Below are positions 1 to 60,977 of a DNA stretch of 60,977 bases, piece after piece; the stretch's first letter is position 1, and every line of letters begins with the position of its first letter. The stretch lies in the NCBI GenBank assembly GCA_005882115.1, contig VBEG01000034.1, positions 1 through 60,977 of the forward strand. Direction: 5' to 3'. Made by a program: the position numbers and the translations under genes. The stretch comes from Chloroflexota bacterium (GTDB lineage Bacteria; Chloroflexota; Dormibacteria; Dormibacterales; Dormibacteraceae). The notes below the pieces were generated by a model that was given only the letters and a program-made list of their open reading frames with translations, was not told the origin of the DNA and did no database searches.

Positions 1-333
1 GGGTTGGCGCTGATCGAGAAGTCATCGGACACCGGCGCGTTGACGGCAAGCGAGATGGTGGTGGCATGGCTCGCCGAGGCGCCCGTCCCCATCACCGTGA
101 TCGAGTAGCTCGCGACGGGGGTCGAGGACGCCGTCGTCATGGTCAAGGTCGAGCTGCCGCCGGCTGTAACCGCGCTCGGGCTGAAGGTAGCCGTCGCCCC
201 AGCGGGTAGCCCGCTGGCGCTGAGCGTCACCGTCTGCGCCGCACCGCTGACCACGGCCGTGCTGATGGTGCTGGTTGCCCCCTGACCCTGAATGACGCTC
301 AGGGTGCTCGGGTTGGCGCTGATCGAGAAGTCA
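1..333. repeat. Tandem Ig-like domain repeat, period 309 bp, inside the phosphatase gene
   Basis: The 24 bases starting at position 1 recur exactly at 310-333, an offset of 309 bp or 103 codons. On the minus strand both copies encode the start of a repeat beginning DFSISANP. One full repeat lies in the window and the next begins at its edge. Such Ser/Thr/Gly-rich Ig-like modules usually act as spacers or surface-attachment domains in secreted enzymes. Confidence 0.8.
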
Positions 334-1724
334 TTGGTTCCCGACGGCGGAGAAAAGTTGTAGGTCTGAACGTCGAAGGTGGCGCCGTTCTCATCCGTCG
401 GCGTCACGGTGACCGACGCGCCGGCGACCGTGACCCGGAGATAGTGGTAGATCGCCTTGGCATAAGCGTCGAAGCTGCTGTGTCCCGACACTCCTCCCAG
501 CGGATCGCCGCCCCCGCCAGTGACGTAGCTCAACATCGGATTGCCTGCGATCTGCGGATAGTTCCGCTCGTAGAAGTGAGCGTGGCCATTGAAGACGATG
601 TTCACTCCGTAGGACGCGAGCACGCCTTCAAGGTTGTCTGGGCCATCGAGGAACCAATCCGAGCCTTGCGAGCTGCTGTCCGCGTAGAGGGGGTAGTGCC
701 AGAACGCAAACCTGTGCGCCGCGGGGTGACTGGCCAGGTCGTTGGTGAGCCAGGTCAGCTCGGCTCCGCAAATCGCGCAGCCTGCGACCGGACCGTTGAA
801 GTGCGCCTGCCGGTCGCCCAGGTAAGCACCCGTCGAATCGCTCCAAGCCCCATCGAGGATGTAGAACCGGGTGCCGCCCCAATCGAACGCATACCAGCTG
901 CTCGGGTAGGTCTTGGTCGTCGTACCCAGCGTCCCGGTGCAGCAGTAGGTGTCGCGCTGATAACGGCAGCCGCTCTGCGCGCAGGCTGCGATGGTCGCGT
1001 CTTGGGGCCAGTTCTGGAAGTAGGGCACGCTGCCGCTGAAGCCGTGATTTCCCGTCGCCGGGAACGCGGGGATTGTCCGTCCGACCTGCGGCCAGTATTG
1101 GGGACCAAACGCGTTGCCTCCCCGCAGGTCGCCATACTCGGTTTGCGTGCCCGAGTTGTAGACGTTGTCCCCCACCGTGACGATGAAAGCGGGCTTGGCG
1201 GCCGCTATCCGGGAGAGGACGTTGGCCTCATCCGTGGTTCCCGCGCCCCAGTCGCCTATCACAGCAAAGCTGAAGGGGTCGGTGGCGCCTGACCCGAGCG
1301 CGCTGGTGAATATCGGTGCCGCTCCGAGCAGGTCGACGCCGGCTTGCGCGACCCGATAGCAGTAGTTGGTGTTCGGCTGGAGGCCGCTCAACTGGGCCTT
1401 GAACTGCTTGTCGTTGGTTCCGAACGAGGTCACGTATGTTGCGGTGACCGAGCTCGGCGGCGACGCGCAATTGCCCGCGGCGGGACCCCACGAGATGATT
1501 GGCGCAGGGGAGGAGGTATCGGTCGCCAGGTTGACCATCGCCGACGACCCGGTGGCGTCCGTCAGGTACGGATCACGGAGCAGGATCGGAGCTGCGGCGG
1601 CGACCCTGATGGGTGTCCCCAGGGAGGGCAGGGACCCGACTGCGAATCCGTCGTTGTGGAGGGGTGCCAGAACCGATACCAGGAGCGCGATCAGGGAAAC
1701 GGCTGCTCGCCTCGGCCGACTCAA
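1..1724 (-). CDS. Secreted purple acid phosphatase-like metallophosphoesterase with C-terminal Ig-like repeats (C-terminus beyond window)
   Basis: Predicted exported phosphoesterase. The best start is TTG at 1724, preceded by GGAGGAAG and an in-frame stop; it gives a signal peptide (RPRR, then a hydrophobic stretch to about residue 20). Residues 45-140 resemble the Fn3-like N-domain of purple acid phosphatases. The dimetal core follows with every ligand motif present: GDWG (157-160), GDNVY (185-189), GNHG (225-228), an FWH histidine (343) and GHAH (380-383). From about residue 455 the protein enters Ig-like repeats of 103 residues that run off the left edge. It is divergent from the sugar importer and probably scavenges organic phosphate outside the cell. 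The catalytic family is clear; the substrate is unknown. Confidence 0.88.
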   Translation of the reverse strand, partial: MSRPRRAAVSLIALLVSVLAPLHNDGFAVGSLPSLGTPIRVAAAAPILLRDPYLTDATGSSAMVNLATDTSSPAPIISWGPAAGNCASPPSSVTATYVTSFGTNDKQFKAQLSGLQPNTNYCYRVAQAGVDLLGAAPIFTSALGSGATDPFSFAVIGDWGAGTTDEANVLSRIAAAKPAFIVTVGDNVYNSGTQTEYGDLRGGNAFGPQYWPQVGRTIPAFPATGNHGFSGSVPYFQNWPQDATIAACAQSGCRYQRDTYCCTGTLGTTTKTYPSSWYAFDWGGTRFYILDGAWSDSTGAYLGDRQAHFNGPVAGCAICGAELTWLTNDLASHPAAHRFAFWHYPLYADSSSQGSDWFLDGPDNLEGVLASYGVNIVFNGHAHFYERNYPQIAGNPMLSYVTGGGGDPLGGVSGHSSFDAYAKAIYHYLRVTVAGASVTVTPTDENGATFDVQTYNFSPPSGTNDFSISANPSTLSVIQGQGATSTISTAVVSGAAQTVTLSASGLPAGATATFSPSAVTAGGSSTLTMTTASSTPVASYSITVMGTGASASHATTISLAVNAPVSDDFSISAN

Positions 1725-2006
1725 AACTTCCGGCTCTTCCTCCAGAGAACATCACAGCTGGTGCCAACCCGCTGCCGGAAAAGCGGGTCGACCAGGGCCA
1801 CGCGGCTTACCAGCCGCCCGGCCCGCGCGAACCATTGGAGCACTTTCCGGGCTATTAAGCGAGGAGTTTCTTCAAGGGAGAGGCGGGCAAATAGGACGGG
1901 TCGCCGAAATTGGCCCCTCGACCGAACCTGATACGATCGCGCCACGAATTTCTGCTCGCGGAGCCGCTCCTGAGGGAGGGCATGTTCAGCCTCAGAGGAG
2001 GTCGGA
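1725..2006. other. Divergent intergenic region with inverted repeats
   Basis: This is the largest non-coding gap. It separates the phosphatase (minus) from the sugar-binding protein (plus). It contains two short inverted repeats: ACCCGCT/AGCGGGT (1767-1788) and GCGGCT/AGCCGC (1802-1817). Both lie in the leader or promoter side of the phosphatase gene. The plus-side promoter is listed separately. I see no small gene or RNA gene here. Confidence 0.4.
1910..1937 (+). promoter_or_regulatory. Putative sigma70-type promoter of the sugar ABC operon
   Basis: TTGGCC (1910-1915) and TACGAT (1932-1937) are separated by 16 bp. The predicted transcript would start near 1944 and have a leader of about 60 nt. 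The leader ends in AGGAGGT four bases before the ATG at 2007. Confidence 0.35.
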
Positions 2007-3332
2007 ATGCAATCTATCACCCGGCGTGAGTTCGTCAAGCGCACAGCCCTGGCGGGAGCGCTGTTGACCCCGATACCGGCAATCCTCGAGGCGTGCAGCA
2101 CCGGCACACCGACGACGACGAAGACCACCAAGCTGACGATCGCCGCGGTTCAAGGAGCCGAGGATGGGCCGCTGAAGAAAGTCGCGCCGATGTATCAATC
2201 ACAGAGCGGTATCACGATGGAGATCGTCGAGTTCCCCTACGACCAGCTGTTCGAGAAGCTGGTCACCACATTCCAGGCGAATGGCTCTTCATACGACCTG
2301 TGCATGATGGACGACCCGTGGATGCCCAAGTTCGGCACGATGGGCGCGCTTCAACCGCTCGACTCGAACTTCGGGTTCACTCGCGATTCCGATATACCGA
2401 GCATCGTCTACGACGTAGGAACGTGGCCGCCCCCACACGGTCCCGTGCCTCCGTCCGAGCAGGGCAAATCGCAGCACCTCTACGGGATCACCATCGTGGG
2501 CAACGTCGAGATGTTCATGTATCGCAAGGACCTCGCCACCACCGCGCCGAGCAGCTGGGACGACGTGCTCGCCAACGCGATGAAGTTCAACAAACCGAAC
2601 TTCTATGGATATGTGATCCGCGGCAAGGCGACCAACCCGGCGAGCAGTGACTCGCTGCCCATTCTCTGGTCGTTTGGTGGCGACATATTCGACACGAGCT
2701 GGAAGGTCATGCTCGACTCCACCGAATCGATCGACGCCATCACGTTCCTCACCCAATCGTTGAAGAAGTACGCGGAGCCTGGCGCCGCGAACATCGATGC
2801 CGCCGACCGCGACAGGTTGATCGCCATCGGGCAGGCGTTCCAGTCCACGACCTGGCCGGCGGAGGTCACCGGCGTCGTCGAGGCCCAGGGCGTTTCCCAG
2901 GTGATCGGCAAGATGGCTTACATCCCGATCCCGAAAGGCCCCAGCGGCAAAGGTCTCGGCATGATGGGCAACTGGCTGCTCGGGATCCCAAAGGGCTCGA
3001 AGAACGGCTCGGCGGCAGCTGACTTCATCAAGTGGCTGATCAAGAGCGACAACATGAAGACGTACGTCCAGAACGGCGGCATTCCTACCCGGACGAGCCT
3101 GTTGAACGACCCTGCCCTCGGCCAGGCCAACCCGTATTTTCCAGCGCTTGCGCAGTCGCTCGCGGCCCAGCCGAACTGGCGACCGCGGACGGACCAGTGG
3201 AACGCGGTCGAGACGATCTATGGCACCGCCGTCAACCAGGCTGTTGCCGGCCTGAAGTCTCCAAAAGACGCTCTTACCGCGGCCGCGGCCCAGGTTCGGA
3301 CCGCGATGAAGCAGGCCGGCTACCCGTCCTGA
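2007..3332 (+). CDS. Extracellular solute-binding protein, family 1 (CUT1 sugar ABC importer)
   Basis: Binds the substrate outside the membrane and delivers it to the two permeases encoded next. At 441 residues it has the usual length of family 1 (MalE/UgpB-like) binding proteins. The N-terminus carries a Tat motif (TRREFVKRT, residues 5-13) and a hydrophobic stretch ending LEAC at Cys30. This suggests a Tat-exported lipoprotein, although Glu at -2 is unusual for a lipobox. The start is ATG with AGGAGGT upstream. It is the first gene of a five-gene plus-strand unit. No sugar can be named: the downstream isomerase suggests a carbohydrate, and glycerol-phosphate or polyol ligands are not excluded. 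Confidence 0.9.
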   Translation: MQSITRREFVKRTALAGALLTPIPAILEACSTGTPTTTKTTKLTIAAVQGAEDGPLKKVAPMYQSQSGITMEIVEFPYDQLFEKLVTTFQANGSSYDLCMMDDPWMPKFGTMGALQPLDSNFGFTRDSDIPSIVYDVGTWPPPHGPVPPSEQGKSQHLYGITIVGNVEMFMYRKDLATTAPSSWDDVLANAMKFNKPNFYGYVIRGKATNPASSDSLPILWSFGGDIFDTSWKVMLDSTESIDAITFLTQSLKKYAEPGAANIDAADRDRLIAIGQAFQSTTWPAEVTGVVEAQGVSQVIGKMAYIPIPKGPSGKGLGMMGNWLLGIPKGSKNGSAAADFIKWLIKSDNMKTYVQNGGIPTRTSLLNDPALGQANPYFPALAQSLAAQPNWRPRTDQWNAVETIYGTAVNQAVAGLKSPKDALTAAAAQVRTAMKQAGYPS

Positions 3333-3351
3333 GTCACGATCTGACCCGTCG

Positions 3352-4266
3352 GTGAACGTCCTACCGGCCCGCACCTCCTCGGTGAGGGTCGGTAGGCGAC
3401 GTCTCAGCCGAGACGAGCGCCTCGGCTATCTGCTTATCCTGCCGTCTCTCGGCGCTGTCTTTGTCGTCGTCACAATCCCATTCGTCCTCGTCGTCATCCA
3501 GTCGATCAGCTCGGAAGACGGGACCTTGATCGGCCTGCGCAACTTCACCCGCGCCCTTGAAAACCCGCTGCTCTACGACGCGATCCGGGCGACCGCCGAA
3601 TACACCGTACTGGTGCTCCCGGTCGAGATCTTGCTCGGCCTCTCGTTCGCGCTTTTAGTGCATCGGACGGTGCTCCGTCCTGGATTGCGGGCTGCCATTT
3701 ACGTACTGGCGATCTTGCCGCTTGTTGTCCCACCGGTCGCGATCGGCGTTGTCGCGCGGCTCATCTACGCGCCTGGCTATGGCGTGCTGAATGTGATCCT
3801 CGAACGTCTCGGTCTGATGCACCAGGAGGTCAACTGGTTGGGCGACCCGACGCTCGCCATGCTCGCCGTGGCCAGCGTCGACGTCTGGCAGTGGACGCCG
3901 TTCGTGTACCTCGTCCTCTTCTCCGGGCTGCAGACCGTCCCTCGTGAGTCGGTCGAGGCCGCCCAGATCGACGGCGCGAACTGGTGGGCGCAGTTCCGTT
4001 ACATCGACCTCGCCTACTTGCGACCGCTGTTCGTGCTCATCATCTTCTTCCGACTCGCCGATGTCCTGCGTGTCTTCGACCACGTCTTCATCCTCACGGG
4101 CGGCGGACCGGGGACCACGACCCAGCTGCTGAGCCTCTACATGTACCGAGTCGAGTTCAAGTTCTTCGACGCCGGCCAGGCGGCTGCCCTTGCGGTGCTC
4201 GTGCTCGTGTCGTTCAGCCTCCTTTATTCGTTGATCTCACGCGCGCTTCCCCTGGAGCGGGCATGA
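3352..4266 (+). CDS. Sugar ABC transporter permease (MalF/UgpA type)
   Basis: Membrane subunit of a CUT1 importer, 304 residues with about six hydrophobic segments. The EAA loop that docks the ATPase is visible (ESVEAAQIDGA, about residues 200-210). The GTG start lies 19 bp after the binding-protein stop. The stop overlaps the next permease start in ATGA, so the two permeases are probably translationally coupled. It should form a heterodimer with the following gene product. Confidence 0.92.
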   Translation: MNVLPARTSSVRVGRRRLSRDERLGYLLILPSLGAVFVVVTIPFVLVVIQSISSEDGTLIGLRNFTRALENPLLYDAIRATAEYTVLVLPVEILLGLSFALLVHRTVLRPGLRAAIYVLAILPLVVPPVAIGVVARLIYAPGYGVLNVILERLGLMHQEVNWLGDPTLAMLAVASVDVWQWTPFVYLVLFSGLQTVPRESVEAAQIDGANWWAQFRYIDLAYLRPLFVLIIFFRLADVLRVFDHVFILTGGGPGTTTQLLSLYMYRVEFKFFDAGQAAALAVLVLVSFSLLYSLISRALPLERA

Positions 4267-5114
4267 GCGCGATGGCTTCCGGCCGGTTTCTGCGAAGCGC
4301 GCTCGCAGCGATTGCGCTCGCCCTAGCCGGGGTTGTTTATGGCTTTCCCCTCTACTGGCTCGTGGTCACCTCATTGAAGAGCAAGGGCGAGTTGTTCGCG
4401 AGCACCGTGCACCTGGTACCGCACAATCCAACATTGGCCGCCTACACCAGCGTCCTGATCGACCGCGGATTTCTGGTGCTCCTCAAAAACAGCGTATTCG
4501 TGTGCGTCTCGACGGTGGTCATAACTCTGGCAACCGGTCTGCTGATCACCTATCCGATCACGAGGCTGCCGCTTCCAGCACGGCTGCGCGTGAACGTGCT
4601 GACGTGGGCGTTGTCGTTGCGCTTCCTGCCGCCGATCGCCGTCGTCATTCCTTACTTCGCGATCGTCCGCACAGTCCAGATCTACGACCAACCAATCGCC
4701 TTGATCGGGATCTACTCTCTGTTCAACCTGCCCTTTGCCATCTGGATGCTGAAGGGGTTCCTCACTGAGATTCCGCTCGAGTTGGAGGACGCCGCGCTTG
4801 TCGACGGCGCCAGCCGCTGGATCGCGTTTTGGCGCATCCTGCTTCCCCTTGCCGCTCCAGGAATCATGGCGGCCGGCATCATCATCTTCACGTTCGCGTG
4901 GAGCGAGTTCCTGTTCGCCCTCATTCTCACAGCCACGCCGAACTCGCAGACGTTTCCTGTCGGGGTGCAAGGCCTGGTCACCCAGTTCGAGATCATCTGG
5001 AATGACATGGCCGCCTCAGGGGTGATCGCGATGGCGCTGCCGCTTGTGCTCATGATCATCGGCCGCAGGTACATCGTCGCGGGCCTGACGTTCGGCGTCA
5101 TTCGTGAAAAGTGA
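4263..5114 (+). CDS. Sugar ABC transporter permease (MalG/UgpE type)
   Basis: Second membrane subunit of the CUT1 importer, 283 residues. The EAA-type loop reads LEDAALVDGA at about 180-189. I chose the ATG at 4263 because it overlaps the upstream stop (ATGA) and is followed at once by the first membrane helix. An upstream extension in this frame would be antisense-like sequence inside the first permease. No ATP-binding subunit is encoded here, so a shared MalK/UgpC-like ATPase from elsewhere is probably used. Confidence 0.9.
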   Translation: MSAMASGRFLRSALAAIALALAGVVYGFPLYWLVVTSLKSKGELFASTVHLVPHNPTLAAYTSVLIDRGFLVLLKNSVFVCVSTVVITLATGLLITYPITRLPLPARLRVNVLTWALSLRFLPPIAVVIPYFAIVRTVQIYDQPIALIGIYSLFNLPFAIWMLKGFLTEIPLELEDAALVDGASRWIAFWRILLPLAAPGIMAAGIIIFTFAWSEFLFALILTATPNSQTFPVGVQGLVTQFEIIWNDMAASGVIAMALPLVLMIIGRRYIVAGLTFGVIREK

Positions 5115-5914
5115 CAGCACCGTCGATCTACCTCAACGGCGCGACGGTGATGAGCACGCCGACCGAACGCGTGCTGGCTATAGCTCGCGACGCCGGGTTC
5201 GCGGGGATCGAGGCGCGTGCGGAGCGACTGCTCAACCACACGGATGAGGTCCGAGCAGCCGCCCTAGCGGCTGCGTCCGGTGAAGTGTTCTCGCTAAACG
5301 GTATTTCGCTGACCTTACGGCCCGACGGCCACATGGATCGCGGTGTGCTGGAAGCAGACCTGCCGCCACGCGTCGCGATCTGCAATGAACTGGGCGCGGT
5401 TTATCTGCTGGCGGTTGCGCCTCGTGCTCCGGGCCTCGGCGTCAACGACGCGATGGTGGGCCTGCGAGACGCGCTCGAGCTGGTGGCGGAGGGCGCTCGT
5501 CGGGCGGGTATCCGCGTCGCGTTCGAGTTCCTCGGCTTCCGAGACTGCCCAGTCAACACACCGGCACTGGCGGCGGAGGTGGTCGACCGCGTGGAGGGGA
5601 TTGAGATGGTCCTCGACTCGTGTCACTGGCACGCGAGCGGCGGCCGGCCGCTTGGCGACTACCCAGTGGATCGGCTTGCACTCGTGCACCTGAACGACGC
5701 GCCGCAGGCGAAGCCAGGTTCGGAGATCCAGGATGCCGACCGCATCCTTCCTGGCGAAGGTGTCATCTCCCTCCGCGAATTGATCAACGAGCTGCGCTCA
5801 CGTGGATACTCTGGCCCGTGGAGCCTCGAAACCTTCAATCCGTCGTACTGGGGCGAGGATCCTGCCCAGGTTGCCAAACGAGGCCTGGCTGCCGTCAAGA
5901 ACGTCTTGCGGTGA
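5111..5914 (+). CDS. Sugar phosphate isomerase/epimerase family TIM-barrel protein
   Basis: A 267-residue protein of the xylose-isomerase-like TIM-barrel family (AP endonuclease 2 superfamily). Visible signatures are FEFLGFRD near residue 138, VLDSCHWHASGG near 163 and VHLNDAPQ near 190; these resemble the metal-binding Glu, Asp and His sites of the family. The GTG start overlaps the permease stop (GTGA), so it is coupled to the importer. It probably isomerises or epimerises the imported sugar or a keto derivative. The exact reaction cannot be read from sequence. Confidence 0.85.
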   Translation: MTAPSIYLNGATVMSTPTERVLAIARDAGFAGIEARAERLLNHTDEVRAAALAAASGEVFSLNGISLTLRPDGHMDRGVLEADLPPRVAICNELGAVYLLAVAPRAPGLGVNDAMVGLRDALELVAEGARRAGIRVAFEFLGFRDCPVNTPALAAEVVDRVEGIEMVLDSCHWHASGGRPLGDYPVDRLALVHLNDAPQAKPGSEIQDADRILPGEGVISLRELINELRSRGYSGPWSLETFNPSYWGEDPAQVAKRGLAAVKNVLR

Positions 5915-5929
5915 CGGGCCTCTGGCGGT

Positions 5930-7165
5930 ATGACGAGCCGCAGGATGTTTGATGTCGATCCGGAGGCCGTGGCTTCGAGCTCGATCAATGAGGGTCGACT
6001 TCAACGGGCCATCGGTCTGGTCGGCAATTGGGTGGACACCGGGATCGTGCCAGGTGCCTCGCTCCTGATCGCGCGCGGCGACAACCTCGTCGTCGAGGGC
6101 TACCGGGGGCTCGCCGACATCAAGACCAAACGTGCCGCCTCGCGGGACACGCTGTGGAGCATCGCGTCCATCACCAAGCCGGTGACCGCAGCCGCAGTGA
6201 TGGCGTGTGTGGACAGTGGCCTGCTGAGCCTCGATGCGCCGATCGTCGAGATGCTGCCCGAATTCAGCGCGCCCGGTGATGTCCGGCCCAAGCGCAACGA
6301 GGTGACTTTGCGACACCTGCTGACGCATACATCCGGCCTGGCGGGATTCAGCCGCGACAACATCACGCTTCGTCAGCGTCACGCGCCGATCGACGATTTC
6401 ATCACGTCGTTCCTGAAGGAGGATCTGCATTTCCAACCCGGTCGATGGCACCTCTACAGCTCGGTCGGCTACGGATTGGCGGCCGAGATGGCGGGCCGAG
6501 CGCTTATCGCCTCCGGCGCTGCGCCTGGCATCACCCGCTCGCTGCAGGCCCACGAGTCGTTCACCCTGGATCTCCTTGAGAAGCTGGGCGTCGCCGATGC
6601 GGCGTTCAGGCCGGGCGACCCGGAACAGGCCCGGAGCGCCTGGGTGGAATCCACGGGACAGGAAGGTCTTGACTGGGAGATCGGAAACTCGCGCTACTAC
6701 CGGTCGCTCGGCATGCCTTGGGGTGGGCTCTTCACCAGGGCGCGGGACGTGCTCGCATTCATCCAGGCCTTCCTTCCCAGCCGGCGGCGCGCTTCGTCTC
6801 GGGTGCTATCGCAAACGGCCCTCGAGGAGATGGTCCGGTCGCAGGTCGCCCCCGCGGAGGCGCCGGTTTCCGTCGCCGCCTCGCAACGCGACATCACGTG
6901 GGACCCGACGAGCGAGCCGAGGGCGAGCGTCCCGTGGGGGCTGGGATGGGAGGTCAAGGGCAGCGGCGCCGGCGACTACTTCGGCGATGCGGCGCACGAC
7001 ACATCGTTCGGCCACTTCGGCGCCAGCGGAACGATCGCCTGGGCCGATCCGGAGGAAGAACTTGCGGTGGTCCTTCTGACCAATCAAGCGTGGGCGTCGC
7101 GCTGGCCGGTCCGGGATCGTCGTTTGGCGCGCCTGGCGGACGCCATCATGGCGGCGTTGGATTGA
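5930..7165 (+). CDS. Serine hydrolase of the beta-lactamase / class C family
   Basis: A 411-residue penicillin-binding-protein-like serine hydrolase (beta-lactamase PF00144 family). The nucleophile motif SxxK is SITK at residues 80-83, the YxS-type motif is in LYSSVGYG near 175, and a KTG-equivalent region HFGASGT lies near 362. No signal peptide is visible, so it is probably a cytoplasmic esterase, amidase or peptidase and not a resistance enzyme. It follows the sugar importer by 15 bp and probably belongs to the same transcript. It may hydrolyse an ester or amide form of the imported compound. Confidence 0.85.
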   Translation: MTSRRMFDVDPEAVASSSINEGRLQRAIGLVGNWVDTGIVPGASLLIARGDNLVVEGYRGLADIKTKRAASRDTLWSIASITKPVTAAAVMACVDSGLLSLDAPIVEMLPEFSAPGDVRPKRNEVTLRHLLTHTSGLAGFSRDNITLRQRHAPIDDFITSFLKEDLHFQPGRWHLYSSVGYGLAAEMAGRALIASGAAPGITRSLQAHESFTLDLLEKLGVADAAFRPGDPEQARSAWVESTGQEGLDWEIGNSRYYRSLGMPWGGLFTRARDVLAFIQAFLPSRRRASSRVLSQTALEEMVRSQVAPAEAPVSVAASQRDITWDPTSEPRASVPWGLGWEVKGSGAGDYFGDAAHDTSFGHFGASGTIAWADPEEELAVVLLTNQAWASRWPVRDRRLARLADAIMAALD

Positions 7166-7196
7166 ACCGCGCTTTATACGAGAGGTCAGGTAGCGG

Positions 7197-8192
7197 TCAT
7201 GCCTTCACGCGGAACGGCTCGAGCAGGTGCTTGGCGAACAGGTCGAGCTGGCTCAGGTCAGCGGTCATCGTGTGCAAGAACAGCTCCTCCACGCCGACGT
7301 CGATCCGCTCCTGGATTTTGCGCTGCACCTCGTCGATCGTCCCCGTCAGATACACGGCCTCGATGTAATCCCAGGGCCTCTCGTCGGAGACCACGGCGAG
7401 CATCTTCGCCTGCTGCTCGGCGATCGCGTCGTCGCGCTTGGTCGTTTCGGTGAGCCACAAGAAGTTTTCGTGGGCGACAGTGAAATTCTTGCGAGCCCTG
7501 GACGTGCCCTGACGCTCCAGCTCCCCGTCGATCTCCGCCATGTCCTGGACGATCTGCTGAGGCGGTGAGGTCGGCCGCGCGATCCATCCGTCCCAGCGGC
7601 AGATCCGCTGCAGCACACGGGCGTCCATCGTCGGCTGCTCCGGCGAGGCCGAGTGCGCCAGCTGGCGACCCCCCGCCACCCACACCGGGGGTACGGTGGT
7701 GAGCGGCTCTACCGTGATGCCGGCGAATTTGTGGTACTCGCCTCCAAAGCTCTGGTTCGGCGCCCGCAGAAGCTGCATCGAGGCCTCCAGCACCTCATCG
7801 GTGCGGCGACCGCGCTGCTGAATCGTGCCGCCTGTCGATTCGAACTCGGGCGCGTACCAACCTGTCCCGATGCCATAGATGAAGCGTCCCCCTGACAGGT
7901 GCTGCAGGGTGGCGATCTCCTTGGCGAGCACAACGGGGTTGTGAGTGGGCAGGACGAGGATCGACGTCCCGAGCTTGATTTTCGAGGTCACCGCGGCCGC
8001 GTGGGCCAGCGTCATCAGAGGCTCGGTCCAGCTGACGCGGTAGAAGCGCCGGGCCGTGAGCAGGTGGTCTGTGATGAACAGCGACTCGAACCCAAGCTCC
8101 TCGGCATGGGCTGCGAAACGTCTGAGCTCTTCGGCGTGGTGGCGCTCCTGGCCTGGGAGAAGGTAGGACGGGAGAAAGACGCCGAGCTTCAA
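7197..8192 (-). CDS. LLM class (luciferase-like) flavin-dependent oxidoreductase
   Basis: A 331-residue TIM-barrel oxidoreductase of the bacterial luciferase superfamily, probably using F420 or FMN. It begins KLGVFLPSY and has the typical ITDHLL segment near residue 40, LGTSILVLPTHNPV near 73 and GGRFIYGIGTGW near 100. No ATG fits: the start is TTG at 8192, placing the first beta strand at residue 2. TACAAT lies 9 nt upstream on the minus strand, so the mRNA may be nearly leaderless. It is divergent from the DUF993 gene with overlapping promoter elements. The substrate is unknown. Confidence 0.88.
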   Translation of the reverse strand: MKLGVFLPSYLLPGQERHHAEELRRFAAHAEELGFESLFITDHLLTARRFYRVSWTEPLMTLAHAAAVTSKIKLGTSILVLPTHNPVVLAKEIATLQHLSGGRFIYGIGTGWYAPEFESTGGTIQQRGRRTDEVLEASMQLLRAPNQSFGGEYHKFAGITVEPLTTVPPVWVAGGRQLAHSASPEQPTMDARVLQRICRWDGWIARPTSPPQQIVQDMAEIDGELERQGTSRARKNFTVAHENFLWLTETTKRDDAIAEQQAKMLAVVSDERPWDYIEAVYLTGTIDEVQRKIQERIDVGVEELFLHTMTADLSQLDLFAKHLLEPFRVKA

Positions 8193-8201
8193 GTCGAAAC
8201 G

Positions 8202-8211
8202 ATTGTATGGT
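8202..8211. promoter_or_regulatory. Overlapping divergent -10 elements (LLM oxidoreductase / DUF993)
   Basis: ATTGTATGGT reads TACAAT on the minus strand (8207-8202), 9 nt before the TTG at 8192. It reads TATGGT on the plus strand (8206-8211), 10 nt before the ATG at 8222. The two -10 hexamers overlap, as expected for a bidirectional promoter. No clear -35 element is seen. Confidence 0.35.
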
Positions 8212-8221
8212 GGCCTTCTCG

Positions 8222-9391
8222 ATGCCTGAGAGCGTCCGCCTGCCCGGCGCAAACGGCGAGGTGCACGACTACACGCCGGCCGGCAGGTTTCTCTACGCGG
8301 AAGGCGGCCCACCGCCTCGCACCCGGCTCCCGTACGCCGCCGTCCACGTGGTCGCGAATGCTCTGGCCGACACCAACCCTGTCGGGCCGGCCGCGGTGGA
8401 CTGGGACCGCACGCTGGCGTTCCGGCGACACATCTGGGCCTACGGACTCGGGGTCGCCGAAGCGATGGACACAGCGCAGCGCGGCATGGGACTGGACTGG
8501 GACGCGAGCAAAGAGCTGATCCGCCGCTCGGTCGCGGAGGCAAAGGCTGCCAGCGGGAGGATCGTGTGCGGCGCCCAGACCGATCATCTCGCCCCGGGAT
8601 CCGCGCGGGCCGTGCGCGACGTCGAGGCCGCGTACGAGGAGCAGTGCGAATTCGTCGAGGGTCAGGGCGGCCAGGTCGTCCTCATGGCGAGCCGCGAGCT
8701 GGCGAGGATCGCCCGCGGCCCTGATGACTACGCCCGCGTCTATGGCCGTGTGCTCTCGCAGCTGCGGCGACCGGCGTTGATCCACTGGCTGGGCGAGGTG
8801 TTCGACCCGGCGCTCGCCGGCTACTGGGGGTACCGGGACATCGATCGCGCAATGAACGTCTGCCTGGAGATCATCACGGAGAACGCGGAGAAGGTCGAGG
8901 GCTTGAAGCTGTCGCTGCTCGATCAGAAGAGGGAGATCGGCATGCGCGCGATGTTGCCGCGCCAAGTTCGGATGTTCACCGGCGACGACTTCGACTATCC
9001 GACCACGATCGCCGGCGACGGCGAGCGTTTCAGCGACGCTCTCCTCGGCGCCTTCGACATGATCGCGCCGGCCGCATCGGCCGCCCTGCTCGCCCTGGAT
9101 GGAGGCGATGAGGAGTCGTTCCGCGCCATCCTCGCGCCGACGGTTCCGCTCTCCCGGCATGTCTTCGGGCATCCGACTTTCTACTACAAGGTCGGCGTGG
9201 TCTTCCTCGCGTACCTGAACGGACATCAGGATCACTTTCGGATGGTCGGCGGGCTGGAGAGCGGCCGCTCGGCAATGCACCTCGCGCAGACCTTCGTGCT
9301 TGCCGACCAGGCCGGTCTGCTCCGCGACGCCAAACTTGCTGTCGATCGGATGCGCGCGGTGATGGCAGTCGCCGGAGTCGGCGCGGGCTAG
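8222..9391 (+). CDS. DUF993 family (dihydrodipicolinate-synthase-like) protein
   Basis: A 389-residue member of DUF993 (PF06187), a DapA-like TIM-barrel family of unknown reaction. The conserved C-terminal blocks are recognisable: DDFDYP, AGDGERFSDALLG, PLSRHVFGHPTFYYK, FLAYLNGHQ and MVGGLESGRS. I prefer the ATG at 8222 (MPESVRLPG) to the one at 8207 because TATGGT lies suitably upstream of it. In other genomes the family is often found with Gfo/Idh and sugar isomerase genes, which suggests a polyol or sugar-acid aldolase role. Its stop codon shares CTAG (9388-9391) with the convergent amidohydrolase. Confidence 0.85.
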   Translation: MPESVRLPGANGEVHDYTPAGRFLYAEGGPPPRTRLPYAAVHVVANALADTNPVGPAAVDWDRTLAFRRHIWAYGLGVAEAMDTAQRGMGLDWDASKELIRRSVAEAKAASGRIVCGAQTDHLAPGSARAVRDVEAAYEEQCEFVEGQGGQVVLMASRELARIARGPDDYARVYGRVLSQLRRPALIHWLGEVFDPALAGYWGYRDIDRAMNVCLEIITENAEKVEGLKLSLLDQKREIGMRAMLPRQVRMFTGDDFDYPTTIAGDGERFSDALLGAFDMIAPAASAALLALDGGDEESFRAILAPTVPLSRHVFGHPTFYYKVGVVFLAYLNGHQDHFRMVGGLESGRSAMHLAQTFVLADQAGLLRDAKLAVDRMRAVMAVAGVGAG

Positions 9392-10491
9392 CAGGTGTGG
9401 TGGGGCCGCGCGGGCGGTGGGTTGGTCTTTCTGCCGGTCAGGATCCCGGTCCATTTCTCCTCGAGCCCGCGCATCTGCTCGAGGGTCTCTTCCTGGCTCC
9501 AATCCATTCCGAGGAAGCGTGCGTAGTTGCCACCGAGCATGCGAGCGATGTCGGCCTGAGGAACCAGCGGATCGTCCCCGGCGGCGCGATTGACCAGCGC
9601 GAGCTTGGGCAGCAGCGTCTCCGGGAACTCGAAGCCAGGGTAGTCGGTGGCCCAGCAGACCCGGCTCAACGGGCAGCCGAGCTGGCGGGCGCGGCGCAGA
9701 AACCCGTACGTCTCACGCTGGTCGAGCGTGCTGTTCAAGAAGCTCATGTCGAGGTAGACGTTGCGGTGGCGCGAGATGAGGACGAGGCACTCGTCGACCC
9801 AGGGATGGCCGGCGTGGCAGACAAGCAGTCGGAGGTTGGGAAACGCACGCGCGACGTCGTCGAGGAGGACCGGCCAACCGTAGAGCAGCACTGTGTCGCC
9901 GACCGGGGTGGTGGAGAGATGGACCATGACCGGAATGTCGAGCTCGGCCGCCTTGGCGAAAATCGGAAAGGCGAGGTCGCGGTCGTTGGGCGCCCAATGG
10001 TCGTACATCGGATAGAGCTTCAGCCCGGTCAGTTGGAGTTTCGTGATCGCTCGCTCGAGCTCGGCCACCGCCGCCTTGACGCCACGGAACTTCGGGTTTA
10101 CGGCCGACATGCCGATGAACGTCTCGGGATACTTCGCGACCAGCGCGGCGATGTAATCATTTCCCTTGTCGATGCTCGGAGGACCCTCGACACCGGTGAC
10201 GCCGGCGATGTCGACCGTCCCGCGAGATTCGTATCGCGTGTATTCGGACGGGGCGACGGCGAGGATCGTGCACTTGTCGACTCCGACACCGGCATGGTCG
10301 CGGATCAGCGTGTCCGGGTCGATCGGCTCCCACAGGTACTCCAATCCTTTCCAGTCCTCGTCGCCAGGATCGCGGTCCTCGGGCAGCGAGCCGTGCGACT
10401 GGAAGTAACCCATCGTCATCTCTTTGATGAAGCGCTCGTAACCGGGATAGAGGCCGGCCGCAAGCACGTGATTGTGGGCGTCGATGATCAC
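9388..10491 (-). CDS. Amidohydrolase family 2 (PF04909) metal-dependent hydrolase/decarboxylase
   Basis: A 367-residue TIM-barrel amidohydrolase. The metal-site pattern is complete: DAHNH at residues 4-8, GLKLYP near 156, VMVHLS near 190, CHAGHPW near 227 and ATDYPG near 283. Family members include ACMSD-type decarboxylases and lactone hydrolases. The GTG start is supported by TAGTCT only 6 nt upstream. It converges on the DUF993 gene, sharing a CTAG stop, and diverges from the PPOX gene. The substrate cannot be assigned. Confidence 0.86.
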   Translation of the reverse strand: MIIDAHNHVLAAGLYPGYERFIKEMTMGYFQSHGSLPEDRDPGDEDWKGLEYLWEPIDPDTLIRDHAGVGVDKCTILAVAPSEYTRYESRGTVDIAGVTGVEGPPSIDKGNDYIAALVAKYPETFIGMSAVNPKFRGVKAAVAELERAITKLQLTGLKLYPMYDHWAPNDRDLAFPIFAKAAELDIPVMVHLSTTPVGDTVLLYGWPVLLDDVARAFPNLRLLVCHAGHPWVDECLVLISRHRNVYLDMSFLNSTLDQRETYGFLRRARQLGCPLSRVCWATDYPGFEFPETLLPKLALVNRAAGDDPLVPQADIARMLGGNYARFLGMDWSQEETLEQMRGLEEKWTGILTGRKTNPPPARPHHTC

Positions 10492-10497
10492 GGCTTA

Positions 10498-10503
10498 AGA
10501 CTA
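10498..10503 (-). promoter_or_regulatory. Putative -10 element for leaderless amidohydrolase mRNA
   Basis: TAGTCT on the minus strand ends 6 nt before the GTG start at 10491. There is no room for a Shine-Dalgarno sequence, so transcription probably begins at or next to the start codon. Confidence 0.42.
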
Positions 10504-10511
10504 GCCCCGGC

Positions 10512-10517
10512 TACTAT
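10512..10517 (+). promoter_or_regulatory. Putative -10 element of the PPOX gene
   Basis: TACTAT lies about 35 nt upstream of the ATG at 10553. The leader carries GGGAGGTG just before the start. Unlike several neighbours, this gene would have a normal leader with ribosome-binding site. Confidence 0.3.
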
Positions 10518-10552
10518 GAAAGCGGCCGTCGTCGTTCGTGAGGGAGGTGCCC

Positions 10553-11074
10553 ATGTCAGACGCCAAAGAGACGTGGCGGGGGAAGGTCCGCGGCATGACG
10601 CCGGAAGAGGTCGAAGAATTCCTGGAGCTCGGGGTCAACATGTACCTCGCGTGCCTCAAACCGGATGGCACTCCCTACATCACCGTGTGCTGGCACGAAT
10701 GGCGGGACGGTGTGTTCTGGGTGATCCCGCGTCAGCACTCGCGATGGGCGGAGTACCTCGCCAACGATCCCAGGGTGTCGTTTGTCGTCGAGCAGCCCAA
10801 GACGCTCGGCAAGGTTCTTGGCAGTGGCGAGGCGGAGCTCATCGAGCGTCCCAACATCGGGGGCGAATGGGTGCCGATCGCGACCCGTATGAGCTATCGG
10901 TACCTTGGTGAGAACGGGCCCACGTACCTGGAGTCCACGATGAAGCAACCCCGTTGGCTCTTCAGGATCAAGCCGGAGAGCTTCGAGACATGGCAGGGCG
11001 TCGGGTGGGCGCGCCGCTACTGGGTCGAGGAAACCGGCGGGCCGTCGTATGAGGAGGCCCACGCCTCCGTCTAG
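10553..11074 (+). CDS. Pyridoxamine 5'-phosphate oxidase-like (PPOX/F420) split-barrel protein
   Basis: A 173-residue flavin-reductase-like split-barrel protein. The ATG at 10553 follows GGGAGGTGCCC, a good ribosome-binding site; a GTG 15 bases upstream is less likely. The segment LACLKPDGTPYITVCWHEW is the typical first strand pair, and FWVIPRQHSRWAEYLANDP matches the cofactor-contacting region. Members of this family bind FMN, F420 or haem-derived ligands. It precedes an M20 peptidase but has no clear functional link to it. Confidence 0.82.
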   Translation: MSDAKETWRGKVRGMTPEEVEEFLELGVNMYLACLKPDGTPYITVCWHEWRDGVFWVIPRQHSRWAEYLANDPRVSFVVEQPKTLGKVLGSGEAELIERPNIGGEWVPIATRMSYRYLGENGPTYLESTMKQPRWLFRIKPESFETWQGVGWARRYWVEETGGPSYEEAHASV

Positions 11075-11102
11075 TCCGGCGTCGGCCCGAAAGCGCAGCG
11101 TC

Positions 11103-12323
11103 ATGCTGGCCCTCGCGGCACGCGAGCAAGAGCTCATCGAGTTCGCGCGGGCGCTGGTCGCTGCGCCGAGCCCGAACCCACCCGGTGACGAGCGCCAGGT
11201 CGCCGACCTCGCCCGAGCCGAAATGGAACGGCTCGGTTACGCCGGGACGCGAACTATCGCGATGGACCCGGCGCGGCCCAACGTCGTTGGAGTCGCATTC
11301 GAAAGCTCCACCGAGCCGACCCTCATGCTCAACGGCCATATCGACACCAAGCCGGCGGGCGACGTGGCGGAATGGTCACCCGGACCGTATGACCCGGTCC
11401 TCCGCGACGGGCGGCTCCACGGACTTGGCTCGGCCGATATGAAGGGCGCAGTCGCGGCGATGGTGTACGCCGGAGCCGCGCTGATCGAGGCTGGCGCTCC
11501 GCCGGGGACTCTCAAGATTGTGCTCACCGCCGATGAGGAGGCGGGGAGCCGATATGGAGCCCGGTTCCTCGCCGGACGGCCTGAGCTCGCGGCGGACTCG
11601 GTGCTTGTCGGCGAGGCGACGGGAATGGAGGTCCCCTGGGCGTACGTCGCCGTCGCATCCCGCGGCCTGTCCTGCTTTCTCGTCAAGGTTCGCGGCACCC
11701 AGATGCATTCGAGCCTGAGCGACCAGGTGCCGTCAGTCAACGCCAGCGTCCAGTTGGCCAAGGTGCTTACGCGGATGGCGGCCGGCTTCAAGCCAACGTA
11801 CCCGGCAAACCCGCTCGTGCCCGGCGGTCCGACTGTCAACCTCGGCGTGACCTTGAGCGGAGGCGTCTTCTTCGGCGTCTACCCAGGACATGCCGAGTTC
11901 GGCCTTGACATACGCACGCTGCCGGGGATGACGCTCGCCGGCTTGCAGGCCGATCTGGCTGCGTTCCTGGAGGAGATGCGCCGGGAGGATCCCGACCTGG
12001 ACGTGACCGCGGAGGCGGTACCGGATCTGGAATGGTTTCCACCTTCGTCGATCGATCCCCAACACCCGTTGGTGGCGGCAGCGCAGAGCTCGGCTCGAGA
12101 CGTGCTCGGTCGCGACGTCCCGGTGGGGACGATGCCTGCCTTCACGGATGGCACCCACTGGCACCTCGCCGGCAGCGCCTGCATCCCCGCCTTCGGCCCG
12201 GGCACACTCCTGGTGGCGCACCGCCCAAACGAAAGCGTGGCGGTCGCTGAGATCGTGGAGGCGGCTCGGATCTACGCCCTCACGGCCTTGCGCTACCTCG
12301 GCGGAGAAGTCACTCCGAAGTAG
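11103..12323 (+). CDS. M20 family metallopeptidase (ArgE/DapE/ACY1-type deacylase)
   Basis: A zinc-dependent amidase of 406 residues removing an acyl or aminoacyl group from an amide. Metal and catalytic residues are visible: His79 and Asp81 in NGHIDTKP, Asp112 in GSADMKGA, and the catalytic Glu pair in DEEAGSRYGA (145-146). A dimerisation lid follows. I place the start at the internal ATG 11103 because the 18 residues before it (Pro/Ser-rich) look non-family; 11049 remains possible. The 3' end overlaps the DppD-type ATPase gene by 14 bp tail to tail. The adjacent peptide importer suggests it trims imported peptides or acylated amino acids. Confidence 0.88.
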   Translation: MLALAAREQELIEFARALVAAPSPNPPGDERQVADLARAEMERLGYAGTRTIAMDPARPNVVGVAFESSTEPTLMLNGHIDTKPAGDVAEWSPGPYDPVLRDGRLHGLGSADMKGAVAAMVYAGAALIEAGAPPGTLKIVLTADEEAGSRYGARFLAGRPELAADSVLVGEATGMEVPWAYVAVASRGLSCFLVKVRGTQMHSSLSDQVPSVNASVQLAKVLTRMAAGFKPTYPANPLVPGGPTVNLGVTLSGGVFFGVYPGHAEFGLDIRTLPGMTLAGLQADLAAFLEEMRREDPDLDVTAEAVPDLEWFPPSSIDPQHPLVAAAQSSARDVLGRDVPVGTMPAFTDGTHWHLAGSACIPAFGPGTLLVAHRPNESVAVAEIVEAARIYALTALRYLGGEVTPK

Positions 12324-13338
12324 CGACGCTCCGATCGACCTCGGGCTCGACCGCTTTGAGCGCGATGAAAGGCTGCGGGTTCCAGCAGCGCAGAAGGTGA
12401 CCATTCGATGCTTCAAGACCGGGGTGGTCATGCCAGCACCGGCTGATCACATAGGGGCAGCGCGGAGCGAAAAGACATGCCGGCGGCAGGACCCGCGGGT
12501 CCGGCACGCGGCCCGGAATCGTGTAGAGGTGCTTGCTGTCGCCGGCGGCTGAGGGGATCGAGCTGAGCAGCCCCTGCGTGTAGGGGTGGCGAGGGTTCGC
12601 GAAGATCTCTGACGCGGGTGCCTCCTCGACGATCTCGCCCGCATACATGACCGCGACGCGGTCGGCGACCTGCGACACGACGGCCAGGTTGTGGGTGATG
12701 AGCAGGACCGCCAGCTGCCGTCGCTCCTGCTCGGCGCGGATGAGCTCGAGGATCTGCGCCTGGATCGTGACATCAAGCGCGGTCGTTGGCTCGTCCGCGA
12801 TGAGCACCTTGGGATCCAGGACGAGAGCCATCGCGATCATCACCCTCTGCCGCATACCGCCCGACATCTGGTGCGGGTAGTCGTCGAGCCGTTGCCGAGG
12901 CGATGGAATCTGGACCTCCTTGAGGATTTCCACCGCCATGTCTCGCGCCTCGCGGCGATTCACCTTGCGGTGAGCGGTTATCGCCTCCTCGATCTGGTCA
13001 CCGATCGTGAACACGGGATCCAGGGAGGTGAGCGGCTCCTGGAACACCATGGAAACCGTATCGCCGCGCAGCGAACGCATCGTGCTCTCGGGCACGCCCG
13101 TGATGTCGCTGCCATCGAGCACGACGCTGCCGGCCGTGATTCGAGCCGGCGGGTCCGGCAGCAGGCGGATGACCGACAAGGCGGTTAGCGTCTTGCCGCA
13201 GCCCGACTCGCCGACGAGGGCGAGAGTCTCGCCGTCGTTCAGCTGAAAGGAGACGTTTCGCACGACGTCCACACGCCCCTCTCTCAAGAACAGAGTGGTA
13301 CGTAGGCCCTTGACCTCGAGAGCGACGTCCGCGCTCAA
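12310..13338 (-). CDS. Peptide ABC transporter ATP-binding protein (DppD/OppD type)
   Basis: A 342-residue ATPase of the oligopeptide/dipeptide importer family. It has Walker A GESGCGKT near residue 39, Q-loop [10 protein letters not shown], signature MSGGMRQR near 156 and Walker [13 protein letters not shown]. The C-terminal Cys-rich extension (CLFAPRCPY ... RCW) is the iron-sulfur-like oligo_HPY domain. The start is TTG, overlapping the end of the permease gene as TTGA, but only in the original frame of that broken gene. It is last in the minus-strand operon. Confidence 0.92.
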
Positions 13339-14078
13339 CTCACTCCCTTGAGGCGCGGGTCGAGCACATCGCGCAGACCGTCACGTTGATCATCTGCCCC
13401 AGGCTCGGCAGAGGCGGCTGGGCGCCCATTCCGATGAAGGAGAGGCCGGCCTCGGCGATGATCGCGATGGCGATGTAGTAGGAACCCATGACGAGTGCCG
13501 AACCGACGACGTTTGGCAGCAGGTGGCGCGCCATGATGTCGAGATCGCCCTTGCCTAGCGCACGAGCCGCAGCCACGAACTCCTTCTCGCGCAGAGCGAA
13601 TACCTCGCCCCGGACGATGCGCGCAAAGCCGGCCCAGTTGACGAACCCGACTGCGATGACGACCCCGGTGAGACCGGGCCCGATGGCGCCGATCAGCAGC
13701 ACCGCGATCAGGATCAGCGGAAATCCCCATACCAGCTCCACAAAGCCGTTGATGATCCTGTCCACCCAACCTCGGTAGTAGCCGGCCAGCATTCCTGCCA
13801 CCGTGCCGACGCTCAGGGCGATCGCCGTCGTGCCCAGGCCGACCAACATCGAGATGCGGATTCCCAGCAGGAGGCGGCTGAGGAGGTCACGTCCGAGCTC
13901 GTCGGTGCCCAACAGGTGACCTTTGCTCAGAGGAGGGAGAAGGACGTCGCTCAGCACCTTTGTTCCGGGCGAGCTCGTACCAGGCGTCCCGCCACCGTGA
14001 AGGACGGGTCGTCCAGAGGCGTTCGACCTTCGCCTCCCACTGCGCCTTCTCGTCGAGGACTGTGAGGTCCGCCATCAA
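13335..14078 (-). pseudogene. DppC/OppC-type permease, disrupted by two internal deletions with frameshifts
   Basis: Three reading frames are needed to follow this gene. Frame 1 (14078 to about 13948) encodes the cytoplasmic N-terminus ending WYELARNKG. The family's first membrane helix and its loop should follow but are absent: sequence jumps to SDVLLPPLSKGHLLGTDELG in another frame (about 13957-13340). That frame carries helices 2-5 and ends PSLGQMINV. The last helix is also missing, and [15 protein letters not shown] follows in a third frame, ending at 13335. The third frame overlaps the DppD start (TTGA), so it is the ancestral one. Each gap is probably 25-35 codons. A functional permease cannot be made unless the assembly is wrong here. 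Confidence 0.75.
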
Positions 14079-14998
14079 GCCACCCGGATCCGGGGGTTGG
14101 CGAGTCCGTACGCGATGTCAGCGAACCAATTCGCCAGCAGGACGAACAGGATGAGGAGCAGCGAGAAGAACTGAGCGACCGGGTAGTCGCGGCGGATGAT
14201 CGAGTCGACCAGAAGGTAACCGACGCCCGGCCAGCGAAAGATCGTCTCCACGATCAGCGCGTAGCCAACGAGCCAACCCAGGCGAAGGCCCGTCAGGCTG
14301 ATGACCGGTATCAGTGCGTTGCGGAGCACGTGGCGGATGATCACCTGCCACTCGGGCAAGCCCTTGGCGCGCAATGCGCGGACGAAGTCGTCGCGCAGGT
14401 GCTCGAGCATCGAGGACCTCGTCATCCTCATGGTCACCGCGGTGCCCTCGGCCGCGAGCACCAGAGCCGGCATGATGAGCTGAGGCGGATCGCAGCAGCC
14501 GGCCGAGGGCAGCAGGCCGAGGCGGAGCGAGAAGAAGTACACGAGGATGAGCGCCAACCAGAAGTTTGGGATTCCCATGCCGAGGATCGCACCGCCCATT
14601 GCGAGCTGGTCGACCCACGTGTTGCGTTTCACCGCGGCGAGCACTCCAAGCGGGATGGCGATCAAGTAGGAGAGCAGCAGCGCACTCAAGCCGAGGATGA
14701 GGCTGTTCCGTGCATGAACCTTGAGGAGCTCCGTGATGGGCGTGCCGTTCACCAGGGACGTGCCCAGGTCTCCAGTCGCGATGTGGCCGAGGTAGATGAA
14801 GTACTGCGTGTAGATGGGTTGGTCCAGGCCCAACCGCTTTTCGTAGGCCTGGCGAACCTCCTGCGAAGAGAGCGGGCTGAGCACACCACCGCCGCTCGGG
14901 CCGCCAGGGGCCGACCGGAGCGCGTAGAAGATCACGACCGACGAGATCCCCAGGATCAGCACCATGTAACCGGTCCGGCGCGCGAGGTACGAAGCCAC
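14075..14998 (-). CDS. Peptide ABC transporter permease (DppB/OppB type)
   Basis: A 307-residue inner-membrane permease with six predicted helices. Its N-terminus (YLARRTGYMVLILGISSVVIF) and EAA-like loop (RDDFVRALRAKGLPEWQV, about residues 205-222) are typical of DppB. The stop overlaps the start of the broken permease gene (ATGA). It appears intact, in contrast to its partner. It should pair with a DppC subunit to import peptides, opines or nickel-peptide-like ligands. Confidence 0.92.
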   Translation of the reverse strand: MASYLARRTGYMVLILGISSVVIFYALRSAPGGPSGGGVLSPLSSQEVRQAYEKRLGLDQPIYTQYFIYLGHIATGDLGTSLVNGTPITELLKVHARNSLILGLSALLLSYLIAIPLGVLAAVKRNTWVDQLAMGGAILGMGIPNFWLALILVYFFSLRLGLLPSAGCCDPPQLIMPALVLAAEGTAVTMRMTRSSMLEHLRDDFVRALRAKGLPEWQVIIRHVLRNALIPVISLTGLRLGWLVGYALIVETIFRWPGVGYLLVDSIIRRDYPVAQFFSLLLILFVLLANWFADIAYGLANPRIRVA

Positions 14999-15038
14999 CT
15001 ATCCGGTACCCAGTGTGAACTTCTACGCGGTCAGGTCC

Positions 15039-16724
15039 CTAGTCGAGCCAGACGTCGTTGTAGTACGGGTAGAGATTCCATTGGTCGGGATGCCAGCCAT
15101 GCACGTTCTTGCGGTTGACCCAGAAGGCATCTCGATTGATCACCGGCACGAAGGGCAGCTGCTCGGCAACCGCGAGCTGGAACTGCTTGCCGGCGGCGAT
15201 GAGCTGGTCCTGGTTCGCGGCGCTCTGCCAGGCCGCGATCGCCGCGTCGACCTGCGGGACCACGGCGTTGCCCCAGTTCGGACCCTTGCCGTTGGCGTTG
15301 ACGCTGTTCACGAAGAGAGTGACCACATCGATGGGGACCGGCCACAGGTAGAAGAACATGACCGAGTCCGGGTTGGCGAAGGCTTTGTTGAAGAACGTGC
15401 CGCGGTCGAGAGAAGAGACCTTGAGGTCCACGCCCACGGTCTTCAGCTGCGCCTGGATGACTGACCCGAGCTGCTGGTTGAAGCTCTCCGCCTGGATGAT
15501 CATCTCGAAGCTGAACCGCTTGCCGCCCTTGACCAGGATGCCGTCCGATCCGGCCTGCCAGCCGGCCGCGCTCAACATGCTCTTGGCCTTGGCGACGTCG
15601 AACTGATTGAACTGCTCGACGTCCTTCGTGTACGACTTGTCAGCTGAAGTGATCGGCCCATACAGCGGCTCGCCGTGCGTGAAGAGCAGGGCCTTGACGA
15701 TGCTCGCGCGGTCGATCGCATGTGACAGCGCTTGCCGCACGTTGACGTCGTTGAAGCCGAGATCCGTGCGCTTGAAGTTGAGGCTGAAGAAATAACCGGA
15801 CCATTCCTTCAGCTGGGTCACGGTCAGGTTGCTGTCCGCTTGCAGCCGGGTGATGTCCTGGAACGCCGGTCCTCGCAGTGTGTCGATCTCGCCGTTCTGA
15901 ATCTGGATCGCGCGCTGTGGAGCATCGAGGATGGTCAGCCAGTTGATGCCGTCCAGGTAGGGCTTGCCTTTGTTCTGGATGAACGGTGTGACGGTGCCTG
16001 GATAGTTTTCCCAGCGCTTGACCGATGTGTGGCTTCCTGGCACCCACTCGGTGAGCGTGAAAGGCCCGGAGCCGTCGACGCCCTGCTGGCCGTACTTGTC
16101 GCCGAGCTGGGTTCGGTAGGCCATGTTGATGATGTCCCAGTAGCCTGTCTTGACGATGTTGAAAAGGTCGAAATAGGGGTGCTTGAGCTTGATCACGAGC
16201 GTCGTGTCATCAGGGGCCTCGGTGCTGGCGACTGGAACCCAGACCGAACCCAAGGGCGAGCCGTTCTTCGGGTCGGCGATGCCGTCGTACACGGCCTTGA
16301 TGGCGGACGCGTTGAGGGGCACTCCCGATTGAAACTTCAGGCCGCTGCGAATCTTGAACGTGACCGACAAGCCATCTGAGGCGGCGGTCCAGCTCGAGGC
16401 GATCTGCGGCACGTAGTTGCCCTGCGGGTCGTTGGTCACCAGCGACTCGTAGACCGCGTAAAAGGCAGGGTCGTACCAGTTGGTGTTGATGGGATCGAGG
16501 CGCGAGAAGTCGAGGTCGTAGCCTTCCTTCAAGGTACCCCCCTTCTTGGGGGTGCCGGAAGTCGTGTTGGTGGCCCCGCTGCAGGCGGCCAGGATTCCGC
16601 CGATGGTGGTCATACCGAGTCCAAGCGCCAGGGCGCCCTTCACGAACTCGCGCCGCGACAGCCTGCCGCCTACATACTGATCGACGAGACCCTGCACCGC
16701 CGGCCGACTGCTGGCACCGTCCAT
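15039..16724 (-). CDS. Peptide/opine ABC transporter substrate-binding protein (SBP family 5)
   Basis: A 561-residue family 5 binding protein. I place the start at ATG 16724, preceded by GAGGG. It gives a Tat motif SRREFVK (23-29) and a lipobox LAAC with Cys48, indicating a Tat-exported lipoprotein. A longer open frame upstream runs antisense through the neighbouring gene and is discarded. The body shows family landmarks such as DLDFSRLDPINTNWYDP (ligand-lid start) and VRQALSHAIDRASIVKALL. It is first in the operon with DppB, broken DppC and DppD, and is divergent from the alpha/beta-hydrolase-like gene. Confidence 0.9.
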   Translation of the reverse strand: MDGASSRPAVQGLVDQYVGGRLSRREFVKGALALGLGMTTIGGILAACSGATNTTSGTPKKGGTLKEGYDLDFSRLDPINTNWYDPAFYAVYESLVTNDPQGNYVPQIASSWTAASDGLSVTFKIRSGLKFQSGVPLNASAIKAVYDGIADPKNGSPLGSVWVPVASTEAPDDTTLVIKLKHPYFDLFNIVKTGYWDIINMAYRTQLGDKYGQQGVDGSGPFTLTEWVPGSHTSVKRWENYPGTVTPFIQNKGKPYLDGINWLTILDAPQRAIQIQNGEIDTLRGPAFQDITRLQADSNLTVTQLKEWSGYFFSLNFKRTDLGFNDVNVRQALSHAIDRASIVKALLFTHGEPLYGPITSADKSYTKDVEQFNQFDVAKAKSMLSAAGWQAGSDGILVKGGKRFSFEMIIQAESFNQQLGSVIQAQLKTVGVDLKVSSLDRGTFFNKAFANPDSVMFFYLWPVPIDVVTLFVNSVNANGKGPNWGNAVVPQVDAAIAAWQSAANQDQLIAAGKQFQLAVAEQLPFVPVINRDAFWVNRKNVHGWHPDQWNLYPYYNDVWLD

Positions 16725-16767
16725 CTTTGCTTCCCTCACAACAATCTCAGCGTGAGTCGATAATTCA

Positions 16768-16777
16768 TAGGATCCTA
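16768..16777. promoter_or_regulatory. Palindromic -10 (TAGGATCCTA) between divergent genes
   Basis: The 10-bp perfect palindrome places TAGGAT on both strands, 19 nt before the GTG at 16793 and 47 nt before the ATG at 16724. This arrangement would allow divergent transcription from one site. No convincing -35 element is present on either side. Confidence 0.3.
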
Positions 16778-16792
16778 ACACCGCTCCCGCGG

Positions 16793-17404
16793 GTGCTCCC
16801 GGTCGAGTTCCGCGGCCCCGCCGACCAGATATTGCGAGGCTTGATCTTCGGCGCGGGCGAGCGCTGGGTGGTTCTCGTCCACGGTGAGGGACAGGACCTG
16901 GATGCGTGGCGGCCGCTGGCCCACTTCCTCGCCGACCGCGAGCTGTGCGTCCTGGCTTTCGATATGCCTGGCCACGGCGCATCCGACGCGGAGTGGAAGC
17001 CTGAGCTCGCGGCTCCGGCGGTCCTGGCGGCTGTCGATTTTGCGAGGTCTGGAGGTGCCCGGCAGATTCATCTGATCGGAGCCGAGGTCGGTGCGCTGGC
17101 CGTGCTGGCCGCCGCGGCACGAGGTCCGCATGAGCCGGATTCGATCGTCGCCCTTTCCCCGACCATGGACGACCGGGTGGCAGACCTGGCTCATGTGCGC
17201 GAAGCGCGTGCGCCGAAGCTGATCCTGGTCGGCGCGCTGGACCCAGGCGCGGTTGGATCGGCCGAGGCTTTCTATCGGGGCGCCATCGGGCACTGCGAGC
17301 TCACCCAGTTCCCGGTCAGCGCGGAGGGCACATATCTCCTGGCCGGCGAGTGGGGGTCGCATGCGCGCGAAAAGGTGCTGGCGCACCTCATGCACGAGGG
17401 CTGA
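16793..17404 (+). CDS. Alpha/beta-hydrolase-fold protein lacking the nucleophilic serine
   Basis: A 203-residue alpha/beta-hydrolase-fold protein. The oxyanion region is LVHGEGQ (28-34) and the following motif is FDMPGHGASD (56-65). At the nucleophile elbow, where GxSxG is expected, it reads GAEVG (96-100), so Glu98 replaces the catalytic Ser. An acid candidate (LVGALDPG) and a late His are present. The start is GTG 16793; a TTG at 16727 would abut the divergent gene start. It may be a non-catalytic homologue or use a different chemistry. It overlaps no gene and converges with the MBL gene at 17405. Confidence 0.7.
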   Translation: MLPVEFRGPADQILRGLIFGAGERWVVLVHGEGQDLDAWRPLAHFLADRELCVLAFDMPGHGASDAEWKPELAAPAVLAAVDFARSGGARQIHLIGAEVGALAVLAAAARGPHEPDSIVALSPTMDDRVADLAHVREARAPKLILVGALDPGAVGSAEAFYRGAIGHCELTQFPVSAEGTYLLAGEWGSHAREKVLAHLMHEG

Positions 17405-18157
17405 CTACCAGGCCGCGACCATCTGTTCCGGAATCAGCAGGCGGTCGAGGACCAGATTCGCGCGCTCGATGTGTCGCTGACCTTCCTTCAGCGACAGGGT
17501 CAGATGGCCCGGCAGCAGGTCGGTGACCGAGAGGCCGCGGAGCTTCCGCAGCGAGCTGATCAGGGCATCGAGGCGGCAGTCATGAATGTTCTGGAGAAGA
17601 ACCTTGCCGCCGAAGAAGATCACATCGCCGGCGAACAGGATGCGCCGGCCGCCGTCTTCGAGCAGCAGGGATACATGCCCGTCTGAGTGACCGGGCGTGT
17701 CGAAGACCGACAACCGCAGTTGGCCGACCTCGATGGTTGCGCCCTCCTCCAGCTCGTGGTCGACGGGGAAAGGCTCGAGGTGGTAATCGAGTGGATAGAT
17801 CCCAGCCTGTTTGGCTACATCGATGCTCATCGCTTTCTCGTCTCCACGGCGAAGGCTGTCGGCGATGACTCCCGAGACATGGATCGCCGGCGCGTCGAGC
17901 AGCTTGCTGAACCGCGCGGCGCCCCCCGCGTGATCGCCATGACCGTGGGTGAGGATCAGATGGCGGATGCGAGCCGGGTCGAATCCATCTTGCTTGACGT
18001 TGGCGATGATCGCCTCGGCCCCCATCCCGGCGCCGACGTCGATCAGGGCAAGCTCGTCCCCACCGTCCAGCAGGTAGACGTGGCAGTCGAAGGGGTCCGT
18101 GAGGTCGAAACCGTTGCTGCCCGAGCCGACGAGATAGACCCGCTCTGACAGCTTCAT
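17405..18157 (-). CDS. MBL-fold metallo-hydrolase
   Basis: A 250-residue metallo-beta-lactamase-fold hydrolase. Metal ligands are visible in HGHGDH (71-76), PGHSDGH near 152 and FAGDVIFF near 173, with the last His in LLPGHLTLSL near 218. This pattern fits the glyoxalase II/lactonase-like group. It is divergent from the DppF-type ATPase through a shared palindrome. It abuts the alpha/beta-hydrolase-like gene, whose stop lies next to its own at 17404/17405. Substrate unknown. Confidence 0.88.
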   Translation of the reverse strand: MKLSERVYLVGSGSNGFDLTDPFDCHVYLLDGGDELALIDVGAGMGAEAIIANVKQDGFDPARIRHLILTHGHGDHAGGAARFSKLLDAPAIHVSGVIADSLRRGDEKAMSIDVAKQAGIYPLDYHLEPFPVDHELEEGATIEVGQLRLSVFDTPGHSDGHVSLLLEDGGRRILFAGDVIFFGGKVLLQNIHDCRLDALISSLRKLRGLSVTDLLPGHLTLSLKEGQRHIERANLVLDRLLIPEQMVAAW

Positions 18158-18167
18158 CTGCCCTTGA

Positions 18168-18177
18168 AGCTTAAGCT
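18168..18177. promoter_or_regulatory. Palindromic -10 (AGCTTAAGCT) shared by MBL hydrolase and DppF genes
   Basis: The perfect 10-bp palindrome carries TAAGCT on both strands. On the minus strand it ends 10 nt before the MBL ATG at 18157. On the plus strand it abuts the GTG at 18178 and lies 9 nt before the ATG at 18187. A possible minus-strand -35 (CCGACA, 18196-18191) is 17 bp away. Confidence 0.35.
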
Positions 18178-19212
18178 GTGAATTCGATGATGTCGGCTCT
18201 GAGCAGACCGGCCGAGCGGTCGCCTGCGGCGGAGCCGTTGGTCGAGATCTCAGGGCTGACCAAGCTCTATCCGATGGAAGCCGGCTGGCTGGGCAAGAAG
18301 CGATCCTGGCTGAGCGCCCTGGAGGATGTCGATCTGAGTGTCCGGCGGGGGGAGATCCTGGCCCTGGTCGGTGAGAGCGGGAGCGGCAAATCGACGCTTG
18401 CGAGACTGCTGATCAAGCTGATCGAACCTACGCGGGGCGAGATTCGCTACGAAGGCAAGAACATCTTCGCGCTCTCTCGACCGCAGGTTCGGCGGCTCCG
18501 GCGAAAGGTGCAGATCGTGTTCCAGGATCCGTACTCGTCGCTCAACCCACGTCACACCGTGCACCAGATCGTCGGCGAAGGCATCAGCGGCCTGAAGCCA
18601 CCCGCTCGACGCTCGCGAATCAAGGACCTGCTCGAGCTCGTGGGCCTCTCGCCGAACATCGTCGACCGCTACCCCCACGAGTTCAGCGGCGGTCAGCGCC
18701 AACGCATCTGCATCGCGCGAGCGCTGGCGGTCAAACCGGAATTCCTGATCCTCGATGAGCCCGTAAGTGCGCTCGATGTGTCCGTGCAATCGAAGATCCT
18801 GAACCTCCTCGCCGATCTCAGGGACACGCTTCATCTCACCTATGTGCTGATCTCGCATGACCTCGGCGTGGTCAGGCACATCGCCGACCGCGTCGCTGTC
18901 CTGTACCTGGGCCACCTGGTCGAGGTTGCGCCCAGGGACCTGCTCTTCTCGAACCCTCGGCACCCTTACACCCAGGCGCTCCTGTCCGCGGTGCCCGTGA
19001 TCTCGAGCAAGCGTGAGAAGGGAACGCGGATCGTGCTCACCGGCGAGATCCCTACCGCAATCGACGTCCCGGCCCGCTGCCGCTTTGCCACGCGTTGCTT
19101 CCGCTCGATCGATGTGTGCTGGAAGGAGGTGCCTCGCTTGAAGCCGACGGAGCGCGAGCATACGGTCGCCTGCTTCAATCACGCGCCGATCGCGCAGGCT
19201 CTGCCGCGCTGA
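18178..19212 (+). CDS. Peptide ABC transporter ATP-binding protein (DppF/OppF type)
   Basis: A 344-residue ATPase that normally pairs with a DppD-type subunit. It has Walker A GESGSGKST near residue 66, Q-loop FQDPYSSLNP near 113, signature FSGGQRQR near 170, Walker B FLILDEPVSALD near 191 and a C-terminal oligo_HPY region with paired Cys. The start is uncertain: GTG 18178 sits against the -10, while ATG 18187 or 18190 would fit a short-leader mRNA better. It is transcribed away from the rest of the importer, which is unusual for this family. Confidence 0.9.
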   Translation: MNSMMSALSRPAERSPAAEPLVEISGLTKLYPMEAGWLGKKRSWLSALEDVDLSVRRGEILALVGESGSGKSTLARLLIKLIEPTRGEIRYEGKNIFALSRPQVRRLRRKVQIVFQDPYSSLNPRHTVHQIVGEGISGLKPPARRSRIKDLLELVGLSPNIVDRYPHEFSGGQRQRICIARALAVKPEFLILDEPVSALDVSVQSKILNLLADLRDTLHLTYVLISHDLGVVRHIADRVAVLYLGHLVEVAPRDLLFSNPRHPYTQALLSAVPVISSKREKGTRIVLTGEIPTAIDVPARCRFATRCFRSIDVCWKEVPRLKPTEREHTVACFNHAPIAQALPR

Positions 19213-19221
19213 TCGCAAACT

Positions 19222-19314
19222 CCTCCCCATTCATGGGGAGGTGGCCCGAAGGGTCGGAGGGGCCGGTGCGCCCCATCCCCCGGCTGCGCCGGGTACTTCC
19301 CCAATCAATGGGGA
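19222..19314. repeat. REP-like intergenic element with three small hairpins
   Basis: Between the ATPase stop and the aldolase gene lie three palindromes: CCTCCCC/GGGGAGG (19222-19241), CCCGGC/GCCGGG (19279-19293) and TCCCC/GGGGA (19298-19314). The outer two have similar loops (attcat and aatcaat) and the same C4/G4 stem core, in inverted orientation. The layout resembles bacterial dispersed REP-type elements. It may also end the upstream transcript. Only one copy is in the window, so dispersal cannot be judged. Confidence 0.5.
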
Positions 19315-19333
19315 CGAGTTTCGTTCGCCGGTT

Positions 19334-19339
19334 TACTCT
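19334..19339 (+). promoter_or_regulatory. Putative -10 element for leaderless aldolase mRNA
   Basis: TACTCT ends 6 nt before the GTG at 19346. The spacing supports GTG 19346 over the ATG three bases downstream and leaves no room for a ribosome-binding site. Confidence 0.42.
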
Positions 19340-19345
19340 GGCGCG

Positions 19346-20089
19346 GTGATGCTGCGAGAGATCCTCGACGGCGGCAAGGCCGCTCTCGGCGGATGGTGCG
19401 TCGTTCCCGGGTCCTTCACCGCCGAGGTCATGGCCCGGGCGGGCTTCGACTGGATCTGCATCGACATCCAGCACGGTTTGATGGGACAGCAGGACATGGT
19501 CGGCATGCTGCAGGGAGTAGCCGCGACCGCCGTTCCATCCATGGTCCGTGTGCCCTGGAACGACCCCGGCTGGATCATGAAAGCCCTCGACGCCGGCGCC
19601 GCGGGCGTGATCGTGCCGATGGTCAATTCCCCGGAGGAGGCCGCCGCCGCCGCGGGAGCCTGCCGGTATCCGCCCGAGGGATACCGGAGCTGGGGACCCA
19701 CCAGGGTTTCGCTTGGAGTCCCCGACTACGGCCCGGAGCTCGCCAATCGCTCGGTGATCTGCGCAGTGATGGTCGAGACGGTGTCCGCGCTCGATCGGCT
19801 GGACGAGATCGTCGCCGTCAAAGGCGTGGACGCGGTGTTCATCGGCCCTAGCGATTTCGCTGTTTCGATGGGATTCCCGCCGCGCTCGGACGAGCCTGAG
19901 CACAGGCGACGGCTGGAGGCGGTGCCCGCGGTGTGCCGGAGCCACGGCGTCATCGCCGGCATCGCTTGCGGCAGCAGCGAGCTGGCGGCGCGATGGAGGG
20001 ACGCTGGATACACGATGCTCGCCCTACCCTCCGATATGGTTCTCCTCCGCCGCGCCGCGACGGAGATGCTGGACACGATGAGGCGATGA
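19346..20089 (+). CDS. HpcH/HpaI family aldolase
   Basis: A 247-residue class II pyruvate-type aldolase. Signatures are FDWICIDIQHG (divalent metal/base region, about residues 33-43), VPMVNSPEEA near 90, the metal-ligand Glu in VMVETVSALD near 143 and FIGPSDFAVSMG near 168. It cleaves or forms C-C bonds in 2-keto-3-deoxy-type acids. It is the first gene of a three-gene unit: its stop overlaps the start of the AtzG-like gene (ATGA), which in turn overlaps an amidase. The acid released by the amidase may feed this aldolase. Confidence 0.9.
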   Translation: MMLREILDGGKAALGGWCVVPGSFTAEVMARAGFDWICIDIQHGLMGQQDMVGMLQGVAATAVPSMVRVPWNDPGWIMKALDAGAAGVIVPMVNSPEEAAAAAGACRYPPEGYRSWGPTRVSLGVPDYGPELANRSVICAVMVETVSALDRLDEIVAVKGVDAVFIGPSDFAVSMGFPPRSDEPEHRRRLEAVPAVCRSHGVIAGIACGSSELAARWRDAGYTMLALPSDMVLLRRAATEMLDTMRR

Positions 20090-20256
20090 ACGCGCCGTCA
20101 ACCGCGTGGCTGAGGCAGATAGCAGATGAGCTCGGCCTCAAGCTGGGCAACCAGGATCTGGCGCGCCTGCGACCGATGGTCGCGGACCTGCTCGCCGTGG
20201 GGCGGCGTCTGCGCCTCAAGGATCAAAGAGAGCGACCGATTCCGCGATCGTCGTGA
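20086..20256 (+). CDS. AtzG-like small amidase-partner protein
   Basis: A 56-residue protein with two predicted helices (AWLRQIADELGLKL and ARLRPMVADLLAVGRRLR). Size, helix spacing and position directly before an amidase match the AtzG/DUF4089 family, GatC-like subunits that bind and solubilise AtzE-type amidases. The start overlaps the aldolase stop (ATGA) and the stop overlaps the amidase start (GTGA), so the three are probably coupled. The assignment rests on length, pattern and context. Short proteins of this kind are often missed in annotation. Confidence 0.65.
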   Translation: MNAPSTAWLRQIADELGLKLGNQDLARLRPMVADLLAVGRRLRLKDQRERPIPRSS

Positions 20257-21635
20257 ACCACTCGGAGTCGGACCAGGTCCACCTCCTGTCCGTGACCGAG
20301 GCGGCTAGCAGGATCCGCGACGGCTCTCTAAAGCCACCCGAGTACGTCGAGGCCCTCGCCGACCGGGCCCGCCGGCTCGATCCATTGTTGAGATGCATCG
20401 TTACCCTGGCGGCCGAAACCGCGCTGGCCGACGCGCAGGTGACCGAGCACGAGATCTTGCATGGCACCTGGCGCGGCCCCCTGCACGGCATCCCGATCGG
20501 CGTGAAGGATTGCATCGCCACCGCCGGGCTCCGCACCACCGCCAACTCGCGCCTGCTCATCGATTGGGTGCCCGAGAAAGATGCCCCTTCGATGGCGGCG
20601 ATTCGACGGGCAGGCGCCATCGTGCTGGCGAAGCTGAACCTGAACGAGTTCGCGTGGAGCATCCCCAGCGAGGAGGACCTCTGCCCCCCACCTCGAAACC
20701 CATGGGGTCCAGACCACCTCGCGATGGGATCCAGCAGCGGCTCCGCCGTCGCAGTTGCGAGTGGCATCTGCCCGGCGGCATTGGGGACCGACGCGGGCGG
20801 CTCGGTGCGGCAGCCGGCATCGAACTGCGGTGTCGCCGGTCTGAAACCAACGCACGGCTTGATCGACTCGAGCGGCGCGTTCGGGCCGCCAAGCATCTGT
20901 GACGTCGGACCCATAGCACGCACCGTGGAAGATGTCGCGCTGCTTTTGGAGGGCATGACTGGAATGCCCGGCTTTGTCGATCGCGTGAAGAAACCAGTGC
21001 GCGGGGCGCGAGTGGGGGTGCCGCGTAGGCACATCGATGAGGCGCGACCCGACCCTGAGGTGGCGGCGGCGTTTGCCGAGGCGCTGCTTGGTCTCGCCCA
21101 GCTCGGGATGGAGATCGTGGAGGTGGAGGTCGAAGGCCTCGCGGACGCCGCGGCGGCGGACTTCCTGGTCCTCAACGTGGAGGCGTTCGCCGCTCACCGG
21201 GAGTGGCTTCGCACGCGGATCGTTGACTACGGACCCAGCGCGCGCGCCTACCACACGCAGGGCGCCTTCCTTTCCGCCACGGACTACACGGCCGCGGTCC
21301 GGGTCGGCGAGGTCGTCCGGCACCGTCTGGAGCAGGCCCTCGCCGTGGTCGATGTGCTGGCCACACCGGTGGTGCCGGTCGTCACGGCCGAAGATGCCCG
21401 GGCGAGCAAGTCACGACCGCATACCGGCGGCACCGCGATCTTCACCGCCCCGTTCAACCTGACGGGCCACCCTGCAATCTCTGTTCCCGGGGGGATGAGC
21501 GCCGCGGGCATCCCGATCGGACTCCAACTCGCCGGCCGTCTGGGCGGCGACGCCGACCTGCTAGCGATTGCATGCGCCTATCAGCAAGCGACCCCGTGGC
21601 ACACCATGCGTCCGCCTCTAGACGCCGCCGGCTGA
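20253..21635 (+). CDS. Amidase-signature hydrolase (AtzE/GatA-like)
   Basis: A 460-residue amidase-signature enzyme with the complete Ser-cisSer-Lys triad: Lys85 in PIGVKDCIA, the cis-Ser in MGSSSGSA (about 162) and the nucleophile Ser184 in GTDAGGSVRQP. The C-terminal motif FTAPFNLTGHPAISVP is typical. The GTG start overlaps the AtzG-like gene. The partner suggests a heteromeric AtzE-type enzyme acting on a carboxamide or biuret-like compound, not a tRNA amidotransferase. No GatB is nearby. Its 3' end overlaps the convergent second amidase by 18 bp. Confidence 0.9.
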   Translation: MNHSESDQVHLLSVTEAASRIRDGSLKPPEYVEALADRARRLDPLLRCIVTLAAETALADAQVTEHEILHGTWRGPLHGIPIGVKDCIATAGLRTTANSRLLIDWVPEKDAPSMAAIRRAGAIVLAKLNLNEFAWSIPSEEDLCPPPRNPWGPDHLAMGSSSGSAVAVASGICPAALGTDAGGSVRQPASNCGVAGLKPTHGLIDSSGAFGPPSICDVGPIARTVEDVALLLEGMTGMPGFVDRVKKPVRGARVGVPRRHIDEARPDPEVAAAFAEALLGLAQLGMEIVEVEVEGLADAAAADFLVLNVEAFAAHREWLRTRIVDYGPSARAYHTQGAFLSATDYTAAVRVGEVVRHRLEQALAVVDVLATPVVPVVTAEDARASKSRPHTGGTAIFTAPFNLTGHPAISVPGGMSAAGIPIGLQLAGRLGGDADLLAIACAYQQATPWHTMRPPLDAAG

Positions 21636-23117
21636 CCCCGGCCTCGCCGAAACACGTGCGTAGGTGGCGGTCCACGGCCTCACGCGCTCGAAGGCGGCGC
21701 TCACCGCGATCACGGATTGGTCGGCAAAGCGGCGACCGGCGATCTGCAACCCGACCGGCAACCCGTCAGCTGACAACCCCGCCGGTATGGAGGCCGCCGG
21801 ATGGCCAGTGAAGTTGAAGGGATAGGTGAGGCACCAGCCAAGCAGCCGGTCGACGCTGTGGCCATTTATCTCGGCCGGCCCGAGGGTGTTGCCATCGGTT
21901 GCGTTGTCGACCGGAAGCCCGGCGAGCGTCGGACAGACAAGGATGTCGCATTCGTCGAACACGTCCTGTAGCGCGTCGAGGACCTCTGTCCTGATCACAT
22001 CGTCCCGGCGATAGTCCAGCGCGGACTGCGACCAGCCCAGCTCGAGGCTGGCCGCGAACTCCGGTGAGATCTGATCCCGGTGCGATCCCAGAAGGTCAAT
22101 GCCCTCGGTCTTGAAGCCGTCGGCGGTCTGCGCCGAACGGACAGCGCTCTGGCGCATCCATGCGTCGCAGAGCTCTTCCTGGCTGCGCTTGAATCCCACG
22201 CGCACCTCCTCCACGTGAGCGCCTGCTTCCTCGAAGGCCGCCACCGCCTCCCTGGTGACCCTCGCCACCTCGGGATCGATCGGAAACACGCCCAGGTCGG
22301 GGCTCCACGCGACGCGCATTCCGGCCACGGGACGCCGCGTCGCGGCGGCGTAATCCGCCCCCTCGGCGGGCAGGCTGTATGGGTCACGGTCGTCCGGCCC
22401 GGACATCACACCGAGCATCAGGGCCGCGTCGGCCACCGACCTGGCAATCGGGCCGGCATGCGCGAACGGGACGGCGAGCATGAACGCGTCCGGTCGCGCG
22501 ACCGCCGCGACGCGGCCGAACGATGCCTTGAACCCATACACGCCGCACCACGCGGCCGGGATCCGGATCGAGCCACCACCATCGGAGCCCTGCGCGAGGG
22601 GCGCCAGGCCCGCTGCCACCGCGGCAGCGCTTCCACCAGAGGAGCCACCTGCGTTCTTGCCGATCCGAAACGGGGTGCTCGTCGGACCGAAAAGGTAGTT
22701 GTCGGTGATCCCTCGATGTCCGAACTCGGGGGTGTTCGTCTTGCCCAGGACGATCGCGCCGGCCTCCTCCAACCGCGTCACGTAGGTCGCGCTGACGGTG
22801 GGAGTCCAGTCCTTGAACGGCTTGCAACCGAACGTGTTGGGGACGCCGGCCTTGAAGTCAAAGAGGTCCTTGATCGCGATCGGGAGACCGTGCAGCGGTC
22901 CGAGCGTCGCTCCGGAAACCACCGCCTTCTCGGCTTCGCGCGCGAGCCGCCTCGCTTCCTCGTGCAGCACCAGGACATAGGCGTTGACAGTCTGGTTGCG
23001 CCGAGCGATGCCGTCGAGGAAAGCGTCCACGACCTCGACCGGTGACAGGTCGCGCCGCGCGATGCGGGCGGCGATCTCGGTGGCCGGCATGTAGGCAAGC
23101 TCGTCTTGAGCGGCCAT
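21618..23117 (-). CDS. Amidase-signature hydrolase
   Basis: A 499-residue amidase with Lys in PIAIKDLFDF near residue 82, the cis-Ser in NAGGSSGGSAAAVA near 158 and the nucleophile in GSDGGGSIRIPAAWCG near 179. It starts with ATG after AGGAGGAAC. It is the type often called indoleacetamide hydrolase or enantioselective amidase, and it is not closely similar to the amidase it converges on. It is the last gene of a minus-strand run after KDPG aldolase, with only 12 bp between them. Confidence 0.9.
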   Translation of the reverse strand: MAAQDELAYMPATEIAARIARRDLSPVEVVDAFLDGIARRNQTVNAYVLVLHEEARRLAREAEKAVVSGATLGPLHGLPIAIKDLFDFKAGVPNTFGCKPFKDWTPTVSATYVTRLEEAGAIVLGKTNTPEFGHRGITDNYLFGPTSTPFRIGKNAGGSSGGSAAAVAAGLAPLAQGSDGGGSIRIPAAWCGVYGFKASFGRVAAVARPDAFMLAVPFAHAGPIARSVADAALMLGVMSGPDDRDPYSLPAEGADYAAATRRPVAGMRVAWSPDLGVFPIDPEVARVTREAVAAFEEAGAHVEEVRVGFKRSQEELCDAWMRQSAVRSAQTADGFKTEGIDLLGSHRDQISPEFAASLELGWSQSALDYRRDDVIRTEVLDALQDVFDECDILVCPTLAGLPVDNATDGNTLGPAEINGHSVDRLLGWCLTYPFNFTGHPAASIPAGLSADGLPVGLQIAGRRFADQSVIAVSAAFERVRPWTATYARVSARPGSAGGV

Positions 23118-23129
23118 GTTCCTCCTCCT

Positions 23130-23771
23130 TCAGCCGGCGCCGTGGACAGCGGCCAGCGCTTGCTCGACGAGCGGCACGACCACGTCCGGCCCTTCGTCGA
23201 CGATCCGGCGGGCGGGGAAAAGCGACGATCCCATGGCGAGAGCCGCGGCGCCTGCCTTCAGGTAGGCGGCCGCGTTGTGCGCAGAGATTCCGCCGGTAGG
23301 GACCAGCCGCGCGCCCGGAAACGGCTGCAGCATCGAGGCGAGATAGGCTGGTCCGCTCGGCTCGGCCGGAAACAGCTTCAAAGCTCGAGCCCCCAGCCGG
23401 AGGGCGAGGTCGATCTCGGTCGCAGTGAAAACCCCTGGGAGCATGACCAGCCCTCGCCGCTGAGCCGCCTCGAGCAGGGCGGGGTTGAGACCCGGCGCGA
23501 CCAGAAACTGCGCACCCGCCTCCGCAGCTGCGTCCAGCTCCGCGTCGCTCCGCACAGTCCCGGCGCCGACGAGAGCGTCCGGGTGGTCGCGCCGGAGCCG
23601 CCGGATCGCATCGGCCGCGCCCGTGAGCGTGAACGTCACCTCGACCGCAGCCAGTCCGGCCTCGATCGCGCAGGCGGCGGCGGCCACCACAAGCTCCACA
23701 TCATCGAGGCGCACGATGCCGATGAGCCGTGCGCCAAGCAGCTCGACAACCGCAACATTGGAATCGGTCAG
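23130..23771 (-). CDS. 2-Keto-3-deoxy-6-phosphogluconate (KDPG) aldolase family protein
   Basis: Cleaves KDPG-type keto acids into pyruvate and an aldehyde phosphate, using a lysine Schiff base. Lys132 lies in LKLFPAE and the catalytic Glu44 in AVEVTFTL. Starting at GTG 23714 would remove the first beta strand (GARLIGIV). The frame stays open up to a CTG at 23771 whose CTGA overlaps the kinase stop, giving 213 residues, the normal family length. I therefore prefer the rare CTG start. With the upstream kinase it forms the lower part of an Entner-Doudoroff-like route. Confidence 0.85.
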   Translation of the reverse strand: MTDSNVAVVELLGARLIGIVRLDDVELVVAAAACAIEAGLAAVEVTFTLTGAADAIRRLRRDHPDALVGAGTVRSDAELDAAAEAGAQFLVAPGLNPALLEAAQRRGLVMLPGVFTATEIDLALRLGARALKLFPAEPSGPAYLASMLQPFPGARLVPTGGISAHNAAAYLKAGAAALAMGSSLFPARRIVDEGPDVVVPLVEQALAAVHGAG

Positions 23772-24712
23772 CGCCCTACCTCCCGGTGGTCTTTTGCCAG
23801 CAGCGCGGCGACATCCCCCGCATCAAGCCGGAACAGGTCCCCGTGCAGGGTCATCTTCAGGGCGCTCATCGCGAGCCCGCGCTCGAGGCCCAGCTCGAGC
23901 GATCCGTCGACCAGGCCCCAGATGAGCCCGGCCACGAATGCGTCGCCAGCCCCCACCCGGTCGATCGTCTCGACCGCGTGCCCTCCGCGGCGGACGGTGG
24001 TGCCGCCGCGTGATGCGATAGCGCCCGCGGCACCCAACGTCAACACCACCGTTTCGACGCCAAGTGCGGCCTGCAGCTGCTCGACGCCGTCTGCCCCGAA
24101 GAGGTCGCGCGCGTCCTCGGCCGTGGCGACCAGAACGTCCACCAAAGGCGCAACATCCCGAACTGCCTCTGCCGCGGCCTCGCGGCCCCACAGCCGCTGT
24201 CTGTAGTTCACGTCCATGGTCACTGAAGCACCGCTGCCCTTGGCCTCCTCCATTGCCCGCCGCGCAACTTCGCGACTCGAATCGGAAAGCGCGAGCGTGA
24301 TTCCCGACACGTGGAAGAACTGCGTGTCCGCGAGTCCGGCCCAGTCGAACGCACCGGCCGCGGCGAGCGCCATCGTCGAGTGGGCGCGGTCATAGAGGAC
24401 ATCGATCGGCCGGGGAGCGGCTCCCATCTCGACGAAGTACAGGCCAAGTCGTCCGGCTTTCTCCCATCGCACCAGCGACGTGTCAACGCCGCCCGCGGCG
24501 AGGGTGCGGACGACCCGGCGGCCCAACGCGTTTTCGGGAAGCGCCGAAACCCAGGCAGCGCTGAGGCCCACGCGCGCGGCCGCGTACGCGACGTTGGCCT
24601 CGGACCCGGCGACGTGGACGTCGAAGGCCAGCGCTTCCTCCAGACGATCGCCAGGGCGCACCGACAATCGCAGCATCGCCTCACCGAGCGTGACAAGTTG
24701 CCGCGTGGGCAA
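23768..24712 (-). CDS. PfkB-family sugar kinase, probably 2-keto-3-deoxygluconate kinase
   Basis: A 314-residue ribokinase-fold kinase. It has the N-terminal GEAMLRLSV segment, the substrate-lid GSEANVAYAAARVG near residue 32, and the C-terminal signature DRVGAGDAFVAGLIWG near 258 with the catalytic Asp. Position between KDPG aldolase and a fold-III PLP enzyme points to phosphorylation of 2-keto-3-deoxygluconate at O6. The stop overlaps the aldolase start. Other keto-deoxy sugars are possible. Confidence 0.87.
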   Translation of the reverse strand: MPTRQLVTLGEAMLRLSVRPGDRLEEALAFDVHVAGSEANVAYAAARVGLSAAWVSALPENALGRRVVRTLAAGGVDTSLVRWEKAGRLGLYFVEMGAAPRPIDVLYDRAHSTMALAAAGAFDWAGLADTQFFHVSGITLALSDSSREVARRAMEEAKGSGASVTMDVNYRQRLWGREAAAEAVRDVAPLVDVLVATAEDARDLFGADGVEQLQAALGVETVVLTLGAAGAIASRGGTTVRRGGHAVETIDRVGAGDAFVAGLIWGLVDGSLELGLERGLAMSALKMTLHGDLFRLDAGDVAALLAKDHREVGR

Positions 24713-24723
24713 TGCGCGCGCGC

Positions 24724-26028
24724 CTAGAAGTACGTCAGCACGGCATCGAGCACGTTGTAGTCGTCGTCAACGACAGGAAGCAGCCGCCACTTGTCGAACG
24801 CGGTGCACGGATGCGAGACGCCGCATCCGACCAGGTCGCCGACCGCAAGTTCCTCGCCGCCCGGGATCTTCATGTACGCATGCTGGTCGTTCATCACGGT
24901 GATCGAGGCGCCGGCCTTAAGTGGTCGCGGTCCAACGCTCTGCCTCTTGACCAGTCGCGGCACAGGCAGCTCGAGGTCATGCGGGACGTCCCGCTTGCCG
25001 AACCCGAGAAGGGCCATGCCTGGTTCCGGCAGCGACAGCACGGCCCCCCACGCCTCGAGCGCCTCTTCGAGCGGCGCTGTATCGGCCAGCCGGCTGCCGA
25101 AGGGTGAGACCTCCTTGTAGTGGACGGCGTCGTGAGTCAGGTAACAGCCGCTGCGAAGGACCGTGCGCACGGGACGGCTCAGCCGCCATGGCGTGGCGAG
25201 GTCGGCGATGACCCGGTCGAGGAACGCGCTGCCGCCCGCCGTGACGATAACTTCCGCCACCTGAGCGAAGAGACCCGCAGCGTCCAGCTCAACAGCGAGC
25301 GATCGGATCTCGCTCAAGAAACCATCGACCTTGACGAGGTCGGCGCCCAGGTCCGGGCTGCCGATGATGCCCTCGAATCCCTCCACCCCGGCCAGCGACA
25401 GGTGGCGCGACGCGGCGACTGCCCGCGTAACCTCGCGCGCCTCACTGCGCGTCCTGCAGCCGGTGCGTCCGCCGGCAAGACCGAGCTCGAGCAGCACCGG
25501 GATACGGCGCTCCAGCCCGGTGCCGTCGAGCGTGCCCTCGAGAAGGCGCACCTCAGGCACCGAGTCGACAAGGCAGTAGAAGTCGAACTGGGGATCGCGC
25601 TGCAACTCGCCCGCCACCCACCGGATGGAGGCCGGCTCCACCAGCTCGTTCGCGAGGATCACCCTGCGAGCACCGAAAGCTCGCCAGACGCGGACCTGCC
25701 ACATCGTCGCAGCGGTGACGGCCCAGGCGCCGGCGTCGAGCTGCATCTGGAAGAGCTGAGGCGCCATCGACGTCTTGCCATGCGGAGCGAGGGAGATCTC
25801 GTGCCGCTTGCACAACGCGGCCATCTCATCGACGTTGTGCCGCAAGGCCGACTCCTTCAGGACCATGGTTGGAAACATGAACTCGCCGTCGAGCAGGTTC
25901 CAGCCGCGCTTCCGAACGTCGCGAATCGTGGTTGCTGGTTTCTCCGGGAAGGATTTGTAGCGCCAGTCGATTCGCTCGTCGAGGATGCGATCGAGGTCGA
26001 GCGACTGGGCCTTTGACGTCGAGGCCAT
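24724..26028 (-). CDS. Fold-type III PLP enzyme of the D-threonine aldolase / D-serine dehydratase group
   Basis: A 434-residue enzyme with an alanine-racemase-like N-terminal barrel. The PLP lysine is Lys85 in APHGKTSMAP. Near the C-terminus VSHPCTAFDKW supplies the His/Cys metal ligands of the DSD1 family. Such enzymes deaminate or cleave beta-hydroxy D-amino acids. With KDG kinase and KDPG aldolase next door, the most economical role is ammonia elimination from a 2-amino-2-deoxy-sugar acid (D-glucosaminate type) to give keto-deoxygluconate. This is inference from chemistry and context. Confidence 0.82.
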   Translation of the reverse strand: MASTSKAQSLDLDRILDERIDWRYKSFPEKPATTIRDVRKRGWNLLDGEFMFPTMVLKESALRHNVDEMAALCKRHEISLAPHGKTSMAPQLFQMQLDAGAWAVTAATMWQVRVWRAFGARRVILANELVEPASIRWVAGELQRDPQFDFYCLVDSVPEVRLLEGTLDGTGLERRIPVLLELGLAGGRTGCRTRSEAREVTRAVAASRHLSLAGVEGFEGIIGSPDLGADLVKVDGFLSEIRSLAVELDAAGLFAQVAEVIVTAGGSAFLDRVIADLATPWRLSRPVRTVLRSGCYLTHDAVHYKEVSPFGSRLADTAPLEEALEAWGAVLSLPEPGMALLGFGKRDVPHDLELPVPRLVKRQSVGPRPLKAGASITVMNDQHAYMKIPGGEELAVGDLVGCGVSHPCTAFDKWRLLPVVDDDYNVLDAVLTYF

Positions 26029-26646
26029 CTACACCTCCATCTCCGCCAGTGCATCGCGCGCGGTTACCACGCGGCCGTACTTCATGGCCAGCGTTTGCAG
26101 ACTAGCCTTCTGCAGCTCGGGCGCGTCAGAGGAGACGGCGTCGGACACCACCGCGGCCTGGAACCCTTCGTGAAAAGCCCCACGCGCTGTGTCCTCGACG
26201 CAGATCTGCGTCACCGTCCCGGTGATCAACACGGTGTCCACATGGTGCGCGGTGAGCAGGTCCGTGAGCCTGGTCCGGTGGAAGCCGTTGTACCCGTACT
26301 TGTCCACTTGATGCTCCTGGGGCCTAGGTGCAAGCTCATCGATGATGGCGATGCACTCGCGCTCGCCATCTATGTCGTCGTACGCACGTTTGAACCCTGG
26401 CCAGCAGCAGCGAGTCGGTGGCGCGATGACCGGCGACCACTTCCACATCAGCGTCGGTTGTGGTCCTGCACAGAACCGCGTAAACACAATCGGCCGGCGC
26501 CGGGCCCGGAACCATTCCAACAGCACCAGGTGCACGTCGATGGTCTCGCGGGCGTCGGGCACCTCGAGCGGGGCGCCGACCCTGACGAAGTCGTTCTGCA
26601 TGTCCACCACGATGAGCGCGGAGCTGTCCTGGCGCAGCTCGAACAC
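26029..26646 (-). CDS. Isochorismatase-family cysteine hydrolase
   Basis: A 205-residue amidohydrolase of the isochorismatase fold. The catalytic triad is visible: Asp15 in VVDMQNDF, Lys in VDKYGYNGF near 110 and Cys in VTQICVEDTARGA near 146. I choose GTG 26646, because TAGCTT lies 7 nt upstream and the first beta strand starts at residue 9. TTG 26655 is possible. The stop lies next to the start of the PLP enzyme gene. Family members hydrolyse amides such as N-carbamoyl compounds, ureidoacrylate or nicotinamide, so it could release an amide-protected amine. Confidence 0.87.
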   Translation of the reverse strand: MFELRQDSSALIVVDMQNDFVRVGAPLEVPDARETIDVHLVLLEWFRARRRPIVFTRFCAGPQPTLMWKWSPVIAPPTRCCWPGFKRAYDDIDGERECIAIIDELAPRPQEHQVDKYGYNGFHRTRLTDLLTAHHVDTVLITGTVTQICVEDTARGAFHEGFQAAVVSDAVSSDAPELQKASLQTLAMKYGRVVTARDALAEMEV

Positions 26647-26653
26647 GATCAGC

Positions 26654-26663
26654 AAGCTAACAT
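26654..26663. promoter_or_regulatory. Overlapping divergent -10 elements, both 7 nt from a start
   Basis: On the minus strand TAGCTT (26659-26654) ends 7 nt before the GTG at 26646. On the plus strand TAACAT (26658-26663) ends 7 nt before the ATC at 26671. The hexamers overlap by two bases. The symmetry suggests one bidirectional promoter serving two leaderless mRNAs. Confidence 0.42.
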
Positions 26664-26670
26664 CCCCGGC

Positions 26671-27897
26671 ATCGAGACGTCCGCTTTCGCATTCGCCGGC
26701 GACCTGGTGGACGAGGGGATGGCGACCGTCCTGGACAACATCGCCGGCCGCGGAGGGCTGGGCGGCGTCACCATGGCCGCCGCCTATCACCACGGACGGG
26801 ACATCTTCCCGCACAACCCAACGCGCAAGGTCCAATTCCTGGAAGGCGGCGCTGTGTTCTTCCGGCCTGATCCCGACCGCTACAAGGGCGTCGGCCTGGA
26901 ACCGGTGGTCAGCAAACTCACGCAGCGATCCGATGTCCTCGCCGATCTCTGCCGTGAAGGCGACGCGCGACGGCTCCGGGTCCGTGCCTGGACCGTATAT
27001 CTCCACAACTACACCCTCGGTGAGGCCCACCCCGAGTGCGCCTGCCGAAACGCTTTCGGGGACCGCCACCTGACCGACCTCTGCCCCTCCAACCCGCGAG
27101 TGCGCGCCTATGTCACAGCGCTCACCAGCGACATCGCGTCCAGGGGCGTGGCCTCCGTCGTCGCGGAGTCGCTCCACTTTCACGGGCTCGAACATGGCTT
27201 CCATCACGAGCGCTATTTCATCGAGCTCGGCGCGTTCGGCCGCTACCTGCTCGGGCTCTGTTTCTGCGACCACTGTCTGGCGGCAGCGGAAAGGCGCGGG
27301 GTGCAAGCCAAAACGCTGCGCGAGGAAGCGCGCCGCGAGCTCGAACGCCGTTTCGCCAGTGCCCCCGCGCCAGACGATGCGGAACTGGCCCAGGCCGATG
27401 TGGCCGCTTTCGCCGGAGGCGAGCTCGGCGGCTACCTACAGGCCAGAGCCGATACCGTCGCCTCGCTCGCCGGCGAGGCCGCCGACGCGGCCGCCAACGA
27501 GGGTGCCACGTTCGCCTTCATCGATCTCTCGGGAGCCGTCAAGGGCTACGCCACCGGGCGCCCGACAGGTGACGCTGCGCCCACGATCGCCTGGCAGTTC
27601 GGGATCGACGTCGGCGCGGTGGCTGCTGCCTGTGGGCAGGTCGAGGCGATCGGCTACGCGGCCGACCCCGAGCGGCTTAGCCTCGACCTCGGCGCCTACG
27701 GATCCAGCATGGGCAACTCGAACAGGTTGTCGGTGATCCTGCGCCCCATGGCGCCGGATTGCGATTCCGCCGACAACCTGGCCGCAAAGCTTGCGATCGC
27801 GCGTGATGCGGGCGCGGTCGAGGTGGGCTTCTACCACTACGGCTTCATGCGGTTGGAATCGCTCGACCTGATCAGGTCGGCCCTGGAGCTTCGCTAG
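26671..27897 (+). CDS. Uncharacterised glycoside-hydrolase-like TIM-barrel protein (probable AUC start)
   Basis: About 408 residues with TIM-barrel features. An early TMAAAYHHGRDIFPHNP segment is followed by a middle ESLHFHGLEHGFHHERYF and the motif LCFCDHC, a Cys arrangement seen in putative glycoside hydrolases of the COG1649-like group. The first beta strand (ETSAFAFAGDLVDEG) lies upstream of every ATG or GTG. ATC 26671 is the first codon after a -10 at 7 nt. If only canonical starts count, GTG 26707 or ATG 26719 apply. Its stop shares CTAG with the D-aminoacylase gene. I do not know its reaction. Confidence 0.7.
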   Translation: METSAFAFAGDLVDEGMATVLDNIAGRGGLGGVTMAAAYHHGRDIFPHNPTRKVQFLEGGAVFFRPDPDRYKGVGLEPVVSKLTQRSDVLADLCREGDARRLRVRAWTVYLHNYTLGEAHPECACRNAFGDRHLTDLCPSNPRVRAYVTALTSDIASRGVASVVAESLHFHGLEHGFHHERYFIELGAFGRYLLGLCFCDHCLAAAERRGVQAKTLREEARRELERRFASAPAPDDAELAQADVAAFAGGELGGYLQARADTVASLAGEAADAAANEGATFAFIDLSGAVKGYATGRPTGDAAPTIAWQFGIDVGAVAAACGQVEAIGYAADPERLSLDLGAYGSSMGNSNRLSVILRPMAPDCDSADNLAAKLAIARDAGAVEVGFYHYGFMRLESLDLIRSALELR

Positions 27898-29435
27898 GTA
27901 CGGCCTACGATCTTTCCCGGCAGGCTGCCGGTAGGGACTCCGTCATGGACCACGACCTCGCCGTTGACGATCACGTGGGCGATCCCGGATGGCGAGACGC
28001 GGCCGTTGTCCCAGGTGCTCAGGTCCGCCAAGCCGTCGGGGTCGAATACGGTGACGTCGGCGGCACGACCGGCGACCAGCAGACCGCGATCGCGGAGCGA
28101 GAAACGCTCGGCCGGGAAGCCGGTGATCTTGCGCACGGCCTGCTCCAGCGTGAGCGCGCCGCTTCGCACATATTCGCCGGCGATCCTCGCGAATGTGCCG
28201 AAGCCGCGACGGTGGGGACGCGTGCCCATGTAGATGCCGTCGGTCGAGCCGATGTAGAGGGGATGCGCGAGCGTGCGCCGGATCAGCCCCTCGCCGTCGA
28301 GGGAGTCGGGCCAGTGGTACACGGCGAGCGCACGTCCCGCATGTCGGGCGAGCAGCTCGAACAGGCAATCGACGTCCGCCTGCCGGGCCTCGCGCGCGAG
28401 GTCGCCAAGGCGCCGGCCCTCTAGCTCCTCCCCACCCTCGACCGAGCTGAGCATGATGTCCCCTCGCTCCCGGATGCGCTCCGCGGTCTCGGCACGCAGC
28501 TGCTCGCGTTGCGGCGGATCGGTCAGCTGACGCATCGATGAGGCGTAGCCGCCGGCTTGCGACCACTCGGGCAGCATCATCAGCAGGTGGGTGCACGCGG
28601 CGGTGTACGGGTACATGTCGAAGGTGACATCGACGCCCTTCTGCTGCGCCTCGTCGAGTAGCTCGGCAGCCGTGTCGTCCACCGCGAGATGGGAGATGTG
28701 AACCTTCACGCCTGACTCGCGTCCGATCTGAAAGCTCTCCCCGGAACCGCGCGCCAGCCGGCTCCAGTAGCCGCGCTGATGGGGCGCGTACACCCCGCCG
28801 GCCGACGCGACGACGCGGCAAAGGGCGACGAGCTCGTCCACAGGCGACAGGGCGCCGGGCTGATATTCGAGGCCCGCGGCCATGCCCACGGCCCCCGCCT
28901 CGAGCCAGTCGACCAGGCTGCTTATCATCGCGGCCATCTGCTCCGAGGACGACGGCTCCGCCCCCCACCCCATCGCCCCGGCCTTGATCGCAAGGTGAGG
29001 CGCCTGCGGCACGAGGTTGTTGGGAATCCGGTCGCGGAAGATCGCGAGATAGTCCGCCACGCTGGTCCAGTCCCAACCGATGTCGGGATCTCCGTAGAAA
29101 ACCTGCAGGTAGTCCTTCACCTCGCGCAGCCGATCAGGCTGCAGCGGCGCCCAGCTGAAGCCGTCAGGCGACATCAGCTCCGTGGTGACGCCGTCGAGAA
29201 CACCCGCGAACTGGTCGCTTCCGCCAAGTCGCGCCAGTTCGGAGTGGACGTGCACGTCGATGAACCCCGGGGCGACGATCCGGCCTTTCGCGTCGATGAC
29301 ACACCCGGCGGTGGCGTCCGCGATGCGGTCGACCGCGGCGATCTTTCCACCAACGATGCCGACGTCCAGGCGGGACCGAGGCGTGCCGGTGCCATCGACG
29401 ACATCGCCGCCGGCGATGAGGATGTCGAGCTCCAA
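27894..29435 (-). CDS. N-acyl-D-amino-acid deacylase family (amidohydrolase 3)
   Basis: A 513-residue zinc amidohydrolase that hydrolyses N-acyl-D-amino acids or related imides. The metal motif HVHSE lies near residue 68, SHLAVDD near 250, and the late STDGIYMG and RRGFGTFARI near 420-440 match the D-aminoacylase group. The TTG start at 29435 is three bases after the SDR stop, with GGAG 8 nt upstream. It is the last gene of the twelve-gene operon beginning at 40026. Its stop overlaps the convergent TIM-barrel gene in CTAG. Confidence 0.88.
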   Translation of the reverse strand: MELDILIAGGDVVDGTGTPRSRLDVGIVGGKIAAVDRIADATAGCVIDAKGRIVAPGFIDVHVHSELARLGGSDQFAGVLDGVTTELMSPDGFSWAPLQPDRLREVKDYLQVFYGDPDIGWDWTSVADYLAIFRDRIPNNLVPQAPHLAIKAGAMGWGAEPSSSEQMAAMISSLVDWLEAGAVGMAAGLEYQPGALSPVDELVALCRVVASAGGVYAPHQRGYWSRLARGSGESFQIGRESGVKVHISHLAVDDTAAELLDEAQQKGVDVTFDMYPYTAACTHLLMMLPEWSQAGGYASSMRQLTDPPQREQLRAETAERIRERGDIMLSSVEGGEELEGRRLGDLAREARQADVDCLFELLARHAGRALAVYHWPDSLDGEGLIRRTLAHPLYIGSTDGIYMGTRPHRRGFGTFARIAGEYVRSGALTLEQAVRKITGFPAERFSLRDRGLLVAGRAADVTVFDPDGLADLSTWDNGRVSPSGIAHVIVNGEVVVHDGVPTGSLPGKIVGRT

Positions 29436-29437
29436 CG

Positions 29438-30250
29438 TCAGGACTCCAGGTCTTCGCTTCCCGCCTGAGCCAGCAGCTCCCGCGTCATGCGGTAGTTGCC
29501 GGCCAGCAAGCCGCCGTCGACCCGGAGCACGGTGCCCGTGATCCACGCCGCCTCATCCGAAGCCAGGAACATCGCCGCGTTCGCAATATCGTCAGGCTCA
29601 CCCACCCGGCCGAGCGGATACCACTTGACGAGACGCTCGAAGACTACGGGGTCGCGGTCGACCCGCTCCTGCCAGATCGGCGTCCTGATCGTGCCCGGCG
29701 CGATGGCGTTGCACCGAATCCCGTACCCGCCGTAACGGACGGCTATGCCCTGGGTGAGGTTGATCATCCCCGCCTTGGCTGCGCTGTAAGCCTCGTTGCC
29801 TAGCGCCGACAGACCGTTGACCGAGGCGATGTTGACGATCACGCCGGCACGTCGTTCGATCATCGATGGCAGCACGGCCTTGCTGCAGAGGAACACGCTC
29901 TTCAGCACCACGGACACATCTCGATCCCACGTGGGCTCCTCGATCTCGAGCACGTCATCGCCATCGGCGATCGCGGCGTTGTTGACCAGCACGTCGACGG
30001 GGCCGAGGCGCGAGGTGACCTCGCCGACCATCGTGGCGACGTCGGCGCCGACGCTGACGTCAGCCCGGACTGCGACCGCGTGACCGTCGGTCTGCGCGAT
30101 CTCACCGGCGCATTCAGCTGCGCGATCTCCATGCCAGTCGACGACCGCGACCCTGGCGCCCTCGGCGGCAAATCTCTTCGCCATCACCTTGCCGATCCCC
30201 GAGCCGGCGCCGGTGATGACGACGACCTTGTCTGCGAACCGCGTCGCCAT
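29438..30250 (-). CDS. Short-chain dehydrogenase/reductase
   Basis: A 270-residue classical SDR. NAD(P) binding is at TGAGSGIG (residues 14-21), NNAA near 90, catalytic Ser in NIASVNG near 140 and Tyr/Lys in YSAAK near 154. Asp at VVDWHGD after the second strand favours NAD over NADP. The ATG at 30250 lies just after the RidA stop. It probably oxidises a hydroxyl group of the compound processed by this operon. Confidence 0.9.
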   Translation of the reverse strand: MATRFADKVVVITGAGSGIGKVMAKRFAAEGARVAVVDWHGDRAAECAGEIAQTDGHAVAVRADVSVGADVATMVGEVTSRLGPVDVLVNNAAIADGDDVLEIEEPTWDRDVSVVLKSVFLCSKAVLPSMIERRAGVIVNIASVNGLSALGNEAYSAAKAGMINLTQGIAVRYGGYGIRCNAIAPGTIRTPIWQERVDRDPVVFERLVKWYPLGRVGEPDDIANAAMFLASDEAAWITGTVLRVDGGLLAGNYRMTRELLAQAGSEDLES

Positions 30251-30257
30251 CAGCCGC

Positions 30258-30638
30258 TTAGCCCGCCATGGCGAGGACGGCGTCCACCTCGATCTCGAAG
30301 CCGGGGAGATCGGACTGGATGGTGGTTCGCGCCGGCATCGGGTCGCGAAAGAACTCGGCATAGATCCTGTTCATCGCGGCGAAGTTCGACATGTCACGCA
30401 AATAGACGCCGACGCGAACCGCATCGGCAAGTGACGCGCCGGCCGCGGCGGCCACGGCCTGGAGGTTGTCTAACGTCTGGCGCGCCTGGTCCTCGAAAGG
30501 TCCCTCGACCTTGGAGCCGTCCGGCCGGAAAGGGCCCTGGCCGGCGAGGAACAGGAAGCCACCGCTTCGGATCGCCTGCGAGTAGGGGCCGCCCGGAGCG
30601 GGCGCTTCCTCGCTGCGAATTGGGATGCGTTCGCTCAT
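30258..30638 (-). CDS. RidA family (reactive imine/enamine deaminase) protein
   Basis: A 126-residue RidA/YjgF/Rid protein. It shows GPYSQAI near the N-terminus, the conserved Arg in PARTTIQ near 104 and Glu in GFEIEVDAVL near 118, which bind the imino acid. Such proteins hydrolyse 2-aminoacrylate-like enamines made by PLP or flavin enzymes. Its presence suggests the operon's substrate is converted through an imine. The ATG overlaps the CocE-hydrolase stop (ATGA). Confidence 0.9.
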   Translation of the reverse strand: MSERIPIRSEEAPAPGGPYSQAIRSGGFLFLAGQGPFRPDGSKVEGPFEDQARQTLDNLQAVAAAAGASLADAVRVGVYLRDMSNFAAMNRIYAEFFRDPMPARTTIQSDLPGFEIEVDAVLAMAG

Positions 30639-32326
30639 GACAGCACCGGCAGGATGACGCGGCTCGGATGGGCGGCGTCGTGGAGGACGGTCTGGATCGC
30701 CACCCGGCGATCGCTCAGCCGGTCCGTCCCAACGGGGTTGCCGGTGTTCAGGTTGCGGTCCCAGTGCGGGAAATGGCTGGAGGAGACCTGGACCCGGATT
30801 CGGTGCCCGGCCTTGAACATGTGGGCGCACGTCCCGAGCTCCATCACGAACTCGGTCACCTTGCCGGCCGGGATCGGCCGGGAACGATCGGTGCCGCCGG
30901 CGAATCGCGCCCTCTGGATCGTCTCCTGGATGTTGATGGAGCGGCCCGAATCGTCGACGTCGCACAGCTTGACCACCCAGTCGGTGTCGGGCTGATTCGT
31001 GGCGGCGAAGATGTGCGCGATCACGGTTCCAGCGACGAGGCGTTCCTTCGCCAGTGGCTCCGAGCTGTAGACGAGGACGCCATTCCACGACTCGACCGGC
31101 CGCTGGTCCATCGGCCCCATCGGCGCTACGAAGTCCAGGCAGCACGACCGGCCGCCCCGGCTCAACGAGGGCGCCGCCGGGTCATAGGAGTAGGAGTCGG
31201 GATCCTCGGAGGATGCGGGCGCCTCTTCGGATAGGTAGCCATCGCCGCTGATCGAGTTGGCGCGCGAGTGCGCGCGAAGATGCAGCTTCCACGGCCTGGA
31301 AGCGGGTGGCCAGTCCTCGAAGCCCTGCCAGCGGTTGGCCCCGGACACGAAAACCCGCACTCGCGGCCCGTTCACCGGATCGGCATCGCGCAGCCACTGG
31401 TCGAAGAACGCCAGCTGGAACATGTCGACCTGGTTTTTGGCCTCGGGCCCGAAATCGACATCGCCGAAAGCCGGCATCCACGGCATGTGGTACCAGGGGC
31501 CGATGACCAGGCTCGTGTCGGCGGACGCGGGACCGCGCCGGATGCCGCTGTAGTTGGCCATCGTGCCCTCGAGGAAGACGTCGTACAGGCCGCCGACCGC
31601 CATCGCCGGCACATCGATCGAAGGCAGCTTCGTGGTGACATCCCACCGCTTCCAGTAATCGTCCTTGGTCTCATGGGCGAGCCAATCGGCAAAAAAACCA
31701 CCCGGAGAACCGGGGGTGAGGTTCGGGATCGCCGACAGCGGGAGCCACCAGTAGTAATCGTTGACCTTGGCGTACTGCGCAGCGAGCAGGGGCTCTGAGT
31801 CAGGATCGCGGCGGCGGGCCACATCATCGGCGAGGAAGGTCGCCCAGGAGGCGTTGAAGGCGAGCGCGAAAGCGCCGTTGTTGTACGCCCAACCCTCGTA
31901 GAGGTCGGGGCTGGTCATCGCGGGGACCATGCAGCGAAGCCCCTCGGGCTTGCGGACCGCGATCTGAAGCTGCGTATGGCCGGGGTAGGAGAACCCATAC
32001 ATGCCGATGCGGCCGTTCGAGAACGGCAGCGAGCCGAGCCATTCCATGGTGTCCTCTCCGTCGTCTGCCTCGGACTCGAACGGGACGAACTCACCACCCG
32101 ACGCCCAGCGCCCGCGAACGTCTTGCGAGACGACGGCGTATCCATGGCGCGCGTACCACGACGGATGCGCGTAGCAGAGGTCTTCGCCCTGGCTCTTGTC
32201 GTACGGCAGGCGGATCAAAAGCACCGGGTACCTGCCGCCACCAGACGGCCGCCACACGTCCGACCGCAGCACCGTTCCGTCACGCATGGTCGCCTCGAGG
32301 GTTTCCTGGACGATGCTCTCAGTCAT
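30635..32326 (-). CDS. CocE/NonD (X-Pro dipeptidyl-peptidase S15-like) serine hydrolase
   Basis: A 563-residue alpha/beta hydrolase of the CocE family: an N-terminal catalytic domain and a C-terminal jelly-roll. The nucleophile elbow is GMYGFSYPGH near residue 114; Asp and His candidates are in VNGPRVRVF and FPHWDRN contexts. I use the ATG at 32326 because GGAGAG lies 7 nt upstream; an ATG 15 bases earlier is possible. Family members cleave acyl esters or amides, including cocaine, glutaryl amides and X-Pro peptides. In this operon it could remove a second acyl group. Confidence 0.86.
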   Translation of the reverse strand: MTESIVQETLEATMRDGTVLRSDVWRPSGGGRYPVLLIRLPYDKSQGEDLCYAHPSWYARHGYAVVSQDVRGRWASGGEFVPFESEADDGEDTMEWLGSLPFSNGRIGMYGFSYPGHTQLQIAVRKPEGLRCMVPAMTSPDLYEGWAYNNGAFALAFNASWATFLADDVARRRDPDSEPLLAAQYAKVNDYYWWLPLSAIPNLTPGSPGGFFADWLAHETKDDYWKRWDVTTKLPSIDVPAMAVGGLYDVFLEGTMANYSGIRRGPASADTSLVIGPWYHMPWMPAFGDVDFGPEAKNQVDMFQLAFFDQWLRDADPVNGPRVRVFVSGANRWQGFEDWPPASRPWKLHLRAHSRANSISGDGYLSEEAPASSEDPDSYSYDPAAPSLSRGGRSCCLDFVAPMGPMDQRPVESWNGVLVYSSEPLAKERLVAGTVIAHIFAATNQPDTDWVVKLCDVDDSGRSINIQETIQRARFAGGTDRSRPIPAGKVTEFVMELGTCAHMFKAGHRIRVQVSSSHFPHWDRNLNTGNPVGTDRLSDRRVAIQTVLHDAAHPSRVILPVLS

Positions 32327-32344
32327 CACTGCTCTCTCCATGGC

Positions 32345-33013
32345 CTAGAGAATGCCGTAGTCCTTGAAGACTTCGCGGATGCTCGCCCCCTTGCGGAGGA
32401 CATCCCGCATCTTGTCCTCGCCCGAGACTTTTTCCATGGCCTTGGCGATGATGTCGTCCTCGATCGCCGCGGGCACGACGACACACCCGTCCGAGTCGGC
32501 GACGATCAGGTCGCCGTCCGCGACGGACACGCCACCGACGGGGATCGTGCCCCGGATCGAGATCACCTCGAGGCGGCCCTTGGAGTCGGCGGGCGAGAGC
32601 CCGGTGGCGAAGACAGGAAACTTCATCTCCTCGATGCCCCAGCTGTCCCGGCTGAGGCCGTCGATCACCACTCCGCGACCACCCTTGGCGCGGGTATGCG
32701 TGCTCAGCAGCTCGCCCCAGAGCGCGGCTCGAACCTGGGCCTGCACCGCGGCCACGATCACCTCACCCTGACGAAGGCCATCGAGCATCTCCATCAGAAG
32801 GTGGTAGGGCTGGGCGGGCAGCTCGCTGACCTCGACCGCGAGCATGGTCGCCGCGCGACCGGCCACCTTGGCGCCGGGATACAGCGGCCTCACCTCGGGC
32901 CGCATCACCTGCTGGCGGTGGCCGGCCTCATCGAGGATGTCGGCCAGCACCGACGAGTAGAGATGCTCCGAGATGCGGTCGAGGTATTCGGCGCCGAACC
33001 GGGCAGAGTCCAT
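32345..33013 (-). CDS. RraA family protein (aldolase/decarboxylase-like)
   Basis: A 222-residue protein of the RraA/HMG aldolase fold. Conserved segments are GELLSTHTRAKGGRGVVIDG and GLSRDSWG (substrate and metal loop), and DLIVADSDGCVVVP near 165. Catalytic relatives act on 4-carboxy-4-hydroxy-2-oxoadipate or oxaloacetate with a divalent metal. It lies between the HDAC-fold and CocE genes, with gaps of 13 and about 20 bp, so a catabolic role is likelier than RNase E control. Confidence 0.87.
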   Translation of the reverse strand: MDSARFGAEYLDRISEHLYSSVLADILDEAGHRQQVMRPEVRPLYPGAKVAGRAATMLAVEVSELPAQPYHLLMEMLDGLRQGEVIVAAVQAQVRAALWGELLSTHTRAKGGRGVVIDGLSRDSWGIEEMKFPVFATGLSPADSKGRLEVISIRGTIPVGGVSVADGDLIVADSDGCVVVPAAIEDDIIAKAMEKVSGEDKMRDVLRKGASIREVFKDYGIL

Positions 33014-33026
33014 GCCTCTCCTTTAT

Positions 33027-34148
33027 TTATGTATGGCGCGCGGCGGGCGCTCGTACGGCCGCCGCCAGCTTCATCGCTTCCTGGATCACGGCTTCCTGGT
33101 GCGGTTGGAGCTCCTGGCCCCCGAACGACGCGAGCAGGTCGAGGAGCGGATCCGCAAGCTCCGTCCGCATCCCGGCGAGCTCCTCCATGATCGCCAGTCC
33201 GCAGTAAGGAACGTACGCCGGCGAGTAGCCGCCCTCGTGGCACATCACGAGCCGGCCGGCGCAAACTTCATCGGCCACGCCGAGCATCAGCTGGGTCAGC
33301 TTCCTGTAGCCGTCGCTCGTCATCATCATCGAGGCCAGCGGGTCCATCGCGCTCGCGTCGAGACCGGAGGCAATGATGATGAGCTCTGGCTGATAGGCGC
33401 GCAGCGCCGGCACCACCGCCCGCTCGAATGCAGCCACGTAGGCGCCCACGCCGGAGCCCGCCGGCAGCGGGACGTTGATGTTGTATCCCTCGCCGGCGCC
33501 AGATCCGGTGTCGGTGATCGCTCCGGAATTCGGCGGGTAGTTGTTGTCCTGGTGGATCGAGATCGTGAGCACACTCGGGTCGTCGTAGAAGGCATGCTCG
33601 GTGCCGTTGCCGTGATGCACGTCCCAATCCACGACCGCGACGCGGGACAGCCCGCGTAATTGCCTCGCATGAATCGCCGTCAGGGCGACATTGCCGAAGA
33701 TGCAGAACCCGCGACCCGTGTCTCGCTCGGCGTGGTGTCCAGGCGGCCGCACGAGCGCGTACGCGTTGTCAACCTTCCCGTCGAGCACGGCGTCGACCGC
33801 GGTGATACATCCGCCGACCGCCAGCAACGCGATGTCATAGGAGCCCGGACCGAATGGCGTGAGCTCGCCGGCGTCGCCTCCAAGCTGCGAGCTTTCGCGC
33901 CGGATGCGATCCACGTACTCGCTCGTGTGCAGCCCGAGGATCTCCTCCTCGGTCGCTGCGCGCGGCTTCAGCATCACCAGGTGGTCGATCAATCCGCTGA
34001 CCTCGATCAGGTTGCGGATCCGCCGCTTGCCTTCCGAGTTCTCGAGGTGCCCGAGGGGCTGCACGGTGAGGCCTGCCGGTATCACCCAGGCGCCTGTCCC
34101 GGTGTCGTGCCACGCGTACAGCTCGTGCCAGACGAAGCCAGTGGTCAC
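33027..34148 (-). CDS. Class II histone deacetylase-fold amidohydrolase (acetylpolyamine-type candidate)
   Basis: A 373-residue arginase/deacetylase-fold enzyme with an intact zinc site. Tandem His138-His139 lie in RPPGHHA, Asp176 and His178 in DWDVHHGNGTEH, a second Asp in GLDASAMDP near 272, and the transition-state Tyr in GGYSP near 315. Bacterial members deacetylate acetylpolyamines, acetoin-pathway proteins or acylated amines. Its start overlaps the LivM-type permease stop (ATGA), so it is coupled to an amine- or amino-acid-type importer. Small acylated amines are more likely substrates than proteins. Confidence 0.88.
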   Translation of the reverse strand: MTTGFVWHELYAWHDTGTGAWVIPAGLTVQPLGHLENSEGKRRIRNLIEVSGLIDHLVMLKPRAATEEEILGLHTSEYVDRIRRESSQLGGDAGELTPFGPGSYDIALLAVGGCITAVDAVLDGKVDNAYALVRPPGHHAERDTGRGFCIFGNVALTAIHARQLRGLSRVAVVDWDVHHGNGTEHAFYDDPSVLTISIHQDNNYPPNSGAITDTGSGAGEGYNINVPLPAGSGVGAYVAAFERAVVPALRAYQPELIIIASGLDASAMDPLASMMMTSDGYRKLTQLMLGVADEVCAGRLVMCHEGGYSPAYVPYCGLAIMEELAGMRTELADPLLDLLASFGGQELQPHQEAVIQEAMKLAAAVRAPAARHT

Positions 34149-35233
34149 AGCTCATCCTTCGTGTCGTGGGGCGCCGCCGGGCTGACCTCCACCGGTGGCG
34201 CCAGGGGCTCGGGCGCGAGGTACGTCTCGTACATCCGCCGGATCAGCGGCCAGAGGCCTTGCGGGGCGAAGACCGCGATCGTCGCCAGGACCAGGCCGAG
34301 AAGCAGCGTCTGGTAGTCGCCGAGCGCGACCAGGTACTGGTCGATGCCGATCACGAGGCCGGCGCCGAGGATCGGGCCGCCGAAGGTGCCCCAGCCGCCA
34401 ATCACGATCATCGCCAGCAGGTCGATGATGCGCGGGAAATCGAAGATCGTCGTCGAGATGCCGCCGTTGTAGTGGGTGCTGTACCCGCCGGCCAGGCCGG
34501 TGAAGAAGGCGCTGATCGTGAACAAAACCATGCGGACCCGGAACTGGTTGATGCCACGGCTCACCGCGTAGGTCTCCGAGTCGCGCAGCGCCGTCATCGC
34601 CACGCCGAGGGGTGAGTGGATGACGCGCCAGATGACGAACGTGGCGACGGCGAAGATCAGGCCGGCCAGGTAATAGAGGTAGATGGTGCGCTGGTCGCCG
34701 ATCGCGTTGCCGAACTGGAAAGTCTGGACCGTGACGAGCCCGTACCCGCCGCCGCTGATGAACCGCGGGCCGGTCACCGCGAACACGCGCGCCAGTTCGT
34801 GGAAGGCCAGGGTCAGCAGCACGACGTATACGCCTCGCAGCCGAAGCGTGGGCAGGCCGATGCCGAGGGCCGCGATCACAGCCACGATCGGAGAGAAGAG
34901 GATGGCGATGAACGGATTCCAGCCAAGGCTGTGCACGAGAACGCCCGAGGTCCACCCGCCGACCGCGAACAGCGCCACCTGGGCGAAGGAATAGATGCCG
35001 CCGTAACCCATGATCAGGTTCCACGACTGAGCGACCACCGCCTGGACGAAGAAGAGGATCAAGAGCGTCATCAGGTAGGTGCCGATGTCGAGCCGCAAGA
35101 GCACCCACGGCAGCACCAGCAGCAGCAGCGCCACGGCCCCGACCGTGTACAGCGAAACGCGGCGCCACGGCGCGGCGGCCTCGTCGAGCTTGGGACGGAT
35201 GACGCCGGCCGTGACCGCAGCCTGTGCGCTCAC
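34145..35233 (-). CDS. Branched-chain amino acid-type ABC permease (LivM family)
   Basis: A 362-residue inner-membrane permease. It has about eight to ten hydrophobic segments and the LivM landmarks NLIMGYGGIYSFAQVALFAVGG near residue 66 and GGWGTFGGPILGAG near 300. I place the start at GTG 35233, which overlaps the LivH-type stop (GTGA). Much longer upstream reading in the same frame is antisense-like. The last residues are cytoplasmic and overlap the HDAC-fold gene. Confidence 0.92.
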   Translation of the reverse strand: MSAQAAVTAGVIRPKLDEAAAPWRRVSLYTVGAVALLLLVLPWVLLRLDIGTYLMTLLILFFVQAVVAQSWNLIMGYGGIYSFAQVALFAVGGWTSGVLVHSLGWNPFIAILFSPIVAVIAALGIGLPTLRLRGVYVVLLTLAFHELARVFAVTGPRFISGGGYGLVTVQTFQFGNAIGDQRTIYLYYLAGLIFAVATFVIWRVIHSPLGVAMTALRDSETYAVSRGINQFRVRMVLFTISAFFTGLAGGYSTHYNGGISTTIFDFPRIIDLLAMIVIGGWGTFGGPILGAGLVIGIDQYLVALGDYQTLLLGLVLATIAVFAPQGLWPLIRRMYETYLAPEPLAPPVEVSPAAPHDTKDEL

Positions 35234-36111
35234 AGCCGCCGGACCTCGCCGATCCCGAAGAGGCCGTTCGGCCGGAGGATCAGCATGAGGATGATCAGGA
35301 GGAAGACGCCGGGCTGCGCCCAGGCGACGCCGTAGTAGACCTCGACGAACGACTCGAAGATGCCCAGCACGAACCCGGCCACGAGGGCCCCCCGTACGCT
35401 GCCCAGGCCGCCGAAGATCGTGACGATCAAAGCCTGGATCATCGGGTTGAAACCCGAGTTTGGATTGAGGAAGAAAAACGGCGAGAGGAGCACCCCGGCC
35501 AGCCCGGCCAGCGCGCCGCTGATCGCGATCACCATGCCGTAGGTGCGCACCACGGGGATCGACATCAGGCTCGCCGCCTCCTGCTGCTGGGAGACGGCGC
35601 GGATCGCCATCCCCTGCCGCGTGTAGGTGAGGAACAGGTAGACGAGCCCGAACAGGGCCAGCGACGTCCCGATCACCAGCAGACCCTGCTTGGTGATCTG
35701 CACGTCGCTGACGGTGAAGTTGCCGGTGATCACCGGCGGGATGACCTTGTACTCGGGGTTGAAAATGAGGATCGCCGCAGCGGAGACCGCGATCGAGATC
35801 CCGACCGTGGCGATCAGGGTCGAGTTGTCGAACCCGGGCTTGCCGATCACCGGCCTGATGAAGGTCAGGTGCATCAGGTACGCGAACGCGGCTGCCGCGA
35901 GCACGCCGATCGGCAGCGCGACCAGGATCGGCAGGTTGAGCCTCGACACGAAGAAGTAGGCGACGTACGAACCGACGACGAAGATCGCACCGTGGGCGAG
36001 GTTCAACAGCCGCACAGCGCCCCAGACCAGGGTCAGCCCAAGCGCCATCAGCCCGTACACCGAGCCAAAGAGGATTCCACCCCAGACCGCCTGCACAAGC
36101 TGGGTGCTCAA
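35230..36111 (-). CDS. Branched-chain amino acid-type ABC permease (LivH family)
   Basis: A 293-residue inner-membrane permease with LivH features: GILFGSVYGLMALGLTLVWG at the first helix, LNLAHGAIFVVGSYVAYF, and GGLGSVRGALVAGFVLGIFE near 240. It starts by overlapping the LivF-type stop (ATGA). It forms the transmembrane pair with the LivM-type protein. Confidence 0.93.
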   Translation of the reverse strand: MSTQLVQAVWGGILFGSVYGLMALGLTLVWGAVRLLNLAHGAIFVVGSYVAYFFVSRLNLPILVALPIGVLAAAAFAYLMHLTFIRPVIGKPGFDNSTLIATVGISIAVSAAAILIFNPEYKVIPPVITGNFTVSDVQITKQGLLVIGTSLALFGLVYLFLTYTRQGMAIRAVSQQQEAASLMSIPVVRTYGMVIAISGALAGLAGVLLSPFFFLNPNSGFNPMIQALIVTIFGGLGSVRGALVAGFVLGIFESFVEVYYGVAWAQPGVFLLIILMLILRPNGLFGIGEVRRL

Positions 36112-36809
36112 CCGAGGTAGCTCTCCAGCAGCGCCTTGTCGCGGAGGAGCTCGTCGGCCGGGCCCTCACGCACCAGCGACCCGGTCTCGAGCAGGTACAC
36201 GCGGTCGGCGAGGCCGGCGACGTGATTCGCGTTCTCGTCCGCGATCAACAGCGACATCCCGCCTTGCTTGACCTTGTGGATGCTGGCGTATATCTGCTGC
36301 GTGATGATTGGCGCGAGGCCCAGCGACGGCTCGTCGATGAGCAGCAGCCTGGCCTTCGACATCAGGCCGCGCCCGAGCGCCAGCATCCGGCGCTCGCCGC
36401 CCGAGAGCGTGCGCGCGAGCTGGCCGCCGCGTTCCTTGAGCCACGGGAAGAGCTCGTAGACGCGGCCGAGCCGCGCGTTGCGTTCTGACCATGTCGGGCC
36501 GTGGTAGGCACCCATCAGAAGGTTCTCGGTCACCGTCATCTCAGCGAAGAGCAGGTCGCCCTGGGGAATGTGGATGACGCCGGCCGCGGCAATCGCTTCC
36601 GCCTTCCAGTGCGTGATGTCCTTGCCGTCGAGGAGCACCTGGCCCGCGCGCGGAGGCAGCAGGCCGGTGATGGCCCGCAGCAGCGTCGTCTTGCCGTGGC
36701 CGTTCGGGCCGAGGACGATGACGCCCTCGCCTTCGTTGACGAAAAGGTCGATCCCGTGCAGGACCTCTCCGCCGCCGTAGCCTGCGACGAGGCCCCTGAC
36801 TTCAAGCAT
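36108..36809 (-). CDS. Branched-chain amino acid-type ABC ATP-binding protein (LivF family)
   Basis: A 233-residue ATPase. Walker A is GPNGHGKTT near residue 36, signature LSGGERR near 135 and Walker B LLLIDEPSLGLAP near 155. His in place of Ala or Ser in Walker A is a known minor variant. ATG 36809 is used; a TTG at 36815 overlaps the LivG-type stop and is also possible. It dimerises with the LivG-type subunit. Confidence 0.93.
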   Translation of the reverse strand: MLEVRGLVAGYGGGEVLHGIDLFVNEGEGVIVLGPNGHGKTTLLRAITGLLPPRAGQVLLDGKDITHWKAEAIAAAGVIHIPQGDLLFAEMTVTENLLMGAYHGPTWSERNARLGRVYELFPWLKERGGQLARTLSGGERRMLALGRGLMSKARLLLIDEPSLGLAPIITQQIYASIHKVKQGGMSLLIADENANHVAGLADRVYLLETGSLVREGPADELLRDKALLESYLG

Positions 36810-36811
36810 CC

Positions 36812-37585
36812 TCAAGCATCGGCGGGCGCCGCCTCCTCTGGTCCCATCGGCATCAGGTTGCCGAGATACACCTCGATCACCCGCCGGTCACGAAGCACCT
36901 TCGATGGTGGGCCAACCGCGATCTGCTGACCATGGTGGATGACGAGGATGCGGTCGGCCAGTGCCTGGACCGCCTTCATCACGTGCTCAATCATCAGGAT
37001 CGTCACGCCGGTCTTGGCAACGACCCGGATCAGGTCGATCATCTGCGCCCGCTCCACGGGGTTGAGGCCGCCGAACGGCTCGTCGAGCAGCAGCATCTGG
37101 GGCCGCATCGCGAGCGCGGTCGCCAGCATCAAACGCTTTCGCGCCAGCACCGGGAGCGCACCCGCGAGCTTTCGCTGCTGGTTGCCGAGCCCGCACAGGG
37201 CGAGCGCGTCGAGTGCGTCTTCCTGAGCCTGGTTGTTGAACCAGAGCGTCGGATTGTCGCCGTCGCGGCCGAATGCGCCGCCGACCAGCACGTTGGTCAG
37301 CACGGTCTGGCTGTTAAAGGCGACGGTGGTCTGAAAGGTGCGGGCCAAGCCGAGGCGGCTGATCTGGTGGGCTCGCAGACCCTGGATCTCGCGGTCCTTG
37401 AACTTGATGGTGCCGCTGGTGGCCGGGTTGACCCCGGAGATGCAGTCGAACAGGGACGTCTTGCCAGCGCCGTTGGGCCCGACGATGGCGTAGACCTCGC
37501 CGGGCTCGACGGCAAAGCTCAGGTCGCTTACCGCGAGCAGTCCTCCATAGGCCTTGCTGACCTTCAGGCACTCGAGGATCGGCAT
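36812..37585 (-). CDS. Branched-chain amino acid-type ABC ATP-binding protein (LivG family)
   Basis: A 257-residue ATPase with Walker A GPNGAGKTS near residue 37 and Walker B MLLLDEPFGGLNPVE near 166. The ABC signature is degenerate: where LSGGQ-type sequence is expected it reads LPVLARKR. Related LivG subunits sometimes carry LPLxxRKR here, so the ATP site opposite may still work. The usual C-terminal LivG extension after DRILVIHHGQ is present. The start lies 33 bp after the binding-protein stop. Confidence 0.9.
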   Translation of the reverse strand: MPILECLKVSKAYGGLLAVSDLSFAVEPGEVYAIVGPNGAGKTSLFDCISGVNPATSGTIKFKDREIQGLRAHQISRLGLARTFQTTVAFNSQTVLTNVLVGGAFGRDGDNPTLWFNNQAQEDALDALALCGLGNQQRKLAGALPVLARKRLMLATALAMRPQMLLLDEPFGGLNPVERAQMIDLIRVVAKTGVTILMIEHVMKAVQALADRILVIHHGQQIAVGPPSKVLRDRRVIEVYLGNLMPMGPEEAAPADA

Positions 37586-37617
37586 TCCTGGGCTTAGTCT
37601 GGCGGTTTTCTGGAGGC

Positions 37618-38934
37618 CTACCTCATCCAGGTGGGCAACACAAACGTGCCGCTCGTGAAGGGCGTCGGCGAGACGACCTTCTGCACGCCGTCCTGAATCT
37701 GGACGATGATGTGCGGCTGCCCGATCGACGCGTCCGCGGTCTGCGCTGGGAACTGGACGCCGGTGTGGTCTACGAACGAGATCGAACCCGTCGTGCCACG
37801 CCAGATCACCGACTCGGTGGCCTTGGCGACCGCCTTGTAGTTCTTCGGGTCACCGGACATGGCGACCGCCGCCGCCCATACGTTGACCTCGTCATAGCAG
37901 CCGCCCGCGTTGGCCCAACCGGGCTGGGCGCCGAACTTGGTCTGGTAGCGGGACCGGAAGTCGTTGCCGATCTTGTCGGGCAGCAACCCGAGCACGGTGG
38001 CCCAGACGATGCCGTTGGCGGCCGGTCCGGCGAGGTTCAGATACTCGGGGACCGATGGGCCGTACTGCTGGTAGACGAGGGTCTTGGTCGGGCTCGCCGC
38101 CCAGGCCTTGGCCATGGCCGCGTCATCGGCGGGCGAGAAGTCGCTGGTGAACAGCACCGTCGGCCTTGCCTGCTTGACCTTGGAGAGCACCGGGCCCCAG
38201 TCGGGCACCGCGCCTTCCGAAACGCCGTCGTTGGTGAGCACAGACCAGCCGAGTTGCTTGATCTGGGTCTCGAAGCCGGTCGCGATCACGGTGCCGTACG
38301 CGCTCTTGCCGCTGATGATCGAGCAGGTCTTGACCCTCGAGTTGAGCAGGCCTGCGTTCAGGGCGCCGTCCACCCAGTACGCAAAGCCCTGGCCGTACCA
38401 GGATTCGGTGGGGTCGCACTGGAAGATGCCCCAGTACTTGCTTGGGTTTCCCTTGTAGCGCTGGACCCACGCGATCTGCGTGTTCACGTTGTAGTAGAGG
38501 GCGCCCGCATTGGCGACGATGTCGAACTCCGGGCCGGAGGCCAGGTGGTAGCCCGAGAAGATGACATCGGCCTTCTCGACGCTGACAGCGCGGTTGAAGG
38601 CGGTCGTGATCTGGTCGGTGGAGGAGTCCTTGTCGTCGATCTCGACGTAGTCGAGGTGATAACCGACCAGGCCGCCTCGGCCGTTGATCTCGTCGACGGC
38701 CATCTTCACGCCGTTGGCCATCTCCTTTCCATCGGACGCGATCGAGCCGCCGGTCGGAAAGATACCCACGACCTTGACGCTTCCGCGGGACCCGCTTGCA
38801 GTGCCTGTCGATGACTTGGGGGCGAGGGCACTGCCCGCCACGCCGCCGATGATGAGTCCGCCGACGACGCCCGCGCCTCCTGCGAGCAGCTGCCTCCGGG
38901 TTATCTCGCGCTGACTGATCGAATCGCCCGCCAC
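37618..38934 (-). CDS. Branched-chain amino acid-type ABC substrate-binding protein (LivK / type 1 periplasmic fold)
   Basis: A 438-residue binding protein. The N-terminus has a Tat motif TRRQLLAGG and a Gly/Ile-rich hydrophobic stretch with no lipobox Cys, so it is exported but held by other means. The type 1 fold is shown by VKVVGIFPTGGSIASDGKEM near 53 and DVIFSGYHLASGPEF near 128. GTG 38934 follows GGGAGGATAAAA. Liv-type systems carry amino acids, amides, urea or aromatic acids. The deacylases downstream suggest an amine, amide or N-acyl compound. Confidence 0.9.
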   Translation of the reverse strand: MAGDSISQREITRRQLLAGGAGVVGGLIIGGVAGSALAPKSSTGTASGSRGSVKVVGIFPTGGSIASDGKEMANGVKMAVDEINGRGGLVGYHLDYVEIDDKDSSTDQITTAFNRAVSVEKADVIFSGYHLASGPEFDIVANAGALYYNVNTQIAWVQRYKGNPSKYWGIFQCDPTESWYGQGFAYWVDGALNAGLLNSRVKTCSIISGKSAYGTVIATGFETQIKQLGWSVLTNDGVSEGAVPDWGPVLSKVKQARPTVLFTSDFSPADDAAMAKAWAASPTKTLVYQQYGPSVPEYLNLAGPAANGIVWATVLGLLPDKIGNDFRSRYQTKFGAQPGWANAGGCYDEVNVWAAAVAMSGDPKNYKAVAKATESVIWRGTTGSISFVDHTGVQFPAQTADASIGQPHIIVQIQDGVQKVVSPTPFTSGTFVLPTWMR

Positions 38935-38997
38935 TTTTATCCTCCCTGTAATGACGTGTTCTTGGACTGCGTTGGAGCCTCTCCCCCCACGGCGGCG

Positions 38998-40026
38998 CTA
39001 CACCTTGTAATCGACTTTCACAGGTGCGCCGTTCTTGGCCGCTGACTCGTCGATGGCGAAGCAGACGGCCATCGATCGATACGAATCGTGGATTGACGCA
39101 TGAGACTCGACGTTGTTCTCGATGCAGTCGATGAAGTGGGCGATCTCAGGCACGAACGGGTGGTGCGTGACATCGCCCGAGGAAGGCTCGATGGTGGGAA
39201 AGGTCCAGTAGTCGAGCGATCCGGGATAGTGCTTCTTCGAGTAGACACGGTTGTTCTGGATCGTGCCCTCGGTGCCGAAGAGGCGGACGTTGAAGATGTA
39301 GGGTGTGTCGGCGTCGAGCACCGTGGACAGCTTGCCGACGGCGCCATTGGCGAATTTGAGCGAAGCAACCGTCACAGGGTCGTATTGGTAGTTCATGTCG
39401 AGCTTCGGACCTGCAGAAAATGCCGCGACCTCGGTGATCTCGCCCGCGAAGTAGCGGATCGCGTCAGCAGCATGGCAGCCCGCGGCGATGAACGCGCTTC
39501 CTCCGAGAGGCATCGCGACCGACCAGGGATAGCTCGGGTATTCCTTCTTGAGCGGATGCCAGTAGTCGGCCTCGGCGTAAATCATGTCGCCAAGCACGCC
39601 GTCGGCCTGGAGCTTTTTGACCGTCACGAACTGGGGATTCCAGCGGAGCACAAACGAGGTGACGCTCTTCACCTTGGCGTCGGTCACCGCCTTGTGGATC
39701 CGGCGCACGCCCGCGTAGTCGAGGGCGATCGGCTTCTCGATGACCACGTGCCGGCCTGACTTGGCTGCCCGCTCGAGCTGCGCCGGCCGTACGTCGGGCG
39801 GGGTGCACGAGGCGACGATCTTGACGCGGTCGTCCTCAAAGAGCTCGTCCTCAGTCTCGTACTCACGGGCTTCGACGCCGTGCTGCTTCATCAGGCGGCC
39901 GGCCTTGCCGGGCGTCCGGTTGTAGACGCCGGCCACCTCCGTCAGCGGGTGGTCGCGAAAGGCCTTGACATATTCACCGGCCACCCAGCCGGCCCCGAGA
40001 ATGGCTACTCCGTACTTCTTAGCCAC
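38998..40026 (-). CDS. Gfo/Idh/MocA family NAD(P)-dependent oxidoreductase
   Basis: A 342-residue oxidoreductase with the Rossmann motif AILGAGWVAGEY (residues 8-19), the catalytic EKPIALD near 96 and the GCHAADAIRYF helix with the catalytic His near 182. It acts on sugars, inositols or cyclic polyols. The start is GTG with GGGAGGG upstream. It is the first gene of the twelve-gene operon, directly behind a near-consensus promoter, and is 63 bp from the binding-protein gene. Confidence 0.9.
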   Translation of the reverse strand: MAKKYGVAILGAGWVAGEYVKAFRDHPLTEVAGVYNRTPGKAGRLMKQHGVEAREYETEDELFEDDRVKIVASCTPPDVRPAQLERAAKSGRHVVIEKPIALDYAGVRRIHKAVTDAKVKSVTSFVLRWNPQFVTVKKLQADGVLGDMIYAEADYWHPLKKEYPSYPWSVAMPLGGSAFIAAGCHAADAIRYFAGEITEVAAFSAGPKLDMNYQYDPVTVASLKFANGAVGKLSTVLDADTPYIFNVRLFGTEGTIQNNRVYSKKHYPGSLDYWTFPTIEPSSGDVTHHPFVPEIAHFIDCIENNVESHASIHDSYRSMAVCFAIDESAAKNGAPVKVDYKV

Positions 40027-40055
40027 AATTCCACGCCCTCCCCAAGACAGTGGGT

Positions 40056-40084
40056 AGCCTAGGTAGCCCTGACCACGGTGTCAA
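40056..40084 (-). promoter_or_regulatory. Near-consensus sigma70-type promoter of the twelve-gene catabolic operon
   Basis: On the minus strand TTGACA (40084-40079), a perfect -35 hexamer, is followed after exactly 17 bp by TAGGCT (40061-40056). Transcription should start near 40049 and give a leader of about 22 nt that contains GGGAGGG before the GTG at 40026. This is the best promoter match in the window. Confidence 0.7.
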
Positions 40085-40142
40085 GAACCGCGCCCGGTTG
40101 CCGGCAAATGGGCGTTAAGTGCGGTGTTAGAGTCGTGCCGCT

Positions 40143-40715
40143 TTGGCTTACGACCGAAAGCAGGCTGGACATCATGTCGCGCAGGCTGACCGACCCGACT
40201 ATCGCCTCCTGATCGGCCGCGCCGAAGTAGCGGTCGGCCAGGCACGCGACTTTTCCGTGCTCGACTCAGCTCGTGCCGCCACGCTCAAGGCGTGGGTGGC
40301 AACGCTGGTCCCCGCCGCCGGGAAGAGACCTGACGCGGCGGCCGTCGGCGCCGCCGAGTATGTGGACGCCACCGCGCTGCTGGTGCCGGCGCTGCGGCCC
40401 GTCTTGCTGCAGGCGATCGATCAGCTATCGCTTTTAGCAGCTGTCAAGGCCGGGAAGGCCTTCACCGAATGCGCCCCTGACGAGAGGGAGCTGCTGCTTC
40501 GTGAGCTCGAGGCGAGCGACGAAAGCGACGCGTTCAACATGGTGCGCGACTTCACCTACGAGGCGTACTACGGCCATCCACGCGTGCTCGCTGCGCTCGA
40601 GGAAGAAACTGGCTGGAGCAGCACGTCGCCGACAAGAGGCAGCTTGATGCCGCCGTTCGATTCCGCGCGGCTGGAGCGCGTTCGCTCGCTGCCGCCGCGC
40701 TGGCGAAAGGCATGA
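40143..40715 (+). CDS. Gluconate 2-dehydrogenase subunit 3-like protein
   Basis: About 190 residues, similar to the small subunit of membrane-type gluconate dehydrogenases (PF13618). The core runs from RDFSVLDSARAATLKAWVATLVP to DFTYEAYYGHP. Most relatives carry a Tat signal, but none is visible here. The start is uncertain: TTG 40143 is the longest choice, and GTG 40257 would cut into the domain. Its stop overlaps the GMC oxidoreductase start (ATGA), as expected for two subunits of one enzyme. Confidence 0.75.
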   Translation: MAYDRKQAGHHVAQADRPDYRLLIGRAEVAVGQARDFSVLDSARAATLKAWVATLVPAAGKRPDAAAVGAAEYVDATALLVPALRPVLLQAIDQLSLLAAVKAGKAFTECAPDERELLLRELEASDESDAFNMVRDFTYEAYYGHPRVLAALEEETGWSSTSPTRGSLMPPFDSARLERVRSLPPRWRKA

Positions 40716-42310
40716 TCGGCGAACCGATGCCCGACATCTTGGTCATCGGCTCTGGAGCTGCCGGCGCCGCCCTCAGCCTGCGGCTGTCAGAGAAAGGCGC
40801 GAACGTCGTGTGTCTCGAGCAGGGCGACTGGGTCGATCGCTCAAGGCTCCCGAAGGCACACCTCGACTGGGAGGTGCGCGGCAGGCGTCATTGGGCTGCC
40901 AACCCGAACGTGCGTCGATGGACTTCCGATTACCCGGTCGGCAGCGACGGCGAGAACCCGGTCGACATCTATATGTACAACGCGGTCGGCGGCAGCACGA
41001 TCGGCTTCGCGGGCAACTACTGGCGACTGGCGCCGTCTGACTTTCGCGTGCGGAGTCTCGACGGCGTGGGTGTCGACTGGCCGCTGACGTACGCCGACCT
41101 CGCGCCCTACTACACAATCAATGAGGCCATCACCGGAGTCGCAGGGCTTGCCGGAGATCCATGTGGTCCAGAGAGAGATCCCTTGCCACTGCCGCCGGCG
41201 CCCCTGGGACGACCGGGCGAGCTGCTGCGGGACGGGTACGAGAAGCTCGGATGGTATTGGTGGCCGACCGAGCAGGCGATCGTGACCGCGCCCTACGCCG
41301 GGCGAGCGGCATGCGACAACCGCGGATGGTGCGGGTTCGGGTGCCCCCACGCCTCGCTTTCGACCGCCGATGTTTCGTACTGGCCGCGGGCGTTGAAGAA
41401 CGGTGTCGAACTGCGGACAAACGCGCGCGTTCGCGAGATAGTGCTCGCGCCCGACGGGCGCGCCAGGGGCGCGCTCTACTACGACGAGTCCGGGGTCATC
41501 CGTGAGGTGCAGGCAGCCGTGGTGGTCGTCGCCTGCGGGGGTCTCGGAACGCCGCGGTTGTTAATGATGTCGGCCTCGTCGAGGCATCCTGATGGACTCG
41601 CCAACTCGAGCGGACTCGTCGGCAAGCATCTGATGACGCATGTCCAGAGCTTCGCGGTGGGCATGTTCGCCGAAACAGTCGAGGGTTGGCACGGCACCTG
41701 GGGCGGCACCGTCTCCAATCGCCAGTTCTACGAAACGGACCCGGCGCGCGGCTACGCGCGCGGATTCATCATGAGCGGCTGCAGGGGCTGGTCCCCGCTC
41801 AACCTGGCACTGCAGGTCGCTCCATGGGGTTCAGGACACCACGCCGCGCTCGACGCACGAATCAACCGCGAGGTCGTCATGTATCTCTGTGGCGAAGATC
41901 TACCTGAGGAGTCGAATCGAGTGGTGCTCGATTTAGAGCACCAGGACGGGTTCGGCCTCCCCGGCGTGCGGACTCACTACACGCTCAGCGACAACAGCAA
42001 ACGACTCGGCAACGACATGATCGCCCATGCCCACCAGGTGCTGCGGGCTGCGGGGGCCACGTCGGTGCGCGACTTCGGTCTGTCGCCGATCTGGGGCTGG
42101 CACCTTCTTGGGACCGCTCGCATGGGTTCGGACCCGGCAAGCTCGGTGGTGGATGGTTCCAATCGGGCCCACGACGTCGGCAACCTCTTCATCGTCGACG
42201 GCAGCAGCCTTCCCACCGGCGGAGGGGTGAACCCGACGGCGACCATCCAGGCGCTCGCACTCAGGTGCGCCGATCAGATCTGGGAGCAAAGACGAGAACT
42301 CGGAGGCTGA
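40712..42310 (+). CDS. GMC-family FAD oxidoreductase (gluconate dehydrogenase large-subunit type)
   Basis: A 532-residue flavoprotein. FAD binding is at DILVIGSGAAGAALSLRLSE near residue 8, and the C-terminal GMC motif has the active-site His in GWHLLGTARMG near 464 and Asn in GGGVNPTATIQ near 503. With the preceding subunit it would oxidise a sugar or sugar acid and pass electrons onward. The usual cytochrome c subunit is not encoded nearby, so the acceptor is unknown. Confidence 0.9.
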   Translation: MIGEPMPDILVIGSGAAGAALSLRLSEKGANVVCLEQGDWVDRSRLPKAHLDWEVRGRRHWAANPNVRRWTSDYPVGSDGENPVDIYMYNAVGGSTIGFAGNYWRLAPSDFRVRSLDGVGVDWPLTYADLAPYYTINEAITGVAGLAGDPCGPERDPLPLPPAPLGRPGELLRDGYEKLGWYWWPTEQAIVTAPYAGRAACDNRGWCGFGCPHASLSTADVSYWPRALKNGVELRTNARVREIVLAPDGRARGALYYDESGVIREVQAAVVVVACGGLGTPRLLMMSASSRHPDGLANSSGLVGKHLMTHVQSFAVGMFAETVEGWHGTWGGTVSNRQFYETDPARGYARGFIMSGCRGWSPLNLALQVAPWGSGHHAALDARINREVVMYLCGEDLPEESNRVVLDLEHQDGFGLPGVRTHYTLSDNSKRLGNDMIAHAHQVLRAAGATSVRDFGLSPIWGWHLLGTARMGSDPASSVVDGSNRAHDVGNLFIVDGSSLPTGGGVNPTATIQALALRCADQIWEQRRELGG

Positions 42311-42377
42311 GGCGAAACCACGATTTTTTGGCTGAGTCGGCTTCGTTCCGTGGCGGGAAGATCACTGACGTCGAGGG

Positions 42378-43379
42378 TCAAGACGGTTCCATCTCCGGAA
42401 GCAGGACGGATTTTCCTGACGATCGGCCCGTCGCCACATCGAGTAGTGCCACATTGGCTTGCTCCAGCGGCACTCGACGAGTCACGAACGGCCTAATGCG
42501 TCCTTCCTGCGAGAGGCGCAGCAATTCGTCTGTGCATTGAGCGACAAGGTCCCGACGGCGCTCGTCATAGAGTCCCCAGTGGAGCCCGACGACGGAGTAG
42601 TTCTTGATCAGCACGTGGTTCGCCCGGGCCTGCGGAAACTGACCCGACGTGAATCCCACCACGACCAGGCGACCTTCGAACGCGATGCATTTGGTGGAAC
42701 GGTCGAACACGTCACCTCCGACCGGGTCATAGATGACATCGGCTCCATGGCCTTTGGTGAAGTCCTTCACCGCCTCGACGAAGTCATCTGTCTTGTAGTT
42801 GATCGCGTGGTCTGCGCCGAGCTCCTCGCACAGACGCACCTTCTCAGGCGAGCCGGCGGTCGCGATCACAATCGCTCCGGCGGCCTTACCAAGCTGGATG
42901 GCGGCGCTGCCCACGCCGCCGGCGCCGGCATGAACCAGCAAGAACTCACCCGACTGCAGCTCCGCGCGCCGGTGGAGGCCGAACCAACCCGTCTGATACG
43001 TGATGAACAATGCCGCGGCGTGCTCGAATGACATCGACTGCGGAATCTTGACCGTGTGGTCCGGATCTGCATGGGCGGTTTCCGCGTAGCCACCGCCTTG
43101 GATGCCGTCGGGCTTGAGTCGGGCCATCACGCGATCGCCTTCGACAAAGCCGCTGCCGGGCGGAGCATAGACGACCGTGCCCGCGACCTCGGCGCCCGGA
43201 ATGAAGGGCAGCTCGGGCTTGGATTGGTAGGTTCCGGCAACGACCAGCGAGTCAAAGAAGTTGATGCCGGCAGCCTTGACATTGACCCGGACCTTGTCGC
43301 GTGGCGCGGCACCGAGCGGCAGATCCTCCAGGTGCATGTTCCCGGGTGGCCCAAGCTCTCGGACGACCCAGGCCCTCAC
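42378..43379 (-). CDS. NADPH:quinone reductase-like zinc-free MDR dehydrogenase
   Basis: A 333-residue medium-chain dehydrogenase/reductase. GroES-like residues 30-110 have no zinc-binding Cys set. The cofactor motif is HAGAGGVGSAAIQLGKAAGA near 147. These proteins reduce quinones or enoyl compounds with NADPH. GTG 43379 is preceded by TATGAT with a 6-nt gap, so the mRNA is probably leaderless. A 67-bp non-coding gap with one T6 run, but no convincing hairpin, separates it from the convergent GMC gene. Confidence 0.9.
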   Translation of the reverse strand: MRAWVVRELGPPGNMHLEDLPLGAAPRDKVRVNVKAAGINFFDSLVVAGTYQSKPELPFIPGAEVAGTVVYAPPGSGFVEGDRVMARLKPDGIQGGGYAETAHADPDHTVKIPQSMSFEHAAALFITYQTGWFGLHRRAELQSGEFLLVHAGAGGVGSAAIQLGKAAGAIVIATAGSPEKVRLCEELGADHAINYKTDDFVEAVKDFTKGHGADVIYDPVGGDVFDRSTKCIAFEGRLVVVGFTSGQFPQARANHVLIKNYSVVGLHWGLYDERRRDLVAQCTDELLRLSQEGRIRPFVTRRVPLEQANVALLDVATGRSSGKSVLLPEMEPS

Positions 43380-43385
43380 GGCCGC

Positions 43386-43391
43386 ATCATA
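43386..43391 (-). promoter_or_regulatory. Putative -10 element for leaderless quinone-reductase mRNA
   Basis: TATGAT on the minus strand, five of six bases of the -10 consensus, ends 6 nt before the GTG at 43379. No ribosome-binding site could fit between them. Confidence 0.48.
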
Positions 43392-43449
43392 GGTTCGCAG
43401 TCAAGATGAAGTATCCCATGAGGCGATCAGCAGATCGCCGCAGCCTCTT

Positions 43450-44034
43450 TCACCGGTGCGTAAACGGCGGCTGGTAGAAATCGGCCACCCGGCAAGAGCG
43501 TCCGTCGAGCGCGACTTCGCTGAACTGGAAGAGGATCGCGGCGGTCGGAGCAAACATCTCAACGCGGCGAAACTTCAACGAAAACTGCTGTGTTGGCACA
43601 AGGGTCGCGGCGGCGACGGTCTTGCGCAACTCGGGCGTGCCGATGACGAAGAGCTTCGCCACCTCCGACTCGGAAGGTCGGAGGCCTGCGATCTCCGACC
43701 CGCTCCACATCACGACTGGCGTAATCGTGAAACCCGACGCAGTGTCAAAGTCGTCGAGCATTCCCAGCACATCGGCTCTGTCGACCACCAAGCCCAGCTC
43801 TTCATGCACCTCGCGCAACGCGCACTCGACGGCTGCTTCACCCGGGTGCAGCTTGCCCCCCGGAAGGGCCATCTGGCCGGCGTGCCTCGTCATGCTCAGG
43901 GGCCGCTGGAAGGTCGGCACGCTTGGGATGCCTTCGTTTTGCAGCAGAACTACGGCTACCGCCGCGGGCGTGAGCGTTCGCGCCGAGCCTTGCCGCTCGA
44001 ACGCGCGCAGGTTCTCAGAAATCGTCGCGCGCAA
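43450..44034 (-). CDS. Nudix hydrolase (CoA pyrophosphatase-like)
   Basis: A 194-residue Nudix enzyme. The box is complete: GGKLHPGE, then ALREVHEELGL near residues 58-81 (GX5EX7REVHEELGL pattern). The preceding MTRHAGQMALPGGK resembles the CoA-pyrophosphatase UPF0035 signature. The TTG start at 44034 is 22 bp after the aminotransferase stop. It ends the minus-strand amine island and may be a housekeeping passenger. Confidence 0.88.
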   Translation of the reverse strand: MRATISENLRAFERQGSARTLTPAAVAVVLLQNEGIPSVPTFQRPLSMTRHAGQMALPGGKLHPGEAAVECALREVHEELGLVVDRADVLGMLDDFDTASGFTITPVVMWSGSEIAGLRPSESEVAKLFVIGTPELRKTVAAATLVPTQQFSLKFRRVEMFAPTAAILFQFSEVALDGRSCRVADFYQPPFTHR

Positions 44035-44056
44035 TGGGTGAGTGCTCGAGGAGAGC

Positions 44057-45445
44057 CTAAACCTGCGCGCTCAGTTGACTCCCGACGCGATCGATGGCTG
44101 CGTGCAGCTCAGCGACGATGCGGTCGATTTGCTGCTCACTGATCACAAATGGTGGCGAGATCGCGAGGACATCGCCGCCCAGGGGGCGGACGATGACTCC
44201 GTTCTCCAGGGCGGCCAGCCACACGCGTCGGGCAGCCCCGACAGAGACTTCGAAGGACCGCTTGGTCGCCTTGTCGCTCACAAGCTCTACGCCACCGAGA
44301 AGCCCGAGGCCACGCACGTCGCCAACGATGTCGTGCTCGCGCAGCTCTTGCAGCTTTGCTTGCAGGTAGGCGCCCCTTTCGGCGACTTGTTCGACGAGCC
44401 CCTCGTCTTCCAGGATCTGGAGATTGCGCAGCCCGACGGCGCATGCCGTCGGGTGGCCGCTGTACGTGAACCCGTGGGCAAACACGCCCTTTACCGACCG
44501 CAGCACGTCGTGGACAGCACGGGTCAGCATGACGCCCGACAGCGGCAGATAGCCGCTCGTAACTCCCTTGGCGAAGATCATCAGGTCGGCCTCCGTGTTC
44601 CAGTGCTCCAGCCCAAACCAGCGCCCCGTGCGCCCGAATCCTGTTATGACCTCGTCCGCAATGAGCAGCAGGCCGTACTTGTCGCACACCCGGCGGAGCA
44701 GCGGGAAGTAATCAGCCGGCGGCACGATGACACCACCGGCGCCCTGCACCGGCTCCGCGACGACCGCGGCCACTGTCTGCGGGCCGGCCGCCAGCACGAT
44801 CTTCTCGAGGGCATGAACGTAGGCGGCTCCGGCGGAGCCCTCGCCCGCGAAGCGGTACGGGTCGGGCGCGGGAGCGTGGAGGAATCCGGGCGCGAGCGGC
44901 TCGAAGCCTTTCCAGAAGTTGGCCATCCCCGTGGCGCTGGTGGCGGCGTAGGTGAGGCCGTGATAGTCGCGGAGCCGGGAGATGATGTTCACGCGCTCGG
45001 GTTCGCCGCGCAGCTTCCAGTAGAGCCGAGCGATCTTGTAGGAAGTGTCGTTCGCCTCGGCGCCGCCCGACGCGAAATAAGTCACCTCGAGGGCGCCCGG
45101 AGCGAGCTCCGCCAGCTTGGCCGCAAGCTTGATCGCCGGCGCCGTCCCAAAGCCGCCGTAGGCCGAGCTGAAAGCGAGAGTCTTCATCTGCTCCGCGGCC
45201 GCCGCCGCAAGGACGTCGCGGCCGTAGCCGACGTTCACGTTCCACAGCGAGGCCATGCCATCGATGTACTCACGCCCTTCGATGTCGGTCAGCGTCGCGC
45301 CGTGGCCGCTGACCATGATCAGCTGCGGGATCGTGCCCGGAGCCGCCTCGAGGTCGCCCTGCGGATGAAGCCAGTGCGTCCGGTCGAGCTCCGAAAGCCG
45401 GCTCGACTCGTTCGCCGAGAATCCGGTGGCGGACGTATCGGTCAC
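44057..45445 (-). CDS. Class III aminotransferase (omega-aminotransferase)
   Basis: A 462-residue PLP fold-I enzyme. The PLP-ring Asp is in LLIADEVITGFGRTG near residue 257 and the Schiff-base Lys in FAKGVTSGYLPL near 289. The N-terminal WLHPQGDL and SGGAEANDTSYKIARLY are typical of enzymes transferring amino groups from omega-amino acids or diamines to pyruvate. GTG 45445 is three bases after the SDR stop. Next to an agmatinase-family enzyme, putrescine, GABA or a beta-amino acid are candidate donors. Confidence 0.92.
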   Translation of the reverse strand: MTDTSATGFSANESSRLSELDRTHWLHPQGDLEAAPGTIPQLIMVSGHGATLTDIEGREYIDGMASLWNVNVGYGRDVLAAAAAEQMKTLAFSSAYGGFGTAPAIKLAAKLAELAPGALEVTYFASGGAEANDTSYKIARLYWKLRGEPERVNIISRLRDYHGLTYAATSATGMANFWKGFEPLAPGFLHAPAPDPYRFAGEGSAGAAYVHALEKIVLAAGPQTVAAVVAEPVQGAGGVIVPPADYFPLLRRVCDKYGLLLIADEVITGFGRTGRWFGLEHWNTEADLMIFAKGVTSGYLPLSGVMLTRAVHDVLRSVKGVFAHGFTYSGHPTACAVGLRNLQILEDEGLVEQVAERGAYLQAKLQELREHDIVGDVRGLGLLGGVELVSDKATKRSFEVSVGAARRVWLAALENGVIVRPLGGDVLAISPPFVISEQQIDRIVAELHAAIDRVGSQLSAQV

Positions 45446-45448
45446 CGG

Positions 45449-46207
45449 CTACGCCGCCGTGTAGCCGCCATCGACCGCGAGAGAGACGCCCGTAATGTGC
45501 ATGGACTCATCGCTTGCAAGAAACAGTATTGCGCTCGCGACGTCGATCGGCTCCGCCATCCGCCCCTGCGGGATCGTGGACGCGACCTCTTTCTCGAATC
45601 CCGGAGGATCATCTTGATCCGAGATCCAGGTCCGGATGAGCGGGGTTTGCGTCAGTCCAGGAGCGACCGCGTTGACCCTCACCCCCTCCCTCGCCCACTC
45701 GATCGCAGCGGCCCTGGTCAGTGCGAGCAGCGCTCCCTTCGCCGCGGCGTACAGCCCCATCGTCGGCACTCCGACAGAGGCATTGCGGGAGGTCACGTTG
45801 ACGATCGATCCACGCCGGCGCTCGAGCATCTTGCGGCCGGCCTCCCGCAGCATGAGAAACGATCCGATGAAATTTGTATCCAGCACGCGCCTCATGTCCG
45901 CTTCCGATGTTTCGAGGATCGGACTCACCCAGTCCATGGCGGCATTGTTCACCAGAATGTCAGCTCCGCCCCATCGCTCGGCGAGGTCGATGGCATTCGT
46001 GGCGGTCGCTTCGCTGGCCACGTCACCCGCCAAAAATTGCGCCCGGTCCGGGCCAAAGTTGGCCACCAGCTTCTCCCCTGGTCCGTTTCGCCGGGCGACG
46101 ATGACGACCCTGGCTCCCTCACTGACGAACAGGCGAACCGTGGCCTCCCCGATGCCACTCGTGCCGCCAGTGACGACGGCGATCCTGCCGGCGAGCCGGC
46201 CGCTCAC
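45449..46207 (-). CDS. Short-chain dehydrogenase/reductase
   Basis: A 252-residue classical SDR with TGGTSGIGEA (residues 13-22), NNAA near 90, Ser in NVTSRNAS near 138 and YAAAK near 153. The Arg after the second strand (VARRNGPG) suggests NADP preference. GTG 46207 overlaps the agmatinase stop (GTGA), so the two are coupled. The substrate is probably an aldehyde or hydroxy acid of the amine pathway, but this is inferred from position. Confidence 0.9.
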   Translation of the reverse strand: MSGRLAGRIAVVTGGTSGIGEATVRLFVSEGARVVIVARRNGPGEKLVANFGPDRAQFLAGDVASEATATNAIDLAERWGGADILVNNAAMDWVSPILETSEADMRRVLDTNFIGSFLMLREAGRKMLERRRGSIVNVTSRNASVGVPTMGLYAAAKGALLALTRAAAIEWAREGVRVNAVAPGLTQTPLIRTWISDQDDPPGFEKEVASTIPQGRMAEPIDVASAILFLASDESMHITGVSLAVDGGYTAA

Positions 46208-47172
46208 CGGGCTCGGGCGAGGAGCGCGAGAAACTCGTACACGATGTTCGCCGCCACAAAGGACGTGTTGTCGGCGACGTCATAGGCGGGGATGACCTCA
46301 ACCACGTCGAACGCGACGTAGTTCAACCCGGCCAGGCGCCTCACCAGTGACTGGGCTTCCCAGGTCGTGAAGCCGCCGATCTCCGGAGTCCCCGTCGCCG
46401 GGGCGTACGCCGGGTCGATGAAGTCGATGTCGAAGGAAAAGAACACCTTGCTCTTGCCGACACGCGAGACGATGCGCTGCGCAACGGCTTCCATGCCCAG
46501 TTCATGCGCCTCGACACCGGTGATGACCTCCATCCCCATCTCGCGCGGGATTGCGTAGTCGCGGTCCGAGTAGACGGGTCCGCGCAGCCCGACCTGGATC
46601 GATCGCGATGGCTCGACCAACCCTTCCTTCACCGCGTGGTAAAAGGGAGTGCCGTGCGTGTGCGGCTGGCCGAAATACTCCTCCGACGTGTCGCTGTGGG
46701 AATCGAGCTGGATGAGGCCGACCTTGCCATGCACCTTCGCGAGCGCACGCAGCTCCGGCAGAGCGATCGAATGGTCCCCTCCGAGGTCGATCGGGATGAC
46801 CCCAGCCTGGACAACCTCGAGAAGGCCGGCGGCGATCCGGCCGTGCGACTCCTCCACATAGCCCGGGACCACGGGCAGATCGCCGTAGTCGACGACCGAC
46901 AGACGGTCGAAGATGGGAACACCGCTGCCGCTGTGATATGGGCGCATCAACGCCGAGGCGCTGCGGATGTGCTCCGGGCCGAACCGAGCGCCGACGCGAT
47001 ACGTTCCACCGGTGTCGAACGGGATGCCTACGATGGCCACGTCGACGCCCTCGAGGCGGCCCGTCACATGGGGAAGCCGCGCGTAGGTCCGGATGCCGGA
47101 GAATCGCGGCGAAACCTTTGAATCAGATGGTCCATAAAGTGGCCGATCTTGGCCCGCATCGCGTCCCAACAC
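46204..47172 (-). CDS. speB-like: Agmatinase-family ureohydrolase
   Basis: A roughly 322-residue manganese enzyme of the arginase/agmatinase family. Metal ligands are in DLGGDHS, LDSHSDT (DxHxD) and SFDIDFIDP. It hydrolyses a guanidino group, releasing urea; candidates are agmatine, guanidinobutyrate and other guanidino acids. I choose GTG 47172: TACACT lies 13 nt upstream, while the ATG at 47202 would share bases with the start codon of the divergent gene and lie upstream of that -10. Later genes offer amine transfer and aldehyde oxidation. Confidence 0.87.
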   Translation of the reverse strand: MLGRDAGQDRPLYGPSDSKVSPRFSGIRTYARLPHVTGRLEGVDVAIVGIPFDTGGTYRVGARFGPEHIRSASALMRPYHSGSGVPIFDRLSVVDYGDLPVVPGYVEESHGRIAAGLLEVVQAGVIPIDLGGDHSIALPELRALAKVHGKVGLIQLDSHSDTSEEYFGQPHTHGTPFYHAVKEGLVEPSRSIQVGLRGPVYSDRDYAIPREMGMEVITGVEAHELGMEAVAQRIVSRVGKSKVFFSFDIDFIDPAYAPATGTPEIGGFTTWEAQSLVRRLAGLNYVAFDVVEVIPAYDVADNTSFVAANIVYEFLALLARAR

Positions 47173-47185
47173 GATTCCCGAGCAG

Positions 47186-47195
47186 AGTGTAGTTC
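47186..47195. promoter_or_regulatory. Overlapping divergent -10 elements (ureohydrolase / DAO flavoprotein)
   Basis: AGTGTAGTTC reads TACACT on the minus strand (47191-47186), 13 nt before the GTG at 47172. It reads TAGTTC on the plus strand (47190-47195), 5 nt before the ATG at 47201. The plus hexamer is weak at its last base. Confidence 0.33.
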
Positions 47196-47200
47196 CGGTC

Positions 47201-48349
47201 ATGAGTCGGGACTCGGCTGATGCCGTGGTCGTGGGAGGCGGGGTCGTCGGATGCTCCATCGCATATCACCTCGCACGGCGCGGAGCGACGGTCGTGCTGG
47301 TCGAGAGAGACACGCTCGGATCGCAGTCGACGGGCAGGTGTGCGGGCGGAGTCAGGCGCCAGTTCTCGTCCAGCGCAAACGTGGTCATGCAGCAGCTCTC
47401 GGTGGAGCTGCTCGCCGGCCTCGAGGCGGAGACGGGCGTGGATCCGGAGTTCAGACATATCGGCTATCTGTTTGTGCTCACCAGCGACAAGCAGGTCGAA
47501 GACTTCCGGCGCTTCCTACTGATGTGGCATGAGACCGGTGTGACCGATGCCCGCTGGCTCGAGCCCCGCGAGGTGCGCGAGCTCGCTCCGCTGATCCAGG
47601 GCGACGACATCCTGGGCGGCACGTTCTGCCCCAGCGACGGGATCGCCAGCCCCCATGCGGTCACGCTGGCATACTCCGGAGCTGCGAGGCGGCTGGGGGT
47701 CAAGCTCATCGAAGGCGTCGAGGTCGACGGCATCGTCCAGCAGGCGGGACGCGTGCAGTCCGTGCGCACCACGGCCGGCGAGATCTCAACGTCTGCGGTA
47801 TTCAATTGCGCCGGAGCGTGGGCGCGCAAGGTCGGCGCGTTGGCCGGGGTCGACATCCCGATCGAGCCTTACCCGCGCAACATCTTCGTGACCAACCCCA
47901 TGCCCGACGTGTCGCGCCGGCACCCGATGACGATCGACTTCGCGACCTCGTTTTACTTCCATCCCGAGGGCGATGGGCTCCTGTTCGGAATGGGAATGGC
48001 AGACGAACAGCCCAGCTTTGACACCGCCGTCGACTGGGAGGTGCTCGATGCGATGGCCGACGTGATCGACCGCCGCGCGCCGCGACTCGGGACCGCCGGG
48101 ATCCAGACCGCGTGGGCGGGTCTGTACGAGATGACACCCGACCACCAGCCGATCCTGGGGCCGGTGGATTCCGTCGAAGGTTTCTGGTGCGCTTGCGGCT
48201 TCTCCGGCCATGGCTTCCAGCAGGCGCCGGCCGTTGGATACCTGCTCGCGCAGTGGTTCTCGGGCGAGCCACCTCAGGTGCCCCTCGACGTCTTCGCGCA
48301 CCGCCGCTTCGCGACCGGTACTGTCGAACCGGAAAATAACGTCGTCTGA
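47201..48349 (+). CDS. DAO-type FAD-dependent amine/amino acid oxidoreductase (sarcosine oxidase beta-like)
   Basis: A 382-residue flavoprotein. FAD binding is at VVVGGGVVGCSIAYHLARRG (residues 7-26), with STGRCAGGVRRQF near 47 typical of sarcosine oxidase beta and dimethylglycine-type enzymes. The C-terminal CGFSGHGFQQAPAVG near 330 is also typical. It oxidises secondary amines or amino acids to imines. It is followed by an ALDH7-type gene 28 bp later. Cofactor-binding partner subunits of heteromeric sarcosine oxidase are absent. Confidence 0.9.
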   Translation: MSRDSADAVVVGGGVVGCSIAYHLARRGATVVLVERDTLGSQSTGRCAGGVRRQFSSSANVVMQQLSVELLAGLEAETGVDPEFRHIGYLFVLTSDKQVEDFRRFLLMWHETGVTDARWLEPREVRELAPLIQGDDILGGTFCPSDGIASPHAVTLAYSGAARRLGVKLIEGVEVDGIVQQAGRVQSVRTTAGEISTSAVFNCAGAWARKVGALAGVDIPIEPYPRNIFVTNPMPDVSRRHPMTIDFATSFYFHPEGDGLLFGMGMADEQPSFDTAVDWEVLDAMADVIDRRAPRLGTAGIQTAWAGLYEMTPDHQPILGPVDSVEGFWCACGFSGHGFQQAPAVGYLLAQWFSGEPPQVPLDVFAHRRFATGTVEPENNVV

Positions 48350-48377
48350 GCTGCCAATTCAAAAGGATGGGACGGTA

Positions 48378-49943
48378 ATGAGCATCAAGATCGCATCTGA
48401 TCGAAAGATCAAAGTCGACGAGATCCTCGGCGCCTTCGGCATGAAGGCAGGCGGCACCGTAACCGGCGTCGCGTACGGCGGCGAATTTCACGACGATGCG
48501 TCAGGTCCGCAGGCCGAAACGCGAGACCCCTCCACCGGTGAGGTCCTGGCGCATGTCAAGACAGCGAGCGCGGAGGACTGCAGGCGCGCGGTCACCGAAG
48601 CGCACGACGCTTTCGTGCGGTGGCGGCTTGTGCCCGCTCCTCAACGCGGCGAGATAGTGCGCCGGCTGGGCGATGGGTTCCGGTCCCGCAAGGAGGATCT
48701 CGCAAGGCTCATCAGCCTGGAGAACGGCAAGATCCTCAGCGAGGCGCGCGGCGAGGTCCAGGAGGTCATCGACATCTGCGACCTCGCCGTCGGGCAGTCG
48801 CGCCAGCTGTTCGGCAAAGAGATCGCCTCCGAGCGGCGCGATCACCGGCTGGTCGAGCAGTGGCATCCGCTGGGCGTGGTCGGGATCATCTCGGCCTTCA
48901 ACTTTCCTGTCGCCGTTCCGGGCTGGGGATGGGCCATCGCGCTTGTCTGCGGCGACACGATCGTCTGGAAGCCATCGAGCCTGACCCCGCTGATCTCGAT
49001 CGCCACGCAGCAGATCTTTCACGAGGTCACGGCGGGAACCGAGGCCGAGCGTGTCTTCAGCCTCGTCATCGGCGGCGGAAGCTCCATCGGCGAAGCGCTC
49101 CTGGCCGACCAACGTGTCGCTTTGATCCAGGCCACCGGTTCGTGCGCCCTCGGCGAGCGCGTGTCGGTCGCGGTGGCGAAGCGATCGGGGCGCGCCATCC
49201 TCGAGCTGGGCGGCAACAACGCTGTCGTCGTCCTCGCCGACGCGGACCTCAAGCTTGCCCTGCGAGCGGTCGTGTTCGGGACGGTCGGGACAGCCGGTCA
49301 GCGCTGTACCAGCACGCGCCGCCTGATCCTGCACCGCCCCATCGCGAAGGGTTTCATGGAGCAGCTGACCGCCGCGTACAGGACGATCGGGATCGGAGAT
49401 CCGCTGGACGATGCCACGCTCATGGGCCCGCTCGTTTCGCAGTCGGCGGTGGAGGACTACCGCGAAGGGCTTGCGGAGATGCAGCGCCAGGGCGGAAAGC
49501 TGGTCTACGGGGGAAACGTCCTCGCGGACCGGGGCGGTTACTTCGTCGAGCCGGCCATCGTGCGCTCGACCGTCGACATGCCGATCTGCAAGGAAGAGGT
49601 CTTCGCGCCCATCGTGCATGTGTTCGAGGTGGAGGGTCTTGAGGAGGCGATCGCGGTCAACAACTCAGTGCCGCAAGGCCTGAGCAGCGGCCTCTTCACC
49701 ACCAACCTGGCGGCGGCGGAGAGGTGGCTGTCGGCGGTCGGGTCCGACTGCGGCATCGCCAACGTCAACGCTGGGACGTCCGGCGCCGAGATCGGCGGTG
49801 CGTTCGGCGGCGAGAAGGCCACCGGCGGTGGGCGACAGGCCGGGTCTGACGCATGGAAGGGCTACATGCGCAGGCAGACATGCACGATCAACTACGGCGA
49901 TGAGCTTCCGCTCGCCCAGGGAGTGACGTTCCCGGTCGACTGA
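48378..49943 (+). CDS. Aldehyde dehydrogenase, ALDH7 (piperideine-6-carboxylate/aminoadipate semialdehyde) type
   Basis: A 521-residue NAD(P)-dependent aldehyde dehydrogenase. Catalytic Cys309 is in GTAGQRCTSTRR and the general base Glu276 in LELGGNN; SAFNFPVAVPGWG is the cofactor-site Asn region. The C-terminal half resembles ALDH7/antiquitin, which oxidises alpha-aminoadipate semialdehyde or other amino-aldehydes. The ATG at 48378 has GGATGG upstream. With the preceding amine oxidoreductase it forms a natural oxidase-dehydrogenase pair. It overlaps the convergent amidohydrolase gene by 56 bp. Confidence 0.9.
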   Translation: MSIKIASDRKIKVDEILGAFGMKAGGTVTGVAYGGEFHDDASGPQAETRDPSTGEVLAHVKTASAEDCRRAVTEAHDAFVRWRLVPAPQRGEIVRRLGDGFRSRKEDLARLISLENGKILSEARGEVQEVIDICDLAVGQSRQLFGKEIASERRDHRLVEQWHPLGVVGIISAFNFPVAVPGWGWAIALVCGDTIVWKPSSLTPLISIATQQIFHEVTAGTEAERVFSLVIGGGSSIGEALLADQRVALIQATGSCALGERVSVAVAKRSGRAILELGGNNAVVVLADADLKLALRAVVFGTVGTAGQRCTSTRRLILHRPIAKGFMEQLTAAYRTIGIGDPLDDATLMGPLVSQSAVEDYREGLAEMQRQGGKLVYGGNVLADRGGYFVEPAIVRSTVDMPICKEEVFAPIVHVFEVEGLEEAIAVNNSVPQGLSSGLFTTNLAAAERWLSAVGSDCGIANVNAGTSGAEIGGAFGGEKATGGGRQAGSDAWKGYMRRQTCTINYGDELPLAQGVTFPVD

Positions 49944-50778
49944 GCAGGCGGTTGGCGTTCCCTCCCAGCAGGGCCTCCAGCACCGCGGGCTTGAGGTCAA
50001 GGTCTCGCCATTCGGCGAGCGCCCTCGCCATAGGGAACACCGGCCAATCGGTGCCGAACAGCACCTGCTCCGAAAGCAGGCTGTTCATGAAACGGAAGAC
50101 CACCTCCCATCCGGTCCCGGCGGCGCCAACGTACTTCGGCGCCAGGCCGCCGAACTCCAGGTACACGTTGGGATGCTTGCGGGCGACAGCCACCAACTCG
50201 GCTCCCCATGGCCAGCCTGCGTGGCACGCGATGAGCGTGAGCTCTGGAAAATCGCATGCCACCTGGTCCAGCTGGAGTGGGTGGTCGTGCTTGATCGGCA
50301 GGTGGCTTGTGTAGTTGATCCCCGTGTGGACGCCCACACCGAGGCCGAGCTCGCATGCCTTCGCGTAGACCGGATACAGCTGGGGATGGTCGATCGGCAT
50401 CCCGAAGAACGACGGCTGGATGTTGATGCCGCGGAGCCCGAGCTGGGCGGAGCGGGTGACCTGTGCCGCCGCTCGCATTACCCGGAGCGGTGCGAGCGAT
50501 ACGGTCCCGTAGCCAGAGAAACGATCCGGCATCTTGGCGACCAGCGCCGCGACAGCCTCATTCAAGTCGTCGGCGGGGTCGCCGTACTCGTACTCGGCGT
50601 GAACCACCGCATGGGAGACTCCGGCGACGTCCATCTCCGCGACCAGGGCGTCGAGGCTCATGTCCCACCGCTCTTCGAGACCCAGGACGGCGTCGTACCG
50701 GTCCACGTACTCGGCCGGAAGGTCGACGGCCGGTCGCAGCTCGGTCGGAAGGCGAACACGAAAGTCGACGATGCTCAT
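49888..50778 (-). CDS. Amidohydrolase-2-fold protein lacking the first metal motif
   Basis: A 296-residue protein of the amidohydrolase 2 family. The later motifs are present: GLRGINIQP near 120, VGVHTG near 148, CHAGWPWG near 182 and FGTDWPVFP near 235. The first DxHxH motif is missing: the N-terminus reads IVDFRVRLP. A mononuclear or non-metal mechanism, or a non-catalytic role, is possible. It is the last gene of the acyl-CoA operon, 5 bp after the enoyl-CoA hydratase gene. Confidence 0.75.
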   Translation of the reverse strand: MSIVDFRVRLPTELRPAVDLPAEYVDRYDAVLGLEERWDMSLDALVAEMDVAGVSHAVVHAEYEYGDPADDLNEAVAALVAKMPDRFSGYGTVSLAPLRVMRAAAQVTRSAQLGLRGINIQPSFFGMPIDHPQLYPVYAKACELGLGVGVHTGINYTSHLPIKHDHPLQLDQVACDFPELTLIACHAGWPWGAELVAVARKHPNVYLEFGGLAPKYVGAAGTGWEVVFRFMNSLLSEQVLFGTDWPVFPMARALAEWRDLDLKPAVLEALLGGNANRLLSRPGTSLPGRAEAHRRS

Positions 50779-50783
50779 TGCGC

Positions 50784-51569
50784 TTACCGGCCTTTGAAGG
50801 ATGGCCGGCGCTTCGCAGCGAAAGCGCGCTTGGCCTCCTGATGGTCCTCGGTGTGGGTGAGCCGGAAGCTCACCTGGACCTCGAAATCCTGCAGCGCCTC
50901 CAAAGGCATGGCGAGCCCGGCGTCCAGCAGCAACTTCTGGGCCGCGATCGCGAGCGGCGCTCCCTTCAGCGCCTCGTCCGCGAGTCGAAGCGCGGCCGCC
51001 TCGTGCTCGCCTTCGGCGGAGACCTCCACCACAAGTCCGATGCGATGCGCCTCGCGGCCATCGATCGTCTGGCCCAGCAACGCCAGCTTGCGCGCGTTGG
51101 CCATGCCGACCAGCACCGGCAGCATCTTCGCGGTCCCCGACGTCATCGCGAAACCGACGCGGGTCTCCGCGAAGTAGAACCTTGCCGTCTCGTCGCACAC
51201 GACCAGGTCGCTCAGGACGCAGAGCTCGACGCCCTGACCCGCCGCCCAGCCATGCACCGCGGCGATGAAGATCTTGTCGGGCCGACGCAGCGTCCGCATG
51301 ACCTCGAGCCATGTGTGACGCCCCGCCCTACCCGAAAGCGGATGGTGCTCGGGATCCGTCAGGTCGCTTTCGGCGAGGTCCCACCCCCCCGAAAAGGCTT
51401 TACCGCCGCCGGCGAAGACCACGACTCGGACTTCCTCGTCGCCGCATGCTCGCTGCAATGCCGTGAGCAAGTCGCGCTCGAGCCCGGTCGAGAAGGCGTT
51501 CATCTTTTCCGGCCGGTTGAGCCGGATCAGCGCCACGTGTTGGTTTGGCTGCTCGTACTGGACCAGCAT
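50784..51569 (-). CDS. Enoyl-CoA hydratase/isomerase family protein
   Basis: A 261-residue crotonase-fold protein. It has NRPEKMNAF near residue 19, the oxyanion-hole segment AGGGKAFSGGWDL near 54 and AAVHGWAAGQGVELCVLSD near 105. At the usual Glu positions the sequence is AETRVGFAMTSGTAKMLP, so hydratase activity is not certain. ATG 51569 has a perfect AGGAGGAAC upstream. It lies between an acyl-CoA ligase and an amidohydrolase-like gene. Confidence 0.88.
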   Translation of the reverse strand: MLVQYEQPNQHVALIRLNRPEKMNAFSTGLERDLLTALQRACGDEEVRVVVFAGGGKAFSGGWDLAESDLTDPEHHPLSGRAGRHTWLEVMRTLRRPDKIFIAAVHGWAAGQGVELCVLSDLVVCDETARFYFAETRVGFAMTSGTAKMLPVLVGMANARKLALLGQTIDGREAHRIGLVVEVSAEGEHEAAALRLADEALKGAPLAIAAQKLLLDAGLAMPLEALQDFEVQVSFRLTHTEDHQEAKRAFAAKRRPSFKGR

Positions 51570-51576
51570 GTTCCTC

Positions 51577-53250
51577 CTATGGCGCTGGCGCGCCTGCATC
51601 CTTGCCGAGACGATCGCTTGCCCGACCGGCCGCCTGACGCCGCAGCGAGCCGCGGTCGACCTTACCGCTAGGCGTCAGAGGAAGCGATTCCGCGAACTCG
51701 ATGAGCCTTGGGTACTGGTACGCGGCCAGGTGCCGCTTGACGTGCGCCCGGAGACGGGCTTCGAGCTTGGGCGAAGGCTCGAATCCCCGCCGGAGCTGGA
51801 CATACGCCATCACGACCTGTCCGCGCACAGGGTCGGGGGCCCCGACCACCGCCGTGTTCGCGACCGCCTCGTGCCTGAGCAGGCATTCCTCGATCTCGTC
51901 GGGGCCGATCCGATAGCCGGCTGACTTGATCACGTCGTCGATGCGCGCCTCGAACCAGAAATAGCCTTCATCGTCCACGCGCGCGAGGTCGCCGGTGCGG
52001 AGCCACGAGCCCTGGAACTTGTCGCGAGTCGCGTCGGGCCGGTTCCAGTACTCGAGCAGCATCGTGGGGTCGGGAGCACGCACCATCACCTCACCCACCT
52101 CGCCGGTCGCGGATCGCGCGCCGTCCGGGCCCAGGACCTGCACGTCGTGTCCGGGATATGGGAGCCCCATCGAGCCGGGCCTGACCGGCCAGCGTGACGC
52201 GCACTGGCCGATCACGAAATCGGCTTCCGTCTGCCCGTAGGACTCGTTGAACGTGATCCCGAACCTCGACCTCGCATCCTCCAGCAGCCCGACCTCCTGC
52301 GGTTCCCCGCCAGTGACCAGCGAGCGAAGCATGATGCCCCGCGGGATCGGGCACTGCAGCATCATCCGCAGCGCCGTCGTGGGCAGGAAGACGTTCCTCA
52401 CCCCATGCTCGGCGAGCAGGTTCAGCGCCCACTCTGCGTCGAATCCGCGCCGGGGCGCCGCGATCATCGGCACGCCGTGCAGCCATGCCAGCAACAGGGT
52501 ATTGACCAGGCCGCCGATCCACGCCCAATCGGCTGGCGTCCACATCAGGTCGCCGCGCTGCGGCGTGAATTCGTGACAGACCCGAAAGCCCGACGCCTGG
52601 CCGAGAAGCACGCGGTGCGCGTGCAGCACGCCTTTTGGGGGCCCGGTGGTCCCCGACGTGTAGATGATCATGCATGGCTCGTCGGCACGGTTGAGCGGCG
52701 CCGCGAATCGAGGTGACGCCTCGCCGACCGCTCGCCAGAAGTCGATAACTCGAGTATCGGACGAGGCGGCGCCGTCGGTCACGAAGATCCAGCGAAGGTC
52801 CGGCACGCCGTCGAGCGCCGCGATCCGCTCCATGCCCTCGGCATCGGTCACGACGGCCCTGGTCGCGCTGTCGGCAAGCCGGTAGCGCAGGGCGTCCGTA
52901 CCGAAGAGCGAGGAGAGAGGGACGGAGATCAGCCGCGCTTTGAAAGCACCGATGTGCGCGAGGGCCGTCGCAGGGATCTGCGGCAGCACGACAGCGACGC
53001 GGTCTCCACGTTCCAGTCCGACTCCGCAGAGCACGTTCGCGACGCGGTTGGTCAGCGCCGCAAGCTCCCCGAAGGTGAAGCGCCGCGCAGGCTTGGCGGA
53101 AACGTCGATCAGGGCCAGCCGGTCCGCGGGGAGCGCGTTCGTGCACGCAACGCCGATGTTGAAGTGTTCGGGTAGGCGCCAGCGAAACCTCCCGTGGATC
53201 TCGGCGTATGACTTGCCGGTCAGGGGGAACGGCTGAAAACGCACTGCCAA
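51577..53250 (-). CDS. Acyl-CoA synthetase (AMP-binding family)
   Basis: A 557-residue adenylate-forming enzyme that activates a carboxylic acid with ATP and CoA. The P-loop motif is YTSGTTGPPKGVLHA near residue 205, A5 is FNESYGQTEADF near 330, A7/A8 is RTGDLARVDDEGYFWFEAR near 425 and the A10 Lys is in LPLTPSGKVDRGSLR near 530. The start is TTG 53250 or GTG 53244. Similar enzymes use medium-chain or aryl acids. It is five bases after the FAD-enzyme stop. Confidence 0.92.
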   Translation of the reverse strand: MAVRFQPFPLTGKSYAEIHGRFRWRLPEHFNIGVACTNALPADRLALIDVSAKPARRFTFGELAALTNRVANVLCGVGLERGDRVAVVLPQIPATALAHIGAFKARLISVPLSSLFGTDALRYRLADSATRAVVTDAEGMERIAALDGVPDLRWIFVTDGAASSDTRVIDFWRAVGEASPRFAAPLNRADEPCMIIYTSGTTGPPKGVLHAHRVLLGQASGFRVCHEFTPQRGDLMWTPADWAWIGGLVNTLLLAWLHGVPMIAAPRRGFDAEWALNLLAEHGVRNVFLPTTALRMMLQCPIPRGIMLRSLVTGGEPQEVGLLEDARSRFGITFNESYGQTEADFVIGQCASRWPVRPGSMGLPYPGHDVQVLGPDGARSATGEVGEVMVRAPDPTMLLEYWNRPDATRDKFQGSWLRTGDLARVDDEGYFWFEARIDDVIKSAGYRIGPDEIEECLLRHEAVANTAVVGAPDPVRGQVVMAYVQLRRGFEPSPKLEARLRAHVKRHLAAYQYPRLIEFAESLPLTPSGKVDRGSLRRQAAGRASDRLGKDAGAPAP

Positions 53251-53255
53251 CGTGC

Positions 53256-54578
53256 TCAGTCCAGAAGACTGCGCACGGCCGCCGCGGCGTGGTAACCACT
53301 GCCGACGGCTCCGGGCATCCCGGGCTGCGCTGTGTAGTCGCCACAGAAGTGGATGCGCCCGAACGGCTCGCGAATCGTCGTCTGCCGCTCGAGCCAGCCC
53401 TTGCGAAACCGAGGTAGGCCATGCCAGCGTTGAACCCGAGTCGTCGCCTTCTCGAGGATGTCACGCGTCCCGGGAAACATCTTCAGCAGGTCGGACCTGA
53501 TCTTGTCCGTGACTGCAGCATCGTCGAGGGCCTCCAGGGCCTCGGCACGCGGTCCCGTCGACAAGGTGACCAGGCTTCCACCCTGGCGGCGCCGCACGCC
53601 GTCCGAACGCCGGCCGAAAAACGCGTTGTTGCTCAGCAGCTCGAATGAGAGTCCGATCGCCGGAACGGCCAGCAGCCGCTCCCAGGGCATCGACTCTTGC
53701 TCGTCCGTGAGCCAGGCGACGGACACGATGCGCGTGTACGGCAGCATCTCGTCGAGGGCCGCGCGCTTCGATGCCGGCAGACCGGGAATCGTCGCGATCA
53801 CGGAGTCGACGGGCAGGGCGGCGATGCACGCGGTAGCCTCGACCTCCTCGACAGCTCCTCCATCACGCCGGTAGCGCACCGCGACGTGGTCCGGGGCGCT
53901 TTCCACCGACTCGACTTTGCAGTCGAGCAAGAGTCGCTCAGGATCGATCGCCCGCGAGATCGTCTTCGCGATCTGCTGCGTCCCACCGCGAACGGACTTG
54001 AGGGTGTCGTTGACGTTGCCCCCGAACAGGTGGATGGCGTAGCCAAGACCAACCGCGCCGGAGACCTCGTCAGTCGAGAGGCCGGTCCCCGATGTGGTCG
54101 CCATCTCGAGGATTGCTTTCGTGACGGGGGACGCAGGGCCGATCACGTCCGCGAGCGACTTCGCGTCGAGCTGGGGGTCGAGTCCGTGCGTGGCCGCCGC
54201 CAGCCTGCGCAGGCGGGCGATCGTGAGGGCGAAACCCGCCTTGTCGCGCCATGAGATCGGCATCTTCATGAGAAGCCGGTAGGGGTCGCGACCGACCGCA
54301 AGACGACCGTTCACGAAGACCGCCGATTCCGCGTCTTCGCCGCCGACGAGGTCCAACCCCAACGTTCGACAAAGCCCGATCGTGCGCGGGTCCCACACGA
54401 ACTGCGCACCCAGGTTGTACCAGTAGGCGCCGTGCTCACCCGACAGCGTGCGCCCGCCGACCCGGTCGCTGGACTCGAGGACCACGATGTCTCTGTCCCG
54501 CAGGTGATACGCCGCCGTCAGCCCGGCCAAGCCGGCGCCCAGGATGAGGACGTCGGCTTTCGACGCGCGTCGGTTCAT
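53256..54578 (-). CDS. FAD-dependent amine-oxidase/protoporphyrinogen-oxidase-like oxidoreductase
   Basis: A 440-residue flavoprotein of the flavin amine oxidase superfamily. FAD binding is at VLILGAGLAGLTAAYHLRD (residues 10-28), followed by LESSDRVGGRTLSGE, and the C-terminal FCGDYTAQPGMPGAVGSGYHAA near 405. No covalent-flavin Cys is evident. Members include phytoene desaturases and amine oxidases; the acyl-CoA neighbours do not settle its substrate. Confidence 0.87.
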   Translation of the reverse strand: MNRRASKADVLILGAGLAGLTAAYHLRDRDIVVLESSDRVGGRTLSGEHGAYWYNLGAQFVWDPRTIGLCRTLGLDLVGGEDAESAVFVNGRLAVGRDPYRLLMKMPISWRDKAGFALTIARLRRLAAATHGLDPQLDAKSLADVIGPASPVTKAILEMATTSGTGLSTDEVSGAVGLGYAIHLFGGNVNDTLKSVRGGTQQIAKTISRAIDPERLLLDCKVESVESAPDHVAVRYRRDGGAVEEVEATACIAALPVDSVIATIPGLPASKRAALDEMLPYTRIVSVAWLTDEQESMPWERLLAVPAIGLSFELLSNNAFFGRRSDGVRRRQGGSLVTLSTGPRAEALEALDDAAVTDKIRSDLLKMFPGTRDILEKATTRVQRWHGLPRFRKGWLERQTTIREPFGRIHFCGDYTAQPGMPGAVGSGYHAAAAVRSLLD

Positions 54579-54591
54579 CGCAGCGCCCGCG

Positions 54592-55362
54592 TCACCGATT
54601 GTGGAAGCTGGGAGATCGTTTCTCCGCGAAGGCTCTGGTCCCTTCCTCCAGGTCGGCCGACAGCTCGACGAGCCGGTTGAGCGCCTGATACAGGCGGATC
54701 CCGTCGGGCAGGCTCAGGTCGCGCCCGCGCAGGGCCAGTTCCTTGGTCATGCGCACCGCCATGGGGCCGTTCGCGCAGATGGTGTCGGCCAGCTCACGGG
54801 TCCGCGGGATCAGCCGCTCCGGCGTGACCACCTCGTTGACCAGGCCGATGCGAAGGGCTTCGCGGGCGTCGATGAACTGGCCTGTCAGCAGCAGGTACAT
54901 GGCGTTGGTCAAGCCGACGATCTCCGGCAGGCGCTGCGCGCCGTAGCCGTGCAGCAGGTTCCATTTCACCTCTGGACAACCGAAGCGGGCGTTTTCCGAC
55001 GCAACCCGGATATCGCACACCAGCGCCAGCTCCAGCCCACCCGCCAGGCAGTAACCGTTGACCGCGGCGATCAGCGGTTTCTGGACCTCGAGGCCGAGGT
55101 CAAACCGCGTCGCCCTCACGGCCGACCAGGCCACCTGCGCCTGCTCGGCGGTCCCGTGCATTCCCACGAGGTCCGCGCCTGCCGTGAAGGCCTTGTCGCC
55201 CGCACCCGTCACCACTCCAAGCCAGATGTCGTCCCTGGAATCGATCTCTCGCAAGCGATCGGAGATCGATTCGTACATGTCCGAGTCCATCGCGTTCAAC
55301 TTTTCGGGGCGGTCGAGGGTGATCGTCGCCACGTGTCCGTCAACTTCGAATCTGATCGACAT
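54592..55362 (-). CDS. Enoyl-CoA hydratase/isomerase family protein
   Basis: A 256-residue crotonase-fold protein with LDRPEKLNAMD near residue 17, AGDKAFTAGADLVGM near 53 and AAVNGYCLAGGLELALVCD near 98. The second-Glu region reads CPEVKWNLLHGYGAQRLP. It differs clearly from the other hydratase-family protein of this operon. It follows the phosphotransferase gene by three bases. Confidence 0.9.
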   Translation of the reverse strand: MSIRFEVDGHVATITLDRPEKLNAMDSDMYESISDRLREIDSRDDIWLGVVTGAGDKAFTAGADLVGMHGTAEQAQVAWSAVRATRFDLGLEVQKPLIAAVNGYCLAGGLELALVCDIRVASENARFGCPEVKWNLLHGYGAQRLPEIVGLTNAMYLLLTGQFIDAREALRIGLVNEVVTPERLIPRTRELADTICANGPMAVRMTKELALRGRDLSLPDGIRLYQALNRLVELSADLEEGTRAFAEKRSPSFHNR

Positions 55363-55365
55363 CCC

Positions 55366-56286
55366 TCAGCCTCCCTCTCCGCCGCCGGCGGAGCCTACCT
55401 GGTCATGCCCTCGCAAAATTGTGAGGCCGTGAGTCAGGAGCCGCTCGATCAACGGCTCCACGCGGTCGTTGAACGGGTCAATGCGCTTGGCGCGCCGGTG
55501 CAGCATCAGGTTGTACGCGTACACCGCGGAGTAGCAGCTGAACGCGCAGTACCACTCGAGCTCGGTCGTGTCCGCGCTGTACAGCGCGGCGAGCTGCGGA
55601 GCTTCGATCGTGGGACCCGGCACCGGCCCGACCGTCTCGGCGCCCCTTCTCATCCCCGCGACCGCGAGGCAGCTGAGGTCAATCAGCGGCTGGCCGATCT
55701 CGGCGATCTCCCAATCGAGCACCGCGACGACCGAGCCGCCGCGATCGAACAGGAGGTTGCCGAAGTGATAGTCGGCGTGCACAAGGCAGGGCGCACGCGG
55801 CTCTGGAAAGGAAGACGCAAGCGCCGAGCGCAACTCCTCAAACGGCAGGTCGAGGTCAACGCGAGAGCGTTCCAGCAGCGTGTGCCAACGCGCCAGGTCG
55901 GCGGCGAGCTCAACCGGCACTTCGGCTAGGCCGATCGCGGCTACGGGGATGCCGTGCAGACGCCGCAGCGTGGTCACGGCGGACGATGCCAGGCCGCCAC
56001 CGAGATCGGCCGGGACGTCCTCGACGCGCCTGCCCGCCACATGCTCGAGGAGCAGAAAAGGGCGTCCATCGACAACCGGCTCGTCCGATGCCGCGAGAAC
56101 CGCGGGGACCGGGAAACCTTGCCTCGCGAGCGCAGTCATGATCCTTCCCTGACGGACGACGTCCGCCGGGCCGAGCGGCCGGGCGCCTGGCGGCGGGAGG
56201 CGCAACACCAGCCCGCGGGGCTTTTCTTCCTGGGTCGCACGCACGAGATAGGTGAACCCCGAGTGTCCGTGAGGCATTGGCCGCAC
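55366..56286 (-). CDS. Aminoglycoside-phosphotransferase-like (ACAD10/11-type) kinase, start uncertain
   Basis: At least 306 residues of the APH fold. The catalytic loop is CLVHADYHFGNLLFD near 172 (HxDxxxxN) and the metal motif AVLDWEIAEIGQPLIDLS near 192. Relatives in acyl-CoA operons phosphorylate hydroxyacyl groups. GTG 56286 is the only normal start, but family-like sequence continues upstream in frame (RRDLQDRLRQISPAWRVHSV) to near 56346. No ATG, GTG or TTG is available there; ATA 56346 or CTG 56334 are candidates. Confidence 0.83.
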   Translation of the reverse strand: MRPMPHGHSGFTYLVRATQEEKPRGLVLRLPPPGARPLGPADVVRQGRIMTALARQGFPVPAVLAASDEPVVDGRPFLLLEHVAGRRVEDVPADLGGGLASSAVTTLRRLHGIPVAAIGLAEVPVELAADLARWHTLLERSRVDLDLPFEELRSALASSFPEPRAPCLVHADYHFGNLLFDRGGSVVAVLDWEIAEIGQPLIDLSCLAVAGMRRGAETVGPVPGPTIEAPQLAALYSADTTELEWYCAFSCYSAVYAYNLMLHRRAKRIDPFNDRVEPLIERLLTHGLTILRGHDQVGSAGGGEGG

Positions 56287-56381
56287 CGAATGGACGCGCC
56301 AGGCGGGGCTGATCTGGCGCAGCCGATCTTGCAGGTCGCGCCTTATGACGTCGTCGGCTTTGGACCGATGCCGAGGGGTCG

Positions 56382-57128
56382 TTACAGGAGCTCGCCGCCG
56401 TCGATCCGGATGATGGATCCGGTCATGAAGCGCGACTCGTCACCGGCCAGGTAGCGCACCAGCTTCGCGATGTCCTCCGGTTCGCCGTAAAGATTCATCG
56501 GGTTGGGCTTCATCTGTTTGCCCTGGAGGTACTCGATGATCGATCCCGCCAGCTGCGTCTTCACGGTGCCCGGTGCGATGCAGTTGACCCGGATGTTGTC
56601 TCGCGCCCATTCCTTCGCGCACACCTCGGTCAGCATCACGACCCCAGCCTTGGAGATGCCGTAGACGCCAAGACCAATGTCGTGGTGCAGGCCCGAAGTC
56701 GACGCGATGTTCACGATGGCTCCGCCGCCGCGGCCGCGCATGTGCGGATGGACCAGCTTCGAGAGGTACCACGGAGCACGGAGGTTGACGTTCATCACGT
56801 ACTGCCACTCGTCGAGGTCTGCGCTGTAGATCTGCTTCGGCTGAGGCAGGAAGCCCGCGTTGTTGATCAGGATGTCGACGCCCCCGAGCCTGTCGACCAC
56901 GTCGGCGACCAGGCGATCCAGGTCGGCGACCTCGGCCACGTCAGCCTTCAGTGCGAGCGCGGCGCTTGCGCGAGGCAGCGAAGCGGCGACCTCTTGCAGA
57001 GTCGCCTCCTCGCGGCCGGCAAGGGCCACCCTAGCCCCCGCCGCCGCCAGCTCTCGGGCGATCGCAGCGCCGATGCCGCGGCTCGCGCCGGTGACCAGGG
57101 CGACCTTACCGTCGAGCGTTTCGTTCAT
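56382..57128 (-). CDS. Short-chain dehydrogenase/reductase
   Basis: A 248-residue SDR with TGASRGIGAA (residues 14-23), NNAG near 91, Ser in NIASTSG near 141 and YGISK near 157. The C-terminal GSIIRIDGGELL is typical of FabG-like enzymes. ATG 57128 follows GGGAGGGAGGC. It is the first gene of the seven-gene acyl-CoA operon and is likely a 3-hydroxyacyl dehydrogenase or alcohol dehydrogenase of that pathway. Confidence 0.91.
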   Translation of the reverse strand: MNETLDGKVALVTGASRGIGAAIARELAAAGARVALAGREEATLQEVAASLPRASAALALKADVAEVADLDRLVADVVDRLGGVDILINNAGFLPQPKQIYSADLDEWQYVMNVNLRAPWYLSKLVHPHMRGRGGGAIVNIASTSGLHHDIGLGVYGISKAGVVMLTEVCAKEWARDNIRVNCIAPGTVKTQLAGSIIEYLQGKQMKPNPMNLYGEPEDIAKLVRYLAGDESRFMTGSIIRIDGGELL

Positions 57129-57164
57129 GCCTCCCTCCCGGTGCCGGCCGAATCGAACGAGACA

Positions 57165-57170
57165 AGGCTA
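57165..57170 (-). promoter_or_regulatory. Putative -10 element of the acyl-CoA operon
   Basis: TAGCCT on the minus strand lies 36 nt upstream of the SDR ATG at 57128. The leader would contain GGGAGGGAGGC just before the start. No clear -35 element is seen. Confidence 0.3.
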
Positions 57171-57206
57171 ATGAGCCACGCGAGGGGGCGCGCGCAAGAC
57201 CTGAGC

Positions 57207-57212
57207 TACGAT
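57207..57212 (+). promoter_or_regulatory. Putative -10 element for leaderless acyl-CoA ligase mRNA
   Basis: TACGAT ends 6 nt before the GTG at 57219. The same hexamer and spacing class occur at several other starts in the window. Confidence 0.45.
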
Positions 57213-57218
57213 TCCAGC

Positions 57219-58751
57219 GTGGCGACCGTTGTCCATGCTGGACGCACGGTCAGCAAGGTTCTCGAGTCATCGGTCGCCGCCTGGGGCGGGAAGACTGCGA
57301 TCGACTTCGGCGAGGATCGTTACACCTACTCTCAACTCTGGTCTCGCGCCCGTCGCGCCGCCGCCGCCTTCGCCGGCCAAGGCGTGAAGCGCGGTGATCC
57401 GGTGCTGGTGATGCTCGACAACACGATCCAGTTTGTCGATGCCTGGCTTGGACTGGCTCTTCTGGGTGCTGTCCAGGTGCCGGTGAACACTGAATACATC
57501 GGCGAGATCCTGCGCCACCAGATCAAGGATTCGGACGCCTGGCTGATGCTGGTCGACGAGCGCTACGTAGAGCGCGTGGCGAAGCTGGAGGCCGATCGGG
57601 GCGGCCTCCGCATGCTGCTCGTATCGGGCGATGCTCCATGCCCGGCGGGAATGCATTGCGACAGCTGGGAAGGCGCCTACGAGCGCTCCAGCGAACTCCC
57701 GGCTGCCGACATCGCGGATGTCCCCGAGCGCGGGATCGTGGCGATCATGTACACGTCAGGCACGACCGGCCAGTCGAAGGGCGTACGCGTCTCGCACGCG
57801 CACGCCTACACGTACGCCAGGCTCGCGGGGCAAACCGTTCAGTTGACCGAGAACGACGTCTACTTCGCGCCCCTGCCGCTGTTCCACATCGCGGGCCAAT
57901 GGGCGCTGGTGTATGCATGCCTTCAGGTCGGCGCCACCGCCGTCGTTCGCCGCCGATTCAGCGTTTCCGATTTCTGGGCGGTAGTGAAGGAGTCAGGAGC
58001 AACGGTCAGCTTCCTGCTCGGAGCGATGGCCAACTTCTTGGCGCGTCAGAAGCCCAAACCCGAAGACCTCGATAACCCGATGGAACGCATGTTGATGGTC
58101 CCGCTCGTGGATTCACTCGACGATTTTCGACGGCGTTTCGGTGTCCGCGTCTGCACCTGCTACGGCTCCACAGAGGTGAACGTCCCGATCATCAGCGACT
58201 ACGACGTGATCGAGCCCGACATCGCAGGCCGTCCGGTGGCCGGCTTCGAGGTCCGGATCGTCGACGATGAGGACCGCGAGGTGCCGGTCGGCCATGTGGG
58301 CGAGCTCGTGGTGCGAAGCAGCGAGCCCTGGATCATGGCCACCGAGTACCACCGCAACCCGGAGGCGAGCCTGCGCCTGTTCCGCAACCTCTGGCTGCAC
58401 ACCGGTGACGCTTTCAGGCAGGACGCGAGCGGCAACTACTACTTTGTCGACCGGATCAAGGACTACATACGGCGCAGGGGCGAGAACATCTCTTCCTTCG
58501 AGGTCGAGCGCGAGGTGAACATGCATCCGTCGGTCCTCGAGTCGGCTGCAGTGGCCGTCAAGTCGGTCTCGACCGAAGACGACCTCAAGGTGGTCGTCGT
58601 CTTGAAGCCGGGGATGTCGCTCGAACCTCAGGAGCTGCGAGCCTTTCTGCGGGGGCGAGTGCCGAAATTCATGGTGCCCGACGTCGTGCTGATAGCGCCT
58701 GAGCTACCGAAGACACCCACGGGAAAGATCCAGAAGCATCTACTCCGCTAG
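57219..58751 (+). CDS. Acyl-CoA synthetase (AMP-binding family)
   Basis: A 510-residue adenylate-forming enzyme of the CaiC/FadD-like group. The P-loop motif is MYTSGTTGQSKGVRVSH near residue 182, A5 is CTCYGSTEVNVP near 312, A7 is WLHTGDAFRQDASGNYYFVD near 390 and the A10 Lys is in LPKTPTGKIQKHLLR at the C-terminus. GTG 57219 is chosen from the -10 spacing and because the domain begins at SKVLESS; the longer open frame upstream is antisense to the SDR gene. It is divergent from the acyl-CoA operon and may supply its CoA ester. Confidence 0.92.
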   Translation: MATVVHAGRTVSKVLESSVAAWGGKTAIDFGEDRYTYSQLWSRARRAAAAFAGQGVKRGDPVLVMLDNTIQFVDAWLGLALLGAVQVPVNTEYIGEILRHQIKDSDAWLMLVDERYVERVAKLEADRGGLRMLLVSGDAPCPAGMHCDSWEGAYERSSELPAADIADVPERGIVAIMYTSGTTGQSKGVRVSHAHAYTYARLAGQTVQLTENDVYFAPLPLFHIAGQWALVYACLQVGATAVVRRRFSVSDFWAVVKESGATVSFLLGAMANFLARQKPKPEDLDNPMERMLMVPLVDSLDDFRRRFGVRVCTCYGSTEVNVPIISDYDVIEPDIAGRPVAGFEVRIVDDEDREVPVGHVGELVVRSSEPWIMATEYHRNPEASLRLFRNLWLHTGDAFRQDASGNYYFVDRIKDYIRRRGENISSFEVEREVNMHPSVLESAAVAVKSVSTEDDLKVVVVLKPGMSLEPQELRAFLRGRVPKFMVPDVVLIAPELPKTPTGKIQKHLLR

Positions 58752-58763
58752 CCACGCGACCGA

Positions 58764-59249
58764 TCAGCCAAGATCGGGTCGGAGGGCCGCGGCCTCGAGG
58801 ACGGCGCCCAACGGCTTGCGACCCCAGGCCGCGTCCTGCTCCTCGACCGTGAGCTCCGATTGGGCAAGCTGGACGAGGACGCGGTTGCCCGCGAGGTCGA
58901 TGACGAGGAACGCCTCCATCCACTGAGGGTCCGTGTAGTCCTCGCCGAAGACGCGGTGCCCCATCGCACGGACCCGGTCCGCGTGGGCACGCAGGTCGTC
59001 GACGACGAACGTCACGTGATGCATGCCCTCTCCGAACCGGTGCAAAAACTTCACGACGAAGCCCGTGGGATCGCTTCCAGGTGCGAGGATCTCGACTCGG
59101 CCACCACCCCCTGGAAACCCGAACTGCGCAAACGCGAAGCCGCGCCAATCCGCGTCACCCTGGCGATACTGCCCCTCCATCACATCGCCCCAGAAGGCCG
59201 CCGCCTTCGACATGTCCCAAACCGCAAACGCGAGGTGGTCCATCCTCAC
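58764..59249 (-). CDS. VOC (glyoxalase/bleomycin-resistance) family protein
   Basis: A 161-residue protein of two VOC beta-alpha-beta-beta-beta units. It begins MDHLAFAVWDMSKAAAFWGD, with the metal-type His in DHLAFAV; the second unit is GMHHVTFVVDDLRAHADRVR near 75 and LVIDLAGNRVLVQLAQ near 115. Such proteins are isomerases, epimerases (including methylmalonyl-CoA epimerase) or dioxygenases. The start is GTG 59249 or ATG 59243. The adjacent acyl-CoA genes make an acyl-CoA substrate possible. Confidence 0.85.
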   Translation of the reverse strand: MRMDHLAFAVWDMSKAAAFWGDVMEGQYRQGDADWRGFAFAQFGFPGGGGRVEILAPGSDPTGFVVKFLHRFGEGMHHVTFVVDDLRAHADRVRAMGHRVFGEDYTDPQWMEAFLVIDLAGNRVLVQLAQSELTVEEQDAAWGRKPLGAVLEAAALRPDLG

Positions 59250-59296
59250 CGGCCAAGCTCTGTGCTGCGCAAATTGACGGCTACAGTAGCAGCGAG

Positions 59297-60289
59297 TCAG
59301 CCCCTGGACCGCAGCTCTTCGATGACAGGGGCAAAGGCGCGCACGCCGTCGGAACCCCCCATTGTCAACGCGACCTGGACTTCGGCGATTCCCAGCCGGG
59401 CGTGTCCGCGAAGAGTCTCCGCCATCTCGCGCGGAGGGCCCGCGAGCGGCCGCTCATCCGGCCTGGGCACGTAGCCCGAGCCCGGCATGGCGCCACGTAC
59501 GGCCGTCGTCGCGACGAGCGTGTTCGGATCGCGGCCGTGCTCGCGGCACGCATCGTCGATGATTTGAAGCTGCGCGGCCGCGGACTCCGGGGTGGCGTCG
59601 GTGTAGCCCAGCCACCCGTTCCACATATCCGCGTACTGCGCGACCAGGCGGCGCATTCGCGGGCGCGGATTGAGGGTCCCGATCAGGATCGGCGGCCCGC
59701 CCCGCCTCGATGCGGGCGGGAGGAGTCGCGCCGCGCGGATCCGGTGGTGGGCGCCCTCGAACTCGGTGAGCTCGGCCCTGAATAGGCTCTTGATGATCTG
59801 AAGCGCCTCCTCAAAACGCCCGACCCTCTGCTCGTGCGGAAAACCGAACGTGAGGTGCTCCCCCTCGGAATCGCCGGCCCCCAGGCCGAGGACGAGGCGA
59901 CCGTCGCTGATGTCGTCGATCGTGACCGCCATTTTCGCCATGAGGCCGGGGTTGCGGTACCCGGAGCTGGCGACAAGTGAGCCGAGCGCGAGCCTTGGGA
60001 TGGCCACCGCGAGCGCGGCGAGCACTGTGAAGCACTCCATGTACCCTTCCAGCTCGACGTCCGGGTCGTCGGGAAAATCCACCCCGGCGTGCCGCTTCAG
60101 CTCCGCGTTGTTGCCCGGCAGAAGCAGATGGTCGCTGACATAAAGGGCGTCGAAGCCCACCTCATGCGCGATCCCGGCGATGTCGAGGACCTCGGACCAC
60201 CGCACATCGGTGGTCGTCCAGGTCGGAAGCATGAGACCGACCCGCAGCTTTTCGGCCGGCACCGGCGGGCGCGGCTCGGCACCTGGCAC
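59297..60289 (-). CDS. LLM class (luciferase-like) flavin/F420-dependent oxidoreductase
   Basis: A 330-residue luciferase-fold oxidoreductase with VGLMLPTW at the first strand, FDALYVSDHLLLPGN near 46, LGSLVASSGYRNPGLMAK near 98 and DDISDGRLVLGLGAGDSEGE near 120. GTG 60289 is chosen because CATACTTT lies just upstream; the longer open frame is antisense to the PPOX gene. It is divergent from that PPOX gene over 37 bp. F420 or FMN is the likely cofactor. Confidence 0.88.
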   Translation of the reverse strand: MPGAEPRPPVPAEKLRVGLMLPTWTTTDVRWSEVLDIAGIAHEVGFDALYVSDHLLLPGNNAELKRHAGVDFPDDPDVELEGYMECFTVLAALAVAIPRLALGSLVASSGYRNPGLMAKMAVTIDDISDGRLVLGLGAGDSEGEHLTFGFPHEQRVGRFEEALQIIKSLFRAELTEFEGAHHRIRAARLLPPASRRGGPPILIGTLNPRPRMRRLVAQYADMWNGWLGYTDATPESAAAQLQIIDDACREHGRDPNTLVATTAVRGAMPGSGYVPRPDERPLAGPPREMAETLRGHARLGIAEVQVALTMGGSDGVRAFAPVIEELRSRG

Positions 60290-60293
60290 GGCA

Positions 60294-60319
60294 AAAGTAT
60301 GAGACGGGCCGGTTAACCT
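60294..60319. promoter_or_regulatory. Divergent -10 elements (LLM oxidoreductase / PPOX)
   Basis: On the minus strand CATACT (60301-60296), or TACTTT (60299-60294), lies 6 or 4 nt before the GTG at 60289. On the plus strand TAACCT (60314-60319) lies 7 nt before the ATG at 60327. Both genes would then produce leaderless mRNA. Confidence 0.38.
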
Positions 60320-60326
60320 TCGGTCG

Positions 60327-60752
60327 ATGCCGACCGCGATTCCCCCAGAGTTCATCGACCTCCTCGAGGGCGAGGCGCTCGGGCACCTCGCCACCGTGCG
60401 CGCAGACGGCACGCCCCATGTGACGCCACTGTGGGTCGACCACGACGGTGACACCCTGCTCGTCAACGTGCGCCTCGACCGCGTCAAAGCGGCCAACATG
60501 CGCGAGCGAACCGCGGTCGCCTTGTCGGTTGTCGACCCGCGCAATCCACACCGCTTCCTGGCCGTGAGCGGGAAGGTCGTCTCGTGGTCAGAGGACGGAT
60601 GGCGAGAGCACATGGACGCCCTCAGCCGCCGGTACCTGAAGGTCGACCGCTATCCGTGGTCGTTTCCAGGCGAGCGGAGGGCGATCTTCCGAATCGAGGC
60701 CACGCGCGTTTATCACGAGGCGGGCGACGCCGAGATACCGACCAACGGATAG
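60327..60752 (+). CDS. PPOX class F420-dependent oxidoreductase-like protein
   Basis: A 141-residue flavin-split-barrel protein with LGHLATVRADGTPHVTPLWV (residues 18-37), LLVNVRLDRVKAANM near 44 and ALSVVDPRNPHRFLAVSGKV near 65. This arrangement is typical of F420-dependent PPOX proteins found in actinobacteria and Chloroflexota. It is divergent from the LLM gene, another likely F420 user. Its 3' end overlaps the DUF559-type gene by 40 bp, and an 18-bp palindrome spans its stop codon. Confidence 0.86.
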   Translation: MPTAIPPEFIDLLEGEALGHLATVRADGTPHVTPLWVDHDGDTLLVNVRLDRVKAANMRERTAVALSVVDPRNPHRFLAVSGKVVSWSEDGWREHMDALSRRYLKVDRYPWSFPGERRAIFRIEATRVYHEAGDAEIPTNG

Positions 60753-60977
60753 TCCGGACTATCCAACGTTTCACTCGGCTTTGTACTCGCTTCGTCCGGA
60801 CTAACCGGGTAGCTCGCCAACAGTGAGCGCGCCAGCCGCACCTGCGCAGCGACTGATCTCGGCGTTCGAAGGTCCGCGGCGGTGAACCGGAGGATGTGGT
60901 ATCCGGCATTGACGAGGGCATTCTGTCGGCGGAGGTCCGCAACGAGCCGATCCTTGTGGTTCGTCCCGTCGTACTCG
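60713..60977 (-). CDS. DUF559 endonuclease-like domain protein, C-terminal fragment (N-terminus beyond window)
   Basis: About 87 residues run from the right window edge to a TGA at 60713-60715. The edge encodes EYDGTNHKDRLVADLRRQN, followed by ALVNAGYHILRFTAADL. This is the characteristic end of DUF559, a domain related to very-short-patch-repair-like and restriction-type endonucleases, with the Glu of the core active site in EYDG. After it come about 45 residues of low-conservation tail. The rest of the gene is outside the window. In other bacteria this domain often follows an AbiEi-like antitoxin segment; that cannot be checked here. Confidence 0.72.
   Translation of the reverse strand, partial: EYDGTNHKDRLVADLRRQNALVNAGYHILRFTAADLRTPRSVAAQVRLARSLLASYPVSPDEASTKPSETLDSPDYPLVGISASPAS
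60747..60764. repeat. Perfect 18-bp palindrome at a convergent gene junction
   Basis: GGATAGTCC is followed directly by its reverse complement GGACTATCC. The palindrome covers the stop codon of the PPOX gene and lies inside the 3' part of the DUF559-type gene. The core GTCCGGAC occurs again at 60794-60801. There is no T-run, so a simple intrinsic terminator is not supported. A protein-binding or cruciform site is possible. Confidence 0.5.

Follow-up and report, generated by a model that had tools for sequence, protein, structure and literature searches.

Why does an uncultured soil Chloroflexota bacterium carry a Liv-type importer in one operon with several unrelated amidohydrolases? The first-pass annotation had suggested that twelve minus-strand genes behind a near-consensus promoter dismantle an N-acylated amine or a D-amino-acid conjugate stepwise. 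In the window (the whole stretch of DNA that was analysed, 60,977 nucleotides) gap measurements bear out the place, strand and tight packing of the twelve genes at 27894-40084, which overlap by 4 bp or are separated by at most 63 bp (successive gaps of 63, 32, -4, -4, -4, -4, 13, 18, -4, 7 and 2 bp). The operon reads as follows.

40055..40084, minus strand: promoter TTGACA-17-TAGGCT, from the sequence
38998..40026, minus strand: GFO, Gfo/Idh/MocA-type NAD(P) dehydrogenase, the operon's first gene (Pfam PF01408/PF22725), kept in relatives
37618..38934, minus strand: SBP, binding protein with an RRQLL twin-arginine-like signal (Peripla_BP_6; closest solved structure 3h5l)
36812..37585, minus strand: LivG-type ATPase (profile matches)
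36108..36815, minus strand: LivF-type ATPase (profile match)
35230..36111, minus strand: LivH-type permease, TTG start (profile matches)
34145..35233, minus strand: LivM-type permease, GTG start overlapping the LivH stop (profile match)
33027..34148, minus strand: HDA, class II HDAC-like amidohydrolase (PF00850, 1.1e-91; PDB matches to HdaH/Kdac-type enzymes)
32345..33013, minus strand: RraA-like aldolase-fold protein (PF03737; under equivalog cut-offs)
30635..32326, minus strand: CocE/NonD-family hydrolase (TIGR00976), absent in G077, G091, G104 and G105
30258..30638, minus strand: RidA-family protein (TIGR00004, over cut-off), absent in G088, G089 and G099, decayed in G077 and G091
29438..30250, minus strand: SDR dehydrogenase (profile matches)
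27894..29435, minus strand: DAA, D-aminoacylase-like amidohydrolase, proposed N-acyl-aminoaldonate deacylase (PF07969)

With both strands counted, the 61 kb window contains no second TTGACA-N16-18-TANNNT; a stricter promoter scan did not list this promoter. Its position and perfect -35 stand, but TAGGCT matches TATAAT at 3/6 positions only, and "near-consensus" is therefore too strong. Upstream of the orthologous Gfo gene in 5/5 relatives examined, CTTGACA precedes TAGGCT, TACCCT or CATATT at a 17-bp spacing; most of the surrounding sequence has drifted while the motif itself is kept, and a TTGACA-17-TAnnnT-like promoter is thus conserved in 6/6 loci. Because it is unique in the window and kept in the five relatives, the promoter is, as judged from sequence, real despite its weak -10; with their tight spacing and this conserved promoter, the twelve genes are a real, promoter-led and conserved cluster.

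The boundary at 27894 holds for the operon, but the functional unit is larger and runs on down to 21618. Beyond one convergent gene at 26.66-27.90 kb, which interrupts the cluster, lie five further minus-strand genes, among them the KDPG aldolase, KDG kinase and deaminase that the earlier gene set had left out, and GMC/gluconate-dehydrogenase subunits adjoin the operon on its other side. Co-transcription is predicted from spacing and the conserved promoter.

40712..42310, plus strand: GMC-family FAD oxidoreductase (PF00732/PF05199), near the cluster in relatives
40143..40715, plus strand: GD3, gluconate 2-dehydrogenase subunit 3-like, divergent (PF13618), stays near the cluster in relatives
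26662..27897, plus strand: GHX, conserved protein of unassigned family on the opposite strand within the cluster, uncertain start
26029..26622, minus strand: ISO, isochorismatase-like cysteine amidohydrolase (PF00857)
24724..26028, minus strand: DTA, fold-type III PLP amino acid deaminase, 37% to OngC (PF14031; 3gwq, 4e-78)
23768..24712, minus strand: PfkB kinase with KDG kinases as best matches (PF00294; NF041332, 4e-83, under cut-off)
23130..23771, minus strand: KDPG aldolase (Eda), whose probable CTG start overlaps the kinase stop (TIGR01182)
21618..23117, minus strand: amidase-signature hydrolase (PF01425, 8e-105), adjoining KdgK/Eda in relatives too
9388..10491, minus strand: AH2, Amidohydro_2 protein (PF04909), displaced here, within the cluster in G077, G088 and G104

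We read the locus as a composite catabolic cluster in which an amide importer and deacylases would feed a route from an N-acyl-aminoaldonate through KDG to KDPG, and give this reading a probability of roughly 0.5.

Conservation among relatives shows that the genes stay together and are not scattered. Seven relatives keep the operon with the isochorismatase, PLP deaminase, KDG kinase and amidase beyond the convergent gene and the GMC/gluconate-dehydrogenase pair nearby; the KDPG aldolase is present in 4/7 of their clusters, and no Eda turned up next to the kinase in G099, G104 or G105. HDA, DAA and GHX orthologues are common to the same 8 of 42 family genomes (hypergeometric 8.5e-9 per pair, phylogeny ignored), SBP occurs in seven of the 42, all among these carriers, and AH2 solely in 6/8 carriers. 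For RidA and for CocE, pillars of the earlier argument, there are several relatives in which the gene is absent or decayed; we have rejected both as core parts and, on these gene distributions, they are dispensable. GHX is weakly like the hypothetical glycosyl hydrolase GHL6 (E 0.039, with a relative's protein), and its AlphaFold2 model, built from 8 sequences, has a mean pLDDT of 45.9. The best NCBIfam matches of ISO are biuret and ureidoacrylate amidohydrolases, at scores far under cut-off.

What the importer carries bears on two other explanations. The transporter genes belong to the Liv family, and an ordinary branched-chain amino acid importer could share its operon with unrelated metabolic genes. 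However, the curated NCBIfam Liv equivalog cut-offs are far from reached (LivG 188.8 vs 362, LivH 113.8 vs 379, binding protein 44.7 vs 477), SBP matches E. coli LBP/LIVBP at 1e-6 only, and its kin accompany amide hydrolases. From the cut-offs and neighbour genes we have rejected this explanation, which is highly improbable. Importer kin in Shinella adjoin a class II HDAC, an amidase, a GMC oxidoreductase and an aldehyde dehydrogenase, those in Roseovarius an HDAC, and others N,N-dimethylformamidase, nitrile hydratase with amidase, or hydantoinase/oxoprolinase. By sequence kinship, the importer is thus assigned to a subfamily whose members accompany amide-hydrolysing enzymes. The same dimethylformamidase, nitrile hydratase and hydantoinase neighbours, and the variation of CocE and RidA among relatives, could also indicate that broad hydrolases, gathered opportunistically, degrade a neutral, non-sugar amide or a xenobiotic. 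The fixed core is, however, deeply conserved across at least six genera (eight genomes), and KDG-type enzymes lie in the cluster, which makes this quite unlikely. Liv genes adjoin a minority of HDAC loci; since most HDAC loci are without Liv neighbours, the link is recurrent, not universal. Our literature search for a Liv/HDAC/GMC system returned unrelated work only.

HDA belongs to the HDAC fold family with the His-His pair, metal Asp-x-His, Asp and Tyr of class II HDAC-like enzymes in place; its catalytic residues H138, H139, D176, H178, D264 and Y308 are intact and invariant in the alignment. It shares these residues and full-length similarity with HdaH, the dimethoate hydrolase DmhA and the propanil hydrolase PrpH. 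We know of no characterised class II HDAC-like amidohydrolase that acts in an amino-sugar pathway. Small-molecule amides, dimethoate and propanil among them, are substrates of some class II relatives (PMC11532494), and HDA might instead be an acetylpolyamine or amide hydrolase in the catabolism of N-acylated polyamines or amino alcohols, with the sugar-acid genes as an unrelated neighbour. Class II HDAC genes elsewhere accompany importers with glutamine synthetase, aldehyde dehydrogenase and class III aminotransferase, and the window also contains, at 44057-47259, a class III aminotransferase, an SDR and an arginase-family gene. Yet these amine genes of 44-47 kb were not found at the relatives' cluster loci, and the upper (importer-HDAC) and lower (DTA-KdgK) halves have identical phyletic distribution and order in relatives. 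We regard the polyamine explanation as unlikely.

The families named by the first-pass annotation stand for Gfo/Idh, Peripla_BP_6, LivG/F/H/M, Hist_deacetyl, RraA-like, CocE/NonD, Rid, SDR and Amidohydro_3; its label of N-acyl-D-amino-acid deacylase for DAA holds at superfamily level only. Of the Cys/His/His metal site and catalytic Asp of subtype V amidohydrolases, DAA keeps both His and the Asp in the alignment, but Asp replaces the Cys metal ligand (the NCG motif is PDG in 6/6 Chloroflexota cluster members aligned) and the carboxylate-binding Lys, Lys254 in PpOngB, is missing (SHHKV/SHIKC becomes SHLAV or SHLAM). Both Cys and Lys are reported to be strictly conserved in real D-aminoacylases and OngB, and we have rejected an assignment of DAA to either. 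Without the Cys ligand and the alpha-carboxylate Lys, DAA may act on something other than an N-acyl alpha-amino acid. The DAA-type enzymes of Arthrobacter and Tsukamurella have QDG at this motif, the same Asp-for-Cys change. DAA homologues at 33-40% in G085, G086 and G090, which lack a nearby DTA, were left out as evidence; the two readable cases (L160, L161) carry the Cys motif.

N-acyl-D-amino acid catabolism would employ the importer, a D-aminoacylase and a D-serine/D-threonine deaminase with RidA to yield pyruvate or 2-oxobutyrate. The solved structures closest to DAA are those of N-acyl-D-glutamate deacylase and D-aminoacylase, DTA is nearest to 3gwq, deposited as a D-serine deaminase, and Azospirillum and Comamonas have a D-aminoacylase, RidA and deaminase with a peptide-type importer. 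OngC, too, acts on D-serine and D-threonine (PMC9537276). Such catabolism is rather unlikely here: true D-aminoacylases have the Cys and Lys that are missing from DAA, and the pathway would leave the KDG kinase and KDPG aldolase without a use. The presence of these two enzymes in the cluster makes a plain D-amino acid, or the D-amino-acid conjugate proposed earlier, less likely as the end point, and points to a 2-amino-2-deoxy-aldonate.

The OngC-like deaminase, KDG-kinase-like PfkB and KDPG aldolase are contiguous. Eda scores 189.7 bits against a curated TIGR01182 cut-off of 156.05; the kinase is under the curated KDG-kinase cut-off (279.5 bits vs 440 for the best model), with KDG kinase still its top-scoring function. 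A core of deaminase, DAA-type amidohydrolase, sugar kinase and KDPG aldolase also occurs in a different phylum, in Tsukamurella (annotated) and Arthrobacter, where it adjoins a gluconate:H+ symporter. The DAA type is the sole deacylase in these clusters and should therefore supply the deaminase. In two cluster-less relatives the DTA orthologue adjoins other aldolase-fold genes, of the DHDPS family (G098) or DUF993 (G094).

The composite cluster would thus probably import an amide-bearing amino-sugar compound, strip acyl groups and nitrogen and feed the carbon to central metabolism by an Ong-like route. Gene content and order, the promoter, co-inheritance, each enzyme's family and the intact HDAC catalytic residues are read directly from sequence; we infer the substrate, the order of reactions, the position of DAA just before DTA and roles for the Gfo/Idh, SDR, GMC, RraA-like and GHX proteins. 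The amide-type Liv importer would take up the predicted compound, GMC/GD3, Gfo/Idh and SDR may oxidise the sugar, probably to the aldonate, and unrelated amidohydrolases (HDAC-fold, amidase, isochorismatase and Asp-type DAA) would remove acyl or amide groups. DTA would deaminate the 2-amino-2-deoxy-aldonate, with RidA, where present, clearing enamine or imine; the combination of a PLP deaminase with RidA fits, and thereby supports, the proposal of stepwise N-deacylation that includes an enamine/imine step (PMC9537276). The PfkB kinase would phosphorylate a 2-keto-3-deoxygluconate-type acid, and Eda would split the product into pyruvate and glyceraldehyde-3-phosphate. The scheme allots no specific step to GHX, the RraA-like protein or ISO, which counts against it.

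This reading gives a concrete predicted function to an anonymous cluster of abundant uncultured soil Chloroflexota, and gives a bacterial class II HDAC-like enzyme a probable part in scavenging carbon and nitrogen instead of deacetylating proteins. Amides become a candidate substrate class for a subfamily of Liv-type binding proteins that annotations usually label branched-chain amino acid importers. It also suggests that phosphorylation-independent amino-sugar acid catabolism, so far found almost only in Gammaproteobacteria and one Betaproteobacterium, is wider, with other deacylases and importers.

Parts of the cluster recur in other systems. Alphaproteobacterial operons of amidase, SBP, LivGFHM, GMC, aldehyde dehydrogenase and class II HDAC (Shinella L124 and L130; also Variovorax L131, Ruegeria L133 and Roseovarius L128) share a Liv-type importer linked to an HDAC (47-59%), and an amidase and a GMC oxidoreductase are often present as well; no DTA, KdgK, Eda or DAA homologue was seen in these stretches. 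The Tsukamurella and Arthrobacter clusters (L155, L149; RidA-IclR-sugar kinase / deaminase - D-aminoacylase - KDPG aldolase - gluconate symporter) share the catabolic core and the Asp-type amidohydrolase, but have a GntP-type permease and an IclR regulator and no HDAC, amidase or Gfo genes. Our literature search found no published function for them. On the sugar-acid side the ong papers alone were directly relevant; a haloarchaeal genome paper predicts a different, phosphorylated glucosaminate route.

The claim that no named pathway has this gene set holds in part. The Ong (oxidative chitin / GlcNAc1A) pathway of Pseudoalteromonas, Vibrio and Klebsiella, whose OngB-OngC-OngD-KdgK logic is proven genetically and biochemically in Pseudoalteromonas, comes close: it uses N-acetylglucosaminate without prior phosphorylation, shares a D-aminoacylase-superfamily deacylase, fold-type III PLP deaminase, RidA and PfkB KDG kinase, and in some members also has a KDPG aldolase (PMC9537276). 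An ong cluster is defined by at least four co-located ong homologues at E < 1e-5 and > 30% identity (PMC9537276). Against one ong cluster identified in this analysis (L157), identities are 36.7% for OngC, 35.6% for OngD, 28.3% for OngB and 27.1% for KdgK (partial length); 2/4 shared genes pass 30% in this single comparison, and we have rejected filing the cluster under ong. In the tree DTA does not group with OngC to the exclusion of other deaminases. The Chloroflexota cluster has a Liv-type importer in place of the SSS transporter OngIT and TonB receptors, and its identified genes, unlike those of Ong, include no OngR-type RpiR regulator or OngA. It differs further in a deacylase with Asp for Cys and no carboxylate Lys, and in its additional HDAC, amidase, isochorismatase, Gfo/Idh, SDR and GMC genes. 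Tentatively, Chloroflexota and Actinomycetota may possess a new route for N-acylated amino-sugar acids, in which an Asp-liganded amidohydrolase stands in for OngB. In the Chloroflexota this route would also enlist an amide-type Liv importer and an HDAC-fold enzyme, with which a larger, amide-conjugated amino sugar could be taken apart.

The twelve minus-strand genes of the operon and the families that the first-pass annotation had given them were borne out, with successive gaps of 63, 32, -4, -4, -4, -4, 13, 18, -4, 7 and 2 bp. The promoter TTGACA-17-TAGGCT had been called near-consensus, a description that has to be withdrawn, because it matches the sigma-70 consensus at 9 of 12 positions with just 3 of 6 in the -10 element; a stricter scan missed it. 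The pattern TTGACA-N16-18-TANNNT occurs only once in the whole window, at this promoter. In each of the five relatives whose upstream region could be read, CTTGACA is kept together with an AT-containing hexamer 17 bp downstream, which reads TANNNT in two. The features discussed are:

27894-40084, minus strand: twelve-gene operon
40084-40055: operon promoter
26662-27897, strand opposite to the operon: GHX, a conserved orphan gene family inside the cluster
23130-23771: KDPG aldolase (Eda)

The cluster extends beyond these twelve genes. Seven other genomes of the same family carry an orthologue of the HDAC gene with around 80% identity, and these loci were fetched and compared with each gene of the window. 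As far as the contigs reach, the common order (variable genes in parentheses) is Gfo/Idh dehydrogenase, binding protein (SBP), LivG, LivF, LivH, LivM, HDAC, RraA, (CocE), (RidA), SDR and D-aminoacylase-like amidohydrolase (DAA), followed by convergent GHX, isochorismatase-like gene, fold-type III deaminase (DTA), PfkB kinase, (Eda), (AH2, an Amidohydro_2 protein) and amidase. The FAD oxidoreductase GMC and its gluconate 2-dehydrogenase subunit 3-like partner GD3 stand at one or the other end of the cluster in relatives. The cluster is found in CF_118 and CF_93, two public MAGs with the label Chloroflexi.

Close orthologues of HDAC, DAA and GHX occupy an identical set of 8 of the 42 family genomes, and for two independent genes such exact sharing has a chance of 8.5e-9 if phylogeny is ignored. 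SBP is found in seven of these eight, the sole gap being a 71% complete genome, and AH2 in six and nowhere else in the family; DTA is additionally present in G094 and G098, outside the carriers. GHX has no clear Pfam family, and no canonical start codon was found close to its conserved N-terminus. CocE is absent from G077, G091, G104 and G105; RidA is absent from G088, G089 and G099 and a mere fragment in G077 and G091. Eda adjoins the kinase in the window, G077, G088, G089 and G091 and was not found beside it in G099, G104 and G105. The kinase of G099 has as neighbours a creatininase-like gene and a different RidA-family gene (36%) (L143:10348-11573), which may stand in for the RidA and aldolase lost there. 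Matches to the kinase in G105 (L115:12274-13143) and the amidase in G088 (L121:5815-7208) are broken into pieces in different frames, frameshifts from sequencing error or decay.

The HDAC of the upper half belongs to the class II HDAC-like amidohydrolases and has its full set of catalytic residues. Part of the alphaproteobacterial, betaproteobacterial and other HDAC loci contain a Liv-type importer, as in Shinella (amidase-SBP-LivGFHM-GMC-ALDH-HDAC) and in Roseovarius, Variovorax, Ruegeria, Mesorhizobium, Bradyrhizobium and others; many other HDACs adjoin other transporters, and the association is therefore recurrent rather than general. Plasmid-borne relatives of SBP have HDAC, dimethylformamidase, hydantoinase/oxoprolinase, or nitrile hydratase together with amidase as neighbours, and this context favours amides as the ligands. 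A second HDAC-family gene, 35% identical, lies outside the cluster in nearly all family genomes (G000:C39:8602-9543).

In the lower half, the aldolase scores above the curated cut-off and probably starts at a CTG overlapping the kinase stop. The best models for the PfkB kinase are KDG/KDGal kinases, yet it falls below their cut-off. DTA belongs to the fold-type III PLP amino-acid-deaminase family; in the genomes that have it without the cluster it adjoins a DHDPS-family gene (G098) or DUF993 (G094), neighbours consistent with a 2-keto-3-deoxy acid product, the function of DUF993 being uncharacterised. The window has a DUF993 gene (8207-9391) with an opposite-strand gene resembling LLM-type flavin monooxygenases (together 7197-9391), and this pair recurs adjoining DTA in G094 (L141) and the cluster in G088 (L121). 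One possibility is that DUF993 acts in the same pathway as an aldolase-type enzyme so far uncharacterised. Two GH18 genes and another gene of the KDPG-aldolase family are also present in the genome of the window.

Subtype V amidohydrolases are defined by a Cys/His/His site with a catalytic Asp, and Lys254 and other residues anchor their substrate (PMC12017989). DAA and its cluster relatives likewise retain both His, the catalytic Asp and the carboxylate Arg, but have PDG in place of the Cys motif NCG and SHLAV or SHLAM in place of the Lys motif. Homologues at 34% identity from Arthrobacter and Tsukamurella share the Asp change; they lie between deaminase and KDPG aldolase and adjoin a sugar kinase and gluconate permease. 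Mainly because DAA is the sole candidate deacylase in these minimal clusters, we propose from this context that it makes the deaminase substrate. Plasmids of Comamonas and Azospirillum (L151, L159) combine D-aminoacylase, RidA, deaminase and a peptide-type ABC importer, probably for catabolism of N-acyl-D-amino acids or amino-sugar acids.

Two other neighbourhoods of the window were noted. At 44057-47259 (minus strand) a class III aminotransferase, an SDR and an arginase-family gene stand in a row with a divergent FAD oxidoreductase, an arrangement suggestive of a unit for the catabolism of amines or guanidino compounds. Region 10538-21635 combines a peptidase of the M20 family and a peptide-type ABC transporter with a metallo-beta-lactamase-fold gene and a further amidase (20253-21635); in G099 (L143) and G104 (L117) this block likewise stands close to the cluster or to parts of it.

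In the oxidative chitin (Ong) pathway, GlcNAc1A is converted to GlcN1A by OngB, to KDG by OngC and to KDPG by KdgK, and the RidA-family protein OngD is essential for growth (PMC9537276). For the cluster, the kin of the importer suggest uptake of an amide-bearing compound; GMC/GD3, Gfo/Idh or SDR may oxidise its sugar. Candidates for N-deacylation, judged by their families and on substrates that we infer, are HDAC, amidase, isochorismatase and DAA. DTA, by its family and by analogy with OngC, would then deaminate with the help of RidA, and KDG would be phosphorylated by the below-cut-off kinase and the resulting KDPG cleaved. The proposal that the operon dismantles an N-acylated amine or D-amino-acid conjugate stepwise stands in part only, while the observation behind it is confirmed.

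An ong cluster recognised on a Pseudoalteromonas plasmid (L157) served as direct reference. Identities to it are 36.7% for DTA/OngC, 35.6% for RidA/OngD, 28.3% for DAA/OngB and 27.1% over partial length for the kinase. The published definition asks for four genes above 30% (PMC9537276), and since this number is not reached against L157, we rejected filing the cluster as ong. It would follow an Ong-like logic with a different deacylase, a different importer and an HDAC-rich upper half.
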